Source: Deltaproteobacteria bacterium
GTDB lineage: Bacteria; Myxococcota_A; Polyangia; JAAYKL01
Assembly: GCA_016935665.1 (NCBI GenBank)
Contig: JAFGQN010000139.1
Location: 1-57,391 of the forward strand
Direction: 5' to 3'
DNA: 57,391 bases
A program made the translations under genes and the position numbers. Positions 1 to 57,391 of this stretch are shown here, piece after piece. The notes beneath the pieces were generated by a model. That model saw only the letters and a program-made list of their open reading frames with translations, made no database searches and had not been told where the DNA came from. Within the stretch, counting starts at the first letter, position 1. Each line of letters opens with the position of its first letter.

Positions 1-749
1 GTGGACTGCCGTTCAGCATTTTTGCGACGCATTTCGGCGCTGGCATAATAGCGGTTGTACCGGTCCACATCGTCATAAAAGGCCATTTCGGCGAAGAGTT
101 TGATGTCTCGCTGGGCGCGGATGCACAAAGTGAGCAGCTGGTTCTGTTTTTCGATTTGTTCCTGAGGGGTGTTGTCGCTGACGAGGGCCTGACCGCGCAG
201 TTTGAGGAGCTGGTGAGCCATTTCCTCGGTTTTGGCGAGCCATGTTTCGTCGATGGGCTGGCCGCCGGGGCGAACCTCGTTTGCCAATGTCATGTGATTG
301 CGTACAAATTCGACGGTGGTGATAATGTCGCTCAGTTTGTCCACATCCGATGAGCCGGACCGAATCATGTCGTACACCTTTTGCGCTTTGTCACTTCCGG
401 AACGCATCACTACGTATCTGGCCACCGCCATCAGGCGGCGACGAGCGTTTTCGGCCTGTGGCATCTGGCTGCCAAACTGCTCCCTGGCGTAGACCATGGC
501 TTCTTCGGCCACCACCCGTTTTCCGTGCACTGCATTGAGTTCCCGATAATATGCCTCATACTTTGGCAGTTGCGCCCCATCGAAACCCGCCGCCTCAAGC
601 AATGCCAAATCGCCTTTCGCCTGCGCCAGCAGTTGTGAGAACTCCCCCGAAAACAGGTCATACGCCATGCCCGGTCGCAGCCAGTCTGTCTTTTGAATGG
701 ATTTCATTTCTTCGGCAATGATTTCTTTGTAGTCGATACTGTCGTTCAT
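1..749 (-). CDS. hypothetical protein, 3' end cut by the window edge
   Basis: I read an open frame of 249 codons on the minus strand from an ATG at 749 (MNDSIDYKEI...) that runs off the left edge without a stop, so the protein is partial. An AAAGGGG stretch about 6-12 bases upstream of the ATG could serve as ribosome-binding site. The visible part is mostly helical and charged, rich in Ala, Glu, Lys and Gln, with no signal peptide, membrane segment or motif I recognise. It is probably cytoplasmic. The gene is divergent from the SEC-C gene at 1007, with 257 bases between them. The frame is clean and codon use matches the neighbours, so I trust it as a gene. I cannot assign a function. Confidence 0.7.
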   Translation of the reverse strand, partial: MNDSIDYKEIIAEEMKSIQKTDWLRPGMAYDLFSGEFSQLLAQAKGDLALLEAAGFDGAQLPKYEAYYRELNAVHGKRVVAEEAMVYAREQFGSQMPQAENARRRLMAVARYVVMRSGSDKAQKVYDMIRSGSSDVDKLSDIITTVEFVRNHMTLANEVRPGGQPIDETWLAKTEEMAHQLLKLRGQALVSDNTPQEQIEKQNQLLTLCIRAQRDIKLFAEMAFYDDVDRYNRYYASAEMRRKNAERQS

Positions 750-1006
750 AAACAGACCCCTTTCTTTTTGGGTAAAACTAAAATGGAACACCATAGCGAC
801 AGGCCGTTGGCCAGCTACAGTATTCGGTTTTGTGGATGTGGGTTTGAACGCACCGTGTGGGATGGTTATTCAAATTGATGGACAATTTTTTTGGGGATTT
901 TTTTTAGCTGTCCCGGACTAATATTCCCCTTCATTTTTTATTTATCTTTGGCATAGTAAACCAACAAACTCAAACACAACTCAAAAAACCTGCGTCAGGA
1001 GTACAT

Positions 1007-2512
1007 ATGACGGGGCACGCCACGCATTTTCTGGAACGCACCAAACGTCTGGACGAGTCACAGGTCAATCTGGCGATTCGGTTGTACAAATATCCACAGC
1101 TACTTCGTATTATCCTGAGGGAAATCAATCCGCCCAAAGAATTTGATCGCGTTGCCATTGAACTCGAAGGGGAAAATGATGGGCCATATCTGGTTGCCAC
1201 GCGCAAGGGCCAGTTTGTGACGTGTCTGGGCAAAGGCATGCGCCCCACGGATTTGTATGTTATTTCGAAGGAGCGATTCAATGTCTACCACGAACGTATC
1301 AACACACTTGCCCAAAGGCGGGAGTACTGGGCTGAAGTATCCGAGAACATGGCGGAGGATGAATCTCTCGATTCACTCATTGTTACCCGGGGGCTGGACC
1401 TGAATCGAGAGCAGTTTCTGGCGGCCTCGGTGTTTCAGCCTGCGTTCAAGCATCTTTACATCGAGCGAATCCTTGATTTTACCGAACTGCTGCGGGACAC
1501 CCGGAACACACTCGTGCTGCTGAAAAAAAAACGGAAGGAGCCACCCGACAAAGAGGAGCTTTACCGCCTCTACTGGAACACCTTTTTTGCACTTGGCCAT
1601 ATGACCATGATGGCGTCCATGTTCGGACCACAGGGTATCGAATCATGGGTGAACTGGACGCAGTCGGGCGTCTATCCCTTTTATCCCGCCTTTCACTCCG
1701 GGCAGATTGTCAATGCCTGCCGTGCGCTGTTTGCAGCGGGACGTATGGGCCGGCACGCCCTGCAAGTCTGCGAAGTGGGTCTAAAGAAATATCATAGTTC
1801 TCCGCTGTGGATATTCAGTGCACTGGCCGCGGCCATTATTGGTCATCGGCATAAAAGCCTCCGATCCCGGGTAAAGCGCATTCTCAAAATAGACACGGGA
1901 CTTTTCGAATTTGCGGACACGTATCTGCAGAAAAACTGGCGATTGGCACTGGGTGCAGCGTGCCAGCTGATGGAAGCCCCCGATGAAGCGGCTGAAGCGG
2001 GACGCCAAATGGCGCGTACAATATACATGGAACAAAGCAAAGCAAGAAACTACCCACCGCCCTGGCGTTTCGAGAACGAAACGGATATTCCCGAAGATTT
2101 GGCCCTGTCTCACATGGTCAATATGGTTGCCGATTTCCGCACATCCCCGCAGCATCTGATCATCCTGGTGTCCGCCATGGAATGGCTCAGTCGCACAGAT
2201 GCGGAGAATTTGTTTGCGCCCAAAGACCTTCTTGGGCACATGAATCACCAGTGGCACCCAAATCACACTCAGTATCTGCTGGACAACGACGACAAATGGT
2301 ACGGCAAACGCAAGGGAGATCGGAAACTCTTCGAACTGCCCGGGCGCAATCACCCCTGCATTTGTGGCAGTAATAAGAAATTCAAAAAGTGCTGCATGAG
2401 CCGTTACCCCAAAACAGTTACCAGCAAACTGTTTTTCAACGAAGCCCCCCTCGACCACCTTTGCTGCCCCGCGATGGACTATGGGGGGGATAGCACGGTC
2501 TGCAAAACATAA
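1007..2512 (+). CDS. SEC-C motif protein of unknown function
   Basis: This 501-residue protein starts at an ATG preceded by an AGGAG site. Residues about 450-462 hold the metal-binding SEC-C pattern CxCx8CC (CICGSNKKFKKCC), followed by basic residues. SEC-C motifs bind zinc, for example at the SecA C-terminus, and occur as add-ons on many unrelated proteins. The preceding roughly 440 residues look helical and soluble and match no family I can name. There is no signal peptide, so a cytoplasmic place is likely. The gene stands alone, 160 bases ahead of a response regulator on the same strand. It is not SecA: it has no Walker motifs and is far too short. Confidence 0.75.
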   Translation: MTGHATHFLERTKRLDESQVNLAIRLYKYPQLLRIILREINPPKEFDRVAIELEGENDGPYLVATRKGQFVTCLGKGMRPTDLYVISKERFNVYHERINTLAQRREYWAEVSENMAEDESLDSLIVTRGLDLNREQFLAASVFQPAFKHLYIERILDFTELLRDTRNTLVLLKKKRKEPPDKEELYRLYWNTFFALGHMTMMASMFGPQGIESWVNWTQSGVYPFYPAFHSGQIVNACRALFAAGRMGRHALQVCEVGLKKYHSSPLWIFSALAAAIIGHRHKSLRSRVKRILKIDTGLFEFADTYLQKNWRLALGAACQLMEAPDEAAEAGRQMARTIYMEQSKARNYPPPWRFENETDIPEDLALSHMVNMVADFRTSPQHLIILVSAMEWLSRTDAENLFAPKDLLGHMNHQWHPNHTQYLLDNDDKWYGKRKGDRKLFELPGRNHPCICGSNKKFKKCCMSRYPKTVTSKLFFNEAPLDHLCCPAMDYGGDSTVCKT

Positions 2513-2674
2513 TCCCAGTTCATTTTTCTGGAATCGATGCAATTCCTGAAGATGGCAAAAAGGGAACAAAATCCGTATTATTGAACACGTTCGCTTAACC
2601 AACCGTTCCCATGGCCGATACACTCAAAAGAAGCGCTCATTGGGGGCGACGCCCTCTATTGGAAAGGGGAGTCG

Positions 2675-3100
2675 ATGAAAATACTGATTGTGGATGATGA
2701 GTTCACCAACCGGCTGCTGCTGCAGGAAATCACCCGTAAATTCGCCAAAACCCATTTGGCGGTGGACGGCGATGAAGCGGTGACGGCGGTGAATCTGGCG
2801 CTTGATTCCGGAGAACCCTACGATTTGATTTTGCTCGATATTATGATGCCCAACATGAACGGTCACGAGGCCTTGAAAAAGATCCGGGAAGTTGAAGCAT
2901 CAAAAGGGTTTAATGTGGGCCAGGGCGCAAAAGTGATTATGGTGACCGCACTGGGCGACAAAAAAAATGTCCTTAACGCTTTTAAAGAGGAAGCCGACGC
3001 TTATATTGTAAAACCCGTCGAAAAATCGAAACTGATAAAGCAACTGATGAAACTGGAATTGCTTCCGGACAGCTTTGACAGCGACCTGCCCCCCCCGTAA
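2675..3100 (+). CDS. single-domain (CheY-like) response regulator
   Basis: This is a 141-residue receiver domain with no output domain. The acidic pair Asp7-Asp8, the phospho-acceptor Asp55 (LILLDIMMPNMNG), the switch Thr in MVTALG and the conserved Lys-Pro in AYIVKPVEKSK are all present, so it should be phosphorylatable. A GGGGAG ribosome-binding site precedes the ATG. The roughly 15 residues after the receiver fold end in a proline run and carry no known domain. No histidine kinase lies nearby, so the partner cannot be told from this window. Such stand-alone receivers act through protein-protein contacts. The gene converges on proC, with stops 26 bases apart. Confidence 0.9.
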   Translation: MKILIVDDEFTNRLLLQEITRKFAKTHLAVDGDEAVTAVNLALDSGEPYDLILLDIMMPNMNGHEALKKIREVEASKGFNVGQGAKVIMVTALGDKKNVLNAFKEEADAYIVKPVEKSKLIKQLMKLELLPDSFDSDLPPP

Positions 3101-3125
3101 TTGACCGGGATTGGAGCAGGGGCCC

Positions 3126-3929
3126 CTATTTTTCTTTTTCACCCAGCTGGTTGGCGGTACTGGTCGCTTTTTGAATGGTTCGGGCCAGTGTGGAACGGAT
3201 TCGACCATCTTCCATGACCAGAAGCCCAGCCGTGGTAATGCCCCCTGGGGTGGTGACCTGATCTTTCAATGCCGCCGGGTGCTCTCCGGTTTCCAAAAGC
3301 ATTCTGGCGGAGCCCTGAAGCATCTGGGCGGTTATTTTGGCAGCGATGGCCCTTGGCAATCCCATCATGACAGCACCATCCGCCAGTGCCTCCAGGATAA
3401 CAAACGCAAACGCCGGGCCAGACGATGCCAGCGCGGTGAAAACATCCAGATATTTTTCATCGAGCACGGTGCACATCCCCAGATTGGAGAACAGCTTTTT
3501 AACCGTTAATACTACCTGCTCGCTCACCCCCAGGGACGACAAAGCGATGGCGCCTTCCCCAATGAGGCACGGTGTGTTGGGCATCACCCGCAATACCTGA
3601 GATTCGGGAACCCAGCTCATGAGATTCTGCAGATAGATACCGGCACAGATGCTCACGACAATTTTACCGGTCAACTCCTCGCGACAGGACGTGAGAACAT
3701 TCTTGGCCGCCTGAGGATTGGTGGCCAGCACAATTATTTCGCTTTGTGCCGCCGCCAGTTTATTGTCCTGAGTCACCAGCATATCGGGAAACCGCTGCTT
3801 CAACTCCTCTTCGTGTTCATCGTATTTTGTTGTAAGGATAGTTTGTGTGGCATCAATGGCTTTCGCCGCCAAAAGGCCCTTTAAAATCGCCTCTCCCATC
3901 TGACCACATCCGATAATTGCTAGTTTCAT
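3126..3929 (-). CDS. proC: pyrroline-5-carboxylate reductase
   Basis: The 267-residue length is typical of ProC, the last step of proline synthesis (NAD(P)H-dependent reduction of 1-pyrroline-5-carboxylate). The N-terminus has the Rossmann dinucleotide motif AIIGCGQMGEAI. The C-terminal half carries the family signature around SGPAFAFVILEALADG, and then TTPGGITTAGL. A strong AAGGAG site lies about 8 bases before the ATG at 3929. The gene is transcribed alone and converges with the response regulator. Nothing in the protein looks damaged. Confidence 0.95.
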   Translation of the reverse strand: MKLAIIGCGQMGEAILKGLLAAKAIDATQTILTTKYDEHEEELKQRFPDMLVTQDNKLAAAQSEIIVLATNPQAAKNVLTSCREELTGKIVVSICAGIYLQNLMSWVPESQVLRVMPNTPCLIGEGAIALSSLGVSEQVVLTVKKLFSNLGMCTVLDEKYLDVFTALASSGPAFAFVILEALADGAVMMGLPRAIAAKITAQMLQGSARMLLETGEHPAALKDQVTTPGGITTAGLLVMEDGRIRSTLARTIQKATSTANQLGEKEK

Positions 3930-4102
3930 ATGTTAAAGCTCCTTACTGTGTCGCAAAATCAGCATCTTATATAATGTTCGAAGTTTTAAAGAAAGCACAA
4001 AAAAAAGAACCGTTTGGGGGACGTGTTCAGGCACTGAACAATGAGGAATTCCGTCGGTTTATGAGTTGAAAACAACTGCAGAATTATGGTTTGTTTGCAT
4101 TT

Positions 4103-4375
4103 ATGATCGTACTCCGATTCTCGCTCTTATTGTTTGTTCTTTCTGTATTCGCCTGCATTTCCAGTTGCGGCCGAATCGGATTCGGTGTAGCGCAACACGA
4201 TGGTCAACAGTCAGGGGCACGCCTCGTCTCTGGCGTCGGGGCCCAGTGCCAGTATTCAGAACATCATCGTTGCCTATACCGTGCGGGAATAGATTTGGGA
4301 TGGGACACCAACGGCGCATCCAGCGACAATTTCAATGGCGCCGCACCCGCTATTGGCCACTTCGAATCGCCGTGA
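4103..4375 (+). pseudogene. short lipoprotein-like ORF, possibly a decayed lipoprotein gene
   Basis: From an ATG at 4103 a hydrophobic stretch (VLRFSLLLFVLSVFACISSC) ends in a lipobox-like cysteine followed by GRIGFG, the pattern of an exported lipoprotein. The frame then runs about 70 more residues, rich in Gly, Ser and Asp, and stops at 4375. Neighbouring frames also carry plausible protein-like pieces (for example SASIQNIIVAYTVRE in another frame). That suggests frameshift decay of a longer gene, but I cannot prove it. It could also be a genuine small lipoprotein of about 90 residues. It lies directly upstream of the FHA gene and no good ribosome-binding site is visible. Confidence 0.3.
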
Positions 4376-4425
4376 TATGGAGATGTGCGCAATCGCTGAA
4401 TCCGCACACCAAACGCACGCAGGAA

Positions 4426-4457
4426 TTGACAGTTCCGCTTTTCAACGTCAGTATAAT
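4426..4457 (+). promoter_or_regulatory. candidate sigma70-type promoter for the FHA gene
   Basis: A perfect TTGACA hexamer at 4426-4431 is followed by a perfect TATAAT at 4452-4457, just ahead of the ATG at 4480. The 20-base spacer is longer than the usual 16-18, which lowers confidence. If used, the leader would be only about 15 bases and the long in-frame extension upstream of 4480 would not be translated. Confidence 0.35.
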
Positions 4458-4479
4458 ACTACTCAATGGTGGCATTAAC

Positions 4480-5043
4480 ATGACGGATAATCTGCTAAAC
4501 GCGATCCTGAAAGATCTGAAAACCAAAACCGTGGCTCAGTTTCAACTGAACTATACGGGATGGTACCTCTTTGGAGGCCCACTTCTGGAAGAAGAAGGGG
4601 ACATTTCCTACCAGACCGATGTCATTTCGCCTTTGGCATTCCAAAAACTGATTGCGGATACCAACCCCGGTCGCATACATTCCAAAGACATCGCCAACGG
4701 CCAAAATGTATCGGACAGCCAGTTTGTTTACGAAATAAGAAAAAAACCCACCAACGCATTCTCCGACTGGATTACCATCGGTCGGGCAATGAACAATGAT
4801 ATTGTTCTTCGTTATCCGACCATTTCGAAATTGCATGCGCGATTCGAAATCGAAGAAACGGCGTTTGGCGATCTGCTTGGATTTCAGCTTATCGACAACA
4901 ACTCCACCGGTAGAACGGTTCACAACGGTGTTTTTTTAAAAGAAAATCAGAAGGCACCGGTTTGCATTGGTGATGTGATTCTGTTTGGTAATATTCAGTG
5001 CATGGTTCTGGATGCCACGCGATTATGGGACCTGCTGGGATAA
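4480..5043 (+). CDS. FHA-domain protein
   Basis: With the ATG at 4480 the product has 187 residues. The C-terminal half is a forkhead-associated domain: WITIGRAMNNDIVL (the GR of the phosphothreonine loop), then SKLHARF and NNSTGRTVHNG, then a closing strand near the end. FHA domains bind phosphothreonine peptides and are frequent partners of Ser/Thr kinases. Its place just upstream of the barrel/FecR/kinase run suggests it reads the phosphorylation state set by that kinase. The frame is open back to 4066, but that stretch is rich in Arg and Trp and unlike a protein, and a promoter-like pair at 4426-4457 also favours the short form. The N-terminal 90 residues match nothing I know. There is no signal peptide. 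Confidence 0.8.
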   Translation: MTDNLLNAILKDLKTKTVAQFQLNYTGWYLFGGPLLEEEGDISYQTDVISPLAFQKLIADTNPGRIHSKDIANGQNVSDSQFVYEIRKKPTNAFSDWITIGRAMNNDIVLRYPTISKLHARFEIEETAFGDLLGFQLIDNNSTGRTVHNGVFLKENQKAPVCIGDVILFGNIQCMVLDATRLWDLLG

Positions 5044-5058
5044 AAACGAGAGTGCTCG

Positions 5059-5070
5059 GCGAACGTTCGC
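5059..5070. promoter_or_regulatory. perfect 12-base palindrome ahead of the barrel/FecR/kinase run
   Basis: GCGAACGTTCGC at 5059-5070 is a perfect palindrome in the 113-base gap between the FHA gene and the TTG start at 5157. A dimeric regulator could bind it. It lacks a loop and a T-tract, so it is not a terminator. Confidence 0.25.
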
Positions 5071-5156
5071 TTGCCATGAACACGGTCGTCCAATATATTG
5101 GAAAGATGATATCGATTAAGATTTAGATAAATGCGGCTAAAAAGGACTCGATTTCA

Positions 5157-6680
5157 TTGCAACACGGTTTTTCCAGAATCACCATCGCCCTTTTCATCTT
5201 ATTGATGCTGGTGGTCTGTACAGACAACGGTATCGCGAGCGACCAGGTGCAGACCTCCCAAAACATCGCGTCCGATGCGATGCCAGGATTTTTCAATATT
5301 GGTGTTCCATATGGCGCTGCGCCCAGGCTTTCCATTGCGGGGACCGCGCGGTACGGCCTGATTGAAAGCATTGGTCCCCAATCCGGCATACACCATGAGC
5401 TGGGCGGCACTATCGCCATTGGGGGGACATTGTGGCCGTGGATTTCAGCGGCGCTGATTCTGGACGGAGAATATCAGAAACATCCGGCCGACGATGAAGG
5501 CTCTGACTACAGTATTGTGGGTGTGCCAGAGCTTAAATTCCGCGGCGGAAGCCCCGTTGGAAAGCATCTTTTACTGGGGGGCGAAATTGACGCGCGCTTT
5601 ACCGGCGAAGAAGCCCCTTCTTTGCAATTGAATGCCACGGTTCTCAGCGGAAAACTACTCGCCACCATTATATCACTGGCTCCTTTCCAAATTGGACTGA
5701 TGACCGGATTCTGTCTCGACTACAGCGAAAATGGCGCACCGGCCCGGGACTCACTTCGCCCAGGAGATCGGATTGCCCTCGATGCCTCAAACTACCATGC
5801 TGTCCTGTTTGGACTCGCATTGGCGTGGCAAGTGAAGCAAATCCGTTTTATTCTGGAAGCGGATTCACGTAAGTATATTACCAGTGAGGTACCATTTTCA
5901 ACGTCGCCCACCCGTATCACACTGGGGGCGCAATACAGCATAACAAAGGCATTGCAACTGGACCTGTCTACAGAAACCATCGTTTCCAAACGCCCCGGCG
6001 TCGAAACAGATGACCCGCTGGTCCCCATTTTGCCCAGGTTCACCGCACTGCTGGGTATTCGATACACCTGGCACTCCGCCGAATCGCCCAAATCGGGCGA
6101 AAACACCAATATCGATGCGGTCGTTCCTCCCATCGATTCCGGAGACAATTCGAATCAGGTGAAAAAACCTGTGGCCACAGGAACCGTTCAGGGCCAGATA
6201 CTCGATGAGGAAAGCCTGCCGATCACTGACGCCACTGTCACCGTGGTCGCCGCCGATGGTTCCAATCATACAACTGTTACCGACAAAAATGGCAATTACG
6301 CACTGAGGAGCATTCCGGTTGGTCCGGCAGAGGGGACGGTGGAAGCCGAATACTTTGAACCCACGACCTTTAAAGTTGATGTGGCCGAAAACATCACCTC
6401 CATCGCAGCGCCCGAGACACTTGTCCAGAGCAAAGTGGGATCCCAGATTAGAGGTCTGATCCGAGACGTTTCCGGCGCGCCACTGAACGCAACAATTCTC
6501 ATTTTGCCAGGTAGAATCAAAACGCAAACAGACAGCGAGGGCTTCTTTGAAGTGGACGTAAATCCCGGGCAGTACACCGTTGAAATCTTCGCCCGTGGGT
6601 TTGTCCGGCAAAAACAACAGGTTAATGTTGGAGAAAACAGTGTCGTCGTTTTAAATGTCGACCTGCGCGCCAAAAATTAA
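5157..6680 (+). CDS. outer-membrane barrel-like protein with two carboxypeptidase-regulatory-like domains
   Basis: The 507-residue product is read from a TTG start 10 bases after an AGGA site; no ATG sits in frame nearby. A signal peptide covers about residues 1-27. Residues about 40-300 show alternating amphipathic strands rich in Gly, Tyr and Thr, as in an outer-membrane beta barrel. Residues about 340-415 and 427-507 look like two beta-sandwich repeats of the CarboxypepD_reg type (GxVxDxxGxPLxxAxV...TDxxGxFxxxVxPGxYxV). These usually sit in the periplasm or at the cell surface. The stop is 11 bases before the FecR-like lipoprotein, whose stop is 3 bases before a Ser/Thr kinase, so the three are probably co-transcribed. 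A role in envelope sensing is inference from that context. The exact ligand or cargo cannot be told. Confidence 0.75.
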   Translation: MQHGFSRITIALFILLMLVVCTDNGIASDQVQTSQNIASDAMPGFFNIGVPYGAAPRLSIAGTARYGLIESIGPQSGIHHELGGTIAIGGTLWPWISAALILDGEYQKHPADDEGSDYSIVGVPELKFRGGSPVGKHLLLGGEIDARFTGEEAPSLQLNATVLSGKLLATIISLAPFQIGLMTGFCLDYSENGAPARDSLRPGDRIALDASNYHAVLFGLALAWQVKQIRFILEADSRKYITSEVPFSTSPTRITLGAQYSITKALQLDLSTETIVSKRPGVETDDPLVPILPRFTALLGIRYTWHSAESPKSGENTNIDAVVPPIDSGDNSNQVKKPVATGTVQGQILDEESLPITDATVTVVAADGSNHTTVTDKNGNYALRSIPVGPAEGTVEAEYFEPTTFKVDVAENITSIAAPETLVQSKVGSQIRGLIRDVSGAPLNATILILPGRIKTQTDSEGFFEVDVNPGQYTVEIFARGFVRQKQQVNVGENSVVVLNVDLRAKN

Positions 6681-6691
6681 CGGGGACGTTT

Positions 6692-8233
6692 GTGTATTTA
6701 ACGAAATGGCATCGTCATCTACTATTTTTCCTTTTTGCACTGTTTTTGAGCAGTTGCGACACCTTTGGGTGCAACTCGGATGTGATAGCGGAACTGTCCA
6801 TTCGAAACGGCAATGTGGAGCGGGATTTTGCGTTGAGCATGAATGACTGGAAAAATGCCCCCATTTCGTCCACGTTCAAAATAAACGATGGCGTTCGTAC
6901 ATTGGCGCAGTCCACGGCGGAACTCACACTGGCAGAGGGTTCCATTGTGGTGATGCAACCCAACACCCAGCTCCGTTTCGCCAGTTCTGTTCCCAATGAA
7001 AACAAATTTGGAATGGTGGTGGAATCCGGTTCCGCCAAGGTGGAAGCCAAATCCGATGATTTGCACATTGAAACCGGCATCGGCATGGCCCGCCTGAAAA
7101 AAGGCAGCGCAATGACATTGCGATTGGATAACAATGAACTGACGGTGCATGTGGACATTGGAAGCGCCAGGTTCATGGGCAGCGACGGCAGCGAACAGGA
7201 CGTATCAGAGGGCGACGAAATCGTCTTATCCATTGGCAGTGCAGAGCTGGTCAGCAAAAACGACGATTCCGATTCGGTCATCCCAAAAAATGAGAACATT
7301 CAAGTGTCCGACCTGCTGGACGAAGAAACAGATGACGACGACGCCGATGGAGAAGAAGAGGATGATATTGGGAACGATGATAGAGGGGAACAGGGCGTGC
7401 CCTCCGACCAGAACACTGCTCAAATCGCTGATTTCGCCATCGCTGCCGGTGAACGCATATATATTCATGCCATGCACGCACCGGTGGCTGTGGAGTTCAG
7501 GTTTGGCGACCTTTGTGCAGATGCCGGATACGTTAAAGTGGCCAAAAAGAAAATTCGCGGCTCCGGCACAGGGTCGGTCATACTGAATTTGCCGCTTAAA
7601 GCACACTCCTACGAAGTCCGTTGTGTCGAAAACGGTGATTTGTCCCGTGTAAAAAAACGGGGTCGCATCACGGTGCTCATGGACAAGGGCAAATTGAATT
7701 TGTCCAACAAGGCGCCCACCACCAACGTGGATGCCGATGGCCGCGACTACAATGTGATGTATCAGAGCAAACTTCCGCGCGTTGTAATGAAATGGCCAGA
7801 CGCGCCAAAGGCCTCCGCGTACAAATTGTACTTGACAGGAAGCAGTGGGACAAAAACCATATCGCTCAAATCGCCGCAGTATCGGTTTTCGTCAGGCGCT
7901 CTGAAAGAGGGCGCCTACAAGTTTAAATTCACGGTCAGCAGTACCGGAAAACGCTCGAGGACATCGTCATTAAAAATCCGATTTGATAACGCCACCCCTA
8001 AAGCAGTGCTAAAATCACCCGGGGACAAGTCGTATGCCAGCGGTGCGTCTGTGGAAGTGAGCGGAATTGCCCTTCCCGGCTGGAACGCATCGGTGTATGG
8101 CAAAGATATTCCCATGGACGAACAGCACCGATTCTCCGGCAGTGCCAAACACAGTGGAAACTACTTGTCGCTACCAGTGAAACTGACACACGCATTACGG
8201 GGAACGCACTATTTTTTAAGGCGGGCCAAATAG
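6692..8233 (+). CDS. FecR-like lipoprotein with acidic linker
   Basis: This 513-residue protein starts at a GTG 7 bases after a GGGGA site. A short hydrophobic signal ends in the lipobox LSSC (Cys22), so it should be a lipoprotein. Residues about 65-175 resemble a FecR-type beta domain (repeated strands around LTLAEGSIVVMQPNTQLRF, then later glycine turns). Residues about 205-235 are an extremely acidic Asp/Glu linker. The remainder looks like a pair of beta-sandwich modules, one Fn3-like near residues 365-430 (WPDAPKASAYKLYL). FecR domains relay surface signals to cytoplasmic regulators in iron systems; here the neighbour is a kinase rather than a sigma factor. The domain call is by eye and moderate. 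Confidence 0.7.
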   Translation: MYLTKWHRHLLFFLFALFLSSCDTFGCNSDVIAELSIRNGNVERDFALSMNDWKNAPISSTFKINDGVRTLAQSTAELTLAEGSIVVMQPNTQLRFASSVPNENKFGMVVESGSAKVEAKSDDLHIETGIGMARLKKGSAMTLRLDNNELTVHVDIGSARFMGSDGSEQDVSEGDEIVLSIGSAELVSKNDDSDSVIPKNENIQVSDLLDEETDDDDADGEEEDDIGNDDRGEQGVPSDQNTAQIADFAIAAGERIYIHAMHAPVAVEFRFGDLCADAGYVKVAKKKIRGSGTGSVILNLPLKAHSYEVRCVENGDLSRVKKRGRITVLMDKGKLNLSNKAPTTNVDADGRDYNVMYQSKLPRVVMKWPDAPKASAYKLYLTGSSGTKTISLKSPQYRFSSGALKEGAYKFKFTVSSTGKRSRTSSLKIRFDNATPKAVLKSPGDKSYASGASVEVSGIALPGWNASVYGKDIPMDEQHRFSGSAKHSGNYLSLPVKLTHALRGTHYFLRRAK

Positions 8234-8236
8234 CTT

Positions 8237-10156
8237 ATGACAACAAACAGATTCCCAGCTGAATTGACAGAAAATCCGTTCAAAGACGATATGACCGGGC
8301 GCGTTCTTCTGGGGAGATATCGGATTGTACGTAAACTCGCCGCCGGCGGGATGGGTGTGGTGTATCTGGCACGCACCGAGGGCGCGAGGGGATTTGTCAA
8401 GCCAGTGGTGGTTAAACTCATTCTGCCCAATTTTTCTTCTGATGAATCCTTCTTGAAAATGTTCGTGCGCGAAGCGCAAATCCTCTCCAAACTCAATGAT
8501 CCCGGTATCGTGAGCGTGATTGATTTTGAGCAGGAGAAAAATTTTTACATCATGGTGCTGGAATACGTTCATGGATTCCAGCTGAGGGAATGGCTCAAAT
8601 TCCGCGAATTCCGAAGAAAGCCGCTTCCCACCGACGTGGTCATTGAAATCATTTTAAAAGTGCTGGAACCGCTGCACCATGCACACACCGTGGCCAACGA
8701 GGAAGGACATCTGCTGGGTGTCGTGCATCAGGACATCTCGCCTTCCAACATTCTCATCAATACGGATGGACGTGTCAAACTGGTGGATTTCGGCATCGCC
8801 CGAGTGATGGATTCATCCGAAGAGGGCGTCACTACCGTGGGCAAGGGCGGATTTCAGGGCAAACTGTCCTATTCGGCGCCGGAGCGTTTTTCGGGCAATC
8901 CGGCAACAGTGAAGTGTGATCTGTATTCCGTTGGTGTGGTACTGCATCAGCTGCTGGTGGGCAAAAATGAATTCTTCGCAAAAAATCACGCCAACACCAT
9001 CGCCCAGGTCCTTCACCACAGACCCAGCTCGGTGGTTTCAAGGCGCAAGGATGCACCGCCGGAGCTGGACACCATAGTTCAAAAAGTCCTGGCCAAGGAC
9101 CCGGACTACAGGTACGAAACAGCACTGGAATTCGCCGATGCGCTACGCCCTCTCCTGCGTGTCGACAGCCGGGAAGCGGATGAAAAAATCACAAAGCTGG
9201 TAAAAGAGGATTTCACCGATGATATGGCTCAGTTTCTTGGCGTTGAACCGTTGGGAATGCGCGAAAAGGCCTGGCGAAAGCCATCGTTTGCACCACCACC
9301 TCCCGAGGATGAAGCTGAAAATACAAGGCGCATCACCGGAAAGGAAATGGAAGAATTACTCGACGATTCACCGTTTGGCGGCTCCGAAGACTACCGAGAG
9401 GGCCAAACCCACGAATCAACCATTTCCCTCAAACCCCCTGGGTATTCACCGGGCGTCAGCATTCCACAATGGACGGGCGACGATAAAGAGGACCCCTCCA
9501 GGCGAATTACGGTGGAAACTCTGGCGGTGGACCATATCCCCGCACCACGCATGGTGTCCATCAAAGGATTGATTGCTGTCATTGTCACCCTGATTCTGGC
9601 TGCCGGCGCTGTCATTTTCTTTTTGATGCGAAAGCCTCAAGGTGAAAAAATAGTACTGGTCCAAAGCCAGGTGCCGGACAACGCAGTGGGCACATCGAAT
9701 GGTTTGCCAGCCCCAATCGCAAACCCAACCGATCCCAGTGCAGGTATTCCAAAGCCAGATAGTGCGGAATCGTCTGCGGTCCCCTCCGGCACCGATGTCG
9801 AGGAGGACTCGGCGCTGCCAGCGCCACCCGATCCCGACCGGAAAAAGCGTCCGCGCTCAGATAACCTGACCGCAGAACAGCGCCAGTTGCGTGAACTGAC
9901 CAGTGCATTCAAAAGACAAAAGGGCAAAGTAAAAAGCTGTTTCAACCGTCATGCCGAAGCCGTTGAAAATATTAGTCAGATTTCATTTATTTTTTCTGTC
10001 AACGCCGATGGAAGCGTTAAAAGCGTTGGACTCCAACCCGGCTCCATTAACGGAACACCGCTGGGAAACTGTGTCCGACAGGTAGCCCAGTCCACCCGCT
10101 TTCCCAAACAATCCGGGGCCATATCCTTTACCATCCCTGTACGCGTTAAATTGTAG
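8237..10156 (+). CDS. transmembrane Ser/Thr kinase with AgmX/TonB-C-like C-terminal domain
   Basis: This is a 639-residue PknB-type kinase. The glycine loop LAAGGMGVVY, Lys60 in VVVKLI, the DFG motif (VDFGIAR) and the APE motif are intact. The catalytic loop reads VHQDISPSN, so the usual Arg of HRD is Gln (a non-RD kinase). A hydrophobic helix at about residues 440-463 anchors it, and a Pro/Ser/Ala-rich stretch follows outside. The last 85 residues (two Cys, then FPK...ISFTIPVRV) look like the AgmX/PglI or TonB C-terminal domain known from myxobacterial proteins. The start lies 3 bases after the FecR-like gene. I infer that the outer tail senses the barrel/FecR partners and the inner kinase phosphorylates targets such as the nearby FHA protein's ligand. 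Confidence 0.88.
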   Translation: MTTNRFPAELTENPFKDDMTGRVLLGRYRIVRKLAAGGMGVVYLARTEGARGFVKPVVVKLILPNFSSDESFLKMFVREAQILSKLNDPGIVSVIDFEQEKNFYIMVLEYVHGFQLREWLKFREFRRKPLPTDVVIEIILKVLEPLHHAHTVANEEGHLLGVVHQDISPSNILINTDGRVKLVDFGIARVMDSSEEGVTTVGKGGFQGKLSYSAPERFSGNPATVKCDLYSVGVVLHQLLVGKNEFFAKNHANTIAQVLHHRPSSVVSRRKDAPPELDTIVQKVLAKDPDYRYETALEFADALRPLLRVDSREADEKITKLVKEDFTDDMAQFLGVEPLGMREKAWRKPSFAPPPPEDEAENTRRITGKEMEELLDDSPFGGSEDYREGQTHESTISLKPPGYSPGVSIPQWTGDDKEDPSRRITVETLAVDHIPAPRMVSIKGLIAVIVTLILAAGAVIFFLMRKPQGEKIVLVQSQVPDNAVGTSNGLPAPIANPTDPSAGIPKPDSAESSAVPSGTDVEEDSALPAPPDPDRKKRPRSDNLTAEQRQLRELTSAFKRQKGKVKSCFNRHAEAVENISQISFIFSVNADGSVKSVGLQPGSINGTPLGNCVRQVAQSTRFPKQSGAISFTIPVRVKL

Positions 10157-10225
10157 GCAGTTCTCAACGAAAATCGTCACCAAATCGAACCAGTGGACGC
10201 AAGAGGGTTCATCTGCGCCCGCCGT

Positions 10226-12475
10226 TCAAATCACTTCGATTTCACCGTCTTTCGCATCAATTACGGCCTTACCGCCTTTTTGCAGGTCGCCAAAAAGTAT
10301 TCGCGCCGCCAGAGGGCGTCGAATCTGTTTTTCAATCAGCCGCTTCATCGGACGCGCTCCAAACAGGTCGTCGAAACCTTTTTCAGCCAGCAGGGTAAGC
10401 GCTGCTTCAGTGGCCACCAGTTCCACTTTCTGCTCTGTAATCTGAGTTTGCAGCTGGGAAATAAATTTGGCTGCAATCTGTTTGGCGGTCTCTTTTTGCA
10501 AGCGGGCGAATTTTACAATTTCGGTGAGTCGATTGCGAAACTCCGGACTGAACAGCCGCTCGATTTCCTTGTCAGCGCTGAAGTTACCGGTATCTCCAAA
10601 TCCAATTGCCGCTTTGGAACCATCACGACTTCCCGCATTTGACGTCATAATGAGAATAACATTCTGGAAATGAGATTTGCGACCATTGTTGTCCGTGAGC
10701 TGTCCGTAATCCATTACCTGCAGCAGAATATCAAATATATCCTTGTGCGCTTTTTCGATTTCGTCCAGCAGCAGCACGGCATGTGGCGTTTTTCGAATGG
10801 CATCGGTAAGCAATCCCCCCTGCTCATACCCCACATAGCCGGGAGGGGAGCCGATGAGTCTGGAAACCGTATGTTTTTCCATGTACTCACTCATATCGAA
10901 CCGAATAAACTGTATGGATAGCTTTTCCGCCAGCTGTTTGGCCAATTCCGTTTTCCCCACCCCTGTCGGCCCCACAAACAGAAAAGACCCAACCGGCGCC
11001 CCGGGCTCCCCAACGCCCGCACGCGAAAGTTTTATGGCTTCAACAACTGCATTTATCGCATCGTCCTGCCCAAAAACCTGCCTGCGAATTTCTTCTTCCA
11101 GACGAATCAGCACAGCCCGGTCATCCTCCCCAGCCTCCAAATCGGGAATTCGAGCGACTTTCGACACCACATCTCGGATTTCCGGGACATCCAGCACGTC
11201 TTTTTTCATATCGGCCTTTGCCATGCGGTTTTTGGCGCCCGTTTCATCCACCAAATCGATGGCTTTGTCGGGCATATACCTGTTTTGAATATATTTTTCC
11301 GCCAGCTCACAAGCGGCTTTCAATGCATCTTCGGTGTAGGTAACCGCGTGAAACTGCTCGTATTCCGACTTCAGACCACGTAAAATTTCGAACGTCTGCG
11401 TTTGGTTGGTGGGTTCAATGTCGATATTCTGGAATCGTCTCAGAAGTGCCTTGTCAGTTTCGATGGTCCGTTTAAAATCATCATAGGTGGTCGTCCCAAT
11501 GCATCGGATTTGCCCCGATGCCAACGCCGGCTTAAGCAGGTTGGAGACATCCACCGCCGATCCCGACACCGCCCCGGCGCCGGAAATCAAATGGATTTCA
11601 TCGATAAACAAAATGGGATTATCCATTTTCTCAAGTTCTGAAATAACCGACTTTAACCGTTCCTCCAGTTGTCCGCGGTACTTCGTACCCGCTAGAAGCG
11701 ATCCTATCTCCATCAGGTAAATCTCGGCATCCCGCAGAATGTCGGGGACGTCACCGGCAGCAATTTTATTGGCCAATCCGTGTACCAGCACCGTTTTGCC
11801 CACACCGGGTTCCCCCAGCAAAACAGGATTGTTGCGGGTCTTTCTGCACAACACCTGCATGGTGCGGTCCAACTCGGCTTCGCGACCAATCAATGTTTGC
11901 GTCTTGCCTTCCCGGGCGAGGCCAGTTAAATGCAGCGTATATTTTTCCAGTGGGTTTTCCTTCTTTTTCGGGCCTGCACCGGAAGTTCGCCCCTCCCTCA
12001 ATGGCTGTATTTCCCACCCGGACGCCTCAGCATCATCGCCACCATCGCCGTGGGAAATCACCTCCAGCAAATCCACATGATTCACCCCCTGCTTTTTCAA
12101 CAGATGAACACCGTATGACCGCTTTTCTTCCCACAATGCCACCAGCAAATCCGGCGTCCCAATATCGGAACGCGCACTGTATTTCACCTGAATCACAGCG
12201 CTTTCCAGTACCCGTTGAAATCCCACCGTCTGAATGGGCGATTCCTTGCGCTCCATGGCATCATCACTGAGAGTGGGCAATTCATTATCGAGATACCAGT
12301 CCAGTTCGATAACTACTTTTTGAATGTCCACGTCCAGGTGATCGAGGATGTCAATGACTTCATGATTGTGTAACAGTGCATACAGCAGGTGCTCTGCGGT
12401 AATGTATTCATGCCGACGACGATACGCTTCATCAATAGCGGCTTCAATGGCGTGCTTAATACTTCCGGTCGACAT
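10226..12475 (-). CDS. clpA: ATP-dependent Clp protease ATP-binding subunit ClpA
   Basis: At 749 residues it matches ClpA in length. The N-terminal domain (residues 1-140) has the two Clp-N helical repeats, followed by two AAA+ modules: Walker A GEPGVGKT at 221-228 with Walker B LFIDEIHLI, and Walker A GPTGVGKT near residue 500 with Walker B LLLDEIEKAH. An IGF tripeptide near residue 623 (SKAAIGFGD) is the loop that docks on ClpP. It unfolds substrates, including N-degron proteins delivered by ClpS, for ClpP. The start lies one base after the clpS stop, so the two are co-transcribed. No clpP is in the window. There is no ClpB-type middle coiled coil. Confidence 0.96.
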   Translation of the reverse strand: MSTGSIKHAIEAAIDEAYRRRHEYITAEHLLYALLHNHEVIDILDHLDVDIQKVVIELDWYLDNELPTLSDDAMERKESPIQTVGFQRVLESAVIQVKYSARSDIGTPDLLVALWEEKRSYGVHLLKKQGVNHVDLLEVISHGDGGDDAEASGWEIQPLREGRTSGAGPKKKENPLEKYTLHLTGLAREGKTQTLIGREAELDRTMQVLCRKTRNNPVLLGEPGVGKTVLVHGLANKIAAGDVPDILRDAEIYLMEIGSLLAGTKYRGQLEERLKSVISELEKMDNPILFIDEIHLISGAGAVSGSAVDVSNLLKPALASGQIRCIGTTTYDDFKRTIETDKALLRRFQNIDIEPTNQTQTFEILRGLKSEYEQFHAVTYTEDALKAACELAEKYIQNRYMPDKAIDLVDETGAKNRMAKADMKKDVLDVPEIRDVVSKVARIPDLEAGEDDRAVLIRLEEEIRRQVFGQDDAINAVVEAIKLSRAGVGEPGAPVGSFLFVGPTGVGKTELAKQLAEKLSIQFIRFDMSEYMEKHTVSRLIGSPPGYVGYEQGGLLTDAIRKTPHAVLLLDEIEKAHKDIFDILLQVMDYGQLTDNNGRKSHFQNVILIMTSNAGSRDGSKAAIGFGDTGNFSADKEIERLFSPEFRNRLTEIVKFARLQKETAKQIAAKFISQLQTQITEQKVELVATEAALTLLAEKGFDDLFGARPMKRLIEKQIRRPLAARILFGDLQKGGKAVIDAKDGEIEVI

Positions 12476-12476
12476 T

Positions 12477-12794
12477 TCAAGACTCCGATCTTAAGGTGCA
12501 TCGCAACGGATAACCTTCACTTCTGGCCTGTGTCATGGTCTGCATCGCTTTAGTCTCCGCTATTTCAAACCAATACGTCCCCGCGACCGCCTCCCCTTTC
12601 TGATGGATATCCAGCATCAGTTTTTCCGCCGTCACGTCGGTATGGCCATATATTTCTTTGAGAACCTTCACTACAAATTCCATGGTTGTATAGTGGTCGT
12701 TATGCATAATAACCCTGTATTTACCCGGTTTCTCATTGTCAACGTCATCGGCCTCTAAAATATCACTCTCATATCTCTGCTGATTCTCTGGCAT
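12477..12794 (-). CDS. clpS: ATP-dependent Clp protease adaptor ClpS
   Basis: This 105-residue protein has the ClpS core: YRVIMHNDHYTTMEFVV (the family usually has NDDYTxMEFVV), the helix with QKGEAVAG and the closing A.EGYPLRCTL strand. ClpS binds N-terminal destabilising residues and hands the proteins to ClpA. It is the first gene of a clpS-clpA pair with a one-base gap. A flexible N-terminus of about 25 residues precedes the core, as is normal. The start at 12794 is the only ATG that keeps this tail. Confidence 0.95.
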   Translation of the reverse strand: MPENQQRYESDILEADDVDNEKPGKYRVIMHNDHYTTMEFVVKVLKEIYGHTDVTAEKLMLDIHQKGEAVAGTYWFEIAETKAMQTMTQARSEGYPLRCTLRSES

Positions 12795-12994
12795 GGGCTT
12801 CTCTTTCTCTAAATCCAGTCACATTATTAACTAATACATTAAAAACCAAATGCACCAGTATGAAAAAAATGTTCCCTTAAAACAAGTGGTCAAGACATAC
12901 CAAAAAAAATAGCGTATGGGGAATATCACATCGGTTGTCAGGGTTTCGGTTTTATGTTTTGCTGTCCGCGCATTGCCGAACGGATATTATCACC

Positions 12995-14230
12995 ATGCGA
13001 ACAAATCTCATTCCAATAGTCATACTCATTGTGCTGTCCGGTACCAGTTCAATTTTCGCCGACGAACATGTGATTGAACAGGGCGACACTATCGCTATGA
13101 TTGCCAGGCATTATGCCGTGAGCAGCACCGATTTGAAATCTCTAAACGGCATCAGTGACGATAGCCGTCTGCAATTGGGCGATATTCTCATTATCCCCGA
13201 AAAACTGCTGGGCAACGCACGCCGGAGTCATGTCATCAAACAGGGTGACACCATCTCTCGCATCGCGACCAAATACAAAGTGGATCGTCGCCAGTTGCGC
13301 GAACTGAATCGCATCAATAAAAACGAGGTATTAAAGCTCGGACGCGTTCTGGCCATACCCAATCCACCAGGGGACACCGGGCCTACATACAACGACAGCG
13401 GCAAGCGCACTGAAACCGACCCCGATAAAACAATAAAGTGGGCGGGAGGTGTTCCAGGTCTTGTGGTGAGCGGAAGACATGACAGCAACGGCATTTTGCA
13501 CACGGTGCTGGAGGGACAAACGCTGGCCATGATTTCCCGGGCGTATGTTGTCAGTGAACATCAGATTGCCCGCGCCAACAAAATGACCCGAAGAAACCGC
13601 CTGCAGGCTGGTTCAGAAATTCTGATTCCCGGGGCCAAACGACCGGTACCGGTGCGGACTGCCAATTACAAACCCCATTCTGTCCGTTTTGTGCGAATCA
13701 AAGAAACGAAACGAATGACTATTAAACTGATTCGAAACAACGGATTGGTGCGTCCTCAAGGGCGTCAGGCGTTGAGCAGACTGATGAATTACACACGGAT
13801 ACGCATGCACCCAAGGTTGGCAGATTTAATGCAACGGGTAGCGGAACGATTTCCTGGCAAAGAAATTGCCATCTACTCCGGTTATCGTCCCAGAGTTCGT
13901 GGAAAAAGCAAGCAGTCCATGCATGCCAAAGGACGCGCGGTGGATTTCCGTGTCGAAGGGGTATCCAATGCCCTTCTATACGAATTCATTTCGAGCCTCG
14001 ATAAGGTTGGCGCCGGATTTTATCCCAATTCCCTGCACGTGCATCTGGATGCCCGTGACAAAAAATACCTGTGGACCGACGTTTCGGGACGAGGCGAAAA
14101 AGCCAATTATGTGGAGCCCGGAGAAACAGGTCATTTCTCCGAAATCGCCAACCGAATTACAGATGACGGTGAGATTGTGGAAGACCTCAATGCAGACAAT
14201 GCCTTTTTTAACGATGAGCAGACACTCTGA
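12995..14230 (+). CDS. exported peptidoglycan hydrolase: three LysM domains plus M15/DUF882-like peptidase
   Basis: I start at the ATG at 12995 (MRTNLIPIVI...), because it begins a clean signal peptide ending near FADEH; an open extension runs back to 12935. The product has 411 residues. Three LysM repeats follow (HVIEQGDTIAMIA, HVIKQGDTISRIA, HTVLEGQTLAMIS), each closing with an IPN/IPG turn. The C-terminal domain has SGYRPRVRGKS, then HAKGRAVDF and HVHLD, the zinc-site pattern of M15-type D,D/L,D-peptidases (DUF882). It should bind and cut peptidoglycan in the periplasm. The next 700 bases hold the wreck of another cell-wall hydrolase. Confidence 0.88.
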   Translation: MRTNLIPIVILIVLSGTSSIFADEHVIEQGDTIAMIARHYAVSSTDLKSLNGISDDSRLQLGDILIIPEKLLGNARRSHVIKQGDTISRIATKYKVDRRQLRELNRINKNEVLKLGRVLAIPNPPGDTGPTYNDSGKRTETDPDKTIKWAGGVPGLVVSGRHDSNGILHTVLEGQTLAMISRAYVVSEHQIARANKMTRRNRLQAGSEILIPGAKRPVPVRTANYKPHSVRFVRIKETKRMTIKLIRNNGLVRPQGRQALSRLMNYTRIRMHPRLADLMQRVAERFPGKEIAIYSGYRPRVRGKSKQSMHAKGRAVDFRVEGVSNALLYEFISSLDKVGAGFYPNSLHVHLDARDKKYLWTDVSGRGEKANYVEPGETGHFSEIANRITDDGEIVEDLNADNAFFNDEQTL

Positions 14231-14279
14231 ACTGCACCTTTTTTTAAACCGTTTTCCAGGCAGGCGCGTCTCACTCCCA

Positions 14280-14963
14280 ATGCCTTTTCGACGAACACAT
14301 TTTTTTCTGGTGACAGGTTTTTTGGGCGCTGGTCTCTGTATCCGCAATCTGTAACGCTCCAAAAGCGTGTGCCAACAAACGCATCCCTGATGTTTTAACA
14401 CAGATAGAGGCGTCACTCAATGACACGCAATACGCCTCAGACGCGTGTCAATTCAAACAAAGGGAAGTATCATTTCGACTGTTCAGGCATGGCCGTCTGG
14501 GTGTTGAAGCGCTCAGCTCCGGCGGCATTGCTGTCCCCTGGCAGACCGAACGAACGCCGGCCGCTGGCTGTCGATTTTTTCAATGGAATTAATCGTATTC
14601 CCAAAGGTAAAACAAGGGGCCATGGTACCGCGTTCCCACGGCAGCGCACATACAGCCAGGCGACGTTATCGCCTGGAAGTGGCCCAAATGGTTCCCATCG
14701 ACCAGTACCGGACATGTGGCTTTTGCGGTGGGGCCCAAAAAATGGAATGAAACCGAAGTCCCCGGAACGGGTTGCAGATGCCGGCAAATTCAAACACGAG
14801 CACGATTCACGTAACAAAACCGCCACCGGATTCGGTACCGGCGTACTCGTCATCGCCACCAACCGGAGTGGACACCCCATTGGGCTATGGATGGATAGGC
14901 AGCCAGACCCTAAAGGACTGGGTGATTCCAGCGGAACTGGTCATCGGAAGAGCGCTTCGTTAA
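14280..14963 (+). pseudogene. frameshifted NlpC/P60-like cell-wall hydrolase gene
   Basis: No single frame spans this region, but joined frames give one coherent exported protein. From the ATG at 14280 comes a hydrophobic start (MPFRRTHFFLVTGF), then in the next frame WALVSVSAICNAPKACANKR and PDVLTQIEASLNDTQY. A third frame has KGKYHFDCSGMAVWVLKRS (the NlpC/P60 catalytic Cys context FDCSG). Next comes NKGPWYRVPTAAHIQPGDVI with AWKWP and STGHVAFAVGP (the GDVIAW...GHVA pattern holding the His). Then ATGFGTGVLVIATN follows, and finally PLGYGWIGSQTLKDWVIPAE and a stop at 14963. Reading phases go 0-1-2-1-2-0, so at least five frameshifts. Every neighbouring gene is intact, so true decay is likelier than sequencing error. 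It follows a LysM/M15 hydrolase on the same strand. Confidence 0.8.
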
Positions 14964-15009
14964 ACTCGAAATGAAAAAACCGCTGTTGCCTCTGGAAAAG
15001 GCAACATTC

Positions 15010-16239
15010 TCAATGCATAAACAAATTTTTGCTGACACCAGCCAGCCAATAGAACTGAAGTGAAGTGTCCGGCATTACATTTTCATCATAAATGGTATAC
15101 GTATCAGAAAAGAACGTGGCAAGTATGCCCGCCCCCACAAACAATTCGATATCTCGCCCTGGCATTGGAAGATGCCAGGTGGTTTCTCCTCCAACCGAAA
15201 GATCCAGAAAATATTTATCCAGCTTCTCATGCAGGAAAGTATCGGCCCTTGACCAAATAATATCGAACTGTGCAACCGGTGCGATAGAAAACGTCGCTTG
15301 TCCAATATTGATGGGAAATCTCAGATAGAGACCGACTGGCATGTTGTACGCGTTAATCGTACCATACATCCCAGAATCCCTGCGCCGTGCCAGTCCGCCC
15401 ACTCGAATGGTGGGTGCAAAATGCTTATGCAGATAAAAAGTCAACCCCAGCATGATACCGTGAATCGTACGAGACGCCGGGTATGGAAAGGCGCCAAGAT
15501 AACCAAATTCCATCCATATAGGATGTTCAGAGCGATCATAGTTCGCTGGGGGACGGAACGAATCGCCACTCAGCAGCGCATTTTCATCCAGGGCATCCTT
15601 TTTCTTCCAACGCAGATAATCGGCAGCGGGTCTGGACGGGGCGGCCGTTTTGGGATGATTGGCCTGATTTGCAATTTTGGGGACATCAAACAGATATTCA
15701 CTGTACATCACTTCGCGTATCCCCGCGGCAATATTATCCTCTGTAACCACATCGGATGTGTCAGCAGCTGCGCCATTGAGGGCATTTGGAACATCTTCCT
15801 GCACAACGCCAACGGGAATGGACGTGTGAGCCAGGCTTTGTGCTTCGACGATATGCAGATAACAAACGTTGTTTTCGAGACAATTCCAGCTGAAAACAGC
15901 CAGAAGACCTGGCGTTTCTTTGGCTTTGCGCGCGGTATAGTCACTCCACTGAGTTGCGGTCCTGGGCATCGCAGCTTTATCCACCTGGATTTGCACGCGG
16001 AGTCGTTTCAAATCCGACGTCAACTTTTTTTCGACAGCTGCAACATCTGGTGACATATCACCATTGGTTAGAAGAATGATACTTGCCAAACGTTCCAAGG
16101 GCGAACTCTGCTTTACGCCACCCTCCGGCTGGTCCGTTTTAATATTTTCGCCTGCAATCAGTTCGAAAGAAAAACAGAGAGATATACAGAAGAGCAGAAT
16201 CCCCGAACAAACCACTAGCTGTTTTTTCAGGGACCCCAT
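15010..16239 (-). CDS. exported protein with barrel-like C-terminal half, kinase-coupled
   Basis: The 409-residue product has a signal peptide of about 30 residues (KKQLVVCSGILLFCISLCFS). Residues about 45-190 form a soluble alpha/beta part of unknown family. Residues about 245-409 consist of alternating Gly/aromatic-rich strands typical of an outer-membrane barrel or barrel-like domain, although the C-terminus ends in NLFMH rather than a clean aromatic residue. The start is 4 bases downstream of the stop of the PEGA-domain kinase on the same strand, so translation is probably coupled. This repeats the barrel-plus-kinase pairing seen at 5.1-10.2 kb. I do not recognise the protein beyond that. 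Confidence 0.7.
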   Translation of the reverse strand: MGSLKKQLVVCSGILLFCISLCFSFELIAGENIKTDQPEGGVKQSSPLERLASIILLTNGDMSPDVAAVEKKLTSDLKRLRVQIQVDKAAMPRTATQWSDYTARKAKETPGLLAVFSWNCLENNVCYLHIVEAQSLAHTSIPVGVVQEDVPNALNGAAADTSDVVTEDNIAAGIREVMYSEYLFDVPKIANQANHPKTAAPSRPAADYLRWKKKDALDENALLSGDSFRPPANYDRSEHPIWMEFGYLGAFPYPASRTIHGIMLGLTFYLHKHFAPTIRVGGLARRRDSGMYGTINAYNMPVGLYLRFPINIGQATFSIAPVAQFDIIWSRADTFLHEKLDKYFLDLSVGGETTWHLPMPGRDIELFVGAGILATFFSDTYTIYDENVMPDTSLQFYWLAGVSKNLFMH

Positions 16240-16242
16240 TGG

Positions 16243-19038
16243 TTATATTAGCTTTTTCACCAGTGTGGTGGTTTTTCCAGATTTAATGGTCACATTAAAA
16301 CTTTTGTCGATACCAAAACCTTCGTTTTGAACAGTGACTTTATACTTGCCCGGCTTCAATGCCTTTTTCACCAGAGGTGTATTCTTTACAAAAGTGCCGT
16401 TGATAAACACTTTCGACCAGGGCTGCGTCTGTACCGACAAATATCCATCCGCCCCGTCACCTCCGCCACTGTCATTGTCGTTGGACGCTGCCGCCGGATG
16501 GGAAGCCCCACCACCAGAAGATGCCGGCTTATGAACGGGTTGAGCCGAAGACGTGGGTGTGCGCTTCACCACAGCCGAAGCAGCTTCGCAGGGAACGGCA
16601 GGCAGGGAAATCTTTGACTCTCCGGTTTCAATATCGCTTTTTGAAAGAGGTCGAACAACGCTGCGTGCGCCACAACTGTACTCCACTTCGTATTCCCGGC
16701 CAGTCTCGATTTCATGGGTAGCCGGTGTCACTCCCAGATTTATCTTTTTGCCGGCATCCAGCAAGGCCACTCTGTTTCCCTGCGGTTTCGTATTGAACGT
16801 TACTTCAACCTGGGCAAGAACCAGTTTCTTCAGAGGAAGTCTGGCCGTTTTGCCCTTTTCAATATCCACCTCAAATTTGAGCTCTGAATATTTGTCCTTG
16901 CTGATTTTAACCTCATGAGTTCCCGGTTCAAGATCCGAAATCGTCATTGGAGTGGTGTCTCCTGAAATAACCTTTCCGTCGATTTCCACGGTACATCCAG
17001 GCGGATCGGATTCCACGTACAAACCGCTGCCACCCGCTTTTTCAAGTGTTACTTCTGTGGTGAACCTTTTTTTGGGGCGCACGTCGAAAATCAGTTCCTT
17101 CTCAGCGTATCCTTCGCGATTAATAATAAACGAATGCTGCCCGATGGATAAATCCTCAATCAGCATAGGGGACACATTCTGAGGAATTTTACGGGAACCA
17201 TCCACGACCACGGAAAGTTCATCTCCGGGGGTGATGTTCAATTCTATTTGCCCAGTATTAGAGAGGCCAAACTTAAAAATACCTACCACCGCCGCTACAG
17301 CGACAATCACGCCAACCGCGACGCCAATAATGAGAGATTTTGTCTTGTTTTTCCGTTTTCGGGACGGCGAATAAGAAACGGGTTCATTGATCCGAGTGGG
17401 CGCTGCCAGGCTTGGTCGTGGTCCTGTCTGCGCCAGGGAAGGCGGAGGTCCAGCGGACAATGTTCGGGTTGCCACTGCAGCCATTTGAACCGCAGTATCC
17501 TTGGTGTAAATGTTTGTCGGTTCCTCATCGTCATCCCAGTCCATATCCATGTTGTCATTGGATTGAGAACTGGCCATCCCCAAATCCAATCCACCCTGAG
17601 GAGGACTGGAAAACGATGGCAACGAAGGCCCTGGGGGGAGTGGCAACGACGAAGCACCCCCGGATGGTTTCGGTGGCGGTGGCGTAATTCCAGGCCCTGT
17701 GCCCAAAGGCGTAGATAGAATAGGACTACTGGATTCCGAAGTACTCGATGCACTGGAGGGTGATCCAGTGGGTCTTGGCGGAGGCGGCGCAGCTACAGCC
17801 GGCATTCCCAGCATTGTTTTTTTCACGTCATGAGATGCGACCCCGGCCTGAGGCGCGGTTCGGACTCCGATTGCGCCACCCGAAGGCGACGGAGATGGTG
17901 GTGCAGGCATTCCTGAACCAGCGGGGCGGGGCGGAGCGGGTGGCACCGTCACTCCTCCTGGAGAAGGTCTTGGAACGGTTGGTGACGACACTTTCCCCGG
18001 CGGTACAGGAACGGCTTTTCCACTGCCCGTTTTTGAAGCGCGTGGTGGTGGTGGTACAGAAGAGCGAAGCACACTGTCATCGAATTCCTCGGCGGCAGCC
18101 GCATTTTTCTCTATATCTTCCCGGAATACCTCCTGCATAAAAGACAAGAGATCTTTTCGGGAGAAGAAACTTCCGGACGTATACATATAGCTTTGCAAAT
18201 CGTCATGTAAATCCATTGCACTCTGATAGCGTTCCTCGACTTCTTTACTCAGTGCTTTGAGAACTATTTTTTCCAGTTCCACAGGAATTCGCTTGTTAAA
18301 CGAGGATGGTGCAACGATGTCCACATTTCGAACTTTTTCAAGCGTGGAGAAATCAGATTCGCCAATAAAAAGTCTCTCTCCGGTAAGCAATTCCCATAAG
18401 CAGATTCCTACCGCGAAAATATCGGATCGACGGTCCAGTGACAGACCGCGAACCTGCTCGGGAGACATATAACCGAACTTTCCTTTCAGAATACCGGCCT
18501 GCGTTTTTCCTGCCTTGCCAGCCGCTTTGGCGATACCAAAATCGATGAGCTTTACTTGCCCGTCAAAGGAAATAAGTACGTTTTGAGGAGATACATCACG
18601 GTGAACAAGGTTCAAATCTCTACCGGCGCTGTCCTTTTTATTATGCGCATAATCGAGTCCCTCACACATTTTCATCGTGATATAAACAGCCATGGAAAAT
18701 GGCACTGTCTGCGCTTTCTTGCGCATGCGATCGAAAATGGCACGGAGATCCTTGCCTTCGACATATTCCATGGCGATAAAATATGAATCGCCCACCTTCC
18801 CCAGGTCGTCAATTCGCGCAATATTTGCGTGATTCAACTGTACGGCGATTTTCGCCTCGTCAATGAACATTGTGATAAATTCTTCATCTTCAGCAATGCT
18901 CGGCAGAATCCGCTTCACAGCCAGCAGACGTTCAAATCCCTCCACACCGAAAGCTTTTGCTTTAAAAACTTCCGCCATCCCACCAACGCTGATTCTATCC
19001 AACAAGTAATATTTCCCAAAAGGAACAGGCTTTTTCAC
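16243..19038 (-). CDS. transmembrane Ser/Thr kinase with PEGA domains
   Basis: This is a 931-residue kinase. Residues about 8-275 form the catalytic domain: ISVGGMAEVF loop, Lys42 in LAVKRI, catalytic loop LVHRDVSPQN, DFG and the SPE form of the APE motif. A long Pro/Ser/Gly-rich stretch (about 310-490) and a short acidic patch with DMDWDDDEEP lead to a transmembrane helix at about 566-591. Outside lie two PEGA-type beta domains (about 597-665 and 668-733), a further beta region, a Ser/Pro/Gly/Asp-rich linker and a third PEGA domain at the C-terminus (about 860-931). PEGA domains are thought to bind surface polymers or envelope partners. It heads a two-gene unit with the exported protein below. 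Substrates are unknown. Confidence 0.9.
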   Translation of the reverse strand: MKKPVPFGKYYLLDRISVGGMAEVFKAKAFGVEGFERLLAVKRILPSIAEDEEFITMFIDEAKIAVQLNHANIARIDDLGKVGDSYFIAMEYVEGKDLRAIFDRMRKKAQTVPFSMAVYITMKMCEGLDYAHNKKDSAGRDLNLVHRDVSPQNVLISFDGQVKLIDFGIAKAAGKAGKTQAGILKGKFGYMSPEQVRGLSLDRRSDIFAVGICLWELLTGERLFIGESDFSTLEKVRNVDIVAPSSFNKRIPVELEKIVLKALSKEVEERYQSAMDLHDDLQSYMYTSGSFFSRKDLLSFMQEVFREDIEKNAAAAEEFDDSVLRSSVPPPPRASKTGSGKAVPVPPGKVSSPTVPRPSPGGVTVPPAPPRPAGSGMPAPPSPSPSGGAIGVRTAPQAGVASHDVKKTMLGMPAVAAPPPPRPTGSPSSASSTSESSSPILSTPLGTGPGITPPPPKPSGGASSLPLPPGPSLPSFSSPPQGGLDLGMASSQSNDNMDMDWDDDEEPTNIYTKDTAVQMAAVATRTLSAGPPPSLAQTGPRPSLAAPTRINEPVSYSPSRKRKNKTKSLIIGVAVGVIVAVAAVVGIFKFGLSNTGQIELNITPGDELSVVVDGSRKIPQNVSPMLIEDLSIGQHSFIINREGYAEKELIFDVRPKKRFTTEVTLEKAGGSGLYVESDPPGCTVEIDGKVISGDTTPMTISDLEPGTHEVKISKDKYSELKFEVDIEKGKTARLPLKKLVLAQVEVTFNTKPQGNRVALLDAGKKINLGVTPATHEIETGREYEVEYSCGARSVVRPLSKSDIETGESKISLPAVPCEAASAVVKRTPTSSAQPVHKPASSGGGASHPAAASNDNDSGGGDGADGYLSVQTQPWSKVFINGTFVKNTPLVKKALKPGKYKVTVQNEGFGIDKSFNVTIKSGKTTTLVKKLI

Positions 19039-19570
19039 AGAGTCACTCCAATTTTCATGAATTACGCTATCTAAAAATCGAGTATTGGGTTCTAATTTTG
19101 CGCAGAAAATATCTCACGAGCGCTATTCTAAGTCAATAATCTAAAAGAAAGTAGTTTTTTATGCAGTTTTGAATCATCCATCGCTACCTGGCAAAATGGT
19201 TTGGGTTTTACAAATTTTTTTTTGTGAGTAATCATATCAGGAAAGCAGAAAGCCGCGGAAGGAAAATTTGAGCGCATTTTTCATACGGAAACCGTCATAT
19301 GACAACACGGGCTAAAAAAGTTCAATACTCCGAAGACCGATACACTTCAGTTTTCCACGCGAGAACAAATTGCACACAGAAGGTAAATGTCATGGAAATA
19401 GTTCGTACCTAAAAAGAACAGTTTTGTTTTGATTTGTTTTTGGGGCAGAACGGTCGGCAGCCAGGTTTTGTTCATCCCCGCTTGCCCACTCAAATATGCT
19501 GATTTCTTTACTTCGGCAATTAATACGGCAATATATTAGCAACTCTGTAACTGACAGGAAAAGGTTTTCA
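19039..19570. other. 532-base gap between divergent kinase and HEAT-repeat genes
   Basis: The stretch is AT-rich and holds no credible gene on either strand; the only open frames are under 30 codons. It must carry the promoters for the kinase at 19038 and the HEAT-repeat gene at 19571. I see no convincing -35/-10 pair, strong hairpin or known RNA. A TGGCAAAATGGTTTGG stretch near 19190 slightly resembles a sigma54 site but lacks the GC at -12. Confidence 0.4.
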
Positions 19571-20449
19571 ATGCGTACACGGTATCATTTATACACATTT
19601 TCCATTTTAGGCATCATTTTGACACTAATTGTATCTTCGTCGGTCCTGAGCAAGGGGAAACCAAAGCAAAAGGCGAACCCCCAATCCTCTCCGCAGGCGG
19701 AATCAGTTGCGCCTGCCCAGGATGAAGAATATCTCAAACTTGTCAAAGACCTTCAAAGCGCCAACCCTGAGAAGGTGGTTTTTGCGATTCAAATGCTCGG
19801 CGCCACGGGGAATCAGGATGCCTGCAAACATCTGATTAAACTTCTGAAAAAAGGTCCTGGCAACGATATTACAGATCTCGCTATTCAAACGCTCGGCGCC
19901 ATATCAAATCCTGAGGCCATTGACACATTAACAGAGTACCTAAATCATCGGCGTTCAGAAACGCGTGTTGCAGCAATATTCGCGTTGGAAGTTTTCTCCT
20001 CTGCCAAAATTAAAAATGCCCTGGAACACAAACTCAGGGATTCAAATCCCGAGGTTCGGGCAACGGCCGCAATATCACTTGGCAAAAAGGGGGACGTATC
20101 GTCTGTCCCTATTCTGTTTAAAGCCTTTGATCGCGGCGTAAATGAAGCAGCAATATCAATCGGTCTTCTGGGTTCTGGAGAAGACGCGCTTCACCTGGCA
20201 GACTATCTTGGAAAAATTGATATTTCCGTTTTGCTGCCAGGCTTTAGAGCGTTCATGCTTGGCAAACGCCTCGATGAAGGAGTTAAGCTTCAACTTTTAA
20301 ACATTCTTTTCGATTTTGCCGGTCCGGAAGTCCGACAGTTTGCAGTGCAGCTGAGGGCGATACTCAAAGCTGAGCAACCGGAGATGGAATACGACGATCC
20401 GATTTTGAAAATGCTAAGCAAAATGGTCAACCAGATTGCACAGGATTAG
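19571..20449 (+). CDS. exported HEAT-repeat protein
   Basis: I choose the ATG at 19571 because an AGGAAAAGG site precedes it and it begins a signal peptide (YHLYTFSILGIILTLIVSSS); the frame is open back to 19496. The product has 292 residues. After a short Lys/Gln/Pro-rich linker come about six helical HEAT-like repeats with the usual spacing (for example ALEVFSSAKIKNALEHKL followed by PEVRATAAISLGKKGD). HEAT arrays act as protein-binding scaffolds. The stop is 18 bases before a second exported protein that also contains HEAT-like repeats, so the two probably work together in the periplasm. Confidence 0.85.
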   Translation: MRTRYHLYTFSILGIILTLIVSSSVLSKGKPKQKANPQSSPQAESVAPAQDEEYLKLVKDLQSANPEKVVFAIQMLGATGNQDACKHLIKLLKKGPGNDITDLAIQTLGAISNPEAIDTLTEYLNHRRSETRVAAIFALEVFSSAKIKNALEHKLRDSNPEVRATAAISLGKKGDVSSVPILFKAFDRGVNEAAISIGLLGSGEDALHLADYLGKIDISVLLPGFRAFMLGKRLDEGVKLQLLNILFDFAGPEVRQFAVQLRAILKAEQPEMEYDDPILKMLSKMVNQIAQD

Positions 20450-20467
20450 GCCGAAGGAGCAACGGAC

Positions 20468-22753
20468 ATGAAATCAAAACATATCACCCAATACGCCGTC
20501 CCCACCCTCCTGTCTGCGCTGACGATTTTCTGTTTCGGCGCCACCGGTGAAATTTGCGGACCACTCTTTGAGACGACCGCAGATGCATTTGAAGCAAAGT
20601 TTCCGGAAAACAAATCTGATGACTTAAAAAGCGTCACAAGTAAACTCGACACTGAAAAGAAATACCAGATACAAAACTCATCAGGACAACCACTGCTCAT
20701 TTTTACCACCAGTACCCCTAAAAGCGCGGTTGTGGCGTACGATTTGAAAAAAAAGAAAACGGCGTGGCAAGTCCAGATTCCCATTAATTCGCCAGTCACA
20801 CTGAGCGGCAATACCTGTATTGTTCAGACGGGCTACGCCATCGCGGCATACAACGCCGGTACCGGCGCCATGATGTGGAGTATTCCCGTTGAAGAGGGGT
20901 GGACCTATTATGGTGCAGATGCAAACAACGATACTGTTGTACTATCCCTGGGAATAGGAAGTTCCAATGACGGTGCATATGCCAACGGAAAACTGATTGC
21001 ACTGAATCTGGCGGATGGAAAAGAGCGTTGGCAAAACATCACCGGCAATGGTTTGCTTGGCAATCCCGCAGTGGAGGATACCTTCGTTTTTGTTCCATGG
21101 AAAAAGAAACAGATAGCCATACTCAATCTGAATACTGGCGAAGAGGTCAGTCGACTCCGCGCGGATGACTTTACTGTCAATTTTGTTGAGGCCACACCGC
21201 ATGGCGTATTTTACGGAACAAACGCCACCGAGCAGCACGTGGCCGCACTTTTCAAACTGGACAAACATTCAATTAATGGCACACGGACGTCCTCCAATAA
21301 ATTTTTACCACTCGCCGGCGCAGCACCCAATCAGCCTGGATTCCATATTGACACGTTTACTAAGCCGGCCATCGAGCTGGCGAACTCCAATCGTATCCAA
21401 TATTACTGGCTTCCCGGGCCGGGAAAAGGTCGTGTCCAAATGGCCGCCAATACCTATTATCTCCACTATTGGAGATATATTTTTGCGTTTGACGCCCATT
21501 CTCACCAGGTGAAATGGACTTTCTTGTCCAGGGAAGATATTCACTCGCTCCAGGCAGTTGAAAATGGCCTTTTTGCAGTTACGGTTTCGGGGAATGTGCA
21601 CTATGCGGACGCCAATAACGGCCATGTGGACTGGATACTGAACACAGGTATAGAACCTACATCAGTTGTATTCGACGTCCAGGGATTCAGGCCCACTTTT
21701 GAACCAAACAGCGACATGCCCGATCCACGCACTGATCTTAAACAAATTATCAGGGATAAAGACAGCCGCATGCTGCCGGCGCGCATTTATGCAACAAAAC
21801 TGTTGGCCCGAAGTAAGGCGCCCGGTATTACCGGCGATCTGCTTGAGTTGCACGCCGATGCATCCATGCCCACCGCGCTGCAAAAAACAATCGTCGAAAA
21901 ACTTGCGGAACGGGAGAGCGGCGCCGAAGCACTCATCTCATCACTGAGTGTCCGATACGATTATCTCGAACAGATTGCAGCGCCTCCCATGAACGTCATT
22001 GCTCCAGCGCTCGCCAACATGCAGGCGAAGGAAGCGTTGCCTGGCCTGATGCAGCAAATACTCGATTACGAAACGCCAACAAAAAATATCGAGCCCATCG
22101 CAACCGCCATAAAGCAACTGGGAGATGCAACAGTTGTTGAGCCATTGATGGCATTTATCATTCGGTACCATGCGGATTCGTCATTTGTTGGCTACGAAGA
22201 TGCGCTCACACGCATCAGTGAAGTCATATTGAAGTTTGGCGCCGACAACCATAAAAAGGAAATTGAAGCCATTCGCGACAATGGGCAAACACTTCCGGAA
22301 TATAAAAAGCAACTTCTCACAATCCTGGATCCCGATGCGGATAAAAAAGCCATGGCATTGGCGATTAAAAAGGCACAGGAGGCTGAAATTGCACGGCAAC
22401 GCGCAGTGGAGTTAAAGGCGGCACAGGAACTTGCCAATAGACCATATTACCTTTCTCGTGATGACATTTCGTCGACCATTTCGCAACATGCCTATTTACT
22501 TAGACCGTGCATAAAAAGCGCGCTGGAAAACCGTCTTGGTTTGCGGCAGGTGCGCATGAAGTTCGCGATTACAGGAGAAACGGGTAAAGCAGCCGGGCTG
22601 CAAATTCTTCCCGCGGACATTCCCGGACTTCAGGAATGCCTTGCTGAGGGACTTTCTCAGATTGAATTTCCAAAATTCAAAAATGTGCGCCAAAGTGCCA
22701 GTCATACCATCCGTATCACAGGGGTTCGACGTCAACGGTCCACCCAACAGTAG
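20468..22753 (+). CDS. exported PQQ-propeller/HEAT protein with AgmX-like C-terminal domain
   Basis: This 761-residue protein has an AAGGAG site 9 bases before its ATG and a weak signal peptide (about residues 1-25). Residues about 70-400 contain PQQ-type beta-propeller blades (VVAYDLKKKKTAWQVQI, IAAYNAGTGAMMWSI, LIALNLADGKERWQNI, IFAFDAHSHQVKWTF). Residues about 415-600 look like HEAT repeats. A Lys/Ala/Glu-rich helix near 635-665 follows. The last 95 residues carry two cysteines and the pattern RMKFAITGETG...IEFPKF...IRITG, resembling the C-terminal domain of the kinase at 8237. It follows another exported HEAT protein closely. A periplasmic scaffold is the best guess; no catalytic site is visible. 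Confidence 0.8.
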   Translation: MKSKHITQYAVPTLLSALTIFCFGATGEICGPLFETTADAFEAKFPENKSDDLKSVTSKLDTEKKYQIQNSSGQPLLIFTTSTPKSAVVAYDLKKKKTAWQVQIPINSPVTLSGNTCIVQTGYAIAAYNAGTGAMMWSIPVEEGWTYYGADANNDTVVLSLGIGSSNDGAYANGKLIALNLADGKERWQNITGNGLLGNPAVEDTFVFVPWKKKQIAILNLNTGEEVSRLRADDFTVNFVEATPHGVFYGTNATEQHVAALFKLDKHSINGTRTSSNKFLPLAGAAPNQPGFHIDTFTKPAIELANSNRIQYYWLPGPGKGRVQMAANTYYLHYWRYIFAFDAHSHQVKWTFLSREDIHSLQAVENGLFAVTVSGNVHYADANNGHVDWILNTGIEPTSVVFDVQGFRPTFEPNSDMPDPRTDLKQIIRDKDSRMLPARIYATKLLARSKAPGITGDLLELHADASMPTALQKTIVEKLAERESGAEALISSLSVRYDYLEQIAAPPMNVIAPALANMQAKEALPGLMQQILDYETPTKNIEPIATAIKQLGDATVVEPLMAFIIRYHADSSFVGYEDALTRISEVILKFGADNHKKEIEAIRDNGQTLPEYKKQLLTILDPDADKKAMALAIKKAQEAEIARQRAVELKAAQELANRPYYLSRDDISSTISQHAYLLRPCIKSALENRLGLRQVRMKFAITGETGKAAGLQILPADIPGLQECLAEGLSQIEFPKFKNVRQSASHTIRITGVRRQRSTQQ

Positions 22754-22789
22754 CACTCGATACGCCCTGCAATCTGTCCGCAATCGGGT

Positions 22790-24181
22790 TTAAAAAATCT
22801 TGTCAGGATTCAGCAATCCTTTAGGATCAAACACTTGCTTAATACTTCTTTGCAATGCGATTAGAGATGTGCCCTGCTCCCAGGGTAGATATGGCTTCTT
22901 CGCTATTCCCACGCCATGTTCCCCGGTGATTGTCCCCCCCAGCGCGAGGGTCAACCGGAAAACTTCAGCAACAACCGGAGTAACGTTGAAACCCTCATCG
23001 TCCCAAAGCACATTCACGTGGTAGTTTCCATCCCCAGCGTGCCCGTATGATGCGACTTTCACACCAAATCGTTTTGAAATTTTCTTCAAACCTGTAAGCA
23101 GTTGTGGCGCAAGCGAACGCGGAACCACGATGTCTTCCGATACCTTGTGTCTGGCCGTTTCAGCGACGGCATCAGACATAACTCTTCGGGCTGCCCAAAG
23201 CTTTTCCCTATCACCACCATGTCTCGCCATCAAAATCTCTCCTGCGCCCAGTGTTTCGCAGACATCTGCCAGTTGCAATGTTGCCCGTTCAACCAATTCT
23301 TCGCTATCGCCATCCATTTCCGCCAAAATAAGTGCACCGGTGCCGTCGTCGATTCCGGTGACGCCTTTGGTTCGCAAAACATCCACAATTGTGGTGTCCA
23401 TAAACTCAAGAACTCGCGGTACAATTCCTGCGGCTACAATCCTGGACACCGCAATACCCGCAGATTCTTCATCAGGCATTGGAATAAGCAGTGTCGAAAG
23501 CACGGGCGGCTTTCGCGTCAGTCTCAATGTTATCTGAGAGAAAACCCCCAGAGTCCCTTCCGAGCCAACCATCAGCGCTGTCACATCGTATCCCGTCACC
23601 CCTTTTACCGTCCTTTTCCCCGAAACAACAACATCTCCCCCCATCAGAACAGAACGAAGTCCCATCACGTATTCCCGTGTGACTCCATATTTAAATGCCC
23701 GTGGTCCACCGGCATTGTGGGCAACATTGCCGCCAATCGTGCAGGTGTCGAGGCTATTGGGATCCGGTGGATAAAAAAGACCCTCATTTTCCACCATTGA
23801 CTGCAGATTCCCTGTTACTATACCGGGGCGCACAACGGCCAACAGATTTTCCCGGTCCACTTCCAGAAGTTGATCCAGGCGAGTCATATCCAGAACAAGT
23901 CCACCTCTTAAAGGAATCGCGCCCCCCGCTTTCCCTGTCCCGGCACCACGGGCAACAACTGGAACATTGTACTCATTTGCCATTTTTAAAACCGAGGTCA
24001 ACTCGTCTTCGCTTTTCACTCTTACCGCCACGTCCGGCATTACCCCTTCGCAATGAGATTTATCTCTTGAAAATTGAGCCAGAATATCGGAATCCACTAT
24101 AACTCGACTATCACCGAGACTGCGAGACAAAGCCACTGCAAATAAATCGACAGCACGTTTTTCTAAATTTTGATTGGTCAT
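22790..24181 (-). CDS. glcD: FAD-linked oxidase of the GlcD/D-lactate dehydrogenase family
   Basis: I start at the ATG at 24181 (MTNQNLEKRA...), giving 463 residues, close to the family norm; the frame opens 20 codons earlier. The FAD-binding PCMH-type domain shows PVVARGAGTGKAGGAIPLRG and PNSLDTCTIGGNVAHNAGG. The C-terminal cap has ASYGHAGDGNYHVNVL and TITGEHGVG, both family signatures. Such enzymes oxidise glycolate, D-lactate or a similar 2-hydroxy acid to the 2-oxo acid. No glcE or glcF partner is adjacent, so the substrate is open and a stand-alone D-lactate dehydrogenase is as likely. It lies downstream of the kinase at 24359 on the same strand, with a 177-base gap. Confidence 0.85.
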   Translation of the reverse strand: MTNQNLEKRAVDLFAVALSRSLGDSRVIVDSDILAQFSRDKSHCEGVMPDVAVRVKSEDELTSVLKMANEYNVPVVARGAGTGKAGGAIPLRGGLVLDMTRLDQLLEVDRENLLAVVRPGIVTGNLQSMVENEGLFYPPDPNSLDTCTIGGNVAHNAGGPRAFKYGVTREYVMGLRSVLMGGDVVVSGKRTVKGVTGYDVTALMVGSEGTLGVFSQITLRLTRKPPVLSTLLIPMPDEESAGIAVSRIVAAGIVPRVLEFMDTTIVDVLRTKGVTGIDDGTGALILAEMDGDSEELVERATLQLADVCETLGAGEILMARHGGDREKLWAARRVMSDAVAETARHKVSEDIVVPRSLAPQLLTGLKKISKRFGVKVASYGHAGDGNYHVNVLWDDEGFNVTPVVAEVFRLTLALGGTITGEHGVGIAKKPYLPWEQGTSLIALQRSIKQVFDPKGLLNPDKIF

Positions 24182-24358
24182 GCATCCGTGTTTATCCACA
24201 TTTTGTAAGGGATACAAGCACAAGACTGCGCAATTTATCAAACTCAGGAATTCATATCTGCGAATAGATCATACCTTTTGCGGAAAAAGAGGCTGGGCTA
24301 ACATTTAAAAGAAATCAATGATAGAAATGAATCAAATTGATGAGAAAACCAGAGAAAA

Positions 24359-25933
24359 CTATTCACCCCATGGGTCGGCATAATCAATCTTGCGTCTCGG
24401 CTTCTTCGCCGGCTTCTTTTCCTTCTCCGGCTCTTCAGCTTTGACCTCTTCGATTTTAATCTGTTTGCGGTTTTTCTTTGTCTGCTTGCTGGTTTTGGTT
24501 TTCGAACTTCTATGAGTCGACTCATTTGAAGATTCAACAACTTCCTCACGCTTCAATTCATATGAAAGCGAAAGGTCTTTGTCAAAAATCAACATTTCCG
24601 AAATCGCTTTATATCCCGGGGCAGCGACAACAATGGACCGGTTCACATCGCTTTTTACAAACGCACCCGCATATGGATTCCCAACTGCAGCGCCATCTAT
24701 GGTAATGGTTGCAGATTCAGGAGTTGCATGAACTTTCAACTGCACCTGTTCCATCGTGTTTTTGCCTGATTTATTTTCTTCAGGCTCCGGTTTGGGCTGC
24801 ACCAACGGCTTTTGCAGGATATCATTTTGTACCGGATTACTCAAATCAGACTGTGATATTTCCCCACTTTTACTCATCCATGCCACGATGCCCACACCTA
24901 CTGCAAGCACGACTGCGGCAGCTGCGCCCAGGATCAGTGGCAGCCGACTTTTTGGCGCTGTTATGCCGCTTTGAGTCATTTCAAGAGGGGTGGCAGTAAC
25001 AGTCTGTGTTCGTCGGACAGCAGCCGTCCGATGTGTTCCAAGATTCAATGCCCCCGTGGGATCCATCATGCCCGGAACATACGCAATGAGTCGAGATTTA
25101 AACTCATCGCAATCCATAAACCGATCCTCGGGATCGCGAGCCATTGCGATTTTAATGGTTTCGGCAATATCCTCTGGCAAATCCGGATTCAACATTTCCG
25201 GCAAAGGAGGATCTTCCGTTAAAATCTTTATCAACAGCGCGTTGTAATTGGGTGCGTCAAACGGCAGGTGCCCTGTCAACATCTGATACATAATGACGCC
25301 CATGGCGTAAATATCTGAACGAGGTGTCAGGTTCTGCTCGCCTCTGGCCTGTTCGGGAGACATATAATGCGGCGTTCCGAGCACTGTGCCGGTTTGCGTC
25401 AATGCCTTTTGACCATCCGTTTCCAGTTCCTTGAACTTGGATATGCCAAAATCAAGCAATTTTACGTAATCAGGATTTGATGATTTACTGATCAAATAGA
25501 TGTTCTCAGGCTTCAAATCTCTATGAATAATATGTACATCGTGGGCAGCCTGAAGGGCCGAAAGCGCCTGAACCATTATGCGAGCGGTTCTCTCAACGCT
25601 CTGAATCCCTTCGGTTTCAAGAAGGCCTTTAACGTCCGTCCCTTCGAGATACTCCATTACGATGTATGGCGCTTCGTCGTCGGAACTCCCCATATCGGTT
25701 ATTTCGATGATATTCTCGTGACCAATTTTCGCGGCGGCCTGCGCTTCTCGTTGAAAACGGGTAACCACTTCATCGTTGTTCGCATATTGCGGATGAAGAA
25801 ATTTTACTGCCAATCTGCGGTTGATTAGTTCGTGTTGCGCCTCGTATACAGCACCCATCCCGCCTTCTCCGAGAAGAGATACGAGCTTATACTTTTTGTC
25901 CAGGATGGTTCCAACCCGCTCGCCTTGAGTCAT
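24359..25933 (-). CDS. transmembrane Ser/Thr kinase with PEGA-like domain and basic tail
   Basis: The 524-residue protein has a complete PknB-type kinase domain at about 15-280: LLGEGGMGAVY, Lys44 in LAVKFL, IIHRDLKPEN, LDFGISKF and SPEQARGE. A transmembrane helix lies at about 327-352 (LPLILGAAAAVVLAVGVGIV). Residues about 395-462 form a PEGA-like beta domain (ATPESATITIDGAAVGNPYA). The last 60 residues are very rich in Lys and Glu and end in DPWGE. Translation starts at an ATG 6 bases after GGAAG. It sits between smc and the oxidase gene on the same strand, but with gaps near 180 bases on both sides, so it may have its own promoter. Confidence 0.9.
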   Translation of the reverse strand: MTQGERVGTILDKKYKLVSLLGEGGMGAVYEAQHELINRRLAVKFLHPQYANNDEVVTRFQREAQAAAKIGHENIIEITDMGSSDDEAPYIVMEYLEGTDVKGLLETEGIQSVERTARIMVQALSALQAAHDVHIIHRDLKPENIYLISKSSNPDYVKLLDFGISKFKELETDGQKALTQTGTVLGTPHYMSPEQARGEQNLTPRSDIYAMGVIMYQMLTGHLPFDAPNYNALLIKILTEDPPLPEMLNPDLPEDIAETIKIAMARDPEDRFMDCDEFKSRLIAYVPGMMDPTGALNLGTHRTAAVRRTQTVTATPLEMTQSGITAPKSRLPLILGAAAAVVLAVGVGIVAWMSKSGEISQSDLSNPVQNDILQKPLVQPKPEPEENKSGKNTMEQVQLKVHATPESATITIDGAAVGNPYAGAFVKSDVNRSIVVAAPGYKAISEMLIFDKDLSLSYELKREEVVESSNESTHRSSKTKTSKQTKKNRKQIKIEEVKAEEPEKEKKPAKKPRRKIDYADPWGE

Positions 25934-26114
25934 TGTCTTCTTCCGTTATTTAAATCACAATTCAGAATTATAGATATTATAATGCTTCAACTAACACAAC
26001 GCTATATATACTTACGCAAGAATTGCACAGCAATTTAGTTTCGTACAGAAGAAAAGTGGCTTTTTTTTTAAAAAACTCGCCAATATTACAAATTTACTGC
26101 AATAGACTTCAAGC

Positions 26115-29100
26115 CTAGCTGTTCGCGACTTGCGCATTTTGTTGATGGACCAGATTGACAGAAATCATTTTGGAAACCCCCGGCTCCTGCATCGTAACAC
26201 CATACAATGCATCGGCACCTTCCATCGTAATTTTGGAGTGAGTAATGATAACAAATTGGCTGCGATCGGTCATTTCACGAACCATATCTATAAATCGACC
26301 AATGTTCGCATCATCAAGTGGGGCATCCACCTCATCGAGCAGACAGAACGGGCTTGGCTTCTGCATAAAAATAGCAAAGAGCAGGCTGACCGCAGTCAAG
26401 GCTTTTTCGCCACCGCTCATCAACTCAATTGCCCTCAACTTCTTTCCTGGAGGTGAGGCAATGATGTCAACTCCGGTGTTCAAAAGATCGTCAGGCTCCG
26501 TTAATGCAAGGGATGCATGCCCGCCTTTGAACAAGCGGGGGAAAATCTCCTGAAACTTCTGATTAATCGAATCAAAGGTTTCCTTAAACATGCGCCTGGA
26601 ATCCTTGTCCATCCGCGCAATCGCAGCTTCCAAATCCTCCAGTGCCTGCTCAACATCCGCCTTCTGATTTACTTTTTCATCATAACGCGTTTGCGTCTCC
26701 GCATATTCCTCGATGGCGCTGGGGTTAATCGAACCCATTCGGGCAATCAATCCCTTCAATTCGCTGATCCGCTCGAAAACCGCACGGCCGGGCAGGGGTC
26801 GCCAATGGTAATCTCCAAGCACACGCTCAATATCGACGTCGTATTTTTCCCGAATATTACTCAACAGATAGGAAACATCGGTGACCGCCTTCTGTGCAAC
26901 GATTTGCAAATCGGTCACCCGCTTTGATGTTTTGTCCAACTGACCGCGCTGGTCCTTGAACAACATGGTAGCCTCTGTCAGAATCTGTGATTTTCCGTCC
27001 AGGACACGCGCACATGCGGTCACATCACTGGCGAGCGCATCAATCTTGTTTAAACTGAATTCCAATTTTTCTTTGGCGGCGACGATTCCACCTGCGGTTT
27101 TCCCAATCTCGCTCGCAATGGCCTGTTTACGACGGGATATACGGCTCAGCTGCGACGTTACTTCTTCCTCTATGGACACCAGTTGCGAAGAACGCTCAAC
27201 CGCAGATTCGTGCTGTTGACGAAATCGCGCTTCTCTGATTTTTGCATCCGTAACTTCGCCAGCCAGCCGGTCCGTCTCATCGCGACAGGCGGCAATAAGC
27301 TCAGACTGTTCTTCAATAACCCGTTGCAGAGAATCCACTTCCCTGGTCGATTCTTCCAGCTCTGTTGCGGCACGCTGCTGGTCAGCGCACATCCGTTCCA
27401 GTTGTTCCATCTGATTGCCATAATCTCTATCCAGATTAGCGTTTCTCGATTTGGCATTCTCAAGATCATCAAGCGCACGGCCTCTGTCTTTATCCACTTC
27501 GGATAATACAAACTCCATTCGCTGCGCTTCAAGCCTCGCCTGCTCCGACGCTTCCTGACGCCGCAACATTTCCTCCTTCAATGTTTCAAAGCGCAATTCC
27601 AAATCTTCCCGGACCTGGCTCAACGATGCCACTGCCGCCTCAAGCTCCCGAATTTCTCTTTTCTGCTCGAGCAAGTCTGCACCAGGCGTTCCAGCACGAC
27701 CGCCACTTTGAATACCGTAATTGTCAATCACCTGACCATCAAGCGTTACAAAGGTTGCCTTTCCCGTGTTGTCACGCCACAAACGCAATGCAGCCGTTTC
27801 ATCATTCACCACGTACACATTTTGAAGTAAGTTCGAAATCGCGTCCCTAACATCGCTTTCAACCTGAATCAACTCAAATAAATTCCCCACCACTCCTTCG
27901 CCACGGATAGGTCCGGTAAGGGAATCCTTCAATGTGTCGCATACGGAAGGCAAAGCGATGACACGGCCAAGATCACGTTCTTTGAGCCAGGAAAGCAATT
28001 CGAATCCGGCGTCGTGGTCTGCAGAAACCAGCGCTTGCAGTTTATCTGCCAAAACCACCGCCAGTGCCAACTCGTATTCTTTGGGGCAACGGATATAGTC
28101 CACCAACATGCCGGAAAACAAGTGCTGAGCATCCTTGCTTAATGCATCAACCGCCTGTTTTACACCATTGTCATGACGGCCCATACTTTCATTTACCTGC
28201 TGTAACGATTCGAGGCGGGACGTTTTGGCAGTCAATTCGTCTTTCACCCGGCGAAATTCATCGTCGCAGAGCTGAACCTGCTCTCTCAGATTTTCAAATG
28301 CCTCCCCCTCTGTGCGTGCGGTGGTGCGCAGTCGATTCAGCTGTTCCTGAGTCGATTCGAACTTCTGTTCAAAACTGCTCGTCAACGCGGAAAGGCCCAG
28401 AATCTGTTCTTCAAGTGTTTTACGCTCGCTCCTGGTGACTTCCAAACGGGATTCGGCTTCTTCAATGCGATATCTGTAACTGTCACATGCACTTTGAGAT
28501 GCGGCAATTCTCGCGCGACAACGACTGACACGATCTCGCTTTTCGTCAAATTCCCGGCCCAACTCGGAGAGTCGCATTCTCGCATCCTCTGCACGCCGCT
28601 CCACTTCCTCACGCCCCGAGGCCATCGCATGAAAATCCGTCTGCAAAGATCCCAGCCGTTGCGAAAGCACCTGCTTTTCCTCGGCAACAGAATTTAATCG
28701 GGATTCCGATTCCAATTGCTGCTCCGTTAATGATGCTTCTTCTCTTTTGATGCGCTGCAACGCATCTTCGAGGTGCCTGACTTCCGTCTCCATAACGGAT
28801 ATTTCATTATCTGCGGACTGCGCCTTTTGTTTTGCTTTCTCCAAATCATTTCGTGCAACCGCTTCTTCCATGCGCAAACTTTCAATCCGCGCCTCGGCCG
28901 CTTCAAAACTGTTTCGCAGCGTATCGTATTCATCCTGAGCCGCAGTCAGCGACAATTGCGCCGTTTTACCCGCGGCCAACAGCTCCAGATATTTGTGGCT
29001 GTTGACATACAGCTCGGCGTCTCGCTGTTCCTCAGCGTACAGATTGTATCGCTCCGCTTTGCGAGCCTGTCGTTTCAGACTCTCCAGACTTCGTCCCATC

Positions 29101-29699
29101 TCCTGCACAACATCTTTAATCCGCAGAAGGTTCTGCCGGGTCTGCTCCATTTTCTTTTGCGCAGTTTGTCTAGCTTTTTTAAATCGAGTAATCCCCGCAG
29201 CTTCCTCAATCATGGAGCGGCGATCTTCGGAACGGGAACTGACGATCAGTCCGATTCGTCCCTGTTCGATGATGGAATAGGCACGCGCCCCACCGCCTGT
29301 TCCCATGAAAAGTTCTGTCACGTCCTTTAACCTGCAGGGATTTTTGTTAATGAGATATTCACTCGATCCATCCCGATGCAGGCGACGGGTAATGGCAATC
29401 TCGGGATAATCCGCGTAAAGGGGATGAGACAAACCGTCCGTATTGTCAAAGGTAATCGTTACTTCCGCCATGGATTGCGGACCGCGTTTCTCACTCCCAT
29501 TAAAGATTACATCGCCCATTCCCTTACCGCGCAGATTCTTGGCAGACTGCTCTCCCAGTGCCCAGCGAATAGCATCGACGATATTGCTTTTTCCGCAACC
29601 ATTTGGCCCGACCACCGCCGTCAGCGAATTGTCGAACAGCACTTTGGTTCGATCACAGAATGATTTAAAACCGGAAATATCTAAACTTTTTATCTTCAT
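26115..29699 (-). CDS. smc: chromosome partition protein Smc
   Basis: This full-length 1194-residue SMC ATPase condenses and segregates the chromosome. The N-terminal head has Walker A GPNGCGKS at residues 31-38. Two long coiled coils flank the hinge at about residues 510-650. The C-terminal head has the signature LMSGGEKALTA and Walker B PFCLLDEVDAPLDD (about 1090-1135). It starts at an ATG 6 bases after TTGAGGAA. No scpA or scpB is in the window. The region upstream holds a 770-base non-coding gap with clustered GATC sites. Confidence 0.97.
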   Translation of the reverse strand: MKIKSLDISGFKSFCDRTKVLFDNSLTAVVGPNGCGKSNIVDAIRWALGEQSAKNLRGKGMGDVIFNGSEKRGPQSMAEVTITFDNTDGLSHPLYADYPEIAITRRLHRDGSSEYLINKNPCRLKDVTELFMGTGGGARAYSIIEQGRIGLIVSSRSEDRRSMIEEAAGITRFKKARQTAQKKMEQTRQNLLRIKDVVQEMGRSLESLKRQARKAERYNLYAEEQRDAELYVNSHKYLELLAAGKTAQLSLTAAQDEYDTLRNSFEAAEARIESLRMEEAVARNDLEKAKQKAQSADNEISVMETEVRHLEDALQRIKREEASLTEQQLESESRLNSVAEEKQVLSQRLGSLQTDFHAMASGREEVERRAEDARMRLSELGREFDEKRDRVSRCRARIAASQSACDSYRYRIEEAESRLEVTRSERKTLEEQILGLSALTSSFEQKFESTQEQLNRLRTTARTEGEAFENLREQVQLCDDEFRRVKDELTAKTSRLESLQQVNESMGRHDNGVKQAVDALSKDAQHLFSGMLVDYIRCPKEYELALAVVLADKLQALVSADHDAGFELLSWLKERDLGRVIALPSVCDTLKDSLTGPIRGEGVVGNLFELIQVESDVRDAISNLLQNVYVVNDETAALRLWRDNTGKATFVTLDGQVIDNYGIQSGGRAGTPGADLLEQKREIRELEAAVASLSQVREDLELRFETLKEEMLRRQEASEQARLEAQRMEFVLSEVDKDRGRALDDLENAKSRNANLDRDYGNQMEQLERMCADQQRAATELEESTREVDSLQRVIEEQSELIAACRDETDRLAGEVTDAKIREARFRQQHESAVERSSQLVSIEEEVTSQLSRISRRKQAIASEIGKTAGGIVAAKEKLEFSLNKIDALASDVTACARVLDGKSQILTEATMLFKDQRGQLDKTSKRVTDLQIVAQKAVTDVSYLLSNIREKYDVDIERVLGDYHWRPLPGRAVFERISELKGLIARMGSINPSAIEEYAETQTRYDEKVNQKADVEQALEDLEAAIARMDKDSRRMFKETFDSINQKFQEIFPRLFKGGHASLALTEPDDLLNTGVDIIASPPGKKLRAIELMSGGEKALTAVSLLFAIFMQKPSPFCLLDEVDAPLDDANIGRFIDMVREMTDRSQFVIITHSKITMEGADALYGVTMQEPGVSKMISVNLVHQQNAQVANS

Positions 29700-29877
29700 A
29701 TTTGTTCCTCAACCCATGGCAAGATCCAAAGATCTCGCCATAGATCTGATCGCTCAAAAAAACAATTGGGATGTAACAGACACCCGTAAATCGTACAATA
29801 CCCTTATTGTCACATGCGCTCACTGCACTACATGTATGGCCATTAATGTATTGCACCATGGATGTATGGTATACTTG

Positions 29878-29906
29878 AAAAGATCAAAAGATCCACCCAA
29901 AAGATC
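29878..29906 (+). repeat. three AAAAGATC direct repeats in a GATC cluster
   Basis: AAAAGATC occurs at 29878-29885, 29886-29893 and 29899-29906, the first two directly abutting. Further GATC sites follow at 29912-29915 and 29933-29936, and four more lie between 29721 and 29754 upstream of smc. The density is well above chance for a 4-base site. Function unknown. Confidence 0.5.
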
Positions 29907-30004
29907 CATCTGATCCGTTTTCAGTTTCGCTGGATCAAATCGGCATTCATTTCAAATGAGCTCAAACAGTACCAGTTAGTTGAAATTGGTCTTAACCGCG
30001 ACAG

Positions 30005-30065
30005 AGGGGGAGCTGATAATTTAAAAACCTCCTACCCCTCCCCCTGTGTTTCAAGGGGGAGTGGG
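30005..30065. repeat. C/G-rich hairpin with a spare arm
   Basis: CTCCCCCT (30038-30045) pairs with AGGGGGAG (30054-30061) over an 8-base loop, and CCC/GGG extends the stem after one bulged base. AGGGGGAG also occurs at 30005-30012 and could pair with the same C-rich arm instead. Two exclusive hairpins are therefore possible. There is no T-tract on either side. Confidence 0.5.
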
Positions 30066-30358
30066 CATTTTCACGCCTTCAATGACTTTTCAAAACCGGC
30101 AGTATGAATGCCACTGAACGATTTTTCAACGACCGGATCTTCGTTTGGCCCTGATCCAGACCGTGGCGAAATCAAGCGTGAATTAGATTTTCAAATTTAT
30201 TGAACATCCGTTAACTTTAGGACATTACTTTTTTTTCAAATAGTGGGATAATATCCACGATCACTGTGTTTTAATGCAATTTCGATACCATTTTGCAGAA
30301 ACTCAGGTTTTCTCTACATTTTTGTAAACAAAACCACCTTGCTTTTCCGCTTTTTGAT

Positions 30359-30398
30359 ACAAAGATGTATTTTCAATGATCAAAAAATACATCTTTGT
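30359..30398. repeat. 15-base perfect inverted repeat
   Basis: ACAAAGATGTATTTT at 30359-30373 is exactly complementary to AAAATACATCTTTGT at 30384-30398, and the 10-base loop contains TGATCA. TGAT and ATCA flanks can extend the stem with one bulge. It lies about 70 bases before the acyltransferase start, so it could be an operator, a transcript hairpin or the relic of a small palindromic repeat. Confidence 0.65.
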
Positions 30399-30469
30399 AA
30401 TCATGTTTCATCTTTGGATAACTTTTGATGATTCTTGACTTGGTCGTTTGAACTACCGATAATGCGCCG

Positions 30470-31276
30470 ATGACCATCTCACCACATTTGAATACCAACG
30501 ACCCGGATTTTCCTGGCGATGTATCCCCTCAACCTCCGTTTGGATTACTGGACGCGTTTCGTTCCATCGGAATATGGAGCATAGGCGCGCCTCATCTGGC
30601 TTTCTGGGCTGCCTACGTGACCGCCGCCTCAAGGTTTTCCACATCAAAAAAAATGGATCGTACTCTTAAATTCATGAGCCGAGCTATCCCCGCAGCGGCA
30701 GGCATAAAGGTGGAAGTGGAAGGTTCCGCACATCTGAACCCCAAAAAGCCGTATGTATATGTAATCAATCATGTCAATATCTTCGATATGTTCGTAATTT
30801 ACCAGGCCATTCCTCAGTTCGCGCGATCTCTTGAGCATGTGAGCCATTTTTCCTGGCCGCTGTTTGGTCCGTTTATCACTGCTGCCGGACAAATCCCGGT
30901 AGATCCGCAAAACAAAAAACTGACTGCGCGAGGCCTTAAAAAGGCGCTGACAATGTTAAAATCCGGCGACTCCATAGTCGTACTGCCGGAAGGAGAACGG
31001 ACTCTCGATGGATCGGTGGGCAAATTCTTTCCGGGCGCTTTTCGGCTGGCAATTCAGGCGAAAGTCCAGATCATTCCCATGGCCATACACGGTGGACGCA
31101 CAGTTTCCAGACGAGGCGACTGGCGCGTACGCCCCGGAAAAATGAAAGTCATCATCGGAGAGCCCGTTTCCACCGATGGACTCACCATCAGGGATGCCGA
31201 AACCCTTGCCGATACCTGCAGGTCTCATGTTATTGGACTTCTGCAATTGGAGAATCAACGGAGCGGCCTGGTCTGA
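30470..31276 (+). CDS. plsC: 1-acyl-sn-glycerol-3-phosphate acyltransferase family protein
   Basis: The product has 268 residues. The catalytic HX4D motif is His101-Asp106 (NHVNIFD), and the phosphate-binding motif is PEGERT at 173-178 (usually EGTR), followed by the PIAIHG-like PMAIHGG. These place it in the PlsC/LPLAT family, which moves an acyl chain to lysophosphatidic acid at the inner face of the cytoplasmic membrane. A hydrophobic segment at about 37-55 fits membrane association. It stands alone between the smc gap and the convergent engB. Another acyl acceptor cannot be excluded from sequence. Confidence 0.88.
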   Translation: MTISPHLNTNDPDFPGDVSPQPPFGLLDAFRSIGIWSIGAPHLAFWAAYVTAASRFSTSKKMDRTLKFMSRAIPAAAGIKVEVEGSAHLNPKKPYVYVINHVNIFDMFVIYQAIPQFARSLEHVSHFSWPLFGPFITAAGQIPVDPQNKKLTARGLKKALTMLKSGDSIVVLPEGERTLDGSVGKFFPGAFRLAIQAKVQIIPMAIHGGRTVSRRGDWRVRPGKMKVIIGEPVSTDGLTIRDAETLADTCRSHVIGLLQLENQRSGLV

Positions 31277-31301
31277 TGCTGCGATTGGCCTTCCCCAACC
31301 A

Positions 31302-31892
31302 TCAGAAGCCGCAACGCTTAACGATGGTCGCCAGCAACTGTTCAATTCCTTTTTTTTCTGTAGCGCTGGTTCCGATAACCGGAATGCCCGTCGATTTGTG
31401 AAGCTTGTTCAAAACAGACTTTTGCTGACTGTTTTTAACGCGATCCAGTTTGGTGGCCACAAGCAACATCGGAACACCCTGTTCGGACAAGAATTCAATG
31501 AGCTGTATTTCTTCCTCTTCAGGACCACGTCGCACATCCACAAGAATGACCACCAGATGCAATGTGGACCGTTCCGCCAGATACGCATGCATGAATTCGG
31601 CCCACGCTTCTTTGGCGTCCCGGGACACTTTCGCATACCCATAGCCTGGTAAATCCACCAGATAAAGGCAGGCGTCCGAACTGAGTCGGGTCTCGACATG
31701 CACAATGGTCCGGGTTCTACCCGGCGTCGAACTCACTTTGAACAGACCTTTGCGGCCACTGAGCGCGTTGAGCAGGCTGGATTTACCCACGTTGGATCTA
31801 CCGGCAAACGCCACTTCCGGATGGGTTGCCTCGGGCAACTGGTCCAACCGTCCGGTTGAACTCACCAGTTTTGTTTCCACTATTCGAATCAC
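31302..31892 (-). CDS. engB: ribosome-biogenesis GTP-binding protein EngB/YsxC
   Basis: At 196 residues it is the usual length. The G1 loop GRSNVGKS is at 31-38, the G2/G3 region shows TPGRTRT and LVDLPGYGYAKVS, and G4 is TKLD. EngB is an essential GTPase in large-subunit ribosome assembly. Its ATG overlaps the stop of murJ by 4 bases (ATGA), so translation is coupled to the flippase gene. No defect is visible. Confidence 0.95.
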   Translation of the reverse strand: MIRIVETKLVSSTGRLDQLPEATHPEVAFAGRSNVGKSSLLNALSGRKGLFKVSSTPGRTRTIVHVETRLSSDACLYLVDLPGYGYAKVSRDAKEAWAEFMHAYLAERSTLHLVVILVDVRRGPEEEEIQLIEFLSEQGVPMLLVATKLDRVKNSQQKSVLNKLHKSTGIPVIGTSATEKKGIEQLLATIVKRCGF

Positions 31893-33466
31893 TTGCCAAT
31901 CCTTCGTTTAACTGCAGATACCAACTCTCGAAGTTCGGTCACCCGAAACAGGTACGCGCACACGCCATATACCAAAACCCCTGCGCCAACGCAAAGTCCC
32001 AATACAAAAATATTGGTTACGCTATTTCCACCTTGCTCCCATTTTCCAAGTGAACTTGTGTAATAAATGGCCACTGCCATTGGCAGCGATGCCCCCAACA
32101 TTTTCAACCAGCCAGTAACCAATGAAAGAATTTCAAGAGGTCCAACCATCTTTCGAAGTATGGCAAACAGGCTCAGGGCCTGAATGGTGGTAGCGATGCT
32201 CAGGGACATGCACAGTCCGCGATGACCGTAAAAATCTTTCAACCAGAAAGCGGCCAGCGTATAAATTCCAATCATCACCAGCGTCATCAGCACTGGCACT
32301 TTTACGCGCTCCAGAGCATAAAAAAATGGAACAGTCTGTCTCAGGAGCGCGACGGAACACATCCCCGCCGCAAGCCATTTCAAGGCCGCTGCGGTCTCCA
32401 GCACATCAGCATGATGAAACAATCCACGTTGATACATAATTGTAACAAGTGGTTCCGCCAGCACAATCAGCCCCACCATAGCCGGTGTCGCGACCATCAG
32501 CGCGAGACGAAGTGCATGGTTCCAGATTTGCCGGGCATCTGTCATCTTTCCCTGCCCCACCAAACCCGCCAGGCTTGGAAGCGCTGCAGTGGAAATGGCC
32601 ATCACCAGTACGGCCAGCGGCAATTCAAATAATCGCTGTGCAAAGGTAATATATGTAACGGATCCCTCTTTAAGCGTTGATGCAAACGCAGTTGCTTCAA
32701 AGTTGAAAAACTGATACGCCGCTGCGCCGACAACCATGGGGGCAGTCATCTTCAACACGCGTCTAAGAGGCGGGTTTTTCAAATCAATACGTGGAAAAAC
32801 CAATAATTTTAACTGATTCAACGATGGAAATTGCAGCAGCATTTGGATAACGCCACCAATCACCACGCCGACGGCCAATGAAAAAACAGGTGATACCCCG
32901 AATGTGGGCATTGCGCCGGACAGACCAACTGCGCAACCAATAATAGACACATTGAGCAGTACCGGCGCGAACGCGGGTGTAAAAAACCGCCCTCCGGCAT
33001 TCAACAATCCCATGGCCACAGCGGTCAGGCTGATAAAAAAAATGTACGGAAACATGGTTCGTGTCAGCGCGATTGCCAAAGCAAACTTTTGCGGTGTTTC
33101 CGCGAATCCTGCGCCTGCGGCAAGGGTCAGCCATTTTGCCCCCACCACTCCAGCAAGCGTAAGCAGCCCCAGAAACAGGATCCCAAATCCATACACCGCT
33201 CCAGCGAACTGACGGGATTTATGCAGGTCTCCCTGGTTCCAGACTTTCGCAAACACAGTAGTCAATGAAATGGAAAAGGATCCTTCTGCGGTCAGACGCC
33301 GAAATGAATTGGGAATCATGAACGCCACCTGATAGGCGTCAATGGCGTCTTTGGGAAAATATGCGGCGATCACGGACTCGCGAACCAATCCCAGAATGCG
33401 CGAAGCCATTGTGCCCGCACCGACTATCCCGGCCCGTCTGGCCACCTTTTTCTTATCTGTATTCAT
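31889..33466 (-). CDS. murJ: lipid II flippase MurJ/MviN
   Basis: I prefer the ATG at 33466 (MNTDKKKVARRAGIV...), giving 525 residues; a TTG start 13 codons earlier is possible. The MviN family N-terminus is clear: GAGTMASRILGLVRESVIAA, then ...FMIPNSFRRLTAEGSFSIS. About 14 hydrophobic helices fill the rest. MurJ flips the peptidoglycan precursor lipid II across the cytoplasmic membrane. It is the first gene of a murJ-engB pair. No obvious Shine-Dalgarno precedes either start, which leaves the start uncertain. Confidence 0.94.
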   Translation of the reverse strand: MNTDKKKVARRAGIVGAGTMASRILGLVRESVIAAYFPKDAIDAYQVAFMIPNSFRRLTAEGSFSISLTTVFAKVWNQGDLHKSRQFAGAVYGFGILFLGLLTLAGVVGAKWLTLAAGAGFAETPQKFALAIALTRTMFPYIFFISLTAVAMGLLNAGGRFFTPAFAPVLLNVSIIGCAVGLSGAMPTFGVSPVFSLAVGVVIGGVIQMLLQFPSLNQLKLLVFPRIDLKNPPLRRVLKMTAPMVVGAAAYQFFNFEATAFASTLKEGSVTYITFAQRLFELPLAVLVMAISTAALPSLAGLVGQGKMTDARQIWNHALRLALMVATPAMVGLIVLAEPLVTIMYQRGLFHHADVLETAAALKWLAAGMCSVALLRQTVPFFYALERVKVPVLMTLVMIGIYTLAAFWLKDFYGHRGLCMSLSIATTIQALSLFAILRKMVGPLEILSLVTGWLKMLGASLPMAVAIYYTSSLGKWEQGGNSVTNIFVLGLCVGAGVLVYGVCAYLFRVTELRELVSAVKRRIGK

Positions 33467-33520
33467 AGTGGTGAGGAGAATACTGCCTCGCAGGTGGATT
33501 CTCAAATGAAAAGGTGATTT

Positions 33521-34363
33521 TCAGATTTCTTCACGGGTCGCTCCAAGGGTCATGGCGCGCCGGGTCACACGGTCATCATACCAGGTTGCCCGGTACCCGC
33601 GCCACCATCGCCAGGGCCTGGATGTTTTCAACCGGCGTGAGCGAACCTTGAACTGTTCCGCACATATCTCAATCCCCTTCACCGGATCCATCATTTCCCG
33701 CCTGGAACCATCAAAGAACCGTGTAAGAAGTTGGCAATATCCAACGTCCACGCCGGTTGTTTCAAACCACCAATGTGCACGAGGACTTTTCATCGCACTT
33801 AGCAATTCTTCCTCACCATAGGAGATGCAACGTTTTCGTGGCTTCAGCAGTCTCTTTTGAATCGCCCATTTTCTAAAGTGATATCCCACCGCGCATCGAT
33901 CAAATGAGGATTCATGTGCCATCGTTGCCGCAAGTCCCCACACATTGATTTTCACATCGTCATCGGAATACCGTTCAGATGCCCGTACGAGCCGATACGC
34001 CAACAGGATGGCTTTGTCCTCGGTTTCCGGTCCTTTCTCCGTGTACTCACCGCATTCCCACCATCCGTGTTCCCGGGTTGTTTTCCAGCTGTGTATTCCT
34101 TTGGCCAAACGGGTAATCAGCGCTGTCTGTGCATCGTTTGGAACGAAGAGTTCTGCGGTCTCATCCACAACTGTCATGGGCAGCGGATCGCCATAGGGTT
34201 CCTGCAAAGTACAAATTTCAGTTTCATCAACATAAGCCGATGCTGCATAAGCTGAAACCGAAAGCGGAATTGTCAACAGCGCTGTCAACACCACAGCATG
34301 CAGAAACACGAGTGCATTTGCATTATCACTTTGTCGCTTTTTTTCTTTATTATGAAATTGCAT
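33521..34363 (-). CDS. exported lysozyme/transglycosylase-like protein
   Basis: The ATG at 34363 follows a strong AAAAGGAG site and opens a signal peptide (HAVVLTALLTIPLSVSAYA), so I use it rather than the open frame back to 34588. The product has 280 residues. The mature part has AATMAHESSFDRCAVG and later DVGYCQL, which resemble the SLT lytic-transglycosylase signature (catalytic Glu in AxExxF, then GYxQ). The C-terminus is rich in Arg and Trp (KTSRPWRWWRGYRATWY). I infer a peptidoglycan-cleaving enzyme of the lysozyme fold; the match is by motif only. It lies just upstream of murJ on the same strand (54 bases), a suggestive cell-wall pairing. Confidence 0.7.
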   Translation of the reverse strand: MQFHNKEKKRQSDNANALVFLHAVVLTALLTIPLSVSAYAASAYVDETEICTLQEPYGDPLPMTVVDETAELFVPNDAQTALITRLAKGIHSWKTTREHGWWECGEYTEKGPETEDKAILLAYRLVRASERYSDDDVKINVWGLAATMAHESSFDRCAVGYHFRKWAIQKRLLKPRKRCISYGEEELLSAMKSPRAHWWFETTGVDVGYCQLLTRFFDGSRREMMDPVKGIEICAEQFKVRSRRLKTSRPWRWWRGYRATWYDDRVTRRAMTLGATREEI

Positions 34364-34977
34364 ATGTCTCCTTTTCAACTCACATCCTTTTCCGAGTTGA
34401 ATCACACCGTCTCGAAGCATGCATGACAGCTCCGTCAAACTGGCGCATTCAATTCGGTGGCAAAGAGTGTCATGTTTGCGAGTTTGTGCATTGTCATTCA
34501 TAATTTTTATTCCTGATTCAAAATTCCACCAAATCGCTAGGATGGAGGAGAACATACATTGATTTTTTTTTTTGGCAAGGCTCTTCAACGGTCACTCTGA
34601 CTGTGCCTGGGGCCATATATCGTGGTAATTCAGAAATTCTACAAAAAATTCCAAGCCGATTGAAATGATGCAATATAAATAGTTGTCCGTTTTAATTCAA
34701 ATACGAACTCTATAATGAAAATCTCATAACAACACGTATCTATTTAAGATTATTTCACGTTGACTCCATGTGAGCTTGCGGGCGATCCCCCTAAATTCGG
34801 CTTACGAAGCGATACCTGCGATACAAATCACATTGCAATATCGCTGTAATTTCTCAACGAGTTGATTTTTTTTGGGATCCCCCTCCGCTCGAAAGCCAAG
34901 CGACCTCAGCGCAAGGGATGCGTTTTTCATGGGAATTGGCGAAAAACTTAAAAGGCGTGATTACAATGATAGACGTG
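34364..34977. other. 614-base gap upstream of the transglycosylase-like gene
   Basis: The region is AT-rich in its first two thirds. Frames on both strands are short or non-protein-like, including one of 76 codons at 34872 that overlaps the end of the oxidoreductase gene. It lies between the 3' end of the oxidoreductase gene and the 5' end of the transglycosylase-like gene and must hold the latter's promoter. A run of eight to nine T/A residues near 34562 and GATCCCCCT twice (near 34785 and 34876) are the only notable features. I see no RNA gene. Confidence 0.4.
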
Positions 34978-36495
34978 TTACATTTCGATATGAGCCCGCA
35001 TTGAACGCACGAGCCGTTGACGTGCGGGATCCATTTTCCCCGCTATCTTTGCAGCCCCCCACGCAGATAACATGTCCGTTTCGCTCCCCAATCCCACATT
35101 GACCTGCGTTCCTGACATCAGCAACCCCTTAATTCCCGTGCGATGCGTCAGATTCTCGGTTCCGATTCCTGAATATCCGGCCGGTGTATGGACTATCCAC
35201 AACGGTATCTGTTCGGGGTGAGGTACAGGTGGTACGTTTCTGCCCGACGCGCCACCGGTTAAACTAATTGCACCGAAGGTATCAAAAGGAGAATGAATGA
35301 CTTCAAGATAATTGTCGAGATAGGGAATCAATCGCCGAACCTCGTCCAGCATGGTATCTCTCAAGACACCGGAATCTATTTTTTTACGCATAACATGAGG
35401 CACTGTACAGGAAATGTTCAGGCCTGTCAGGGAGGACTCCTTTTGTGGAATTTTCTCAATCCGCAATGCAAACGGCAAATTGGAATTCTCTGTAATTAAA
35501 AAGACCGTATCCGCCATCCCGGTGGGAATGACTTCACTGCGAACCCCAAGGTTCAATGCGTATCCGTGTTGATATAATTGATGATCCTCCATCATTGCCC
35601 GAAACCGACTGGTCCATTCCCCTGGTTCAACAAGGGCGGCAAGAGATGATGGTGGAAGATCGGTCAGCACTATCCGGGTTGAAACCGCTTCAGTACGTCC
35701 TCTGAATTGAACCCCCATGACGCGTCCCCGACTGACTCGAATGCTGTTCGCCTGAAACTGCTCCTGCACGTCACCGCCCTGTTCCACAATCCGTTCACAG
35801 AGAATCTGACGCAATCCATCCAACCCCTTGCGAATATAACGCGTGTCTCCCAGCCAGGACGCGATGGCTCTTGCAACAGTCAGGGGCGGCAAAGACATTG
35901 TGGCCTCCCCAAAACTCGACAGAGGCGCCATCAGGCAATCGCGAAAAGACCCGGCAACATCCAGTAACTCCAAAAAATTCAGTCTCGGATTGGATAAAAA
36001 CGGGTGTTGCACCATGGCCCGAGCAAAATCCCGGCGCTCAAAAAAATTCTCGGCCGGTACAACAAGGTCGCTCTGGATAAGGGTTTCAAAATCCCGACTG
36101 TAACGCTCTATCTTCGACAGAATGCCACTGATTTTTCCTGCGTAAGAAGGGAACTCCCGCGCAAACTCCGAAATTGTTTTTCTCTCGTCGTTATACACAC
36201 TGACGCGATTGCGCGGTTGAACAATCTGATACCGGATTTCACTTGGAACCTCTGCATTATTAAACAGTTGCCCGATGGACAGTTCCTCGATAACTCTGGA
36301 AACAACGGGAGATGTGGCGCCGTTGAGCACAAACGGTTTATAAACGAATTCGTACTCCATACAGGGATATCGGTTTCGAAACATTCCCTGTCCCGCGACC
36401 AGTACTCTGAATCCGCGTTTTGCAAGAAGTGCCGCCGCACACAATGGGCCCAATTCACTGCCAAGAACAACCACGTCATAGTAGTTGCCGGCCAC
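34978..36495 (-). CDS. FAD-dependent oxidoreductase (phytoene-desaturase-like)
   Basis: This 505-residue protein opens with a dinucleotide-binding fold: VVVLGSELGPLCAAALLAKR, a GxxxGP variant of the usual GxGxxG. It keeps the general architecture of the NAD(P)/FAD amine-oxidase/CrtI superfamily, with a C-terminal GTQVNVGLGSETDMLSAWG segment that fits the family's FAD-binding end. There is no signal peptide. The start lies one base after the purM stop on the same strand, so it is co-transcribed with purine synthesis. No carotenoid gene is near, and the substrate is unknown. Confidence 0.75.
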   Translation of the reverse strand: MAGNYYDVVVLGSELGPLCAAALLAKRGFRVLVAGQGMFRNRYPCMEYEFVYKPFVLNGATSPVVSRVIEELSIGQLFNNAEVPSEIRYQIVQPRNRVSVYNDERKTISEFAREFPSYAGKISGILSKIERYSRDFETLIQSDLVVPAENFFERRDFARAMVQHPFLSNPRLNFLELLDVAGSFRDCLMAPLSSFGEATMSLPPLTVARAIASWLGDTRYIRKGLDGLRQILCERIVEQGGDVQEQFQANSIRVSRGRVMGVQFRGRTEAVSTRIVLTDLPPSSLAALVEPGEWTSRFRAMMEDHQLYQHGYALNLGVRSEVIPTGMADTVFLITENSNLPFALRIEKIPQKESSLTGLNISCTVPHVMRKKIDSGVLRDTMLDEVRRLIPYLDNYLEVIHSPFDTFGAISLTGGASGRNVPPVPHPEQIPLWIVHTPAGYSGIGTENLTHRTGIKGLLMSGTQVNVGLGSETDMLSAWGAAKIAGKMDPARQRLVRSMRAHIEM

Positions 36496-36496
36496 C

Positions 36497-37534
36497 TCAG
36501 ATACCCTCGATGATGACCCTGGCGTCGCCGTCGGAAACCGTCCGGACTTTTCCTATTACGGATGCCGATTCGCCATTTTCCTGCAATACTTCAATTGCTT
36601 TGGCAGCATCATCGGCCGAAACCACAATCGTCATGCCGATTCCCATATTAAACGTCCGCATACATTCGCGGGGCGCCACAGGTCCCTGTTTGGCCAACCA
36701 GTTGAAAACAGGGGGGACGTACCAGTTATTTTCAAGTGCCACGCCCAGGCCCTTCGGCAATGTGCGGGGAATATTTTCGAGCAACCCACCACCAGTGATA
36801 TGAGCGACAGATTTGACTTCCAAAGCCTTGATGCACGCCAGGACGGGTTTCACGTAAATTCGGGTTGGTACGAGCAATGCGTCTCCCAGTGAAACATCCA
36901 ACCCATCGGGGACACTTGTTAAAGAAACACCTGATTTTTCGACGACTTTGCGCGCCAGGGAATACCCGTTGGAATGCAGTCCGCTCGAGGCGATACCAAT
37001 TACCACATCTCCTGGCACTGTCTTTGAACCATCGATTATCTTTGACTTTTCAACCACGCCCACCACAAAGCCCGCCAGATCGTACTCACCTTTCTGATAA
37101 AATCCGGGCAACTCCGCCGTTTCTCCCCCCACCAGTGCTGCACCAGCGCGAACGCATCCCTCGGCAATTCCTTCGACAACCGCTGCCCCTGCTTTGGGAG
37201 ACAACTCGCTGCAGGCATAATAGTCCAAAAAGAAAAGAGGCTCAGCGCCGACGGCCAATACGTCGTTGGCGCACATGGCCACAAGGTCGATTCCGATCGT
37301 TTGATGTTTATCCAGTTCGAATGCAATCTTCAGTTTCGTGCCGACCCCATCGGTGCCGGACACCAATAGCGGTTCGTCGTAACCTTTGGGTATTGCCACC
37401 AGAGAGGCAAACCCGCCAACGTTTGACATCACTTCAGGACGCATGGTGCGCCCAACCGCGGGCTTAATCCGCTCTACCATTTCTTCCCCGGCATCAATGT
37501 CCACGCCGGCATCTTTGTATGTTATCCCATTCAT
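36497..37534 (-). CDS. purM: phosphoribosylformylglycinamidine cyclo-ligase
   Basis: With the ATG at 37534 (MNGITYKDAGVDIDAG...) the protein has 345 residues, the PurM norm; the open frame extends 17 codons further to 37585. The N-terminal YKDAGVDIDAG and SGTDGVGTKLK, then VALVGGETAELPGFY-like (LVGGETAELPGFYQ), and the C-terminal HITGGGLLENIPR are PurM hallmarks. It makes AIR from FGAM with ATP in purine synthesis. The gene is followed one base later by the FAD oxidoreductase. No other pur gene is in view. Confidence 0.95.
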   Translation of the reverse strand: MNGITYKDAGVDIDAGEEMVERIKPAVGRTMRPEVMSNVGGFASLVAIPKGYDEPLLVSGTDGVGTKLKIAFELDKHQTIGIDLVAMCANDVLAVGAEPLFFLDYYACSELSPKAGAAVVEGIAEGCVRAGAALVGGETAELPGFYQKGEYDLAGFVVGVVEKSKIIDGSKTVPGDVVIGIASSGLHSNGYSLARKVVEKSGVSLTSVPDGLDVSLGDALLVPTRIYVKPVLACIKALEVKSVAHITGGGLLENIPRTLPKGLGVALENNWYVPPVFNWLAKQGPVAPRECMRTFNMGIGMTIVVSADDAAKAIEVLQENGESASVIGKVRTVSDGDARVIIEGI

Positions 37535-37654
37535 GGCGTGACGGTATTTGTCCCCTGCGTCTCTGTCAAGTTTTTCCATGACCACAGAACGGCAAGGAGG
37601 TATTTTTTGATTGCTCTTCGACTTGACAAGAGCGCTTTTTTTCTTCCACGCGGG

Positions 37655-39028
37655 CTACTGGCAGGTGAATGTACTGTACAGAATCTGGGTTCGCATATTG
37701 CGAAGAATCTCATATGCGGCAATCCAGGTGAACCCCTGACCTCCCAGAGTAACGTATAGGCATGGGTTCAATTCTGTCTCGCCGATGGAAACAAGAACTG
37801 GAACCGCGGCAAGAGCCCCAGTATTATCGAGGATGGATGCAAACACTTTCGACTTGCATTTACTGTCAACACATACATCGCTGCCATTCGCTTTTTTAGA
37901 CAACCAGGCGACGGCATATCCCATTCCGTCAACCCATGTGACAAACGATTCCTTTACCGGGTCATCGGTGTAGGTGATTCGGTTCGCTTCTCCAACGAAC
38001 TGTCCCGATGAGTCTATCCGCCGGGTAAAGATCTCAGCATCATTGAGGGTATTCATGCCGTATGAGATCATAAACTCACCGTTACTCGCTGTCAGCGATG
38101 GCTCGTACACGGGTTCTTCGTTCAGCACAACAGGGGTCGCCAGAAGCGTACCTGCCTTGGTCAGTCGCGCGACATAAAACACGCCTTGACTGTAGCCTGG
38201 CCAAATGGCCAGCAACGTATCTCCAACGGATGCGGTAATGATACGCGGGTCACTGGACGTCCGACATTCAGATGCGACATCGCAAATTTGCAGTGGCGCC
38301 GATACCACACCATCCGACGACACATGAGCACTCCACACGGACTGATGGCTAGTCGCCGCCTCGCCCCAAAGAACCACCCAACCGTCGCTTGTCGATACAA
38401 CACTGGGGGTGCCGATGGCGAGTCCACTCGTGGATATTCGCAGTGGTATCGACTCATTCACCAAACCGGTCGTGATAGTCGCGAACGCCACATCCTGTTG
38501 ACACGTCGGGTTGGCGCCACTCCCATCAGAAGGGACACAGGCCGGGTTCCATTCTGCTCTCCCCTCAAGCCAAACCAGTGCCAGGGTTGTGCCGTTGTCC
38601 GCAATGCTGGAATTGTTGGACATATACGCGTCATCAAAAGGATACCCATTCAGCCATTCACCGGATGCCATATCCCAAAATCCCAGTTGTACCGCGGGCA
38701 GCGATGCAGTATCCCGTTCATCGTAGGTAAATGCAGCGATAGCTTCGTTCTTGAGATTTGAGATGGCAGGCATCGTTCCATTGCCGTCCCCGCTCAGTTT
38801 GCCGGCAACGGTACCCGTCGCGCAACGTTCCGGAAGCTGTGGCGGTGTTTCGTTTTCCACTTCTTCTTCGCCCGTATCGGTTTCCAATCCCGTATCGGAC
38901 GCGGTATCCGTTTCGGTATCACTGGCAGATTGCGTATCCGAGGGGGGAACCTTTTTTTTATTGTCGTCATCGCACGCACACATTATCAGCGCAAACGCCA
39001 TACACCAGATAAGGTGATCATTCAGCAT
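37655..39028 (-). CDS. lipoprotein with SDT/ETD-rich linker and beta-propeller-like body
   Basis: The ATG at 39028 follows a GGAGG site and begins a lipoprotein signal (MAFALIMCAC), so I reject the longer frame to 39082. The product has 457 residues. The mature N-terminus is a low-complexity Asp/Glu/Thr/Ser linker (SDTETDTASDTGLETDTG), a style common in Myxococcota/Bradymonadota surface lipoproteins. The remaining about 370 residues show repeated strands with aromatic-Gly-Asp turns, compatible with a beta propeller. It also contains two cysteine pairs (for example CVPSD...CQQD and CVDSKC). No enzyme motif is visible. It is transcribed away from the PDZ lipoprotein. Confidence 0.7.
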   Translation of the reverse strand: MLNDHLIWCMAFALIMCACDDDNKKKVPPSDTQSASDTETDTASDTGLETDTGEEEVENETPPQLPERCATGTVAGKLSGDGNGTMPAISNLKNEAIAAFTYDERDTASLPAVQLGFWDMASGEWLNGYPFDDAYMSNNSSIADNGTTLALVWLEGRAEWNPACVPSDGSGANPTCQQDVAFATITTGLVNESIPLRISTSGLAIGTPSVVSTSDGWVVLWGEAATSHQSVWSAHVSSDGVVSAPLQICDVASECRTSSDPRIITASVGDTLLAIWPGYSQGVFYVARLTKAGTLLATPVVLNEEPVYEPSLTASNGEFMISYGMNTLNDAEIFTRRIDSSGQFVGEANRITYTDDPVKESFVTWVDGMGYAVAWLSKKANGSDVCVDSKCKSKVFASILDNTGALAAVPVLVSIGETELNPCLYVTLGGQGFTWIAAYEILRNMRTQILYSTFTCQ

Positions 39029-39198
39029 CGTGTTCCTCCGAATGTTGTTTTTTGAAAACCAATTTTGCAAGCACTTTTCCATATATTAAATACGGGCGAA
39101 AGAACCCGTATGCAATATAAAATACCTTCCGGCGCCGCTGGAAGATTTAAAAAAAAGATAAATTATAAGTTGTATTTAATACCTTCCAAAGGTACGAA

Positions 39199-39912
39199 AT
39201 GAACGCTATGAATGAAGAACTCTCGTTTAAAAAAGTATTTGTTTTATTGGGCATTTGGACTTTCTGCGCCACTGGTTGCCTGAACCATCAGAACATTTGG
39301 TCCAACGGCGGTCTTGGTGTTCATCTCGCCCAGGTGGAAGATGGTGTCATCATTAAAGAAGTCGCGCCAACATTCAACAATCCCGACGCTGCGCTCTTAA
39401 AGGGTGATTTCATCGTTCGCGTGAATGACACCGATGTATCCAACTGGACCAAAGAAGCCATATTAGATGCCATCGAGGGACCGGCTGGCAGTTATGTTAC
39501 GGTCACAGTGAACCGAAAAGGCACTCTTATCACGCTGGAAATTGAGCGCATCCTGCAAAAGGATGTACAGAGACGTACCCTTTACAGCGTCTTGAAACCG
39601 ACGGCTGAACCAACACAACCATCCGTAGCCACCTCCGTAGCTGCCCCTGCTTCTTCCACTGCGGCGAAAACGACCGATGCCGAGGATTCAGGAAAAAGAG
39701 AAACGCCGTCATCTGATAGCGATGGCCGTTCTTTAAAAAAAGATATTGCGACAACAGACGCAAAACAAAACGCGCAGGACCCATCGGATTCGGGCAAGCC
39801 AGGCGCGGCCCCCAATTCAAAAAATGTGTCGGATGATGTTTCAACTGACGCAGAGACTGCGCCTGTCGACGAAAACACTTCACAGAATCCGTCTGATACG
39901 GACGCTTCATAA
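39199..39912 (+). CDS. PDZ-domain lipoprotein
   Basis: The 237-residue product carries a signal ending in CATGC, with Cys27 as the lipidated residue. Residues about 35-117 form a PDZ domain (GLGVHLAQVEDGVIIKEVAP, then LKGDFIVRVNDTDV and PAGSYVTVTVNRKG). The last 110 residues are a disordered Ser/Thr/Asp/Ala-rich tail. PDZ domains bind C-terminal peptides. The stop is 9 bases before an S41 protease that has its own PDZ domain, so the two form a unit and this protein may present substrates to or regulate the protease. An alternative start three codons in (39208) is possible. Confidence 0.82.
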   Translation: MNAMNEELSFKKVFVLLGIWTFCATGCLNHQNIWSNGGLGVHLAQVEDGVIIKEVAPTFNNPDAALLKGDFIVRVNDTDVSNWTKEAILDAIEGPAGSYVTVTVNRKGTLITLEIERILQKDVQRRTLYSVLKPTAEPTQPSVATSVAAPASSTAAKTTDAEDSGKRETPSSDSDGRSLKKDIATTDAKQNAQDPSDSGKPGAAPNSKNVSDDVSTDAETAPVDENTSQNPSDTDAS

Positions 39913-39921
39913 GAAAATACG

Positions 39922-42900
39922 ATGAAAAAAAGGACTCTTTCACTTGCCAGTATCAGTATTGTAGCAGTTGCGCTTTTTCTTGCCATTATAGTGGTTTTTG
40001 TTCTGGATAAACCGTCCGGGCTGGACAGAAAACCAGATCCGGAAAGTAATCCCATCGCCAGATCACTCACCGTCGACTCAGAGGAACTGCAATCATTGTC
40101 CACCATGTACCGGACGATTACGCTTGTACAGCAACATTATCTGGATGCGAAACGAATAGAGCCCAGGAAAATGCTTCTTGAGGCAATGAAGGAGCTGGAA
40201 CTGGATATTGCCATGCTTATCGCCCGAGAGGATGGCAACAAACTGAATGTGAAAATCGGGAATGCCGAACAAACATTTCCGCTGGACGACCTGAACAACA
40301 CCTGGCTTCTACTGTCCAGATTTAAAGATATTTACACATTCCTAAAAAAGAACATCCCCGGCGACGAGATTGACTTCAAGGAACTTCAATATACCGCAAT
40401 CAATGGCATGCTGAAGGCACTGGATCCACACACCGTTCTGCTGACACCGGATATATATCGAAGCATGAAAGACCGCACACACGGAAATTTTGGCGGTCTG
40501 GGCATCGTCATTTCCATCCGCGACGGCAATTTGACCATCATATCCCCCATTGACGGCACTCCCGCGCAGCGCGCCGGGTTAAAAGCGGGTGATATCATAA
40601 CCAAAATAAATGAGGCATCCACCATTAACATGCCTATCAACGATGCGGTCGATCTCATGCGGGGCAAACCCGGCACGTCCGTCACCCTGGACATTCAGCG
40701 GAAAAATTGGTCTGAGGAAAAATCGTTCCGAATAAAACGGGCCATTATCAAAGTTCGCAGCATTGACTCGGCATCCATGCCTGGAAAAGTGGGATACATC
40801 CGCATACATGACTTTCAGGCCAACACGGCCAGTGATCTCTGGGAACATCTTCAGGATCTGGCCCAAAAAAATGGTGGATTAAATGGCCTGATTCTGGATT
40901 TGCGTTCCAATCCAGGAGGTCTATTGTCTGCGGCCATCGACGTATCCGATATATTTCTAACCGAAGGCGTCATCGTTACGACAGCGGGGCAAAAACTTTC
41001 AGAACGCAAAGTTGAAAAAGCGCGAAATACTGGTACCGAACCGAAATATCCCATTGTCATTCTTGTCAACTCCGGAACCGCCAGTGCCTCTGAAATTGTC
41101 GCAGGAGCATTAAAAGGACATGATCGCGCTATCATTATTGGCGAACGAACTTTTGGCAAAGGCTCTGTACAGGTACTGAATGAATTTCCCGATAATTCGG
41201 CTCTTAAACTGACTACCGCGCAGTATTTAACGCCAGGGGATATTTCAATTCAATCCGTAGGCATCGCACCAAACATTGAGCTGATACGATTGCGAGCGGA
41301 CAAGCAGAGCATCCATCTGGGCAAATCTATCCGATATCGAGAAGGTGACTTAAATCATCATTTTGAAAATACCAATGGAAATACTCAGAAAGGCGCCTCG
41401 GAGGTGACACTGAAATATTTGTACACGCCCGAAATTAAACCGGAAAATGATGATTCCAAAGATGACACCGATGATGACGAAGGATTCGAAGAGGATAGTG
41501 AAGACATAACGGAACAATCTACTTACAACTTCAAATTTGAACCGGATTTCGAAATCAACCTGGGCAGAGAGATTGCACTACAGCTAAATGGTGCGAAGCA
41601 AACTGGATTTAACAAAGAGGCTCTGGTCGATGTCTTTAGTCGCCTGCAAAAGAAGGAAAAAAACCGGCTGGCAAATGCGCTGTCTAAACTGGGCATTGAC
41701 TGGCGCGAGGGCGAGACTGTGTCTCCCCAAATCACCGTTGAGACACAACTGGCCAATCCTGAAAAGCTCAAAGCGGGTGAAGAAAATGAACTGATGGTCT
41801 CAGTTACCAACAATGGAAGCAACACTGTCTACCAGCTACTGGCCCAAACCCGTTCCGATTTTGTTCCGCTAAATCACAAGGAATTGGCTTTTGGGAAAGT
41901 GGACGCGGGTCAAACAGTGACCCGTAATCTTCCGTTTAAGATTCCCCAGAATTATTTGTCCAGAACAGACGATGTAAAAATCCAGTTTGAGGATTCCAGT
42001 AAAAACAGCTATCCCGCAATTGCCAGGCGTTTTTCCATTGTCGAGTTGGCCGCACCGGTATTTGCATTCAGTACTGTATTCATGGACGATGTAAAAGGAA
42101 ACAGTGACGGTGTTTTGCAACCCGGGGAAATCATCCGTCTGACAACCACCATCAAAAACGCCGGCAAAGGAAAAGCGCATTCTGTTTTCGCCAGTGTCAG
42201 CAACGATTCGGGACACAATATTTTCCTTAAAAAAGGGCGCCAGGAGCTCGAGGAGATGCAACCTGGGGAAATCAAAAAAGCGGAATTCGAATTCGAGGTA
42301 AAAGAAGCATTTACCAAAAAAGATGTTCGGTTAAAACTTTCGGTGATGGATGTGAAAATGAGAGTGTTTACCACTCAGGCGCTGAAGTATCCAGTGATGC
42401 CACCGTTCGCGGTAAAAGACACTAAAGGGGTTGTACAGACAACAGTTCCAGCCGTCCTTTGGGCAGCGCCGATTGAGGGAGCACAAACTCGAAAATTGGG
42501 CACAATCCCAAGAGGACACGCTATTGCCATCCTGGGTGAAGTTAATGGCTTTTTCCGTGTGGCGTTATCCGAACGCATGTGGGGTTGGATTCGCGTATCC
42601 GATTGTGTCACTGCCGAAAACACCGAAGGACAGCCGGTGGCCATTTCGGTGAACGAACCGCCCAATATCGATATGATATTCTCTAAGCAGGTCGTTCGCA
42701 CCGACTCTATCATCCTGAAAGGCACCGCATTCGATGAACAACTCGTGAAGGATCTGTATATATTCAACAACCAGAACAAGGTGTTTTTTGCACCGAATGA
42801 CGGTAAAAAACTGGCATTCGAAGCCAACATTCCTCTTGAACCGGGCGTTAATTTCATCACCGTGGTAGCGGAAGAGACGTCGGATTTGGAAACAAGGCAA

Positions 42901-43032
42901 ACAGTTATAGTCCGCCGGGACAAAAAGGATGGGATGCCATACATCAGTTCCGAAACCATTGAAGGCACCCCCGAACTGTTGGGCGTTCTTCCCGGGATCA
43001 TTGAAAGTACAGCTGACAATTCCCATCCCTGA
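39922..43032 (+). CDS. S41 (C-terminal processing) peptidase with long C-terminal extension
   Basis: At 1036 residues this is more than twice the usual S41/CtpA length. A membrane anchor or signal lies at 7-30 (ISIVAVALFLAIIVVFVLD). A PDZ domain at about 190-280 (GGLGIVISIRDGNLTIISPI) precedes the catalytic fold; the Ser of NSGTASASE (about residue 390) and Lys of GERTFGKGSVQ (about 413) form the dyad. A very acidic linker lies near 512-535. The extension holds two CARDB/APHP-like beta modules (about 610-830), an SH3-like unit (about 850-895, ending MWGWIRVSD) and an Ig-like end. It is exported and probably processes envelope proteins. It directly follows the PDZ lipoprotein gene. Confidence 0.88.
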   Translation: MKKRTLSLASISIVAVALFLAIIVVFVLDKPSGLDRKPDPESNPIARSLTVDSEELQSLSTMYRTITLVQQHYLDAKRIEPRKMLLEAMKELELDIAMLIAREDGNKLNVKIGNAEQTFPLDDLNNTWLLLSRFKDIYTFLKKNIPGDEIDFKELQYTAINGMLKALDPHTVLLTPDIYRSMKDRTHGNFGGLGIVISIRDGNLTIISPIDGTPAQRAGLKAGDIITKINEASTINMPINDAVDLMRGKPGTSVTLDIQRKNWSEEKSFRIKRAIIKVRSIDSASMPGKVGYIRIHDFQANTASDLWEHLQDLAQKNGGLNGLILDLRSNPGGLLSAAIDVSDIFLTEGVIVTTAGQKLSERKVEKARNTGTEPKYPIVILVNSGTASASEIVAGALKGHDRAIIIGERTFGKGSVQVLNEFPDNSALKLTTAQYLTPGDISIQSVGIAPNIELIRLRADKQSIHLGKSIRYREGDLNHHFENTNGNTQKGASEVTLKYLYTPEIKPENDDSKDDTDDDEGFEEDSEDITEQSTYNFKFEPDFEINLGREIALQLNGAKQTGFNKEALVDVFSRLQKKEKNRLANALSKLGIDWREGETVSPQITVETQLANPEKLKAGEENELMVSVTNNGSNTVYQLLAQTRSDFVPLNHKELAFGKVDAGQTVTRNLPFKIPQNYLSRTDDVKIQFEDSSKNSYPAIARRFSIVELAAPVFAFSTVFMDDVKGNSDGVLQPGEIIRLTTTIKNAGKGKAHSVFASVSNDSGHNIFLKKGRQELEEMQPGEIKKAEFEFEVKEAFTKKDVRLKLSVMDVKMRVFTTQALKYPVMPPFAVKDTKGVVQTTVPAVLWAAPIEGAQTRKLGTIPRGHAIAILGEVNGFFRVALSERMWGWIRVSDCVTAENTEGQPVAISVNEPPNIDMIFSKQVVRTDSIILKGTAFDEQLVKDLYIFNNQNKVFFAPNDGKKLAFEANIPLEPGVNFITVVAEETSDLETRQTVIVRRDKKDGMPYISSETIEGTPELLGVLPGIIESTADNSHP

Positions 43033-43124
43033 TTCTCGGGCGCAACATTCGCACCATATCATTAAAAAAATCGCTCCAATGCCGTTTATAAAACTGTTGA
43101 TGCAACAGTTTAACGAGATTAAAA

Positions 43125-44213
43125 ATGGCAAAAGAACACAAATATCGATATTTTAAAATTGCTGTGGTGGACGATTCAAGATCCATCGCCATGTACATCA
43201 CAGATGTCCTTTCTTCCCTTGGATATTCAATTCAAACGTTTACAGACAGTGTCGAAGCGCTCCAGAAGCTTCCCGAAAACATTCCGGATCTGTTACTGCT
43301 GGATATTGAGATGCCCAAACTGGACGGCTATGAATTGTGGGCCAGATTAAAAACGTTGCCCCGCTTCAGCAGTCTCCCAGTTATCTTTGTTTCCACGCTT
43401 GCCGACAAAGATGTGATGGTAAAGGGTTTTGCCCTGGGGGCTCGCGATTACATTACCAAGCCTTTTCATGAAGAAGAACTTATTGCCAGGGTGCAAACCC
43501 ATTTGCAGCTCAGTCAATTCCAGAAACAGCAACATGAAATGAATCGGAATTTAAAACATCTGGTGGAAGAACAGGTGGCTGAAATCACAAATGCGCAATT
43601 GGGCACCATTAAGGCGCTGGCCACTCTGGCAGAGTACAGGGATGAAGACACAGGCACTCATTTATTCAGGGTCGCCGAGTACTGTCGCACCATTGGCGAC
43701 GAACTGCTGGCAAAGCGTCTCTATTCTGCCACGTCAGATTTCGTTGCCACAGTGGCCGAAGCAAGTCCTCTTCATGACATCGGGAAAGTGGCCATCCCTG
43801 ACGCGATTCTTCTCAAACCCGAAAAACTCACCAAAGAAGAGTTCGATACGATGAAAACCCACACAGTTGTGGGCGCGCAAACGCTCCTATCGGTTACACG
43901 TTCCAACTTTCACAACCGGTATCTGTTAATTGGTGCGGACATTGCTCTTTCCCACCATGAAAAGTGGGATGGCTCCGGATATCCACATGGATTGTCAGGC
44001 GAAAATATCCCGTTGTGTGGGCGCATCATGGCCATTGCAGATGTTTACGATGCATTACGCTCCCAAAGATGCTATAAACCGGAATTTACTCACGACAAAG
44101 CATTTCAAATCATCACTGAAGACTCCGGCGTCCACTTTGATCCCGTTCTGGTTAAAATATTTGTCGAGCAAAACGAGGAATTCGATAATATTTGGAAACG
44201 ATTTACCGACTGA
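43125..44213 (+). CDS. response regulator with HD-GYP domain (c-di-GMP phosphodiesterase)
   Basis: The 362-residue protein has a receiver domain (residues about 10-130; DD near 16-17, phospho-Asp in LLLLDIEMPKLDG, Lys in YITKPF), a short helix, then an HD-GYP domain. The HD pair is in LHDIGKVAIPD, the further metal ligands in MKTHTVVGAQ and SHHEKWDGSGYP, and the GYP motif is intact. HD-GYP domains hydrolyse cyclic di-GMP to GMP or pGpG. Phosphorylation of the receiver probably controls that. No histidine kinase or GGDEF protein is in the window. It is separated from the S41 gene by 92 bases. Confidence 0.93.
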   Translation: MAKEHKYRYFKIAVVDDSRSIAMYITDVLSSLGYSIQTFTDSVEALQKLPENIPDLLLLDIEMPKLDGYELWARLKTLPRFSSLPVIFVSTLADKDVMVKGFALGARDYITKPFHEEELIARVQTHLQLSQFQKQQHEMNRNLKHLVEEQVAEITNAQLGTIKALATLAEYRDEDTGTHLFRVAEYCRTIGDELLAKRLYSATSDFVATVAEASPLHDIGKVAIPDAILLKPEKLTKEEFDTMKTHTVVGAQTLLSVTRSNFHNRYLLIGADIALSHHEKWDGSGYPHGLSGENIPLCGRIMAIADVYDALRSQRCYKPEFTHDKAFQIITEDSGVHFDPVLVKIFVEQNEEFDNIWKRFTD

Positions 44214-44270
44214 CCGACAGAATCCTGCCAGTTATTAAAAGGGGATGCTGTATCAATAGTAACAGGAGGG

Positions 44271-45608
44271 CTAAAATAATTTAGCCATTTCGTTGTCGAG
44301 CCTGGCTATCGCTTCTTCAACCGAACAATCACCGAATGTAACCCCGGCAGCCGCCTTATGTCCCCCTCCTCCGAAAGAAGCTGCCACTGCCGCAACATCA
44401 CACATGCCATTGGAGCGCAGGGATGCTTTGGCACCGCCTTCAATCTCAGTCACTAAAATGGCCACTTCCACGCCAATCACATTTCTGCCAATATTGACAA
44501 ATCCTTCCAAATCCTGCAACGAGCCCTGTGCATCCGCCAACATTTTTCGCGTGCATATAAGTCGGGCGTACCTGCCTTCATTGAGAAGCACCAGCGTTTC
44601 AGCCACTTTGCCGAGCAGACGCTGTCTGGACAGGGTGAACGTATCGAAAAGTGCCTTGGCCACAAGAGTGGGCGACACTTTGAAATTCAATAATTCAGCT
44701 GCCGTTTCAAACGTCACTTTTGTTGTATTCGAAAATCTGAAGTTGCCTGTATCGGCGACAATGGCTGCATATAAACACACCGCCACTACATCATCCATGG
44801 GCCAAACCAATTCACGAATCAGATCAAATAGAATCTGCCCGGTGGCGCTGGAGGCACGGCGTACGACAGTATGCCCAAATTTTTCATCGAAACGATCATG
44901 ATGATCGATAACAACAACATGCCCCATGCGCTGCTGCGAAATGGCATTTGCCACCTCCGCGTGCAATTGCAAAGGAGACGCCGTATCCAGTACAATTGTC
45001 AAATCCGGGACGTCGCCGTCGTCGATTGTGTGGGCTAAATCCTCGAGCCCCGGCAAAAAAGTCATCGTCGCGGGAATCTCGTCCGGGACATAAGCAACAC
45101 TGCTTTTACCCAGCAGCTGCAATATTCGCTTCATTGCCAAAACACTGCCAAGCGCATCACCATCAGGTTTGCGATGACAGCACAGAAAAATCGAATTCGC
45201 TTCGGAAATGCGTTTTGCAAGAAACTGTTCAATGGACAAATTATTCTTTTCCCGTTGTCTATCCAGCATCGTCTCATTCACGATTTCATTAATTCGAGCA
45301 CCCTTTTCCGGGGTTTCATCGAATACAAAATACAGTTTGGGCGTATGTCTCAATTGTAGCAACTGCCCAATTTTTCCCTGAAAAAAGGGGGCCGCTCTTT
45401 TAAGCGACCGATGCACGCGCTCTTTATTTGACGAATCCAACATGGAAAAAAAGACTTTAGCAGCGCGAAAATCCTGTGCCATTTTTACGCCGGTAATCGT
45501 GACATCCAGTAGAGCGGGGTCCCTGGTATCTTTTAACAACAACAATGACAATTCATTGTGAATGGATTGCCCAACCCGCAATAATCGTCTTTCTTTTTCT
45601 TTACTCAT
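44271..45608 (-). CDS. rbfA-nrnA: fusion of ribosome-binding factor A with a DHH (NrnA-type) phosphoesterase
   Basis: From the ATG at 45608, which follows AGGAG and overlaps the ylxP stop by 8 bases, one continuous frame gives 445 residues. Residues about 1-118 match RbfA (RLLRVGQSIHNELSLLLL, DPALLDVTITGVKMAQDF, APFFQGKIGQLLQLRHTP, ARINEI), the factor for 30S maturation. From about 125 on it is a DHH/DHHA1 protein: CHRKPDGDALGS, VVIDHHDRF, DTGNFRFSN and GGGGHKAAAG. That is the NrnA/Orn-type family, which degrades short RNAs and pAp. These genes are often adjacent in this operon, but here they are joined. The frame opens 14 codons earlier, without a better ribosome-binding site. Confidence 0.88.
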   Translation of the reverse strand: MSKEKERRLLRVGQSIHNELSLLLLKDTRDPALLDVTITGVKMAQDFRAAKVFFSMLDSSNKERVHRSLKRAAPFFQGKIGQLLQLRHTPKLYFVFDETPEKGARINEIVNETMLDRQREKNNLSIEQFLAKRISEANSIFLCCHRKPDGDALGSVLAMKRILQLLGKSSVAYVPDEIPATMTFLPGLEDLAHTIDDGDVPDLTIVLDTASPLQLHAEVANAISQQRMGHVVVIDHHDRFDEKFGHTVVRRASSATGQILFDLIRELVWPMDDVVAVCLYAAIVADTGNFRFSNTTKVTFETAAELLNFKVSPTLVAKALFDTFTLSRQRLLGKVAETLVLLNEGRYARLICTRKMLADAQGSLQDLEGFVNIGRNVIGVEVAILVTEIEGGAKASLRSNGMCDVAAVAASFGGGGHKAAAGVTFGDCSVEEAIARLDNEMAKLF

Positions 45609-45975
45609 CCAACTCCTCAAACGCGTCGTCATAATCTGAATACATGTCATTCAAATCGGCGAAAAAACGGTCCTCGCCAAAGTTATCGCCAAGTGCGATG
45701 ACTTCCGTCTGATGGGAAACCAGCTCTGCCAATCCCATTCTGATGATATATGTGCACACTTTTGACAACGACGCATCCACATGACTGCTGTTGTTGCCGA
45801 TCACGCTAATTCCGACATCCGCTTTTCGGTGATCATCGTTGCTTCCCACCTCGGCGATGGCCACCTGAAATCGGGCACGCGTTTTTTCGATCATCTTGCG
45901 CACAATGGAGCGTTTGCCTTTCAAAGACGACACACCAGCCAGATGAAAGCAAAGTCGACCCACAGCTACAAACAT
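45601..45975 (-). CDS. ylxP: DUF503 (YlxP-like) protein
   Basis: This 124-residue protein has the DUF503 pattern: MFVAVGRLCFHLAGVSSLKG, then KRSIVRKMIEKTRARFQVAI, EVG..DDHRKADVGISVIGN and a conserved helix. YlxP-like proteins are implicated in ribosome maturation and sit between infB and rbfA in many bacteria, as here. It overlaps the fused rbfA by 8 bases. The acidic C-terminus (MYSDYDDAFEELDE) is typical. Confidence 0.88.
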   Translation of the reverse strand: MFVAVGRLCFHLAGVSSLKGKRSIVRKMIEKTRARFQVAIAEVGSNDDHRKADVGISVIGNNSSHVDASLSKVCTYIIRMGLAELVSHQTEVIALGDNFGEDRFFADLNDMYSDYDDAFEELDE

Positions 45976-46036
45976 GACAGTTCCATTATATATTGCAAAT
46001 TAACTCACCTGGGCGGGGGATTCGGGAAAACGACGG

Positions 46037-48790
46037 TTACAGTTCCGTTTCCACTTCTTCTTCCAGATAAAATTCCAGAATATCGCTCTCTTTAATATCG
46101 TTAAATCCTTTGAGACCAATACCGCATTCGTAACCGGATGCCACTTCCCTGGTATCGTCTTTGAACCGACGCAATGAATCCACTTCGCCTTCCCATATCT
46201 GCACAGATTCACGAATCAGCCGTACAAGACAGTTACGCATCACTTTTCCATTGGTCACATAACAACCGGCAATGGCACCCACTTTGGGAATTCTGAAAAC
46301 TTCACGTACTTCAGCCTCGCCAATAACCTTTTGCTCGATGGTTGGTGCCAGCAATCCTTTCATGGCCAATTGCACAGCATCGATAATATCGTAAATAACG
46401 CTGAAAATCTTAATTTCGATGCTCTGTTCATCCGCCAGTTTCCTGGCCTTGCCAGCGGGTCGAACGTTGAACCCGATGATAATGGCATCCGCTGTGGACG
46501 CAAGCAGCACATCGGATTCGGTAATACCGCCCACAGAGGCACTAACCACTGTTACTTTAACTTTTTCGTTGCTCAGTTTGATCAGAGAATCCTTGATGGC
46601 CTCAAGTGTTCCCCGCACGTCGGCTTTCACCAACACCTTCAATTCAGCCTGCTCACCCGCCTGCATTTTGGCATAGAGCGCATCCAGAGACGGTCTGGAC
46701 GCAGCGGCTGCGCTCATTCTCTCTTTTTCTTCGCGCTGGCTGGCCACTTTTTCCGCAAGTTTCATATCGGAAACCACATCGAACGTGTCACCCGCCGATG
46801 GCACCGCCGACAACCCCAATATTTCCACTGGCGTGGAAGGACCTGCCTTTGAAACCTTTTGCCCGCGTTCATTTGTCATGGCACGAATCTTACCAAATGC
46901 CTGTCCTGCCACGAGAATATCATTCGCGTCCAACGTGCCATCCTGTATCAGAACATGTGCAACAGGACCGCGTCCCTTGTCGAGGTAGGCCTCGAGAACC
47001 ACACCGGCAGCTGCGCGTTTAGTATTGGCCGTCAATTCCATGATTTCCGCCTGAAGGGATATCATCTCCAACAGCTGATCGACACCCTGACCGGTTTTGG
47101 CGGACACCTCAACGATGATGGTGTCGCCTCCCAGTTCTTCGGGGATAAGACTGTATTCCATTAACATACGGCGCGCCTTTTCCACGTTTGCCGTTGGCAG
47201 ATCGCACTTGTTAATGGCAACAATTATGGGGCAGTTTGATGCCCGGGCGTGTGCGATAGCTTCGGCCGTTTGCGGCATAACGCCATCGTCAGCCGCGCAC
47301 ACAACAATGACTATATCGGTGACATGCGCACCACGGGCTCGCATGGCGGAAAAGGCCGCGTGACCGGGAGTGTCAATAAAGGCGATTTCACCAATATCTG
47401 TTTTCACGCGATATGCACCCACGTGCTGAGTAATACCGCCCGCCTCCCCTTCGGCAACATTTGCTTTGCGAATGTAATCCAGCAGTGATGTTTTGCCATG
47501 GTCCACGTGACCCATCATGGTCACCACCGGCGCTCTGGTTTCCCGGGCTGCCTTCTCCTCATCGGTTTCTTCCGCGCGGGATGCGGACAGCAGATCCTGT
47601 TCGTCCACGGCCACATCTTCCACTTCATATCCGAATTCTTCCGCAATAATCTTGGAGGTATCGGCATCCAATGTTGAATTGATGTTAATCCCGGCCATTC
47701 CCATCGACATCAGCTTCATCAAAAGTTCAGTCGACTTCACGCTCATTCGCTTGGCCAGTTCCTGAAGTGTTACCTGTCCATCTATTTTAATAACACGCTT
47801 AATGGCTTTGGGCGTCGTAATTTCTGTCTTCTTGCCTTTTTTGCCCGGAGTCATCTTGCGTTTACGTCCCGGACCAGCGGGAACAGGCGCTGCAGCGGTG
47901 CGGGTTCGCGAAGCGGGAACCTGCTGAACTCTCCGACTTGCCGGTGTCATCTCTCGACTTTCAACTTTGCGTCGTCGAGCTGCACCTTTCTTGGAATCCC
48001 TGGCGCCTTCCTGCAGCTGAATCCGCCGCTTAACAATGGGGGCCTCAGACGCCGGGCGCAGCACATCGGGACCAATCGGCTCTGTGGATTTGACTTCCAG
48101 CGCCGTGGTTTCAGGCATTATCGGCTCAGGTGTTGCGTCCGTCATCTCGACTGCGGCAGCTTCATTGCCCTCATCCACTATGACATTGTCCGATTCAAAC
48201 TCAGCGGCCAATTGCGCTCGATCTTCGACGCTGTCCATTTGTTTGGGCGCGACTTCTTCAACCGGCGAAGTTTGCTCAGCAGAAATCTCTGTGGACGGCG
48301 GTTCCAAACTTTCTTTGGGCTCGCGCTTCGATGGGGCTTCCACAGGCGGCGCAGTAACCTCAGGTATGGCGGATACAGCCACTTCTTCAACCAGAGATTC
48401 CGCAACAACTGCTTTTTCCTCCACAGGCACAGCTTTAAGTTTGGCTTTCACACGGGGTGGCTCCGCACTGGGAGACGGCTTTCGTGTTTTTTCAGGTTTT
48501 AAAGGTGCCGGCGTTTCTTCAACAATTCGGGGAGGCTGAACTTTGGCCGGTTTCACCGGTGCCCCCGTTCGCGTTCGCCGACGTACAACCGTTGGCCGAA
48601 TCTGCTCTTCCACCGTGTTCGCTTCACGCTCCTTCTGCAGCAGATTTCGGACCTCCTGAGCCGTCTCAGAGTCCAACGCACTCATATAATTATGAACAGG
48701 AAAACCAAACTCCTGAATTCTGGCAACCATTTGGTTGTTCTCCAGACCAAACTCAGATGCAAGTTTAAAAACCCGAACTCTCTGCGCCAT
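46037..48790 (-). CDS. infB: translation initiation factor IF-2
   Basis: The 917-residue product starts with the IF2-N helix pair (RVFKLASEFGLENNQMVARI). A roughly 270-residue low-complexity Glu/Pro/Ala/Lys linker follows, then a second IF2-N domain (VTLQELAKRMSVKSTELL). The G domain begins near residue 416 with VVTMMGHVDHGKTSLLDYI, DTPGHAAF and NKCDLP, and is followed by the elongation-factor-like and C2 domains to the end (LEFYLEEEVETEL). It delivers fMet-tRNA to the 30S subunit. It lies in the order rimP-nusA-infB-ylxP-rbfA. No ylxR or ylxQ gene separates it from nusA; only 107 bases do. Confidence 0.97.
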   Translation of the reverse strand: MAQRVRVFKLASEFGLENNQMVARIQEFGFPVHNYMSALDSETAQEVRNLLQKEREANTVEEQIRPTVVRRRTRTGAPVKPAKVQPPRIVEETPAPLKPEKTRKPSPSAEPPRVKAKLKAVPVEEKAVVAESLVEEVAVSAIPEVTAPPVEAPSKREPKESLEPPSTEISAEQTSPVEEVAPKQMDSVEDRAQLAAEFESDNVIVDEGNEAAAVEMTDATPEPIMPETTALEVKSTEPIGPDVLRPASEAPIVKRRIQLQEGARDSKKGAARRRKVESREMTPASRRVQQVPASRTRTAAAPVPAGPGRKRKMTPGKKGKKTEITTPKAIKRVIKIDGQVTLQELAKRMSVKSTELLMKLMSMGMAGININSTLDADTSKIIAEEFGYEVEDVAVDEQDLLSASRAEETDEEKAARETRAPVVTMMGHVDHGKTSLLDYIRKANVAEGEAGGITQHVGAYRVKTDIGEIAFIDTPGHAAFSAMRARGAHVTDIVIVVCAADDGVMPQTAEAIAHARASNCPIIVAINKCDLPTANVEKARRMLMEYSLIPEELGGDTIIVEVSAKTGQGVDQLLEMISLQAEIMELTANTKRAAAGVVLEAYLDKGRGPVAHVLIQDGTLDANDILVAGQAFGKIRAMTNERGQKVSKAGPSTPVEILGLSAVPSAGDTFDVVSDMKLAEKVASQREEKERMSAAAASRPSLDALYAKMQAGEQAELKVLVKADVRGTLEAIKDSLIKLSNEKVKVTVVSASVGGITESDVLLASTADAIIIGFNVRPAGKARKLADEQSIEIKIFSVIYDIIDAVQLAMKGLLAPTIEQKVIGEAEVREVFRIPKVGAIAGCYVTNGKVMRNCLVRLIRESVQIWEGEVDSLRRFKDDTREVASGYECGIGLKGFNDIKESDILEFYLEEEVETEL

Positions 48791-48897
48791 TATGCCTCCG
48801 AACTACTTTTCCCGGCAGCGTCAACTCCGCTGCCTTTTCTTATTCAAAAACCACATCAACTGATTTGAAGTGTAAAACGTCTGTACCGTTTTAATTA

Positions 48898-50601
48898 TCA
48901 TTGCTCAGATGAATCACCTTCAGCTGCAGCATCCTTTTCGAATTCCTCAGCCAAAGACTCTTCATCCAAATCTTCTTCATTGGCTGCCGCAATCAGTTCC
49001 GCTTCCTCGCGAAGTTTCTCCAGAATATCTTTTTCGCTGCTTAGAAACTCCTGGGCCCGCTCGGAAATGGACTGTGCTTTCTGCAATCCCAATCCCGTAC
49101 TAAGAGCCAATCGATCCATATCTTTTTCGCCAGCAAGATCTTCCACTCGTCTATAACCCGCTTCCAGCAACAACTCAATGGTCCGCTCGCCAATGCCACT
49201 GATAAAAAACATTCGTTCACGTTCGCTTAGGGACGTCCGACGCCCTACCAGATCGCGAATCCGTCGCATCCGTTGAACTTCCATTGTTTCACGAGCCGAT
49301 GACTGCAGACGAGTGATACGGGCTTCGTCACCCATACCGGGTATCGCAATCAATTCAGCAGGGTCGGCTTCTGCCACCTCTTCAACGGTTCTGAAACCAA
49401 GTTTGTACATGGTCATCGCCGCATCGTCGGAAATACCATCCACCATCGCCAGATTGGCAATCGCTTCCTCTTCCCGTTTATCGAAATCGGTTTCGCTGAT
49501 AACATCCAGTTTCCAGTTGGTAATCTGAGATGCCAGACGCACATTCTGACCTCTTCGGCCAATGGCCAGGGAGAGTTTGTCGTCAGGAACCACCAGTTCC
49601 ATGGAACCATTGGCTTCATCGATAATCACACGTGAAACCTCTGCGGGTTGAATAGCATTGCAAACAAATCGTGCCGGATCTGAATCCCAGGGAACAATAT
49701 CGATTTTCTCGCCTCTGAGTTCCTGGACAACCGACTGAACGCGCGCGCCCCGCATCCCCACGCAGGCTCCCACTGGATCCACGTCCGCGTCTCTGGAGGT
49801 TACCGCAATCTTCGAACGGGAACCGGGCTCTCTGGCGGCAGAGATAATTTTAACAATACCTTCATATATCTCGGGCACTTCCATTTCGAACAGCTTTTTC
49901 AGCAGTCCCACATCTGTCCTGGAAAGCTGAATCTGCGGGCCCTTTGTTTCTTTATCGATATTCACCACGTACGCCAGCACCCTGTCGCCGGGCCGATAGG
50001 ATTCTCTGGGCGTCTGTTCCTTGGGGGAAATGACAGCCTCCGTTCGTCCAAGGTCCACAATAATACTGTTGTTGCGTTCGAAACGACGCACAATGCCCGC
50101 GATGACTTCGCCTTTACGATCTTTATATTCGTTAAAGATGTTCTCGCGTTCCGCATCTCGCACCCGCTGAATGATCACCTGTTTGGCCGTTTGCGCCGCG
50201 ATACGTCCGAAACCTTTGCCAACGCTTTTCAAATCCAGCAACTTGCCGAATTCCTTGTCCTGCTTTTTGGCCTTTTTCTCGTCTTCTTCTCTGTAAAAGA
50301 TCTGAAATCCAAGTTCCTCCCCAACTTCCGAGTGCAGTCCGGCTTTCTCTGCTGCTTCCACAGCCACTTCCCGATCCGGATTTTCCACCACATCCACAAC
50401 CGTCATATACTGATACAAATCCACTACACCGGTCTCATCATTAAACCTTGCTTCCAGATCCCGGTTTGCACCAAACGACCGTTTCGCTGCAGTGAGAATG
50501 GCTGCTTCAATCGCCTCAACCAGCACAGTTTTGTCAATGCCCTTGTCGCGACCGACCTGGTCCAAAATCATGTTCAATGGCAGTGCGCCGTCCTGCATCA
50601 C
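48898..50601 (-). CDS. nusA: transcription elongation/termination factor NusA
   Basis: The 567-residue NusA has the N-terminal polymerase-binding domain, then S1 (EVIAGIVRRFERNNSIIVDL), two KH domains (VGACVGMRGARVQSVVQEL and SLAIGRRGQNVRLASQITNW) and two C-terminal acidic/HhH repeats (DGISDDAAMTMYKLGFRT, SGIGERTIELLLEAGYR). It binds RNA polymerase and controls pausing, termination and antitermination. The C-terminus ends in an acidic Glu/Asp/Ala tail. Its ATG overlaps the rimP stop by 4 bases. Its own operon carries a terminator-like hairpin upstream, which NusA could sense. Confidence 0.97.
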   Translation of the reverse strand: MMQDGALPLNMILDQVGRDKGIDKTVLVEAIEAAILTAAKRSFGANRDLEARFNDETGVVDLYQYMTVVDVVENPDREVAVEAAEKAGLHSEVGEELGFQIFYREEDEKKAKKQDKEFGKLLDLKSVGKGFGRIAAQTAKQVIIQRVRDAERENIFNEYKDRKGEVIAGIVRRFERNNSIIVDLGRTEAVISPKEQTPRESYRPGDRVLAYVVNIDKETKGPQIQLSRTDVGLLKKLFEMEVPEIYEGIVKIISAAREPGSRSKIAVTSRDADVDPVGACVGMRGARVQSVVQELRGEKIDIVPWDSDPARFVCNAIQPAEVSRVIIDEANGSMELVVPDDKLSLAIGRRGQNVRLASQITNWKLDVISETDFDKREEEAIANLAMVDGISDDAAMTMYKLGFRTVEEVAEADPAELIAIPGMGDEARITRLQSSARETMEVQRMRRIRDLVGRRTSLSERERMFFISGIGERTIELLLEAGYRRVEDLAGEKDMDRLALSTGLGLQKAQSISERAQEFLSSEKDILEKLREEAELIAAANEEDLDEESLAEEFEKDAAAEGDSSEQ

Positions 50602-51110
50602 CTTTCTCCTGATCTCTTCTCCAACATTCTGATGTCGAAGACCAAATTCGCCCGGGTAATTAAATCGTAGTTAATCTCAACCACTGTTTTCTTACCTGCG
50701 TCCGTTTTGAGAAACACAACTTCGTGTCTCACTTCCTGTATCGTACCGGTAAACTTATTTTTTCCATCTATCGCATCCCGCGTTTTCAGTTTTACTCTCC
50801 GGCTAAGAAAACGGCGAAAATCATCAAGGCATGTCAACGGTCGCTCAATTCCCGGGGAAGACACTTCAAGTACAAAGTGTTTGTCTATCACTTCGCCGAC
50901 CTCCAGCAACTCCCCGAACTCACGACTGATTCCTGAACAAATTTCATGATCGATACCTGAGCTGACAAACGGATCACTTCCACTTTTCTCAACAAGAAGC
51001 CTCAATACCCAGCCTGGCTTCTCTCGCACAAACGTCAATTGAACTATCTCGCAATCGTACCGGCGAACCACCGGCTCTGCCAGGAAAAGAAGTTGTGCGG
51101 TATCGGTCAT
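50598..51110 (-). CDS. rimP: ribosome maturation factor RimP
   Basis: This 170-residue RimP has the N-terminal alpha/beta domain (VRRYDCEIVQLTFVREKPGW, LRLLVEK) and the LEVSSPGIERPL signature, then the C-terminal SH3-like beta domain (VKLKTRDAIDGKNKFTGTIQ). RimP assists 30S assembly. It is the first gene of the operon and overlaps nusA by 4 bases. The leader just upstream contains a hairpin with a T-tract. Confidence 0.95.
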   Translation of the reverse strand: MTDTAQLLFLAEPVVRRYDCEIVQLTFVREKPGWVLRLLVEKSGSDPFVSSGIDHEICSGISREFGELLEVGEVIDKHFVLEVSSPGIERPLTCLDDFRRFLSRRVKLKTRDAIDGKNKFTGTIQEVRHEVVFLKTDAGKKTVVEINYDLITRANLVFDIRMLEKRSGER

Positions 51111-51120
51111 TTTGTCCTAA

Positions 51121-51156
51121 ATAATAAAAAAGGCGGGTCCTGCTGCGGGATCCACC
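51121..51156 (-). terminator. terminator-like hairpin in the rimP leader (possible attenuator)
   Basis: On the minus strand a stem (51156-51148 with 51140-51132; one G-U pair and one A-C mismatch) closes a 7-base loop and is followed by TTTTTTATTATT at 51131-51120. The rimP ATG lies only about 10 bases further on. Because no gene lies just upstream, this is better read as an attenuator of the rimP-nusA-infB operon than as an end-of-gene terminator. The mismatch makes the stem moderate. Confidence 0.45.
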
Positions 51157-51316
51157 TTCCGTGACAATACCCAATTTCGCTGGCTTCATATCATATCATT
51201 TTAAGCATAGCAATAGATGACACCAAAAATATGGTTTTAATGGCATTTTTAAATCGCAACAGGATTAATTCAACAGAATGTTATGACAGTCAACGATAGG
51301 CAGGAAATCCATGAAA

Positions 51317-51347
51317 ACAGATGCTTTTGTTCCCTAAACGCATCTGT
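51317..51347 (-). terminator. hairpin at the end of the coiled-coil membrane protein gene
   Basis: An 8-base perfect stem, ACAGATGC/GCATCTGT, with a 15-base loop begins at the stop codon of the minus-strand gene at 51347. On that strand it is followed by TTTTC. The large loop and short T-run make it a fair, not strong, intrinsic terminator; the weak flanks could serve either direction. Confidence 0.45.
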
Positions 51348-51835
51348 CACAGCAGTTCTCCGGGTTTGAACCCGTTGGAGGGATCATCATCCGCCGAAGA
51401 TAAACGAAGCTCTCCGGATATCGGTAAATCCTCAATGCTGTTTTGCCTGGTCCGTGAATCTTTTCGAGGTTGGGCGTTCATACGACCATTGGACGGCTTT
51501 TTCTGCTCCGCTCCCTTCGCCGCCGTCTTCAGCTGCACCAGCTCTTCGGTGAGCTTCTCAAGATTCTTCTCCACCGAATGAAACTTTTTTGTCATTGCAC
51601 TAACCTCGGCCCGTGTCGCATTTACCTGTTCGTCCGCGTCTGCCTGCATGCTTTCCACCATATATTGCATACGGAGAAGTTTCGCCTCGGTTCGCTGGTA
51701 CATGCTGAACAGCAGCAGCCCCACAACCGATGCTGCGCTCAACGTAAAAATGACCGGCACTTTCCAACCACTATTACCACTTTTTCGGGTCATGTCATAC
51801 ACTCCGGCATCACCGGACATCAATGCAGTCCTCAT
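51347..51835 (-). CDS. single-pass membrane protein with coiled coil
   Basis: The ATG at 51835 has an AAGGAG site 8 bases upstream, giving 162 residues. One transmembrane helix lies at about 24-45 (WKVPVIFTLSAASVVGLLLF). Residues about 50-105 are a heptad-like coiled coil rich in Glu, Lys, Gln and Ala. The rest is a polar Lys/Asn/Arg/Asp-rich tail. It could be a divisome or envelope-spanning accessory protein, but I do not recognise the family. It is a single gene between the rimP leader and the SDR gene. Confidence 0.65.
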   Translation of the reverse strand: MRTALMSGDAGVYDMTRKSGNSGWKVPVIFTLSAASVVGLLLFSMYQRTEAKLLRMQYMVESMQADADEQVNATRAEVSAMTKKFHSVEKNLEKLTEELVQLKTAAKGAEQKKPSNGRMNAQPRKDSRTRQNSIEDLPISGELRLSSADDDPSNGFKPGELL

Positions 51836-52007
51836 AACAACCACTCCTTTTGCTCATTGTTTTGGAGAAAGCGTCTCGCTTCCCTTGCTTTTCACAAACA
51901 GACGTGCCGTAAAGAAAAACGATCTGAACGCAATGTCTTTTTCCAAACACGCGTCGCGGCAGTGTTTATGAGACTGCTAAAAAACCGTCTCGAGGAAAAA
52001 TGACGGG

Positions 52008-52748
52008 TTATATGCCCACGCTCATGCCACCATCAACAAACAGACATTGACCAGTGATGAAATTGGCATCGTCAGAAGCCAGAAAAAGATGCGCTTTGGC
52101 TATCTCGATGGCAGGTAAAAACTCGCCCATGGGAATGGAACGAAGCATATTGTCGCGTGCCGCTTCGGCCACTTCGGCCAGCATGGGCGTATCGATGGCT
52201 CCTGGCGCGATGGCATTGATACAGATTTTCTTTTTCGCATATTCCAGCGCCTGCGTTCGGGTCAATCCAATCACTCCCATTTTGGAAGCGCTGTAATTGG
52301 ACTGCCCCACATTGCCAAGCGTCGATATGGACGCGGTGTTTACAATTTTTGACCCTTTTTTCATTTTGCGCAGCGCATGCTTCGAACAAAGAAACGTGCC
52401 TTTTAAATTCACTGCCATCACTAAGTCCCAATCATCAACACTCATTTTTGGAGTCAACTGATCTCGAGTGATCCCGGCATTGTTAATCAAAATGTTCAAC
52501 GCACCGTATGTTTTGATGGTTGTGTCAATCAGCGCTTTGACGTCTTCCTCATCCGCAACATTACACTTCACTGCAATTGCGTCACCACCGTTGTCCCGGA
52601 TGCTTGCCACAGTGGCTTCCAGTGCATCCAGCGCCATGTCGCAACAGACCACTTTGGCGCCTTCCTCTGCAAACAGCTCTGCGGTCACTTTTCCAATCCC
52701 CGCTGCAGCCCCGGTAACAATTGCGGTTTTACCATCAAGTCTCTTCAT
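52008..52748 (-). CDS. SDR-family oxidoreductase (FabG/PhaB-like)
   Basis: This 246-residue short-chain dehydrogenase has the NAD(P) motif TGAAAGIG, the NNAGI strand, the catalytic Ser in NTASIST, and the YSASK motif with Tyr and Lys. The substrate strand MAVNLKGTF and the C-terminal SDDANFITGQCLFVDGG are typical of 3-oxoacyl-ACP/acetoacetyl-CoA reductases. It overlaps the MaoC gene upstream by 4 bases, so the pair likely carries out reduction and (de)hydration of a hydroxyacyl-CoA. Whether that serves fatty acids or polyhydroxyalkanoate cannot be told; no phaC or fab gene is near. Confidence 0.9.
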   Translation of the reverse strand: MKRLDGKTAIVTGAAAGIGKVTAELFAEEGAKVVCCDMALDALEATVASIRDNGGDAIAVKCNVADEEDVKALIDTTIKTYGALNILINNAGITRDQLTPKMSVDDWDLVMAVNLKGTFLCSKHALRKMKKGSKIVNTASISTLGNVGQSNYSASKMGVIGLTRTQALEYAKKKICINAIAPGAIDTPMLAEVAEAARDNMLRSIPMGEFLPAIEIAKAHLFLASDDANFITGQCLFVDGGMSVGI

Positions 52749-53233
52749 TTTTTCTCTCCATTTTGCTTCAGAGTGTTTTTTCGAAACACCATGTTTGTAT
52801 TGGTTCCCTCCACAACCACAACACCGGCCTCGTTCAGTACTTCATATCGATATACAACAATGCCCCGCGTTGGGTTTCCCGTTTCGCGCTTATCTATCAC
52901 TTCCATCTTTACGTGTACAGTATCACCGACATAAACAGGTTTTTTGTACACTATGCGCTGGTCCAGCATAGCCACCAATGTTTTGCGCGTTAATCCAAGA
53001 CACGAAATCAGCCCCACCGCAATGGACGCCACCAGCATGCCGTGCACCACTGGCTTTTTGTAAGGATGCTGTTTCATTTCAACGGGATCGACATGCAGAG
53101 GATTGACATCCAGGGTCAATCTGGAAAACGCTTCCACGTCAACATGGCCAATGTTCCGACTGGTGGTGATGTAAACTCCATTGATAATGTAATCTTCATA
53201 ATACAGCCCAACTGACAAAGATGAATGCGACAT
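52745..53233 (-). CDS. MaoC-family (R)-specific enoyl-CoA hydratase-like protein
   Basis: The 162-residue single hot-dog domain has the MaoC pattern DVNPLHVD and VVHGMLVASIAVGLIS, whose Asp and His act in hydration of enoyl-CoA. Its stop overlaps the SDR start by 4 bases. An (R)-hydratase paired with a FabG/PhaB-like reductase fits acyl-CoA or PHA chemistry. The N-terminus (MSHSSLSVGLYYEDY) is short and nothing is missing. Confidence 0.88.
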   Translation of the reverse strand: MSHSSLSVGLYYEDYIINGVYITTSRNIGHVDVEAFSRLTLDVNPLHVDPVEMKQHPYKKPVVHGMLVASIAVGLISCLGLTRKTLVAMLDQRIVYKKPVYVGDTVHVKMEVIDKRETGNPTRGIVVYRYEVLNEAGVVVVEGTNTNMVFRKNTLKQNGEKK

Positions 53234-53357
53234 ACATACTCCTGACGCGTCACAACAGGCAGGCGATATTATGCGTCAAACAAAAGTACGTCAATCTTCT
53301 CAAAAACATCTTAAGAGCTGGTGTTCCTGGACGTTAAAAAAAATACAGGAGGCGCAC

Positions 53358-53573
53358 ATGAACCAACTATCTGAACAAGCGGACAACAGACCCAGCGTAA
53401 TTATCTGCGATAACTGTACAGACATCGCGAAAGCAACACTGGAAGGACGCCACCTTTGTGCCGGTTGTCTCATGGGGGCACTCATGAGCGCAAGCGACGC
53501 CACGCTTTTTGAGCGTCTGACACCTCTTCCCACGGAAATACCACCTCAATCGCCCGAACATCGCGAATCCTGA
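53358..53573 (+). CDS. small Cys-pair (zinc-ribbon-like) protein
   Basis: The ATG at 53358 has a perfect AGGAGG site 6 bases upstream, so I take it over the longer frame to 53271. The 71-residue product has CDNC and, 16 residues later, CAGC, the spacing of a small zinc ribbon. The C-terminus is proline-rich. It lies between a minus-strand MaoC gene and a minus-strand protease gene, alone on the plus strand. I do not recognise its family. A start this well marked argues that it is real. Confidence 0.65.
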   Translation: MNQLSEQADNRPSVIICDNCTDIAKATLEGRHLCAGCLMGALMSASDATLFERLTPLPTEIPPQSPEHRES

Positions 53574-53606
53574 ATTAAAAAATCGCGGGCGCTTCGGCCC
53601 CGTGAA

Positions 53607-55010
53607 TCACACGCCGTCACTTTGCAATGTCAATATCCACGATTCCCATTCTTTCTGAAACATCTGTAAATCATTCACATTCAGAAGCGAAACGAGTGTC
53701 TCCAAACCAAAGGGATCGGAATCACGGTTCTCATAAAAGGCGTGATAATAATCCACCAGCACCCCATGCTGTTGCAAATAATAAGCAATGTACTTGGCCT
53801 GTGCGTATGGAATTCCGCTGGGATCATCGTAGAAAGTCGATTCACTAATTGTGAGCAACCTGTCCAGAGCAATGGTGTCACCGCGCAAAATCGCATTCTG
53901 GAGTCCGTTAAGACGCCAATTGGGCATCCCGACCAAATGGCCATTTACCTGAGAAGGACGTTCATACAGCGACGCCAGCCCTTCGTTAAACCAAACAGGA
54001 CACTCTCTGAAATTTGCCGCAATAAAAGGATGCACCATTTCATGCACCAGCGTACCGCCACCAGTGGATATGTCGAGAACAAGGGAATGATGGGCGGGAC
54101 TGTAAAAGCCATAAGGCGTTTGGGGATCTATGCCAAATTGCTGAATGGAATGAAACCGGTAGCTCTCACTGTCGCGCAGCAGCCAGATATCGATAATCTG
54201 TTCCGGATCGTTTAAAAAAAAGTCTTTTTTCAAGAGCGCGACCACCTGATTCACAATTCGCCCGGAATAGTCCATTACTTCCTCTGCCGGACAATCGCTC
54301 ACCAGTACAAACGGCTTTTCCACCTGGATTAACAGTTCCGACGGCACCCGGTCATTCAGCGCCATCAAATGCTGCGCATAATCCGCTTCGGTGAGGGTTC
54401 CAGACACATCCCCGTACTCCAGCTCTTCCGGCGCCATCCGAATGCGAATAGTCCCCCACTGATACTCGTCCTGAATCGACCAGAGTTCCAGAAAAGTGGT
54501 TCGGGGCATGGTCTGATAAGCGCCGTTTGCGTCTGCCGGCTCGTGATAAATAACATTGTCGCCAACAGCGTCGTAACCCAACACCAGTCTGAAATGTTCA
54601 TCGGGATTTGTTTTACTGGTATGCATGAGCACGATGGAAGGAATCATGGAAAGCAAATCGCCGTGCAGTCTGGAAAACGCCTTATCCAAATCCGCTTCAT
54701 CCGAGTGCGGTGTCCAGATAGCCCCCACATCGAACCCAATCTGTTCCAAAGCAAACGCCAGTTCCGATGCATACAGCCCCCTGGCTTCGGTCGCAGGCAC
54801 ACCCGCCCGGTCAAAAATATAGTCCTGGTCCACATTTTCTCCCAGCTTCTGCAGGACCATCGTCGCGCAGGCTTCGGCGCAAAAATCATTCTTCTGCTGA
54901 ATATGAGGCACATTGGGAATGAGAATCGAACTGTATTGGGGGGTGGTATCTTCGGCGTTGGTGTTTAGCACAATTGTGAATACAGCCAGTTGGAGAATTC
55001 TGCGTGTCAT
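53607..55010 (-). CDS. exported two-domain protein: C39-like and HExxH metalloprotease-like domains
   Basis: The ATG at 55010 follows AGGAAAC and begins a signal peptide (RRILQLAVFTIVLNTNAE), so I reject the longer frame. The product has 467 residues. Residues about 35-180 resemble a C39-type cysteine peptidase: CAEACATMVLQKLG with the Cys, then HFRLVLGYD for the His. Residues about 330-420 hold HEMVHPF (a HExxH zinc site) and NEGLASLYE, the third-ligand Glu context of gluzincins. Both sites look complete. I infer a secreted enzyme; the substrate is unknown. The combination of the two folds in one chain is unusual to me. Confidence 0.72.
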   Translation of the reverse strand: MTRRILQLAVFTIVLNTNAEDTTPQYSSILIPNVPHIQQKNDFCAEACATMVLQKLGENVDQDYIFDRAGVPATEARGLYASELAFALEQIGFDVGAIWTPHSDEADLDKAFSRLHGDLLSMIPSIVLMHTSKTNPDEHFRLVLGYDAVGDNVIYHEPADANGAYQTMPRTTFLELWSIQDEYQWGTIRIRMAPEELEYGDVSGTLTEADYAQHLMALNDRVPSELLIQVEKPFVLVSDCPAEEVMDYSGRIVNQVVALLKKDFFLNDPEQIIDIWLLRDSESYRFHSIQQFGIDPQTPYGFYSPAHHSLVLDISTGGGTLVHEMVHPFIAANFRECPVWFNEGLASLYERPSQVNGHLVGMPNWRLNGLQNAILRGDTIALDRLLTISESTFYDDPSGIPYAQAKYIAYYLQQHGVLVDYYHAFYENRDSDPFGLETLVSLLNVNDLQMFQKEWESWILTLQSDGV

Positions 55011-55283
55011 TTGTGTTTCCTGTTTTGGCACTGCGTCACCTTTGGTCCACCCTGACGGCGGCATAAGAAAGGGACAACGTTTTGACACAAATTGTTCATG
55101 GCTGCTCAGAGAATAATAGCCTTGAACCACAAGATTCGCAAGCAGATATACCAAATCATTTGCAATAAACGTGAACCAACCGCGGCATTTGCCGATATAT
55201 CACTATATTGCCTTTTCTTTTTTCGCAATTTAAACAACTGTTATTCAGTTGGGCAAAGGAAAGAAAACATGAGCTGAAAGCTG

Positions 55284-56216
55284 TTGGCGCCATCTCTTTT
55301 TGCACTATTCTCCCCAATTGCCGCTGGCATCCCTTTGGCGCCTGTCCTGTTTGCATACATGGTGAGTGTTGGACTGTTGTACAGTCTGGATGCAAAAGCG
55401 GGTAAGTTAAGCGAAACCCATGACGCGGTGGATGATGATAAAGACGACGATAACGACGACGGCATCACATTCTGTCTATTCTGCTTTCTGGGAAATGAAG
55501 ATGACGACGAGTCATCATATTCTGCCACGGATGGTACCCGAACCGAAACCAGCAGCGCTTTTCTGCGATACCCATATGCCAGAGGTGCGTCGGGTTATGC
55601 GATTGTGCAGAAACGACACTTCGAAATGGTTCCCGATGAGGAAACCGGCGGGTATGCAACAAAACTGACCAAAGAAAAGACCACCCCTGCCAATCTGAGT
55701 GTTGCAGACGGAAAAACAGCCGTATTTTCCGCCACTGCCGCCTACTGGTATGACTTTGACAGCGTCCACCTTTCAGATGTGCGAATCAGCGCGGACAGTG
55801 CGGACACCGTGGGAGTTCAATTTCGTTGGACAGAATTCTTTGAGCGTCTCGATGACAATACCCTCGATACCATGGCTCTTTTTGACCTGATGATTCGTGT
55901 GCCCGTGGTGACGGAACACCGCGGCCTGTTTCGCATTGGTCTGGCAGGACTGGTGATGCACTATGACGACGATACCCATTTGGGTGGATATCTGGCCGCA
56001 CAAGTGCGTCTGTTTCCTTTTCGTCCTCTGGTTGCCGGGACCGATCTCGATATCGGCTACATCAGCAAGGCCGCATATCTTCGGCCACAGGTCACCGTGG
56101 GAGTCATCATTGGTCCCGCGGAATTGTTTGTGGGCTACGAGGCACAACTTTTCCTGGGGAACCACAATCCCGTCCCATACCATGGTCCTGGCGGCGGCTT
56201 GCGATTCTGGTTCTAA
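55284..56216 (+). CDS. outer-membrane beta-barrel-like protein
   Basis: The frame opens at a TTG at 55284 with only a weak GAAAG site, giving 310 residues; an ATG at 55359 is the alternative. The first 35 residues are hydrophobic (LFALFSPIAAGIPLAPVLFA) and could be a signal peptide. An acidic Asp-rich patch (DDDKDDDNDD) follows. The rest has amphipathic strands and ends in GGGLRFWF, the aromatic C-terminus recognised by the BAM machinery. No function is visible. It is 45 bases ahead of the DUF523 gene. The start is the main doubt. Confidence 0.65.
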   Translation: MAPSLFALFSPIAAGIPLAPVLFAYMVSVGLLYSLDAKAGKLSETHDAVDDDKDDDNDDGITFCLFCFLGNEDDDESSYSATDGTRTETSSAFLRYPYARGASGYAIVQKRHFEMVPDEETGGYATKLTKEKTTPANLSVADGKTAVFSATAAYWYDFDSVHLSDVRISADSADTVGVQFRWTEFFERLDDNTLDTMALFDLMIRVPVVTEHRGLFRIGLAGLVMHYDDDTHLGGYLAAQVRLFPFRPLVAGTDLDIGYISKAAYLRPQVTVGVIIGPAELFVGYEAQLFLGNHNPVPYHGPGGGLRFWF

Positions 56217-56261
56217 CTTTGACAAAGGGCCGACCAGACTGCCCACAAACGGCTATTAAAG

Positions 56262-57263
56262 ATGAACGAAACAACAAAAAACAATGCATTATTCGATACT
56301 GCACATCAGAATGTCCCGGCGGTTGGCATCTCCAAATGTATCCTGGGCCACAGCGTTCGGAACGATGGCGGGCACAAACTCGACCGATTCATTCGCGATA
56401 CGCTGGGCCAGTTCGTTACCTTTATCCCGGTCTGTCCAGAGGTGGAGATGGGGCTCCCAATTCCCAGAGAGCCCATTCGCCTTGAGCAACATGCCGATGC
56501 GTTACCGCCCAGACTGATCGCCCCAAAAAGCGGAACAGACTGGACGAGGCAGATGGTCGACTATTGCCAAAAACGCCTCGATGAATTGGCCCATCAGAAT
56601 CTATGTGGTTATATCGTGCAAAAGAAATCGCCTTCCTGCGGGATGCAGCGCGTGAAAATATTTTTACCCCATCAAAATACACCGGTCCACCTGGGCACCG
56701 GCCTCTTCACAGCAGCGCTGTTGCGTGAGTTTCCCTTTTTGCCGGTGGAAGAAAACGGTCGCCTCAATGACCCGGGGTTGCGAGACAACTTCATTGCGCG
56801 AATTTTTGCTTACCAGCGCATCCGGCAGCTTTTTGTTCCAGGCTGGACCATCGGAGATCTGGTGAAATTTCACTCCCGGGAAAAGTATCTTTTGCTGGCG
56901 CATGATGAAAAATCATATCGAGAACTGGGTCAATTGGTTGCCCACGCCAACGATATGTCGCAGGCAGAACTTGAAAAATCATATCCCGCAATATTTTTTG
57001 GGGGAATGAAAAAAACAGCGACCCGCAACAAACACACCAATGTTCTGCAGCATATCGCCGGTTATTTCAAAAATACAACCGATACGGCGGAAAGCGCCGA
57101 AATCCAAAACACTATTGCGCAATATTACAGCGGATTGGTACCACTGGTGGTTCCCATCACCCTTCTTCGCCATCATGTTCGGAAACAGCGTCAGTCGTAT
57201 CTGCAGGAGCAGACATACCTGAACCCACACCCCGCAGAACTGATGCTGAGAAATCACGCCTAA
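56262..57263 (+). CDS. DUF523-DUF1722 protein (TudS/YbgA-like)
   Basis: The 333-residue product joins a DUF523 domain (Cys26 in GISKCILGHSVR, Cys58 in PVCPEVEMGLPIPREPI, Cys126 in KKSPSCGM) to a DUF1722/YbgA-like helical domain (from about residue 195). The three cysteines match the cluster-binding positions of TudS, an iron-sulfur thiouracil desulfidase. That activity is by homology only. The region between is intact and there is no signal peptide. The two-domain fusion is itself common, and it is followed at the window end by tRNA-Leu on the other strand. Confidence 0.88.
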   Translation: MNETTKNNALFDTAHQNVPAVGISKCILGHSVRNDGGHKLDRFIRDTLGQFVTFIPVCPEVEMGLPIPREPIRLEQHADALPPRLIAPKSGTDWTRQMVDYCQKRLDELAHQNLCGYIVQKKSPSCGMQRVKIFLPHQNTPVHLGTGLFTAALLREFPFLPVEENGRLNDPGLRDNFIARIFAYQRIRQLFVPGWTIGDLVKFHSREKYLLLAHDEKSYRELGQLVAHANDMSQAELEKSYPAIFFGGMKKTATRNKHTNVLQHIAGYFKNTTDTAESAEIQNTIAQYYSGLVPLVVPITLLRHHVRKQRQSYLQEQTYLNPHPAELMLRNHA

Positions 57264-57302
57264 CCACAGATGGAAAAAACAGTATAATTTAAGGAAAAAA
57301 AA

Positions 57303-57389
<87 letters not shown>

Positions 57390-57391
57390 GA

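Follow-up and report, generated by a model that had tools for sequence, protein, structure and literature searches.

A FecR-domain lipoprotein encoded with an exported, barrel-like protein and a Ser/Thr kinase bearing a TonB-C-like tail: a conserved module with a possible role in signaling across the envelope

Introduction

FecR proteins usually have sigma factors as partners. The locus considered here, at which a gene for a FecR-domain lipoprotein lies between those for an exported protein and a membrane-spanning Ser/Thr kinase, raises the question of whether the three genes form a unit of their own and, if so, whether their products could carry a signal through the cell envelope. The locus is situated on contig JAFGQN010000139.1 of the Deltaproteobacteria bacterium assembly GCA_016935665.1 (the window genome), of which positions 1 to 57,391 were analyzed; this whole stretch of 57,391 nt is what we call the window. 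The genes, which we designate BAR, FECR, and KIN, constitute a real and deeply conserved module, and they probably form a little-described signal route from the outer membrane to the cell interior.

The locus and its three products

All three genes are encoded on the plus strand with gaps of 11 bases (BAR to FECR) and 3 bases (FECR to KIN), and the coordinates and spacing of the tight run described in an earlier reading of the sequence alone (the sequence-only reading) hold. The genes and their parts are as follows.

5157 to 6680, + strand: BAR, open reading frame of 507 aa with a TTG start; exported protein, barrel-like in its N-terminal part and followed by two CarboxypepD_reg domains (Pfam; homologs adjoin FECR across families)
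5250 to 6101, + strand: barrel-like N-terminal region of BAR, about 285 aa, putative fold (our own HMM from 18 homologs)
6183 to 6392, + strand: first CarboxypepD_reg domain of BAR, residues 343 to 412 (Pfam PF13620; absent from some homologs of family f4 in the alignment)
6432 to 6674, + strand: last CarboxypepD_reg-like domain of BAR (present in all BAR homologs, including those of the Hyalangium family)
6692 to 8233, + strand: FECR, open reading frame of 513 aa with a GTG start; lipoprotein that combines a FecR domain with a new, conserved region at the C terminus (Pfam, alignments)
6755 to 6757, + strand: lipobox cysteine of FECR, Cys22 (LSSC), with Asp as the +2 residue (sequence and alignment)
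6893 to 7162, + strand: FecR domain of FECR (PF04773; 14 of 17 aligned homologs match)
7427 to 8227, + strand: C-terminal region of FECR, ending G-x-H-Y-[YF]-L-R-R, with conserved C275 and C311 (alignment; weak Ig-like matches)
8237 to 10156, + strand: KIN, open reading frame of 639 aa with an ATG start; Hanks-type Ser/Thr kinase with one transmembrane segment and a predicted periplasmic TonB-C-like tail (domain searches, topology signatures)
8318 to 9118, + strand: protein kinase domain of KIN, with K60, D166, N171, and D184-FG (Pfam Pkinase, E = 7e-42)
9569 to 9625, + strand: single transmembrane segment of KIN, residues 445 to 463 approximately (hydropathy)
9884 to 10150, + strand: AgmX/PglI (TonB-C-like) tail of KIN, with invariant Cys568 and Cys612 (NF033768, E = 4e-11; TIGR01352, E = 0.0016; alignment)

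An Rfam scan of positions 3900 to 10300 matched no family, and promoter and terminator scans at the locus performed no better than chance. A promoter-like site at 5071 to 5099, between BAR and the FHA gene upstream of it, is suggestive only. Neither CHASE2 nor LysM was matched by Pfam in any of the three proteins.

(i) BAR is likely an outer-membrane protein, and its N-terminal part may fold as a barrel. These first 285 residues are exported and strand-like, and they matched neither a Pfam family nor a PDB chain; their pattern of strand alternation is seen equally in soluble beta domains, making this test nonspecific for barrels, and the AlphaFold model of BAR, computed from the single sequence without an alignment, is poor (pLDDT 32). 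CarboxypepD_reg is matched in two stretches (Pfam, E = 3e-26), and the only domains that Pfam detects in BAR are of this type or are similar sandwich domains; the TonB-dependent receptor domains (plug, barrel, and STN), also sought by Pfam, were absent. In the Hyalangium family, BAR generally consists of a barrel-like N-terminal part of different sequence followed by several CarboxypepD-like domains. The sequence-only reading had overlooked both the CarboxypepD_reg domains of BAR and the TonB-C/AgmX-PglI tail of KIN.

(ii) FECR matches the FecR family (PF04773) with an E value of 2e-5 and a score of 25.7 bits, against a cut-off of 24. Its last 265 residues are conserved and belong to no Pfam family in the window protein, although some homologs show weak matches to Ig-like domains in this region. 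A PDB profile search with the C terminus returned nothing convincing, and the AlphaFold model from the single sequence, again computed without an alignment, is poor (pLDDT 41). Because the residue at position +2 to the lipobox cysteine differs among homologs (D, E, R, K, G, or N), the sorting of the lipoprotein is ambiguous.

(iii) KIN retains the catalytic lysine, the HxD...N motif, and the DFG motif, with K60, D166, N171, and D184-F185-G186 invariant in an alignment of 14 KIN homologs. A linker of about 87 residues separates its transmembrane segment from the tail. Among operon kinases, the tail is matched by NF033768 in 14/14 and by tonB_Cterm in 9/14 (NCBIfam); the match to GltG and GltJ is confined to the tail, far below the equivalog cut-offs, and KIN lacks the full architecture of either protein. 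A PDB profile search with the tail reached TonB only at E values of 0.1 to 0.8. In all 31 tail-bearing kinases examined, the HxD and DFG motifs are present, a transmembrane segment separates kinase and tail (one segment in 30 kinases, two predicted at locus L192), and the tail contains two or more cysteines; the linkers, of 62 to 123 residues, are often proline rich. NF033768 tails occur on 4 of the 65 kinases of the window genome, both operon kinases included. Exclusivity of the tail to the module was considered and rejected: the two further kinases that bear it have no BAR or FECR nearby.

Conservation and gene order

The window genome contains a second BAR-FECR-KIN set (C241:22206-27186), two congeners contain three and two copies, and further sets were found both in different genera within the family and in additional families belonging to the class. 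When 96 relatives were searched with FECR, 20 genomes gave matches, and a search of 59 relatives with BAR returned the same places. Similarity to FECR alone identified 37 loci with the FECR C-terminal region. Of these, 27 have a kinase no more than 6 kb away, and a neighboring kinase carries the tail in all but one, which a contig end truncates; BAR is present at 29 of the 37 loci, on the same strand in 28. Among 18 further loci, from the Hyalangium family, FECR has a kinase at this distance or less in 17. Given a chance expectation of about 10% (65 kinases in 8.16 Mb, the density of the window genome), the linkage of the three genes is far above chance.

An independent HMM search of 284 genomes of the phylum with the FECR alignment recovered five new genomes with strong, full-length matches, in which a tail-bearing kinase directly follows FECR at 6/6 loci with a continuing contig (L194 to L197, L199, and L200) and BAR lies upstream of FECR at 4 of those 6, as well as at L198 and L201, where the contig stops beyond FECR. 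The named myxobacterium Hyalangium versicolor carries two module loci, and FECR occurs in 22/30 genomes of its family. Of the 18 loci read in this family, all have the last BAR CarboxypepD domain upstream and 17 have the kinase downstream, on the same strand and at a near-constant distance. The occurrence of the module in Hyalangium, together with the content of the window genome, suggests that this genome belongs to Myxococcota.

Gene order is usually kept but varies at some loci: KIN-BAR-FECR, with BAR still next to a tail-bearing kinase, is the order at L079, L081, L086, and L087, and BAR is inverted at L080. Four genomes (G022, G030, G038, and G046) have FECR alone and far off, with a divergent BAR elsewhere that adjoins a tail-bearing kinase. 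Where the order is rearranged or FECR is relocated, all three components are still found in the genome. BAR was not detectable at L083, L195, and L196, and an adjacent tail kinase is absent at L084, L088, and L219.

Co-evolution of the three proteins

Trees of BAR, FECR, and KIN built from 19 loci have near-identical topologies within the family. Distances are correlated at 0.89, 0.77, and 0.82 for the three protein pairs, and 0 of 2,000 permutations reached values as high, with shared species history contributing to these correlations. When paralogs were paired within genomes, the true pairing scored best of the 24 possible ones for each of the three pairs of proteins; this test controls only partly for shared species history, and its margins are small. 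From the congruent trees and the best rank of the true pairings, it follows that the operons were duplicated and diverged as units.

A possible route from the outer membrane to the kinase

The best clues to mechanism are the tail of KIN and the CarboxypepD domains of BAR. We put at about 60% the probability that BAR, FECR, and KIN are parts of one trans-envelope signaling unit that relays from the outer membrane to the kinase. In such a unit, BAR would reside in the outer membrane with its CarboxypepD_reg (transthyretin-like) domains facing the periplasm, FECR would act as a lipid-anchored periplasmic adaptor, and KIN would sit in the inner membrane, with its long linker and TonB-C-like tail extending into the periplasm and sensing the state of the FECR/BAR pair. 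This reach of KIN across the periplasm is proposed because GltG and GltJ share the tail family. A ligand reaching the outer membrane, or a stress acting there, would alter the contact between BAR and FECR and act through it on the KIN tail, which would turn the cytosolic kinase on or off and thus govern the phosphorylation of its targets. The scheme would parallel the FecA-FecR route, with the membrane anti-sigma half of FecR exchanged for a separate kinase. A more sweeping version is tentative: TonB-like Ser/Thr kinases might, throughout the phylum, dock their tails on a FecR lipoprotein and an outer-membrane barrel and couple the state of the outer membrane directly to cytosolic phosphorylation, possibly energized by a motor of the ExbBD/TolQR type.

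An alternative that we consider unlikely, yet deserving of attention, is that the three proteins form a mainly mechanical or structural bridge across the envelope, comparable to GltG and GltJ, in which the TonB-C tail would connect the inner membrane with a complex in the outer membrane, perhaps powered by a TolQR/ExbBD-type motor, with the kinase tuning local assembly and no signal passing inward. The KIN tail is of the domain family found in GltG and GltJ, both of which have been described as TonB/TolA-like connections to barrels in the outer membrane (PMC5349195), and both linker and tail are conserved in the tail kinases. Against such a bridge, the conserved unit showed no genes of the TolQR/ExbBD type, and homologs retain a kinase domain with its catalytic motifs.

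The FHA neighbor

The signaling unit might also be larger than three genes, as the sequence-only reading supposed in proposing a four-gene system. The candidate fourth member is:

4480 to 5043, + strand: FHA protein, a neighbor outside the conserved module (Pfam FHA, E = 7e-13; internal ATG start)

According to that proposal, the FHA protein would serve as the phospho-reader of a route comprising the barrel, FECR, and the kinase. Its gene ends 113 bases before the start of BAR in the window genome and lies near BAR in two congeners, and the GR, S, H, and N residues expected for phospho-binding by an FHA domain are present. Nevertheless, close FHA homologs adjoin the module in the window genome and these two congeners only, and the syntenic block in the genus (RR-ProC-FHA-BAR-FECR-KIN) includes an unrelated ProC gene and a response regulator, so the linkage in congeners can be simple synteny within the genus. 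The second module copy of the window genome has no FHA gene; in G003 and G013, the FHA homologs are on contigs other than that of the module; and each occurs without the other, with FHA present and the module absent in G012 and the module present without an FHA homolog in G004. Because the FHA gene is unlinked and occurs separately elsewhere in the family, we leave it out of the module and regard a four-gene route as quite improbable. Of the four-gene order suggested for comparison among relatives, the BAR-FECR-KIN part is kept together, whereas the FHA linkage is restricted to the genus.

Sigma-linked FecR proteins and remaining alternatives

How the module FecRs differ from others is best seen within the window genome itself, which has 34 FecR hits and 63 Sigma70_r2 hits. 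As many as 28 of the 34 FecR hits follow a same-strand ECF sigma gene at 0.5 to 0.9 kb, where about 0.26 would be expected by chance. Neither module copy has an ECF sigma gene within 2 kb upstream of FECR, whereas 28 of the 32 other FecR hits do. Furthermore, no FecR other than the two of the modules has a kinase within 3 kb; this adjacency is not significant when counted inside the window genome alone (2 seen versus 1.6 expected), and its weight therefore rests on conservation. The earlier claim that this FecR is paired with a kinase, not a sigma factor, is thus borne out at both copies. Sigma-linked FecRs have a cytosolic segment and a transmembrane segment ahead of the FecR domain and are membrane anti-sigma-like, and some carry an H-x3-C-x2-C motif, which is typical of zinc-binding anti-sigma factors.

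These data bear on the view that FECR controls an ECF sigma factor in trans, with the kinase modulating a classical FecR pathway. With 28 sigma-FecR pairs in the genome, a partner could be encoded elsewhere, but FECR begins with a lipoprotein signal and lacks both the cytosolic anti-sigma N terminus and any transmembrane helix before the FecR domain, and a sigma gene is directly upstream of FECR in neither operon copy; we judge this view very improbable. That the three are merely co-transcribed housekeeping envelope genes with no common pathway is hardly credible: co-transcription by itself can hold genes together, but the linkage persists across distant families despite changes in order, paralogous copies co-diverge, and BAR still adjoins a tail kinase where FECR has moved.

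Significance and comparison with known systems

For most of the dozens of Ser/Thr kinases in myxobacteria-like genomes, the input is obscure, and the module ties one kinase family to envelope partners by conserved linkage, retention independent of gene order, and co-evolution. If the signaling reading is correct, it offers a specific path, open to experiment in manipulable bacteria, by which the outer membrane would influence phosphorylation in the cytosol, and a case in which, within one genome, the FecR sensor domain has moved from anti-sigma factors to a kinase circuit. A search of the accessible literature found no description of the BAR-FECR-KIN gene set. FecR proteins associated with other kinases or with cyclases are already known; none has this set of parts.

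The FecA-FecR-FecI system resembles the module in that a single gene cluster provides a protein of the outer membrane, a FecR domain in the periplasm, and an output in the cytosol. It differs in that the module has no sigma gene, FECR has no anti-sigma or transmembrane segment, no TonB-dependent receptor domains were found in BAR, and the output is a separate Ser/Thr kinase.

Three other systems join FecR proteins to outputs other than sigma factors. In the BiofilmReg operon, which encodes a LysM-FecR protein with a CHASE2 histidine kinase (PMC5192318), the gene for a periplasmic FecR protein likewise adjoins that of a membrane kinase and not of a sigma factor; however, the kinase is a histidine kinase with a CHASE2 sensor, FecR is fused to LysM, and there is neither a TonB-C tail nor a barrel/CarboxypepD partner. 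In Campylobacterota, CHASE2 adenylate cyclases cluster with a FecR-domain outer-membrane protein (PMC9239204), which similarly ties FecR to a non-sigma cytosolic output, but here the output is a cyclase with a CHASE2 sensor, and there is no kinase. MXAN_2063 of Myxococcus xanthus is a FecR lipoprotein encoded beside pmxA (PMC8844925); a FecR-domain lipoprotein gene again adjoins a cytosolic signaling gene, although its partner is a c-di-GMP-related protein.

For the kinase, the closest parallels come from two directions. The gliding transducers GltG and GltJ (PglI/AgmX), described as TonB/TolA-like and as making contact with the outer membrane (PMC5349195, PMC3169522), share with KIN a single transmembrane helix, a long linker in the periplasm, and a tail formed by the same TonB-C-like domain; GltG also has a cytosolic signaling (FHA) domain, and outer-membrane partners have been proposed for both. 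Unlike KIN, they lack a kinase domain and a FecR partner and belong to a motility motor with AglRQS. PknB-type PASTA kinases, in turn, match KIN in having a Hanks-type kinase domain, a single transmembrane segment, and an extracytoplasmic sensor, whereas KIN bears a TonB-C-like tail in place of PASTA repeats and is encoded together with an outer-membrane-type protein and a lipoprotein.

Module organization in relatives

In families f10 and f13, the module's three genes (BAR, an exported protein with a barrel-like N-terminal part; FECR, a FecR-domain lipoprotein; and KIN, a Ser/Thr kinase with an AgmX/PglI-type tail) are split at the loci read, with FECR and the BAR/tail kinase pair at separate places: FECR stands alone at L090, L092, L094, and L096, and BAR is divergent from a tail kinase at L091, L093, L095, and L097. 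A full BAR homolog without FECR (L089:6513-8039, on G004:C162) has a 1224-aa kinase ORF nearby, and the two possibly form an additional BAR-kinase pair. In the window genome, the second module copy is followed on the same strand by a further kinase gene (L072:14523-15932).

Other genes of the window

Besides KIN, the window encodes two Ser/Thr kinases, one of which bears PEGA and CarboxypepD_reg-like C-terminal domains:

16243-19038, minus strand, Ser/Thr kinase
24359-25933, minus strand, Ser/Thr kinase

This density (three kinases per 57 kb) is high even by the standard of this genome. An AgmX/PglI-type tail (22451-22684) is also borne by a PQQ/beta-propeller protein (20468-22753, plus strand). 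A protein with no Pfam match (15010-16239, minus strand) is conserved in the congener L069, where it adjoins the same block, and a 1036-aa protein (39922-43032, plus strand) combines S41 peptidase, PDZ, CARDB, and SH3-like domains.

ECF sigma-FecR pairs

ECF sigma-FecR pairs are unusually numerous in the window genome, with 28 present, and several of its FecRs (L049, L054, and L060) carry an N-terminal H-x3-C-x2-C zinc-finger-like anti-sigma segment.
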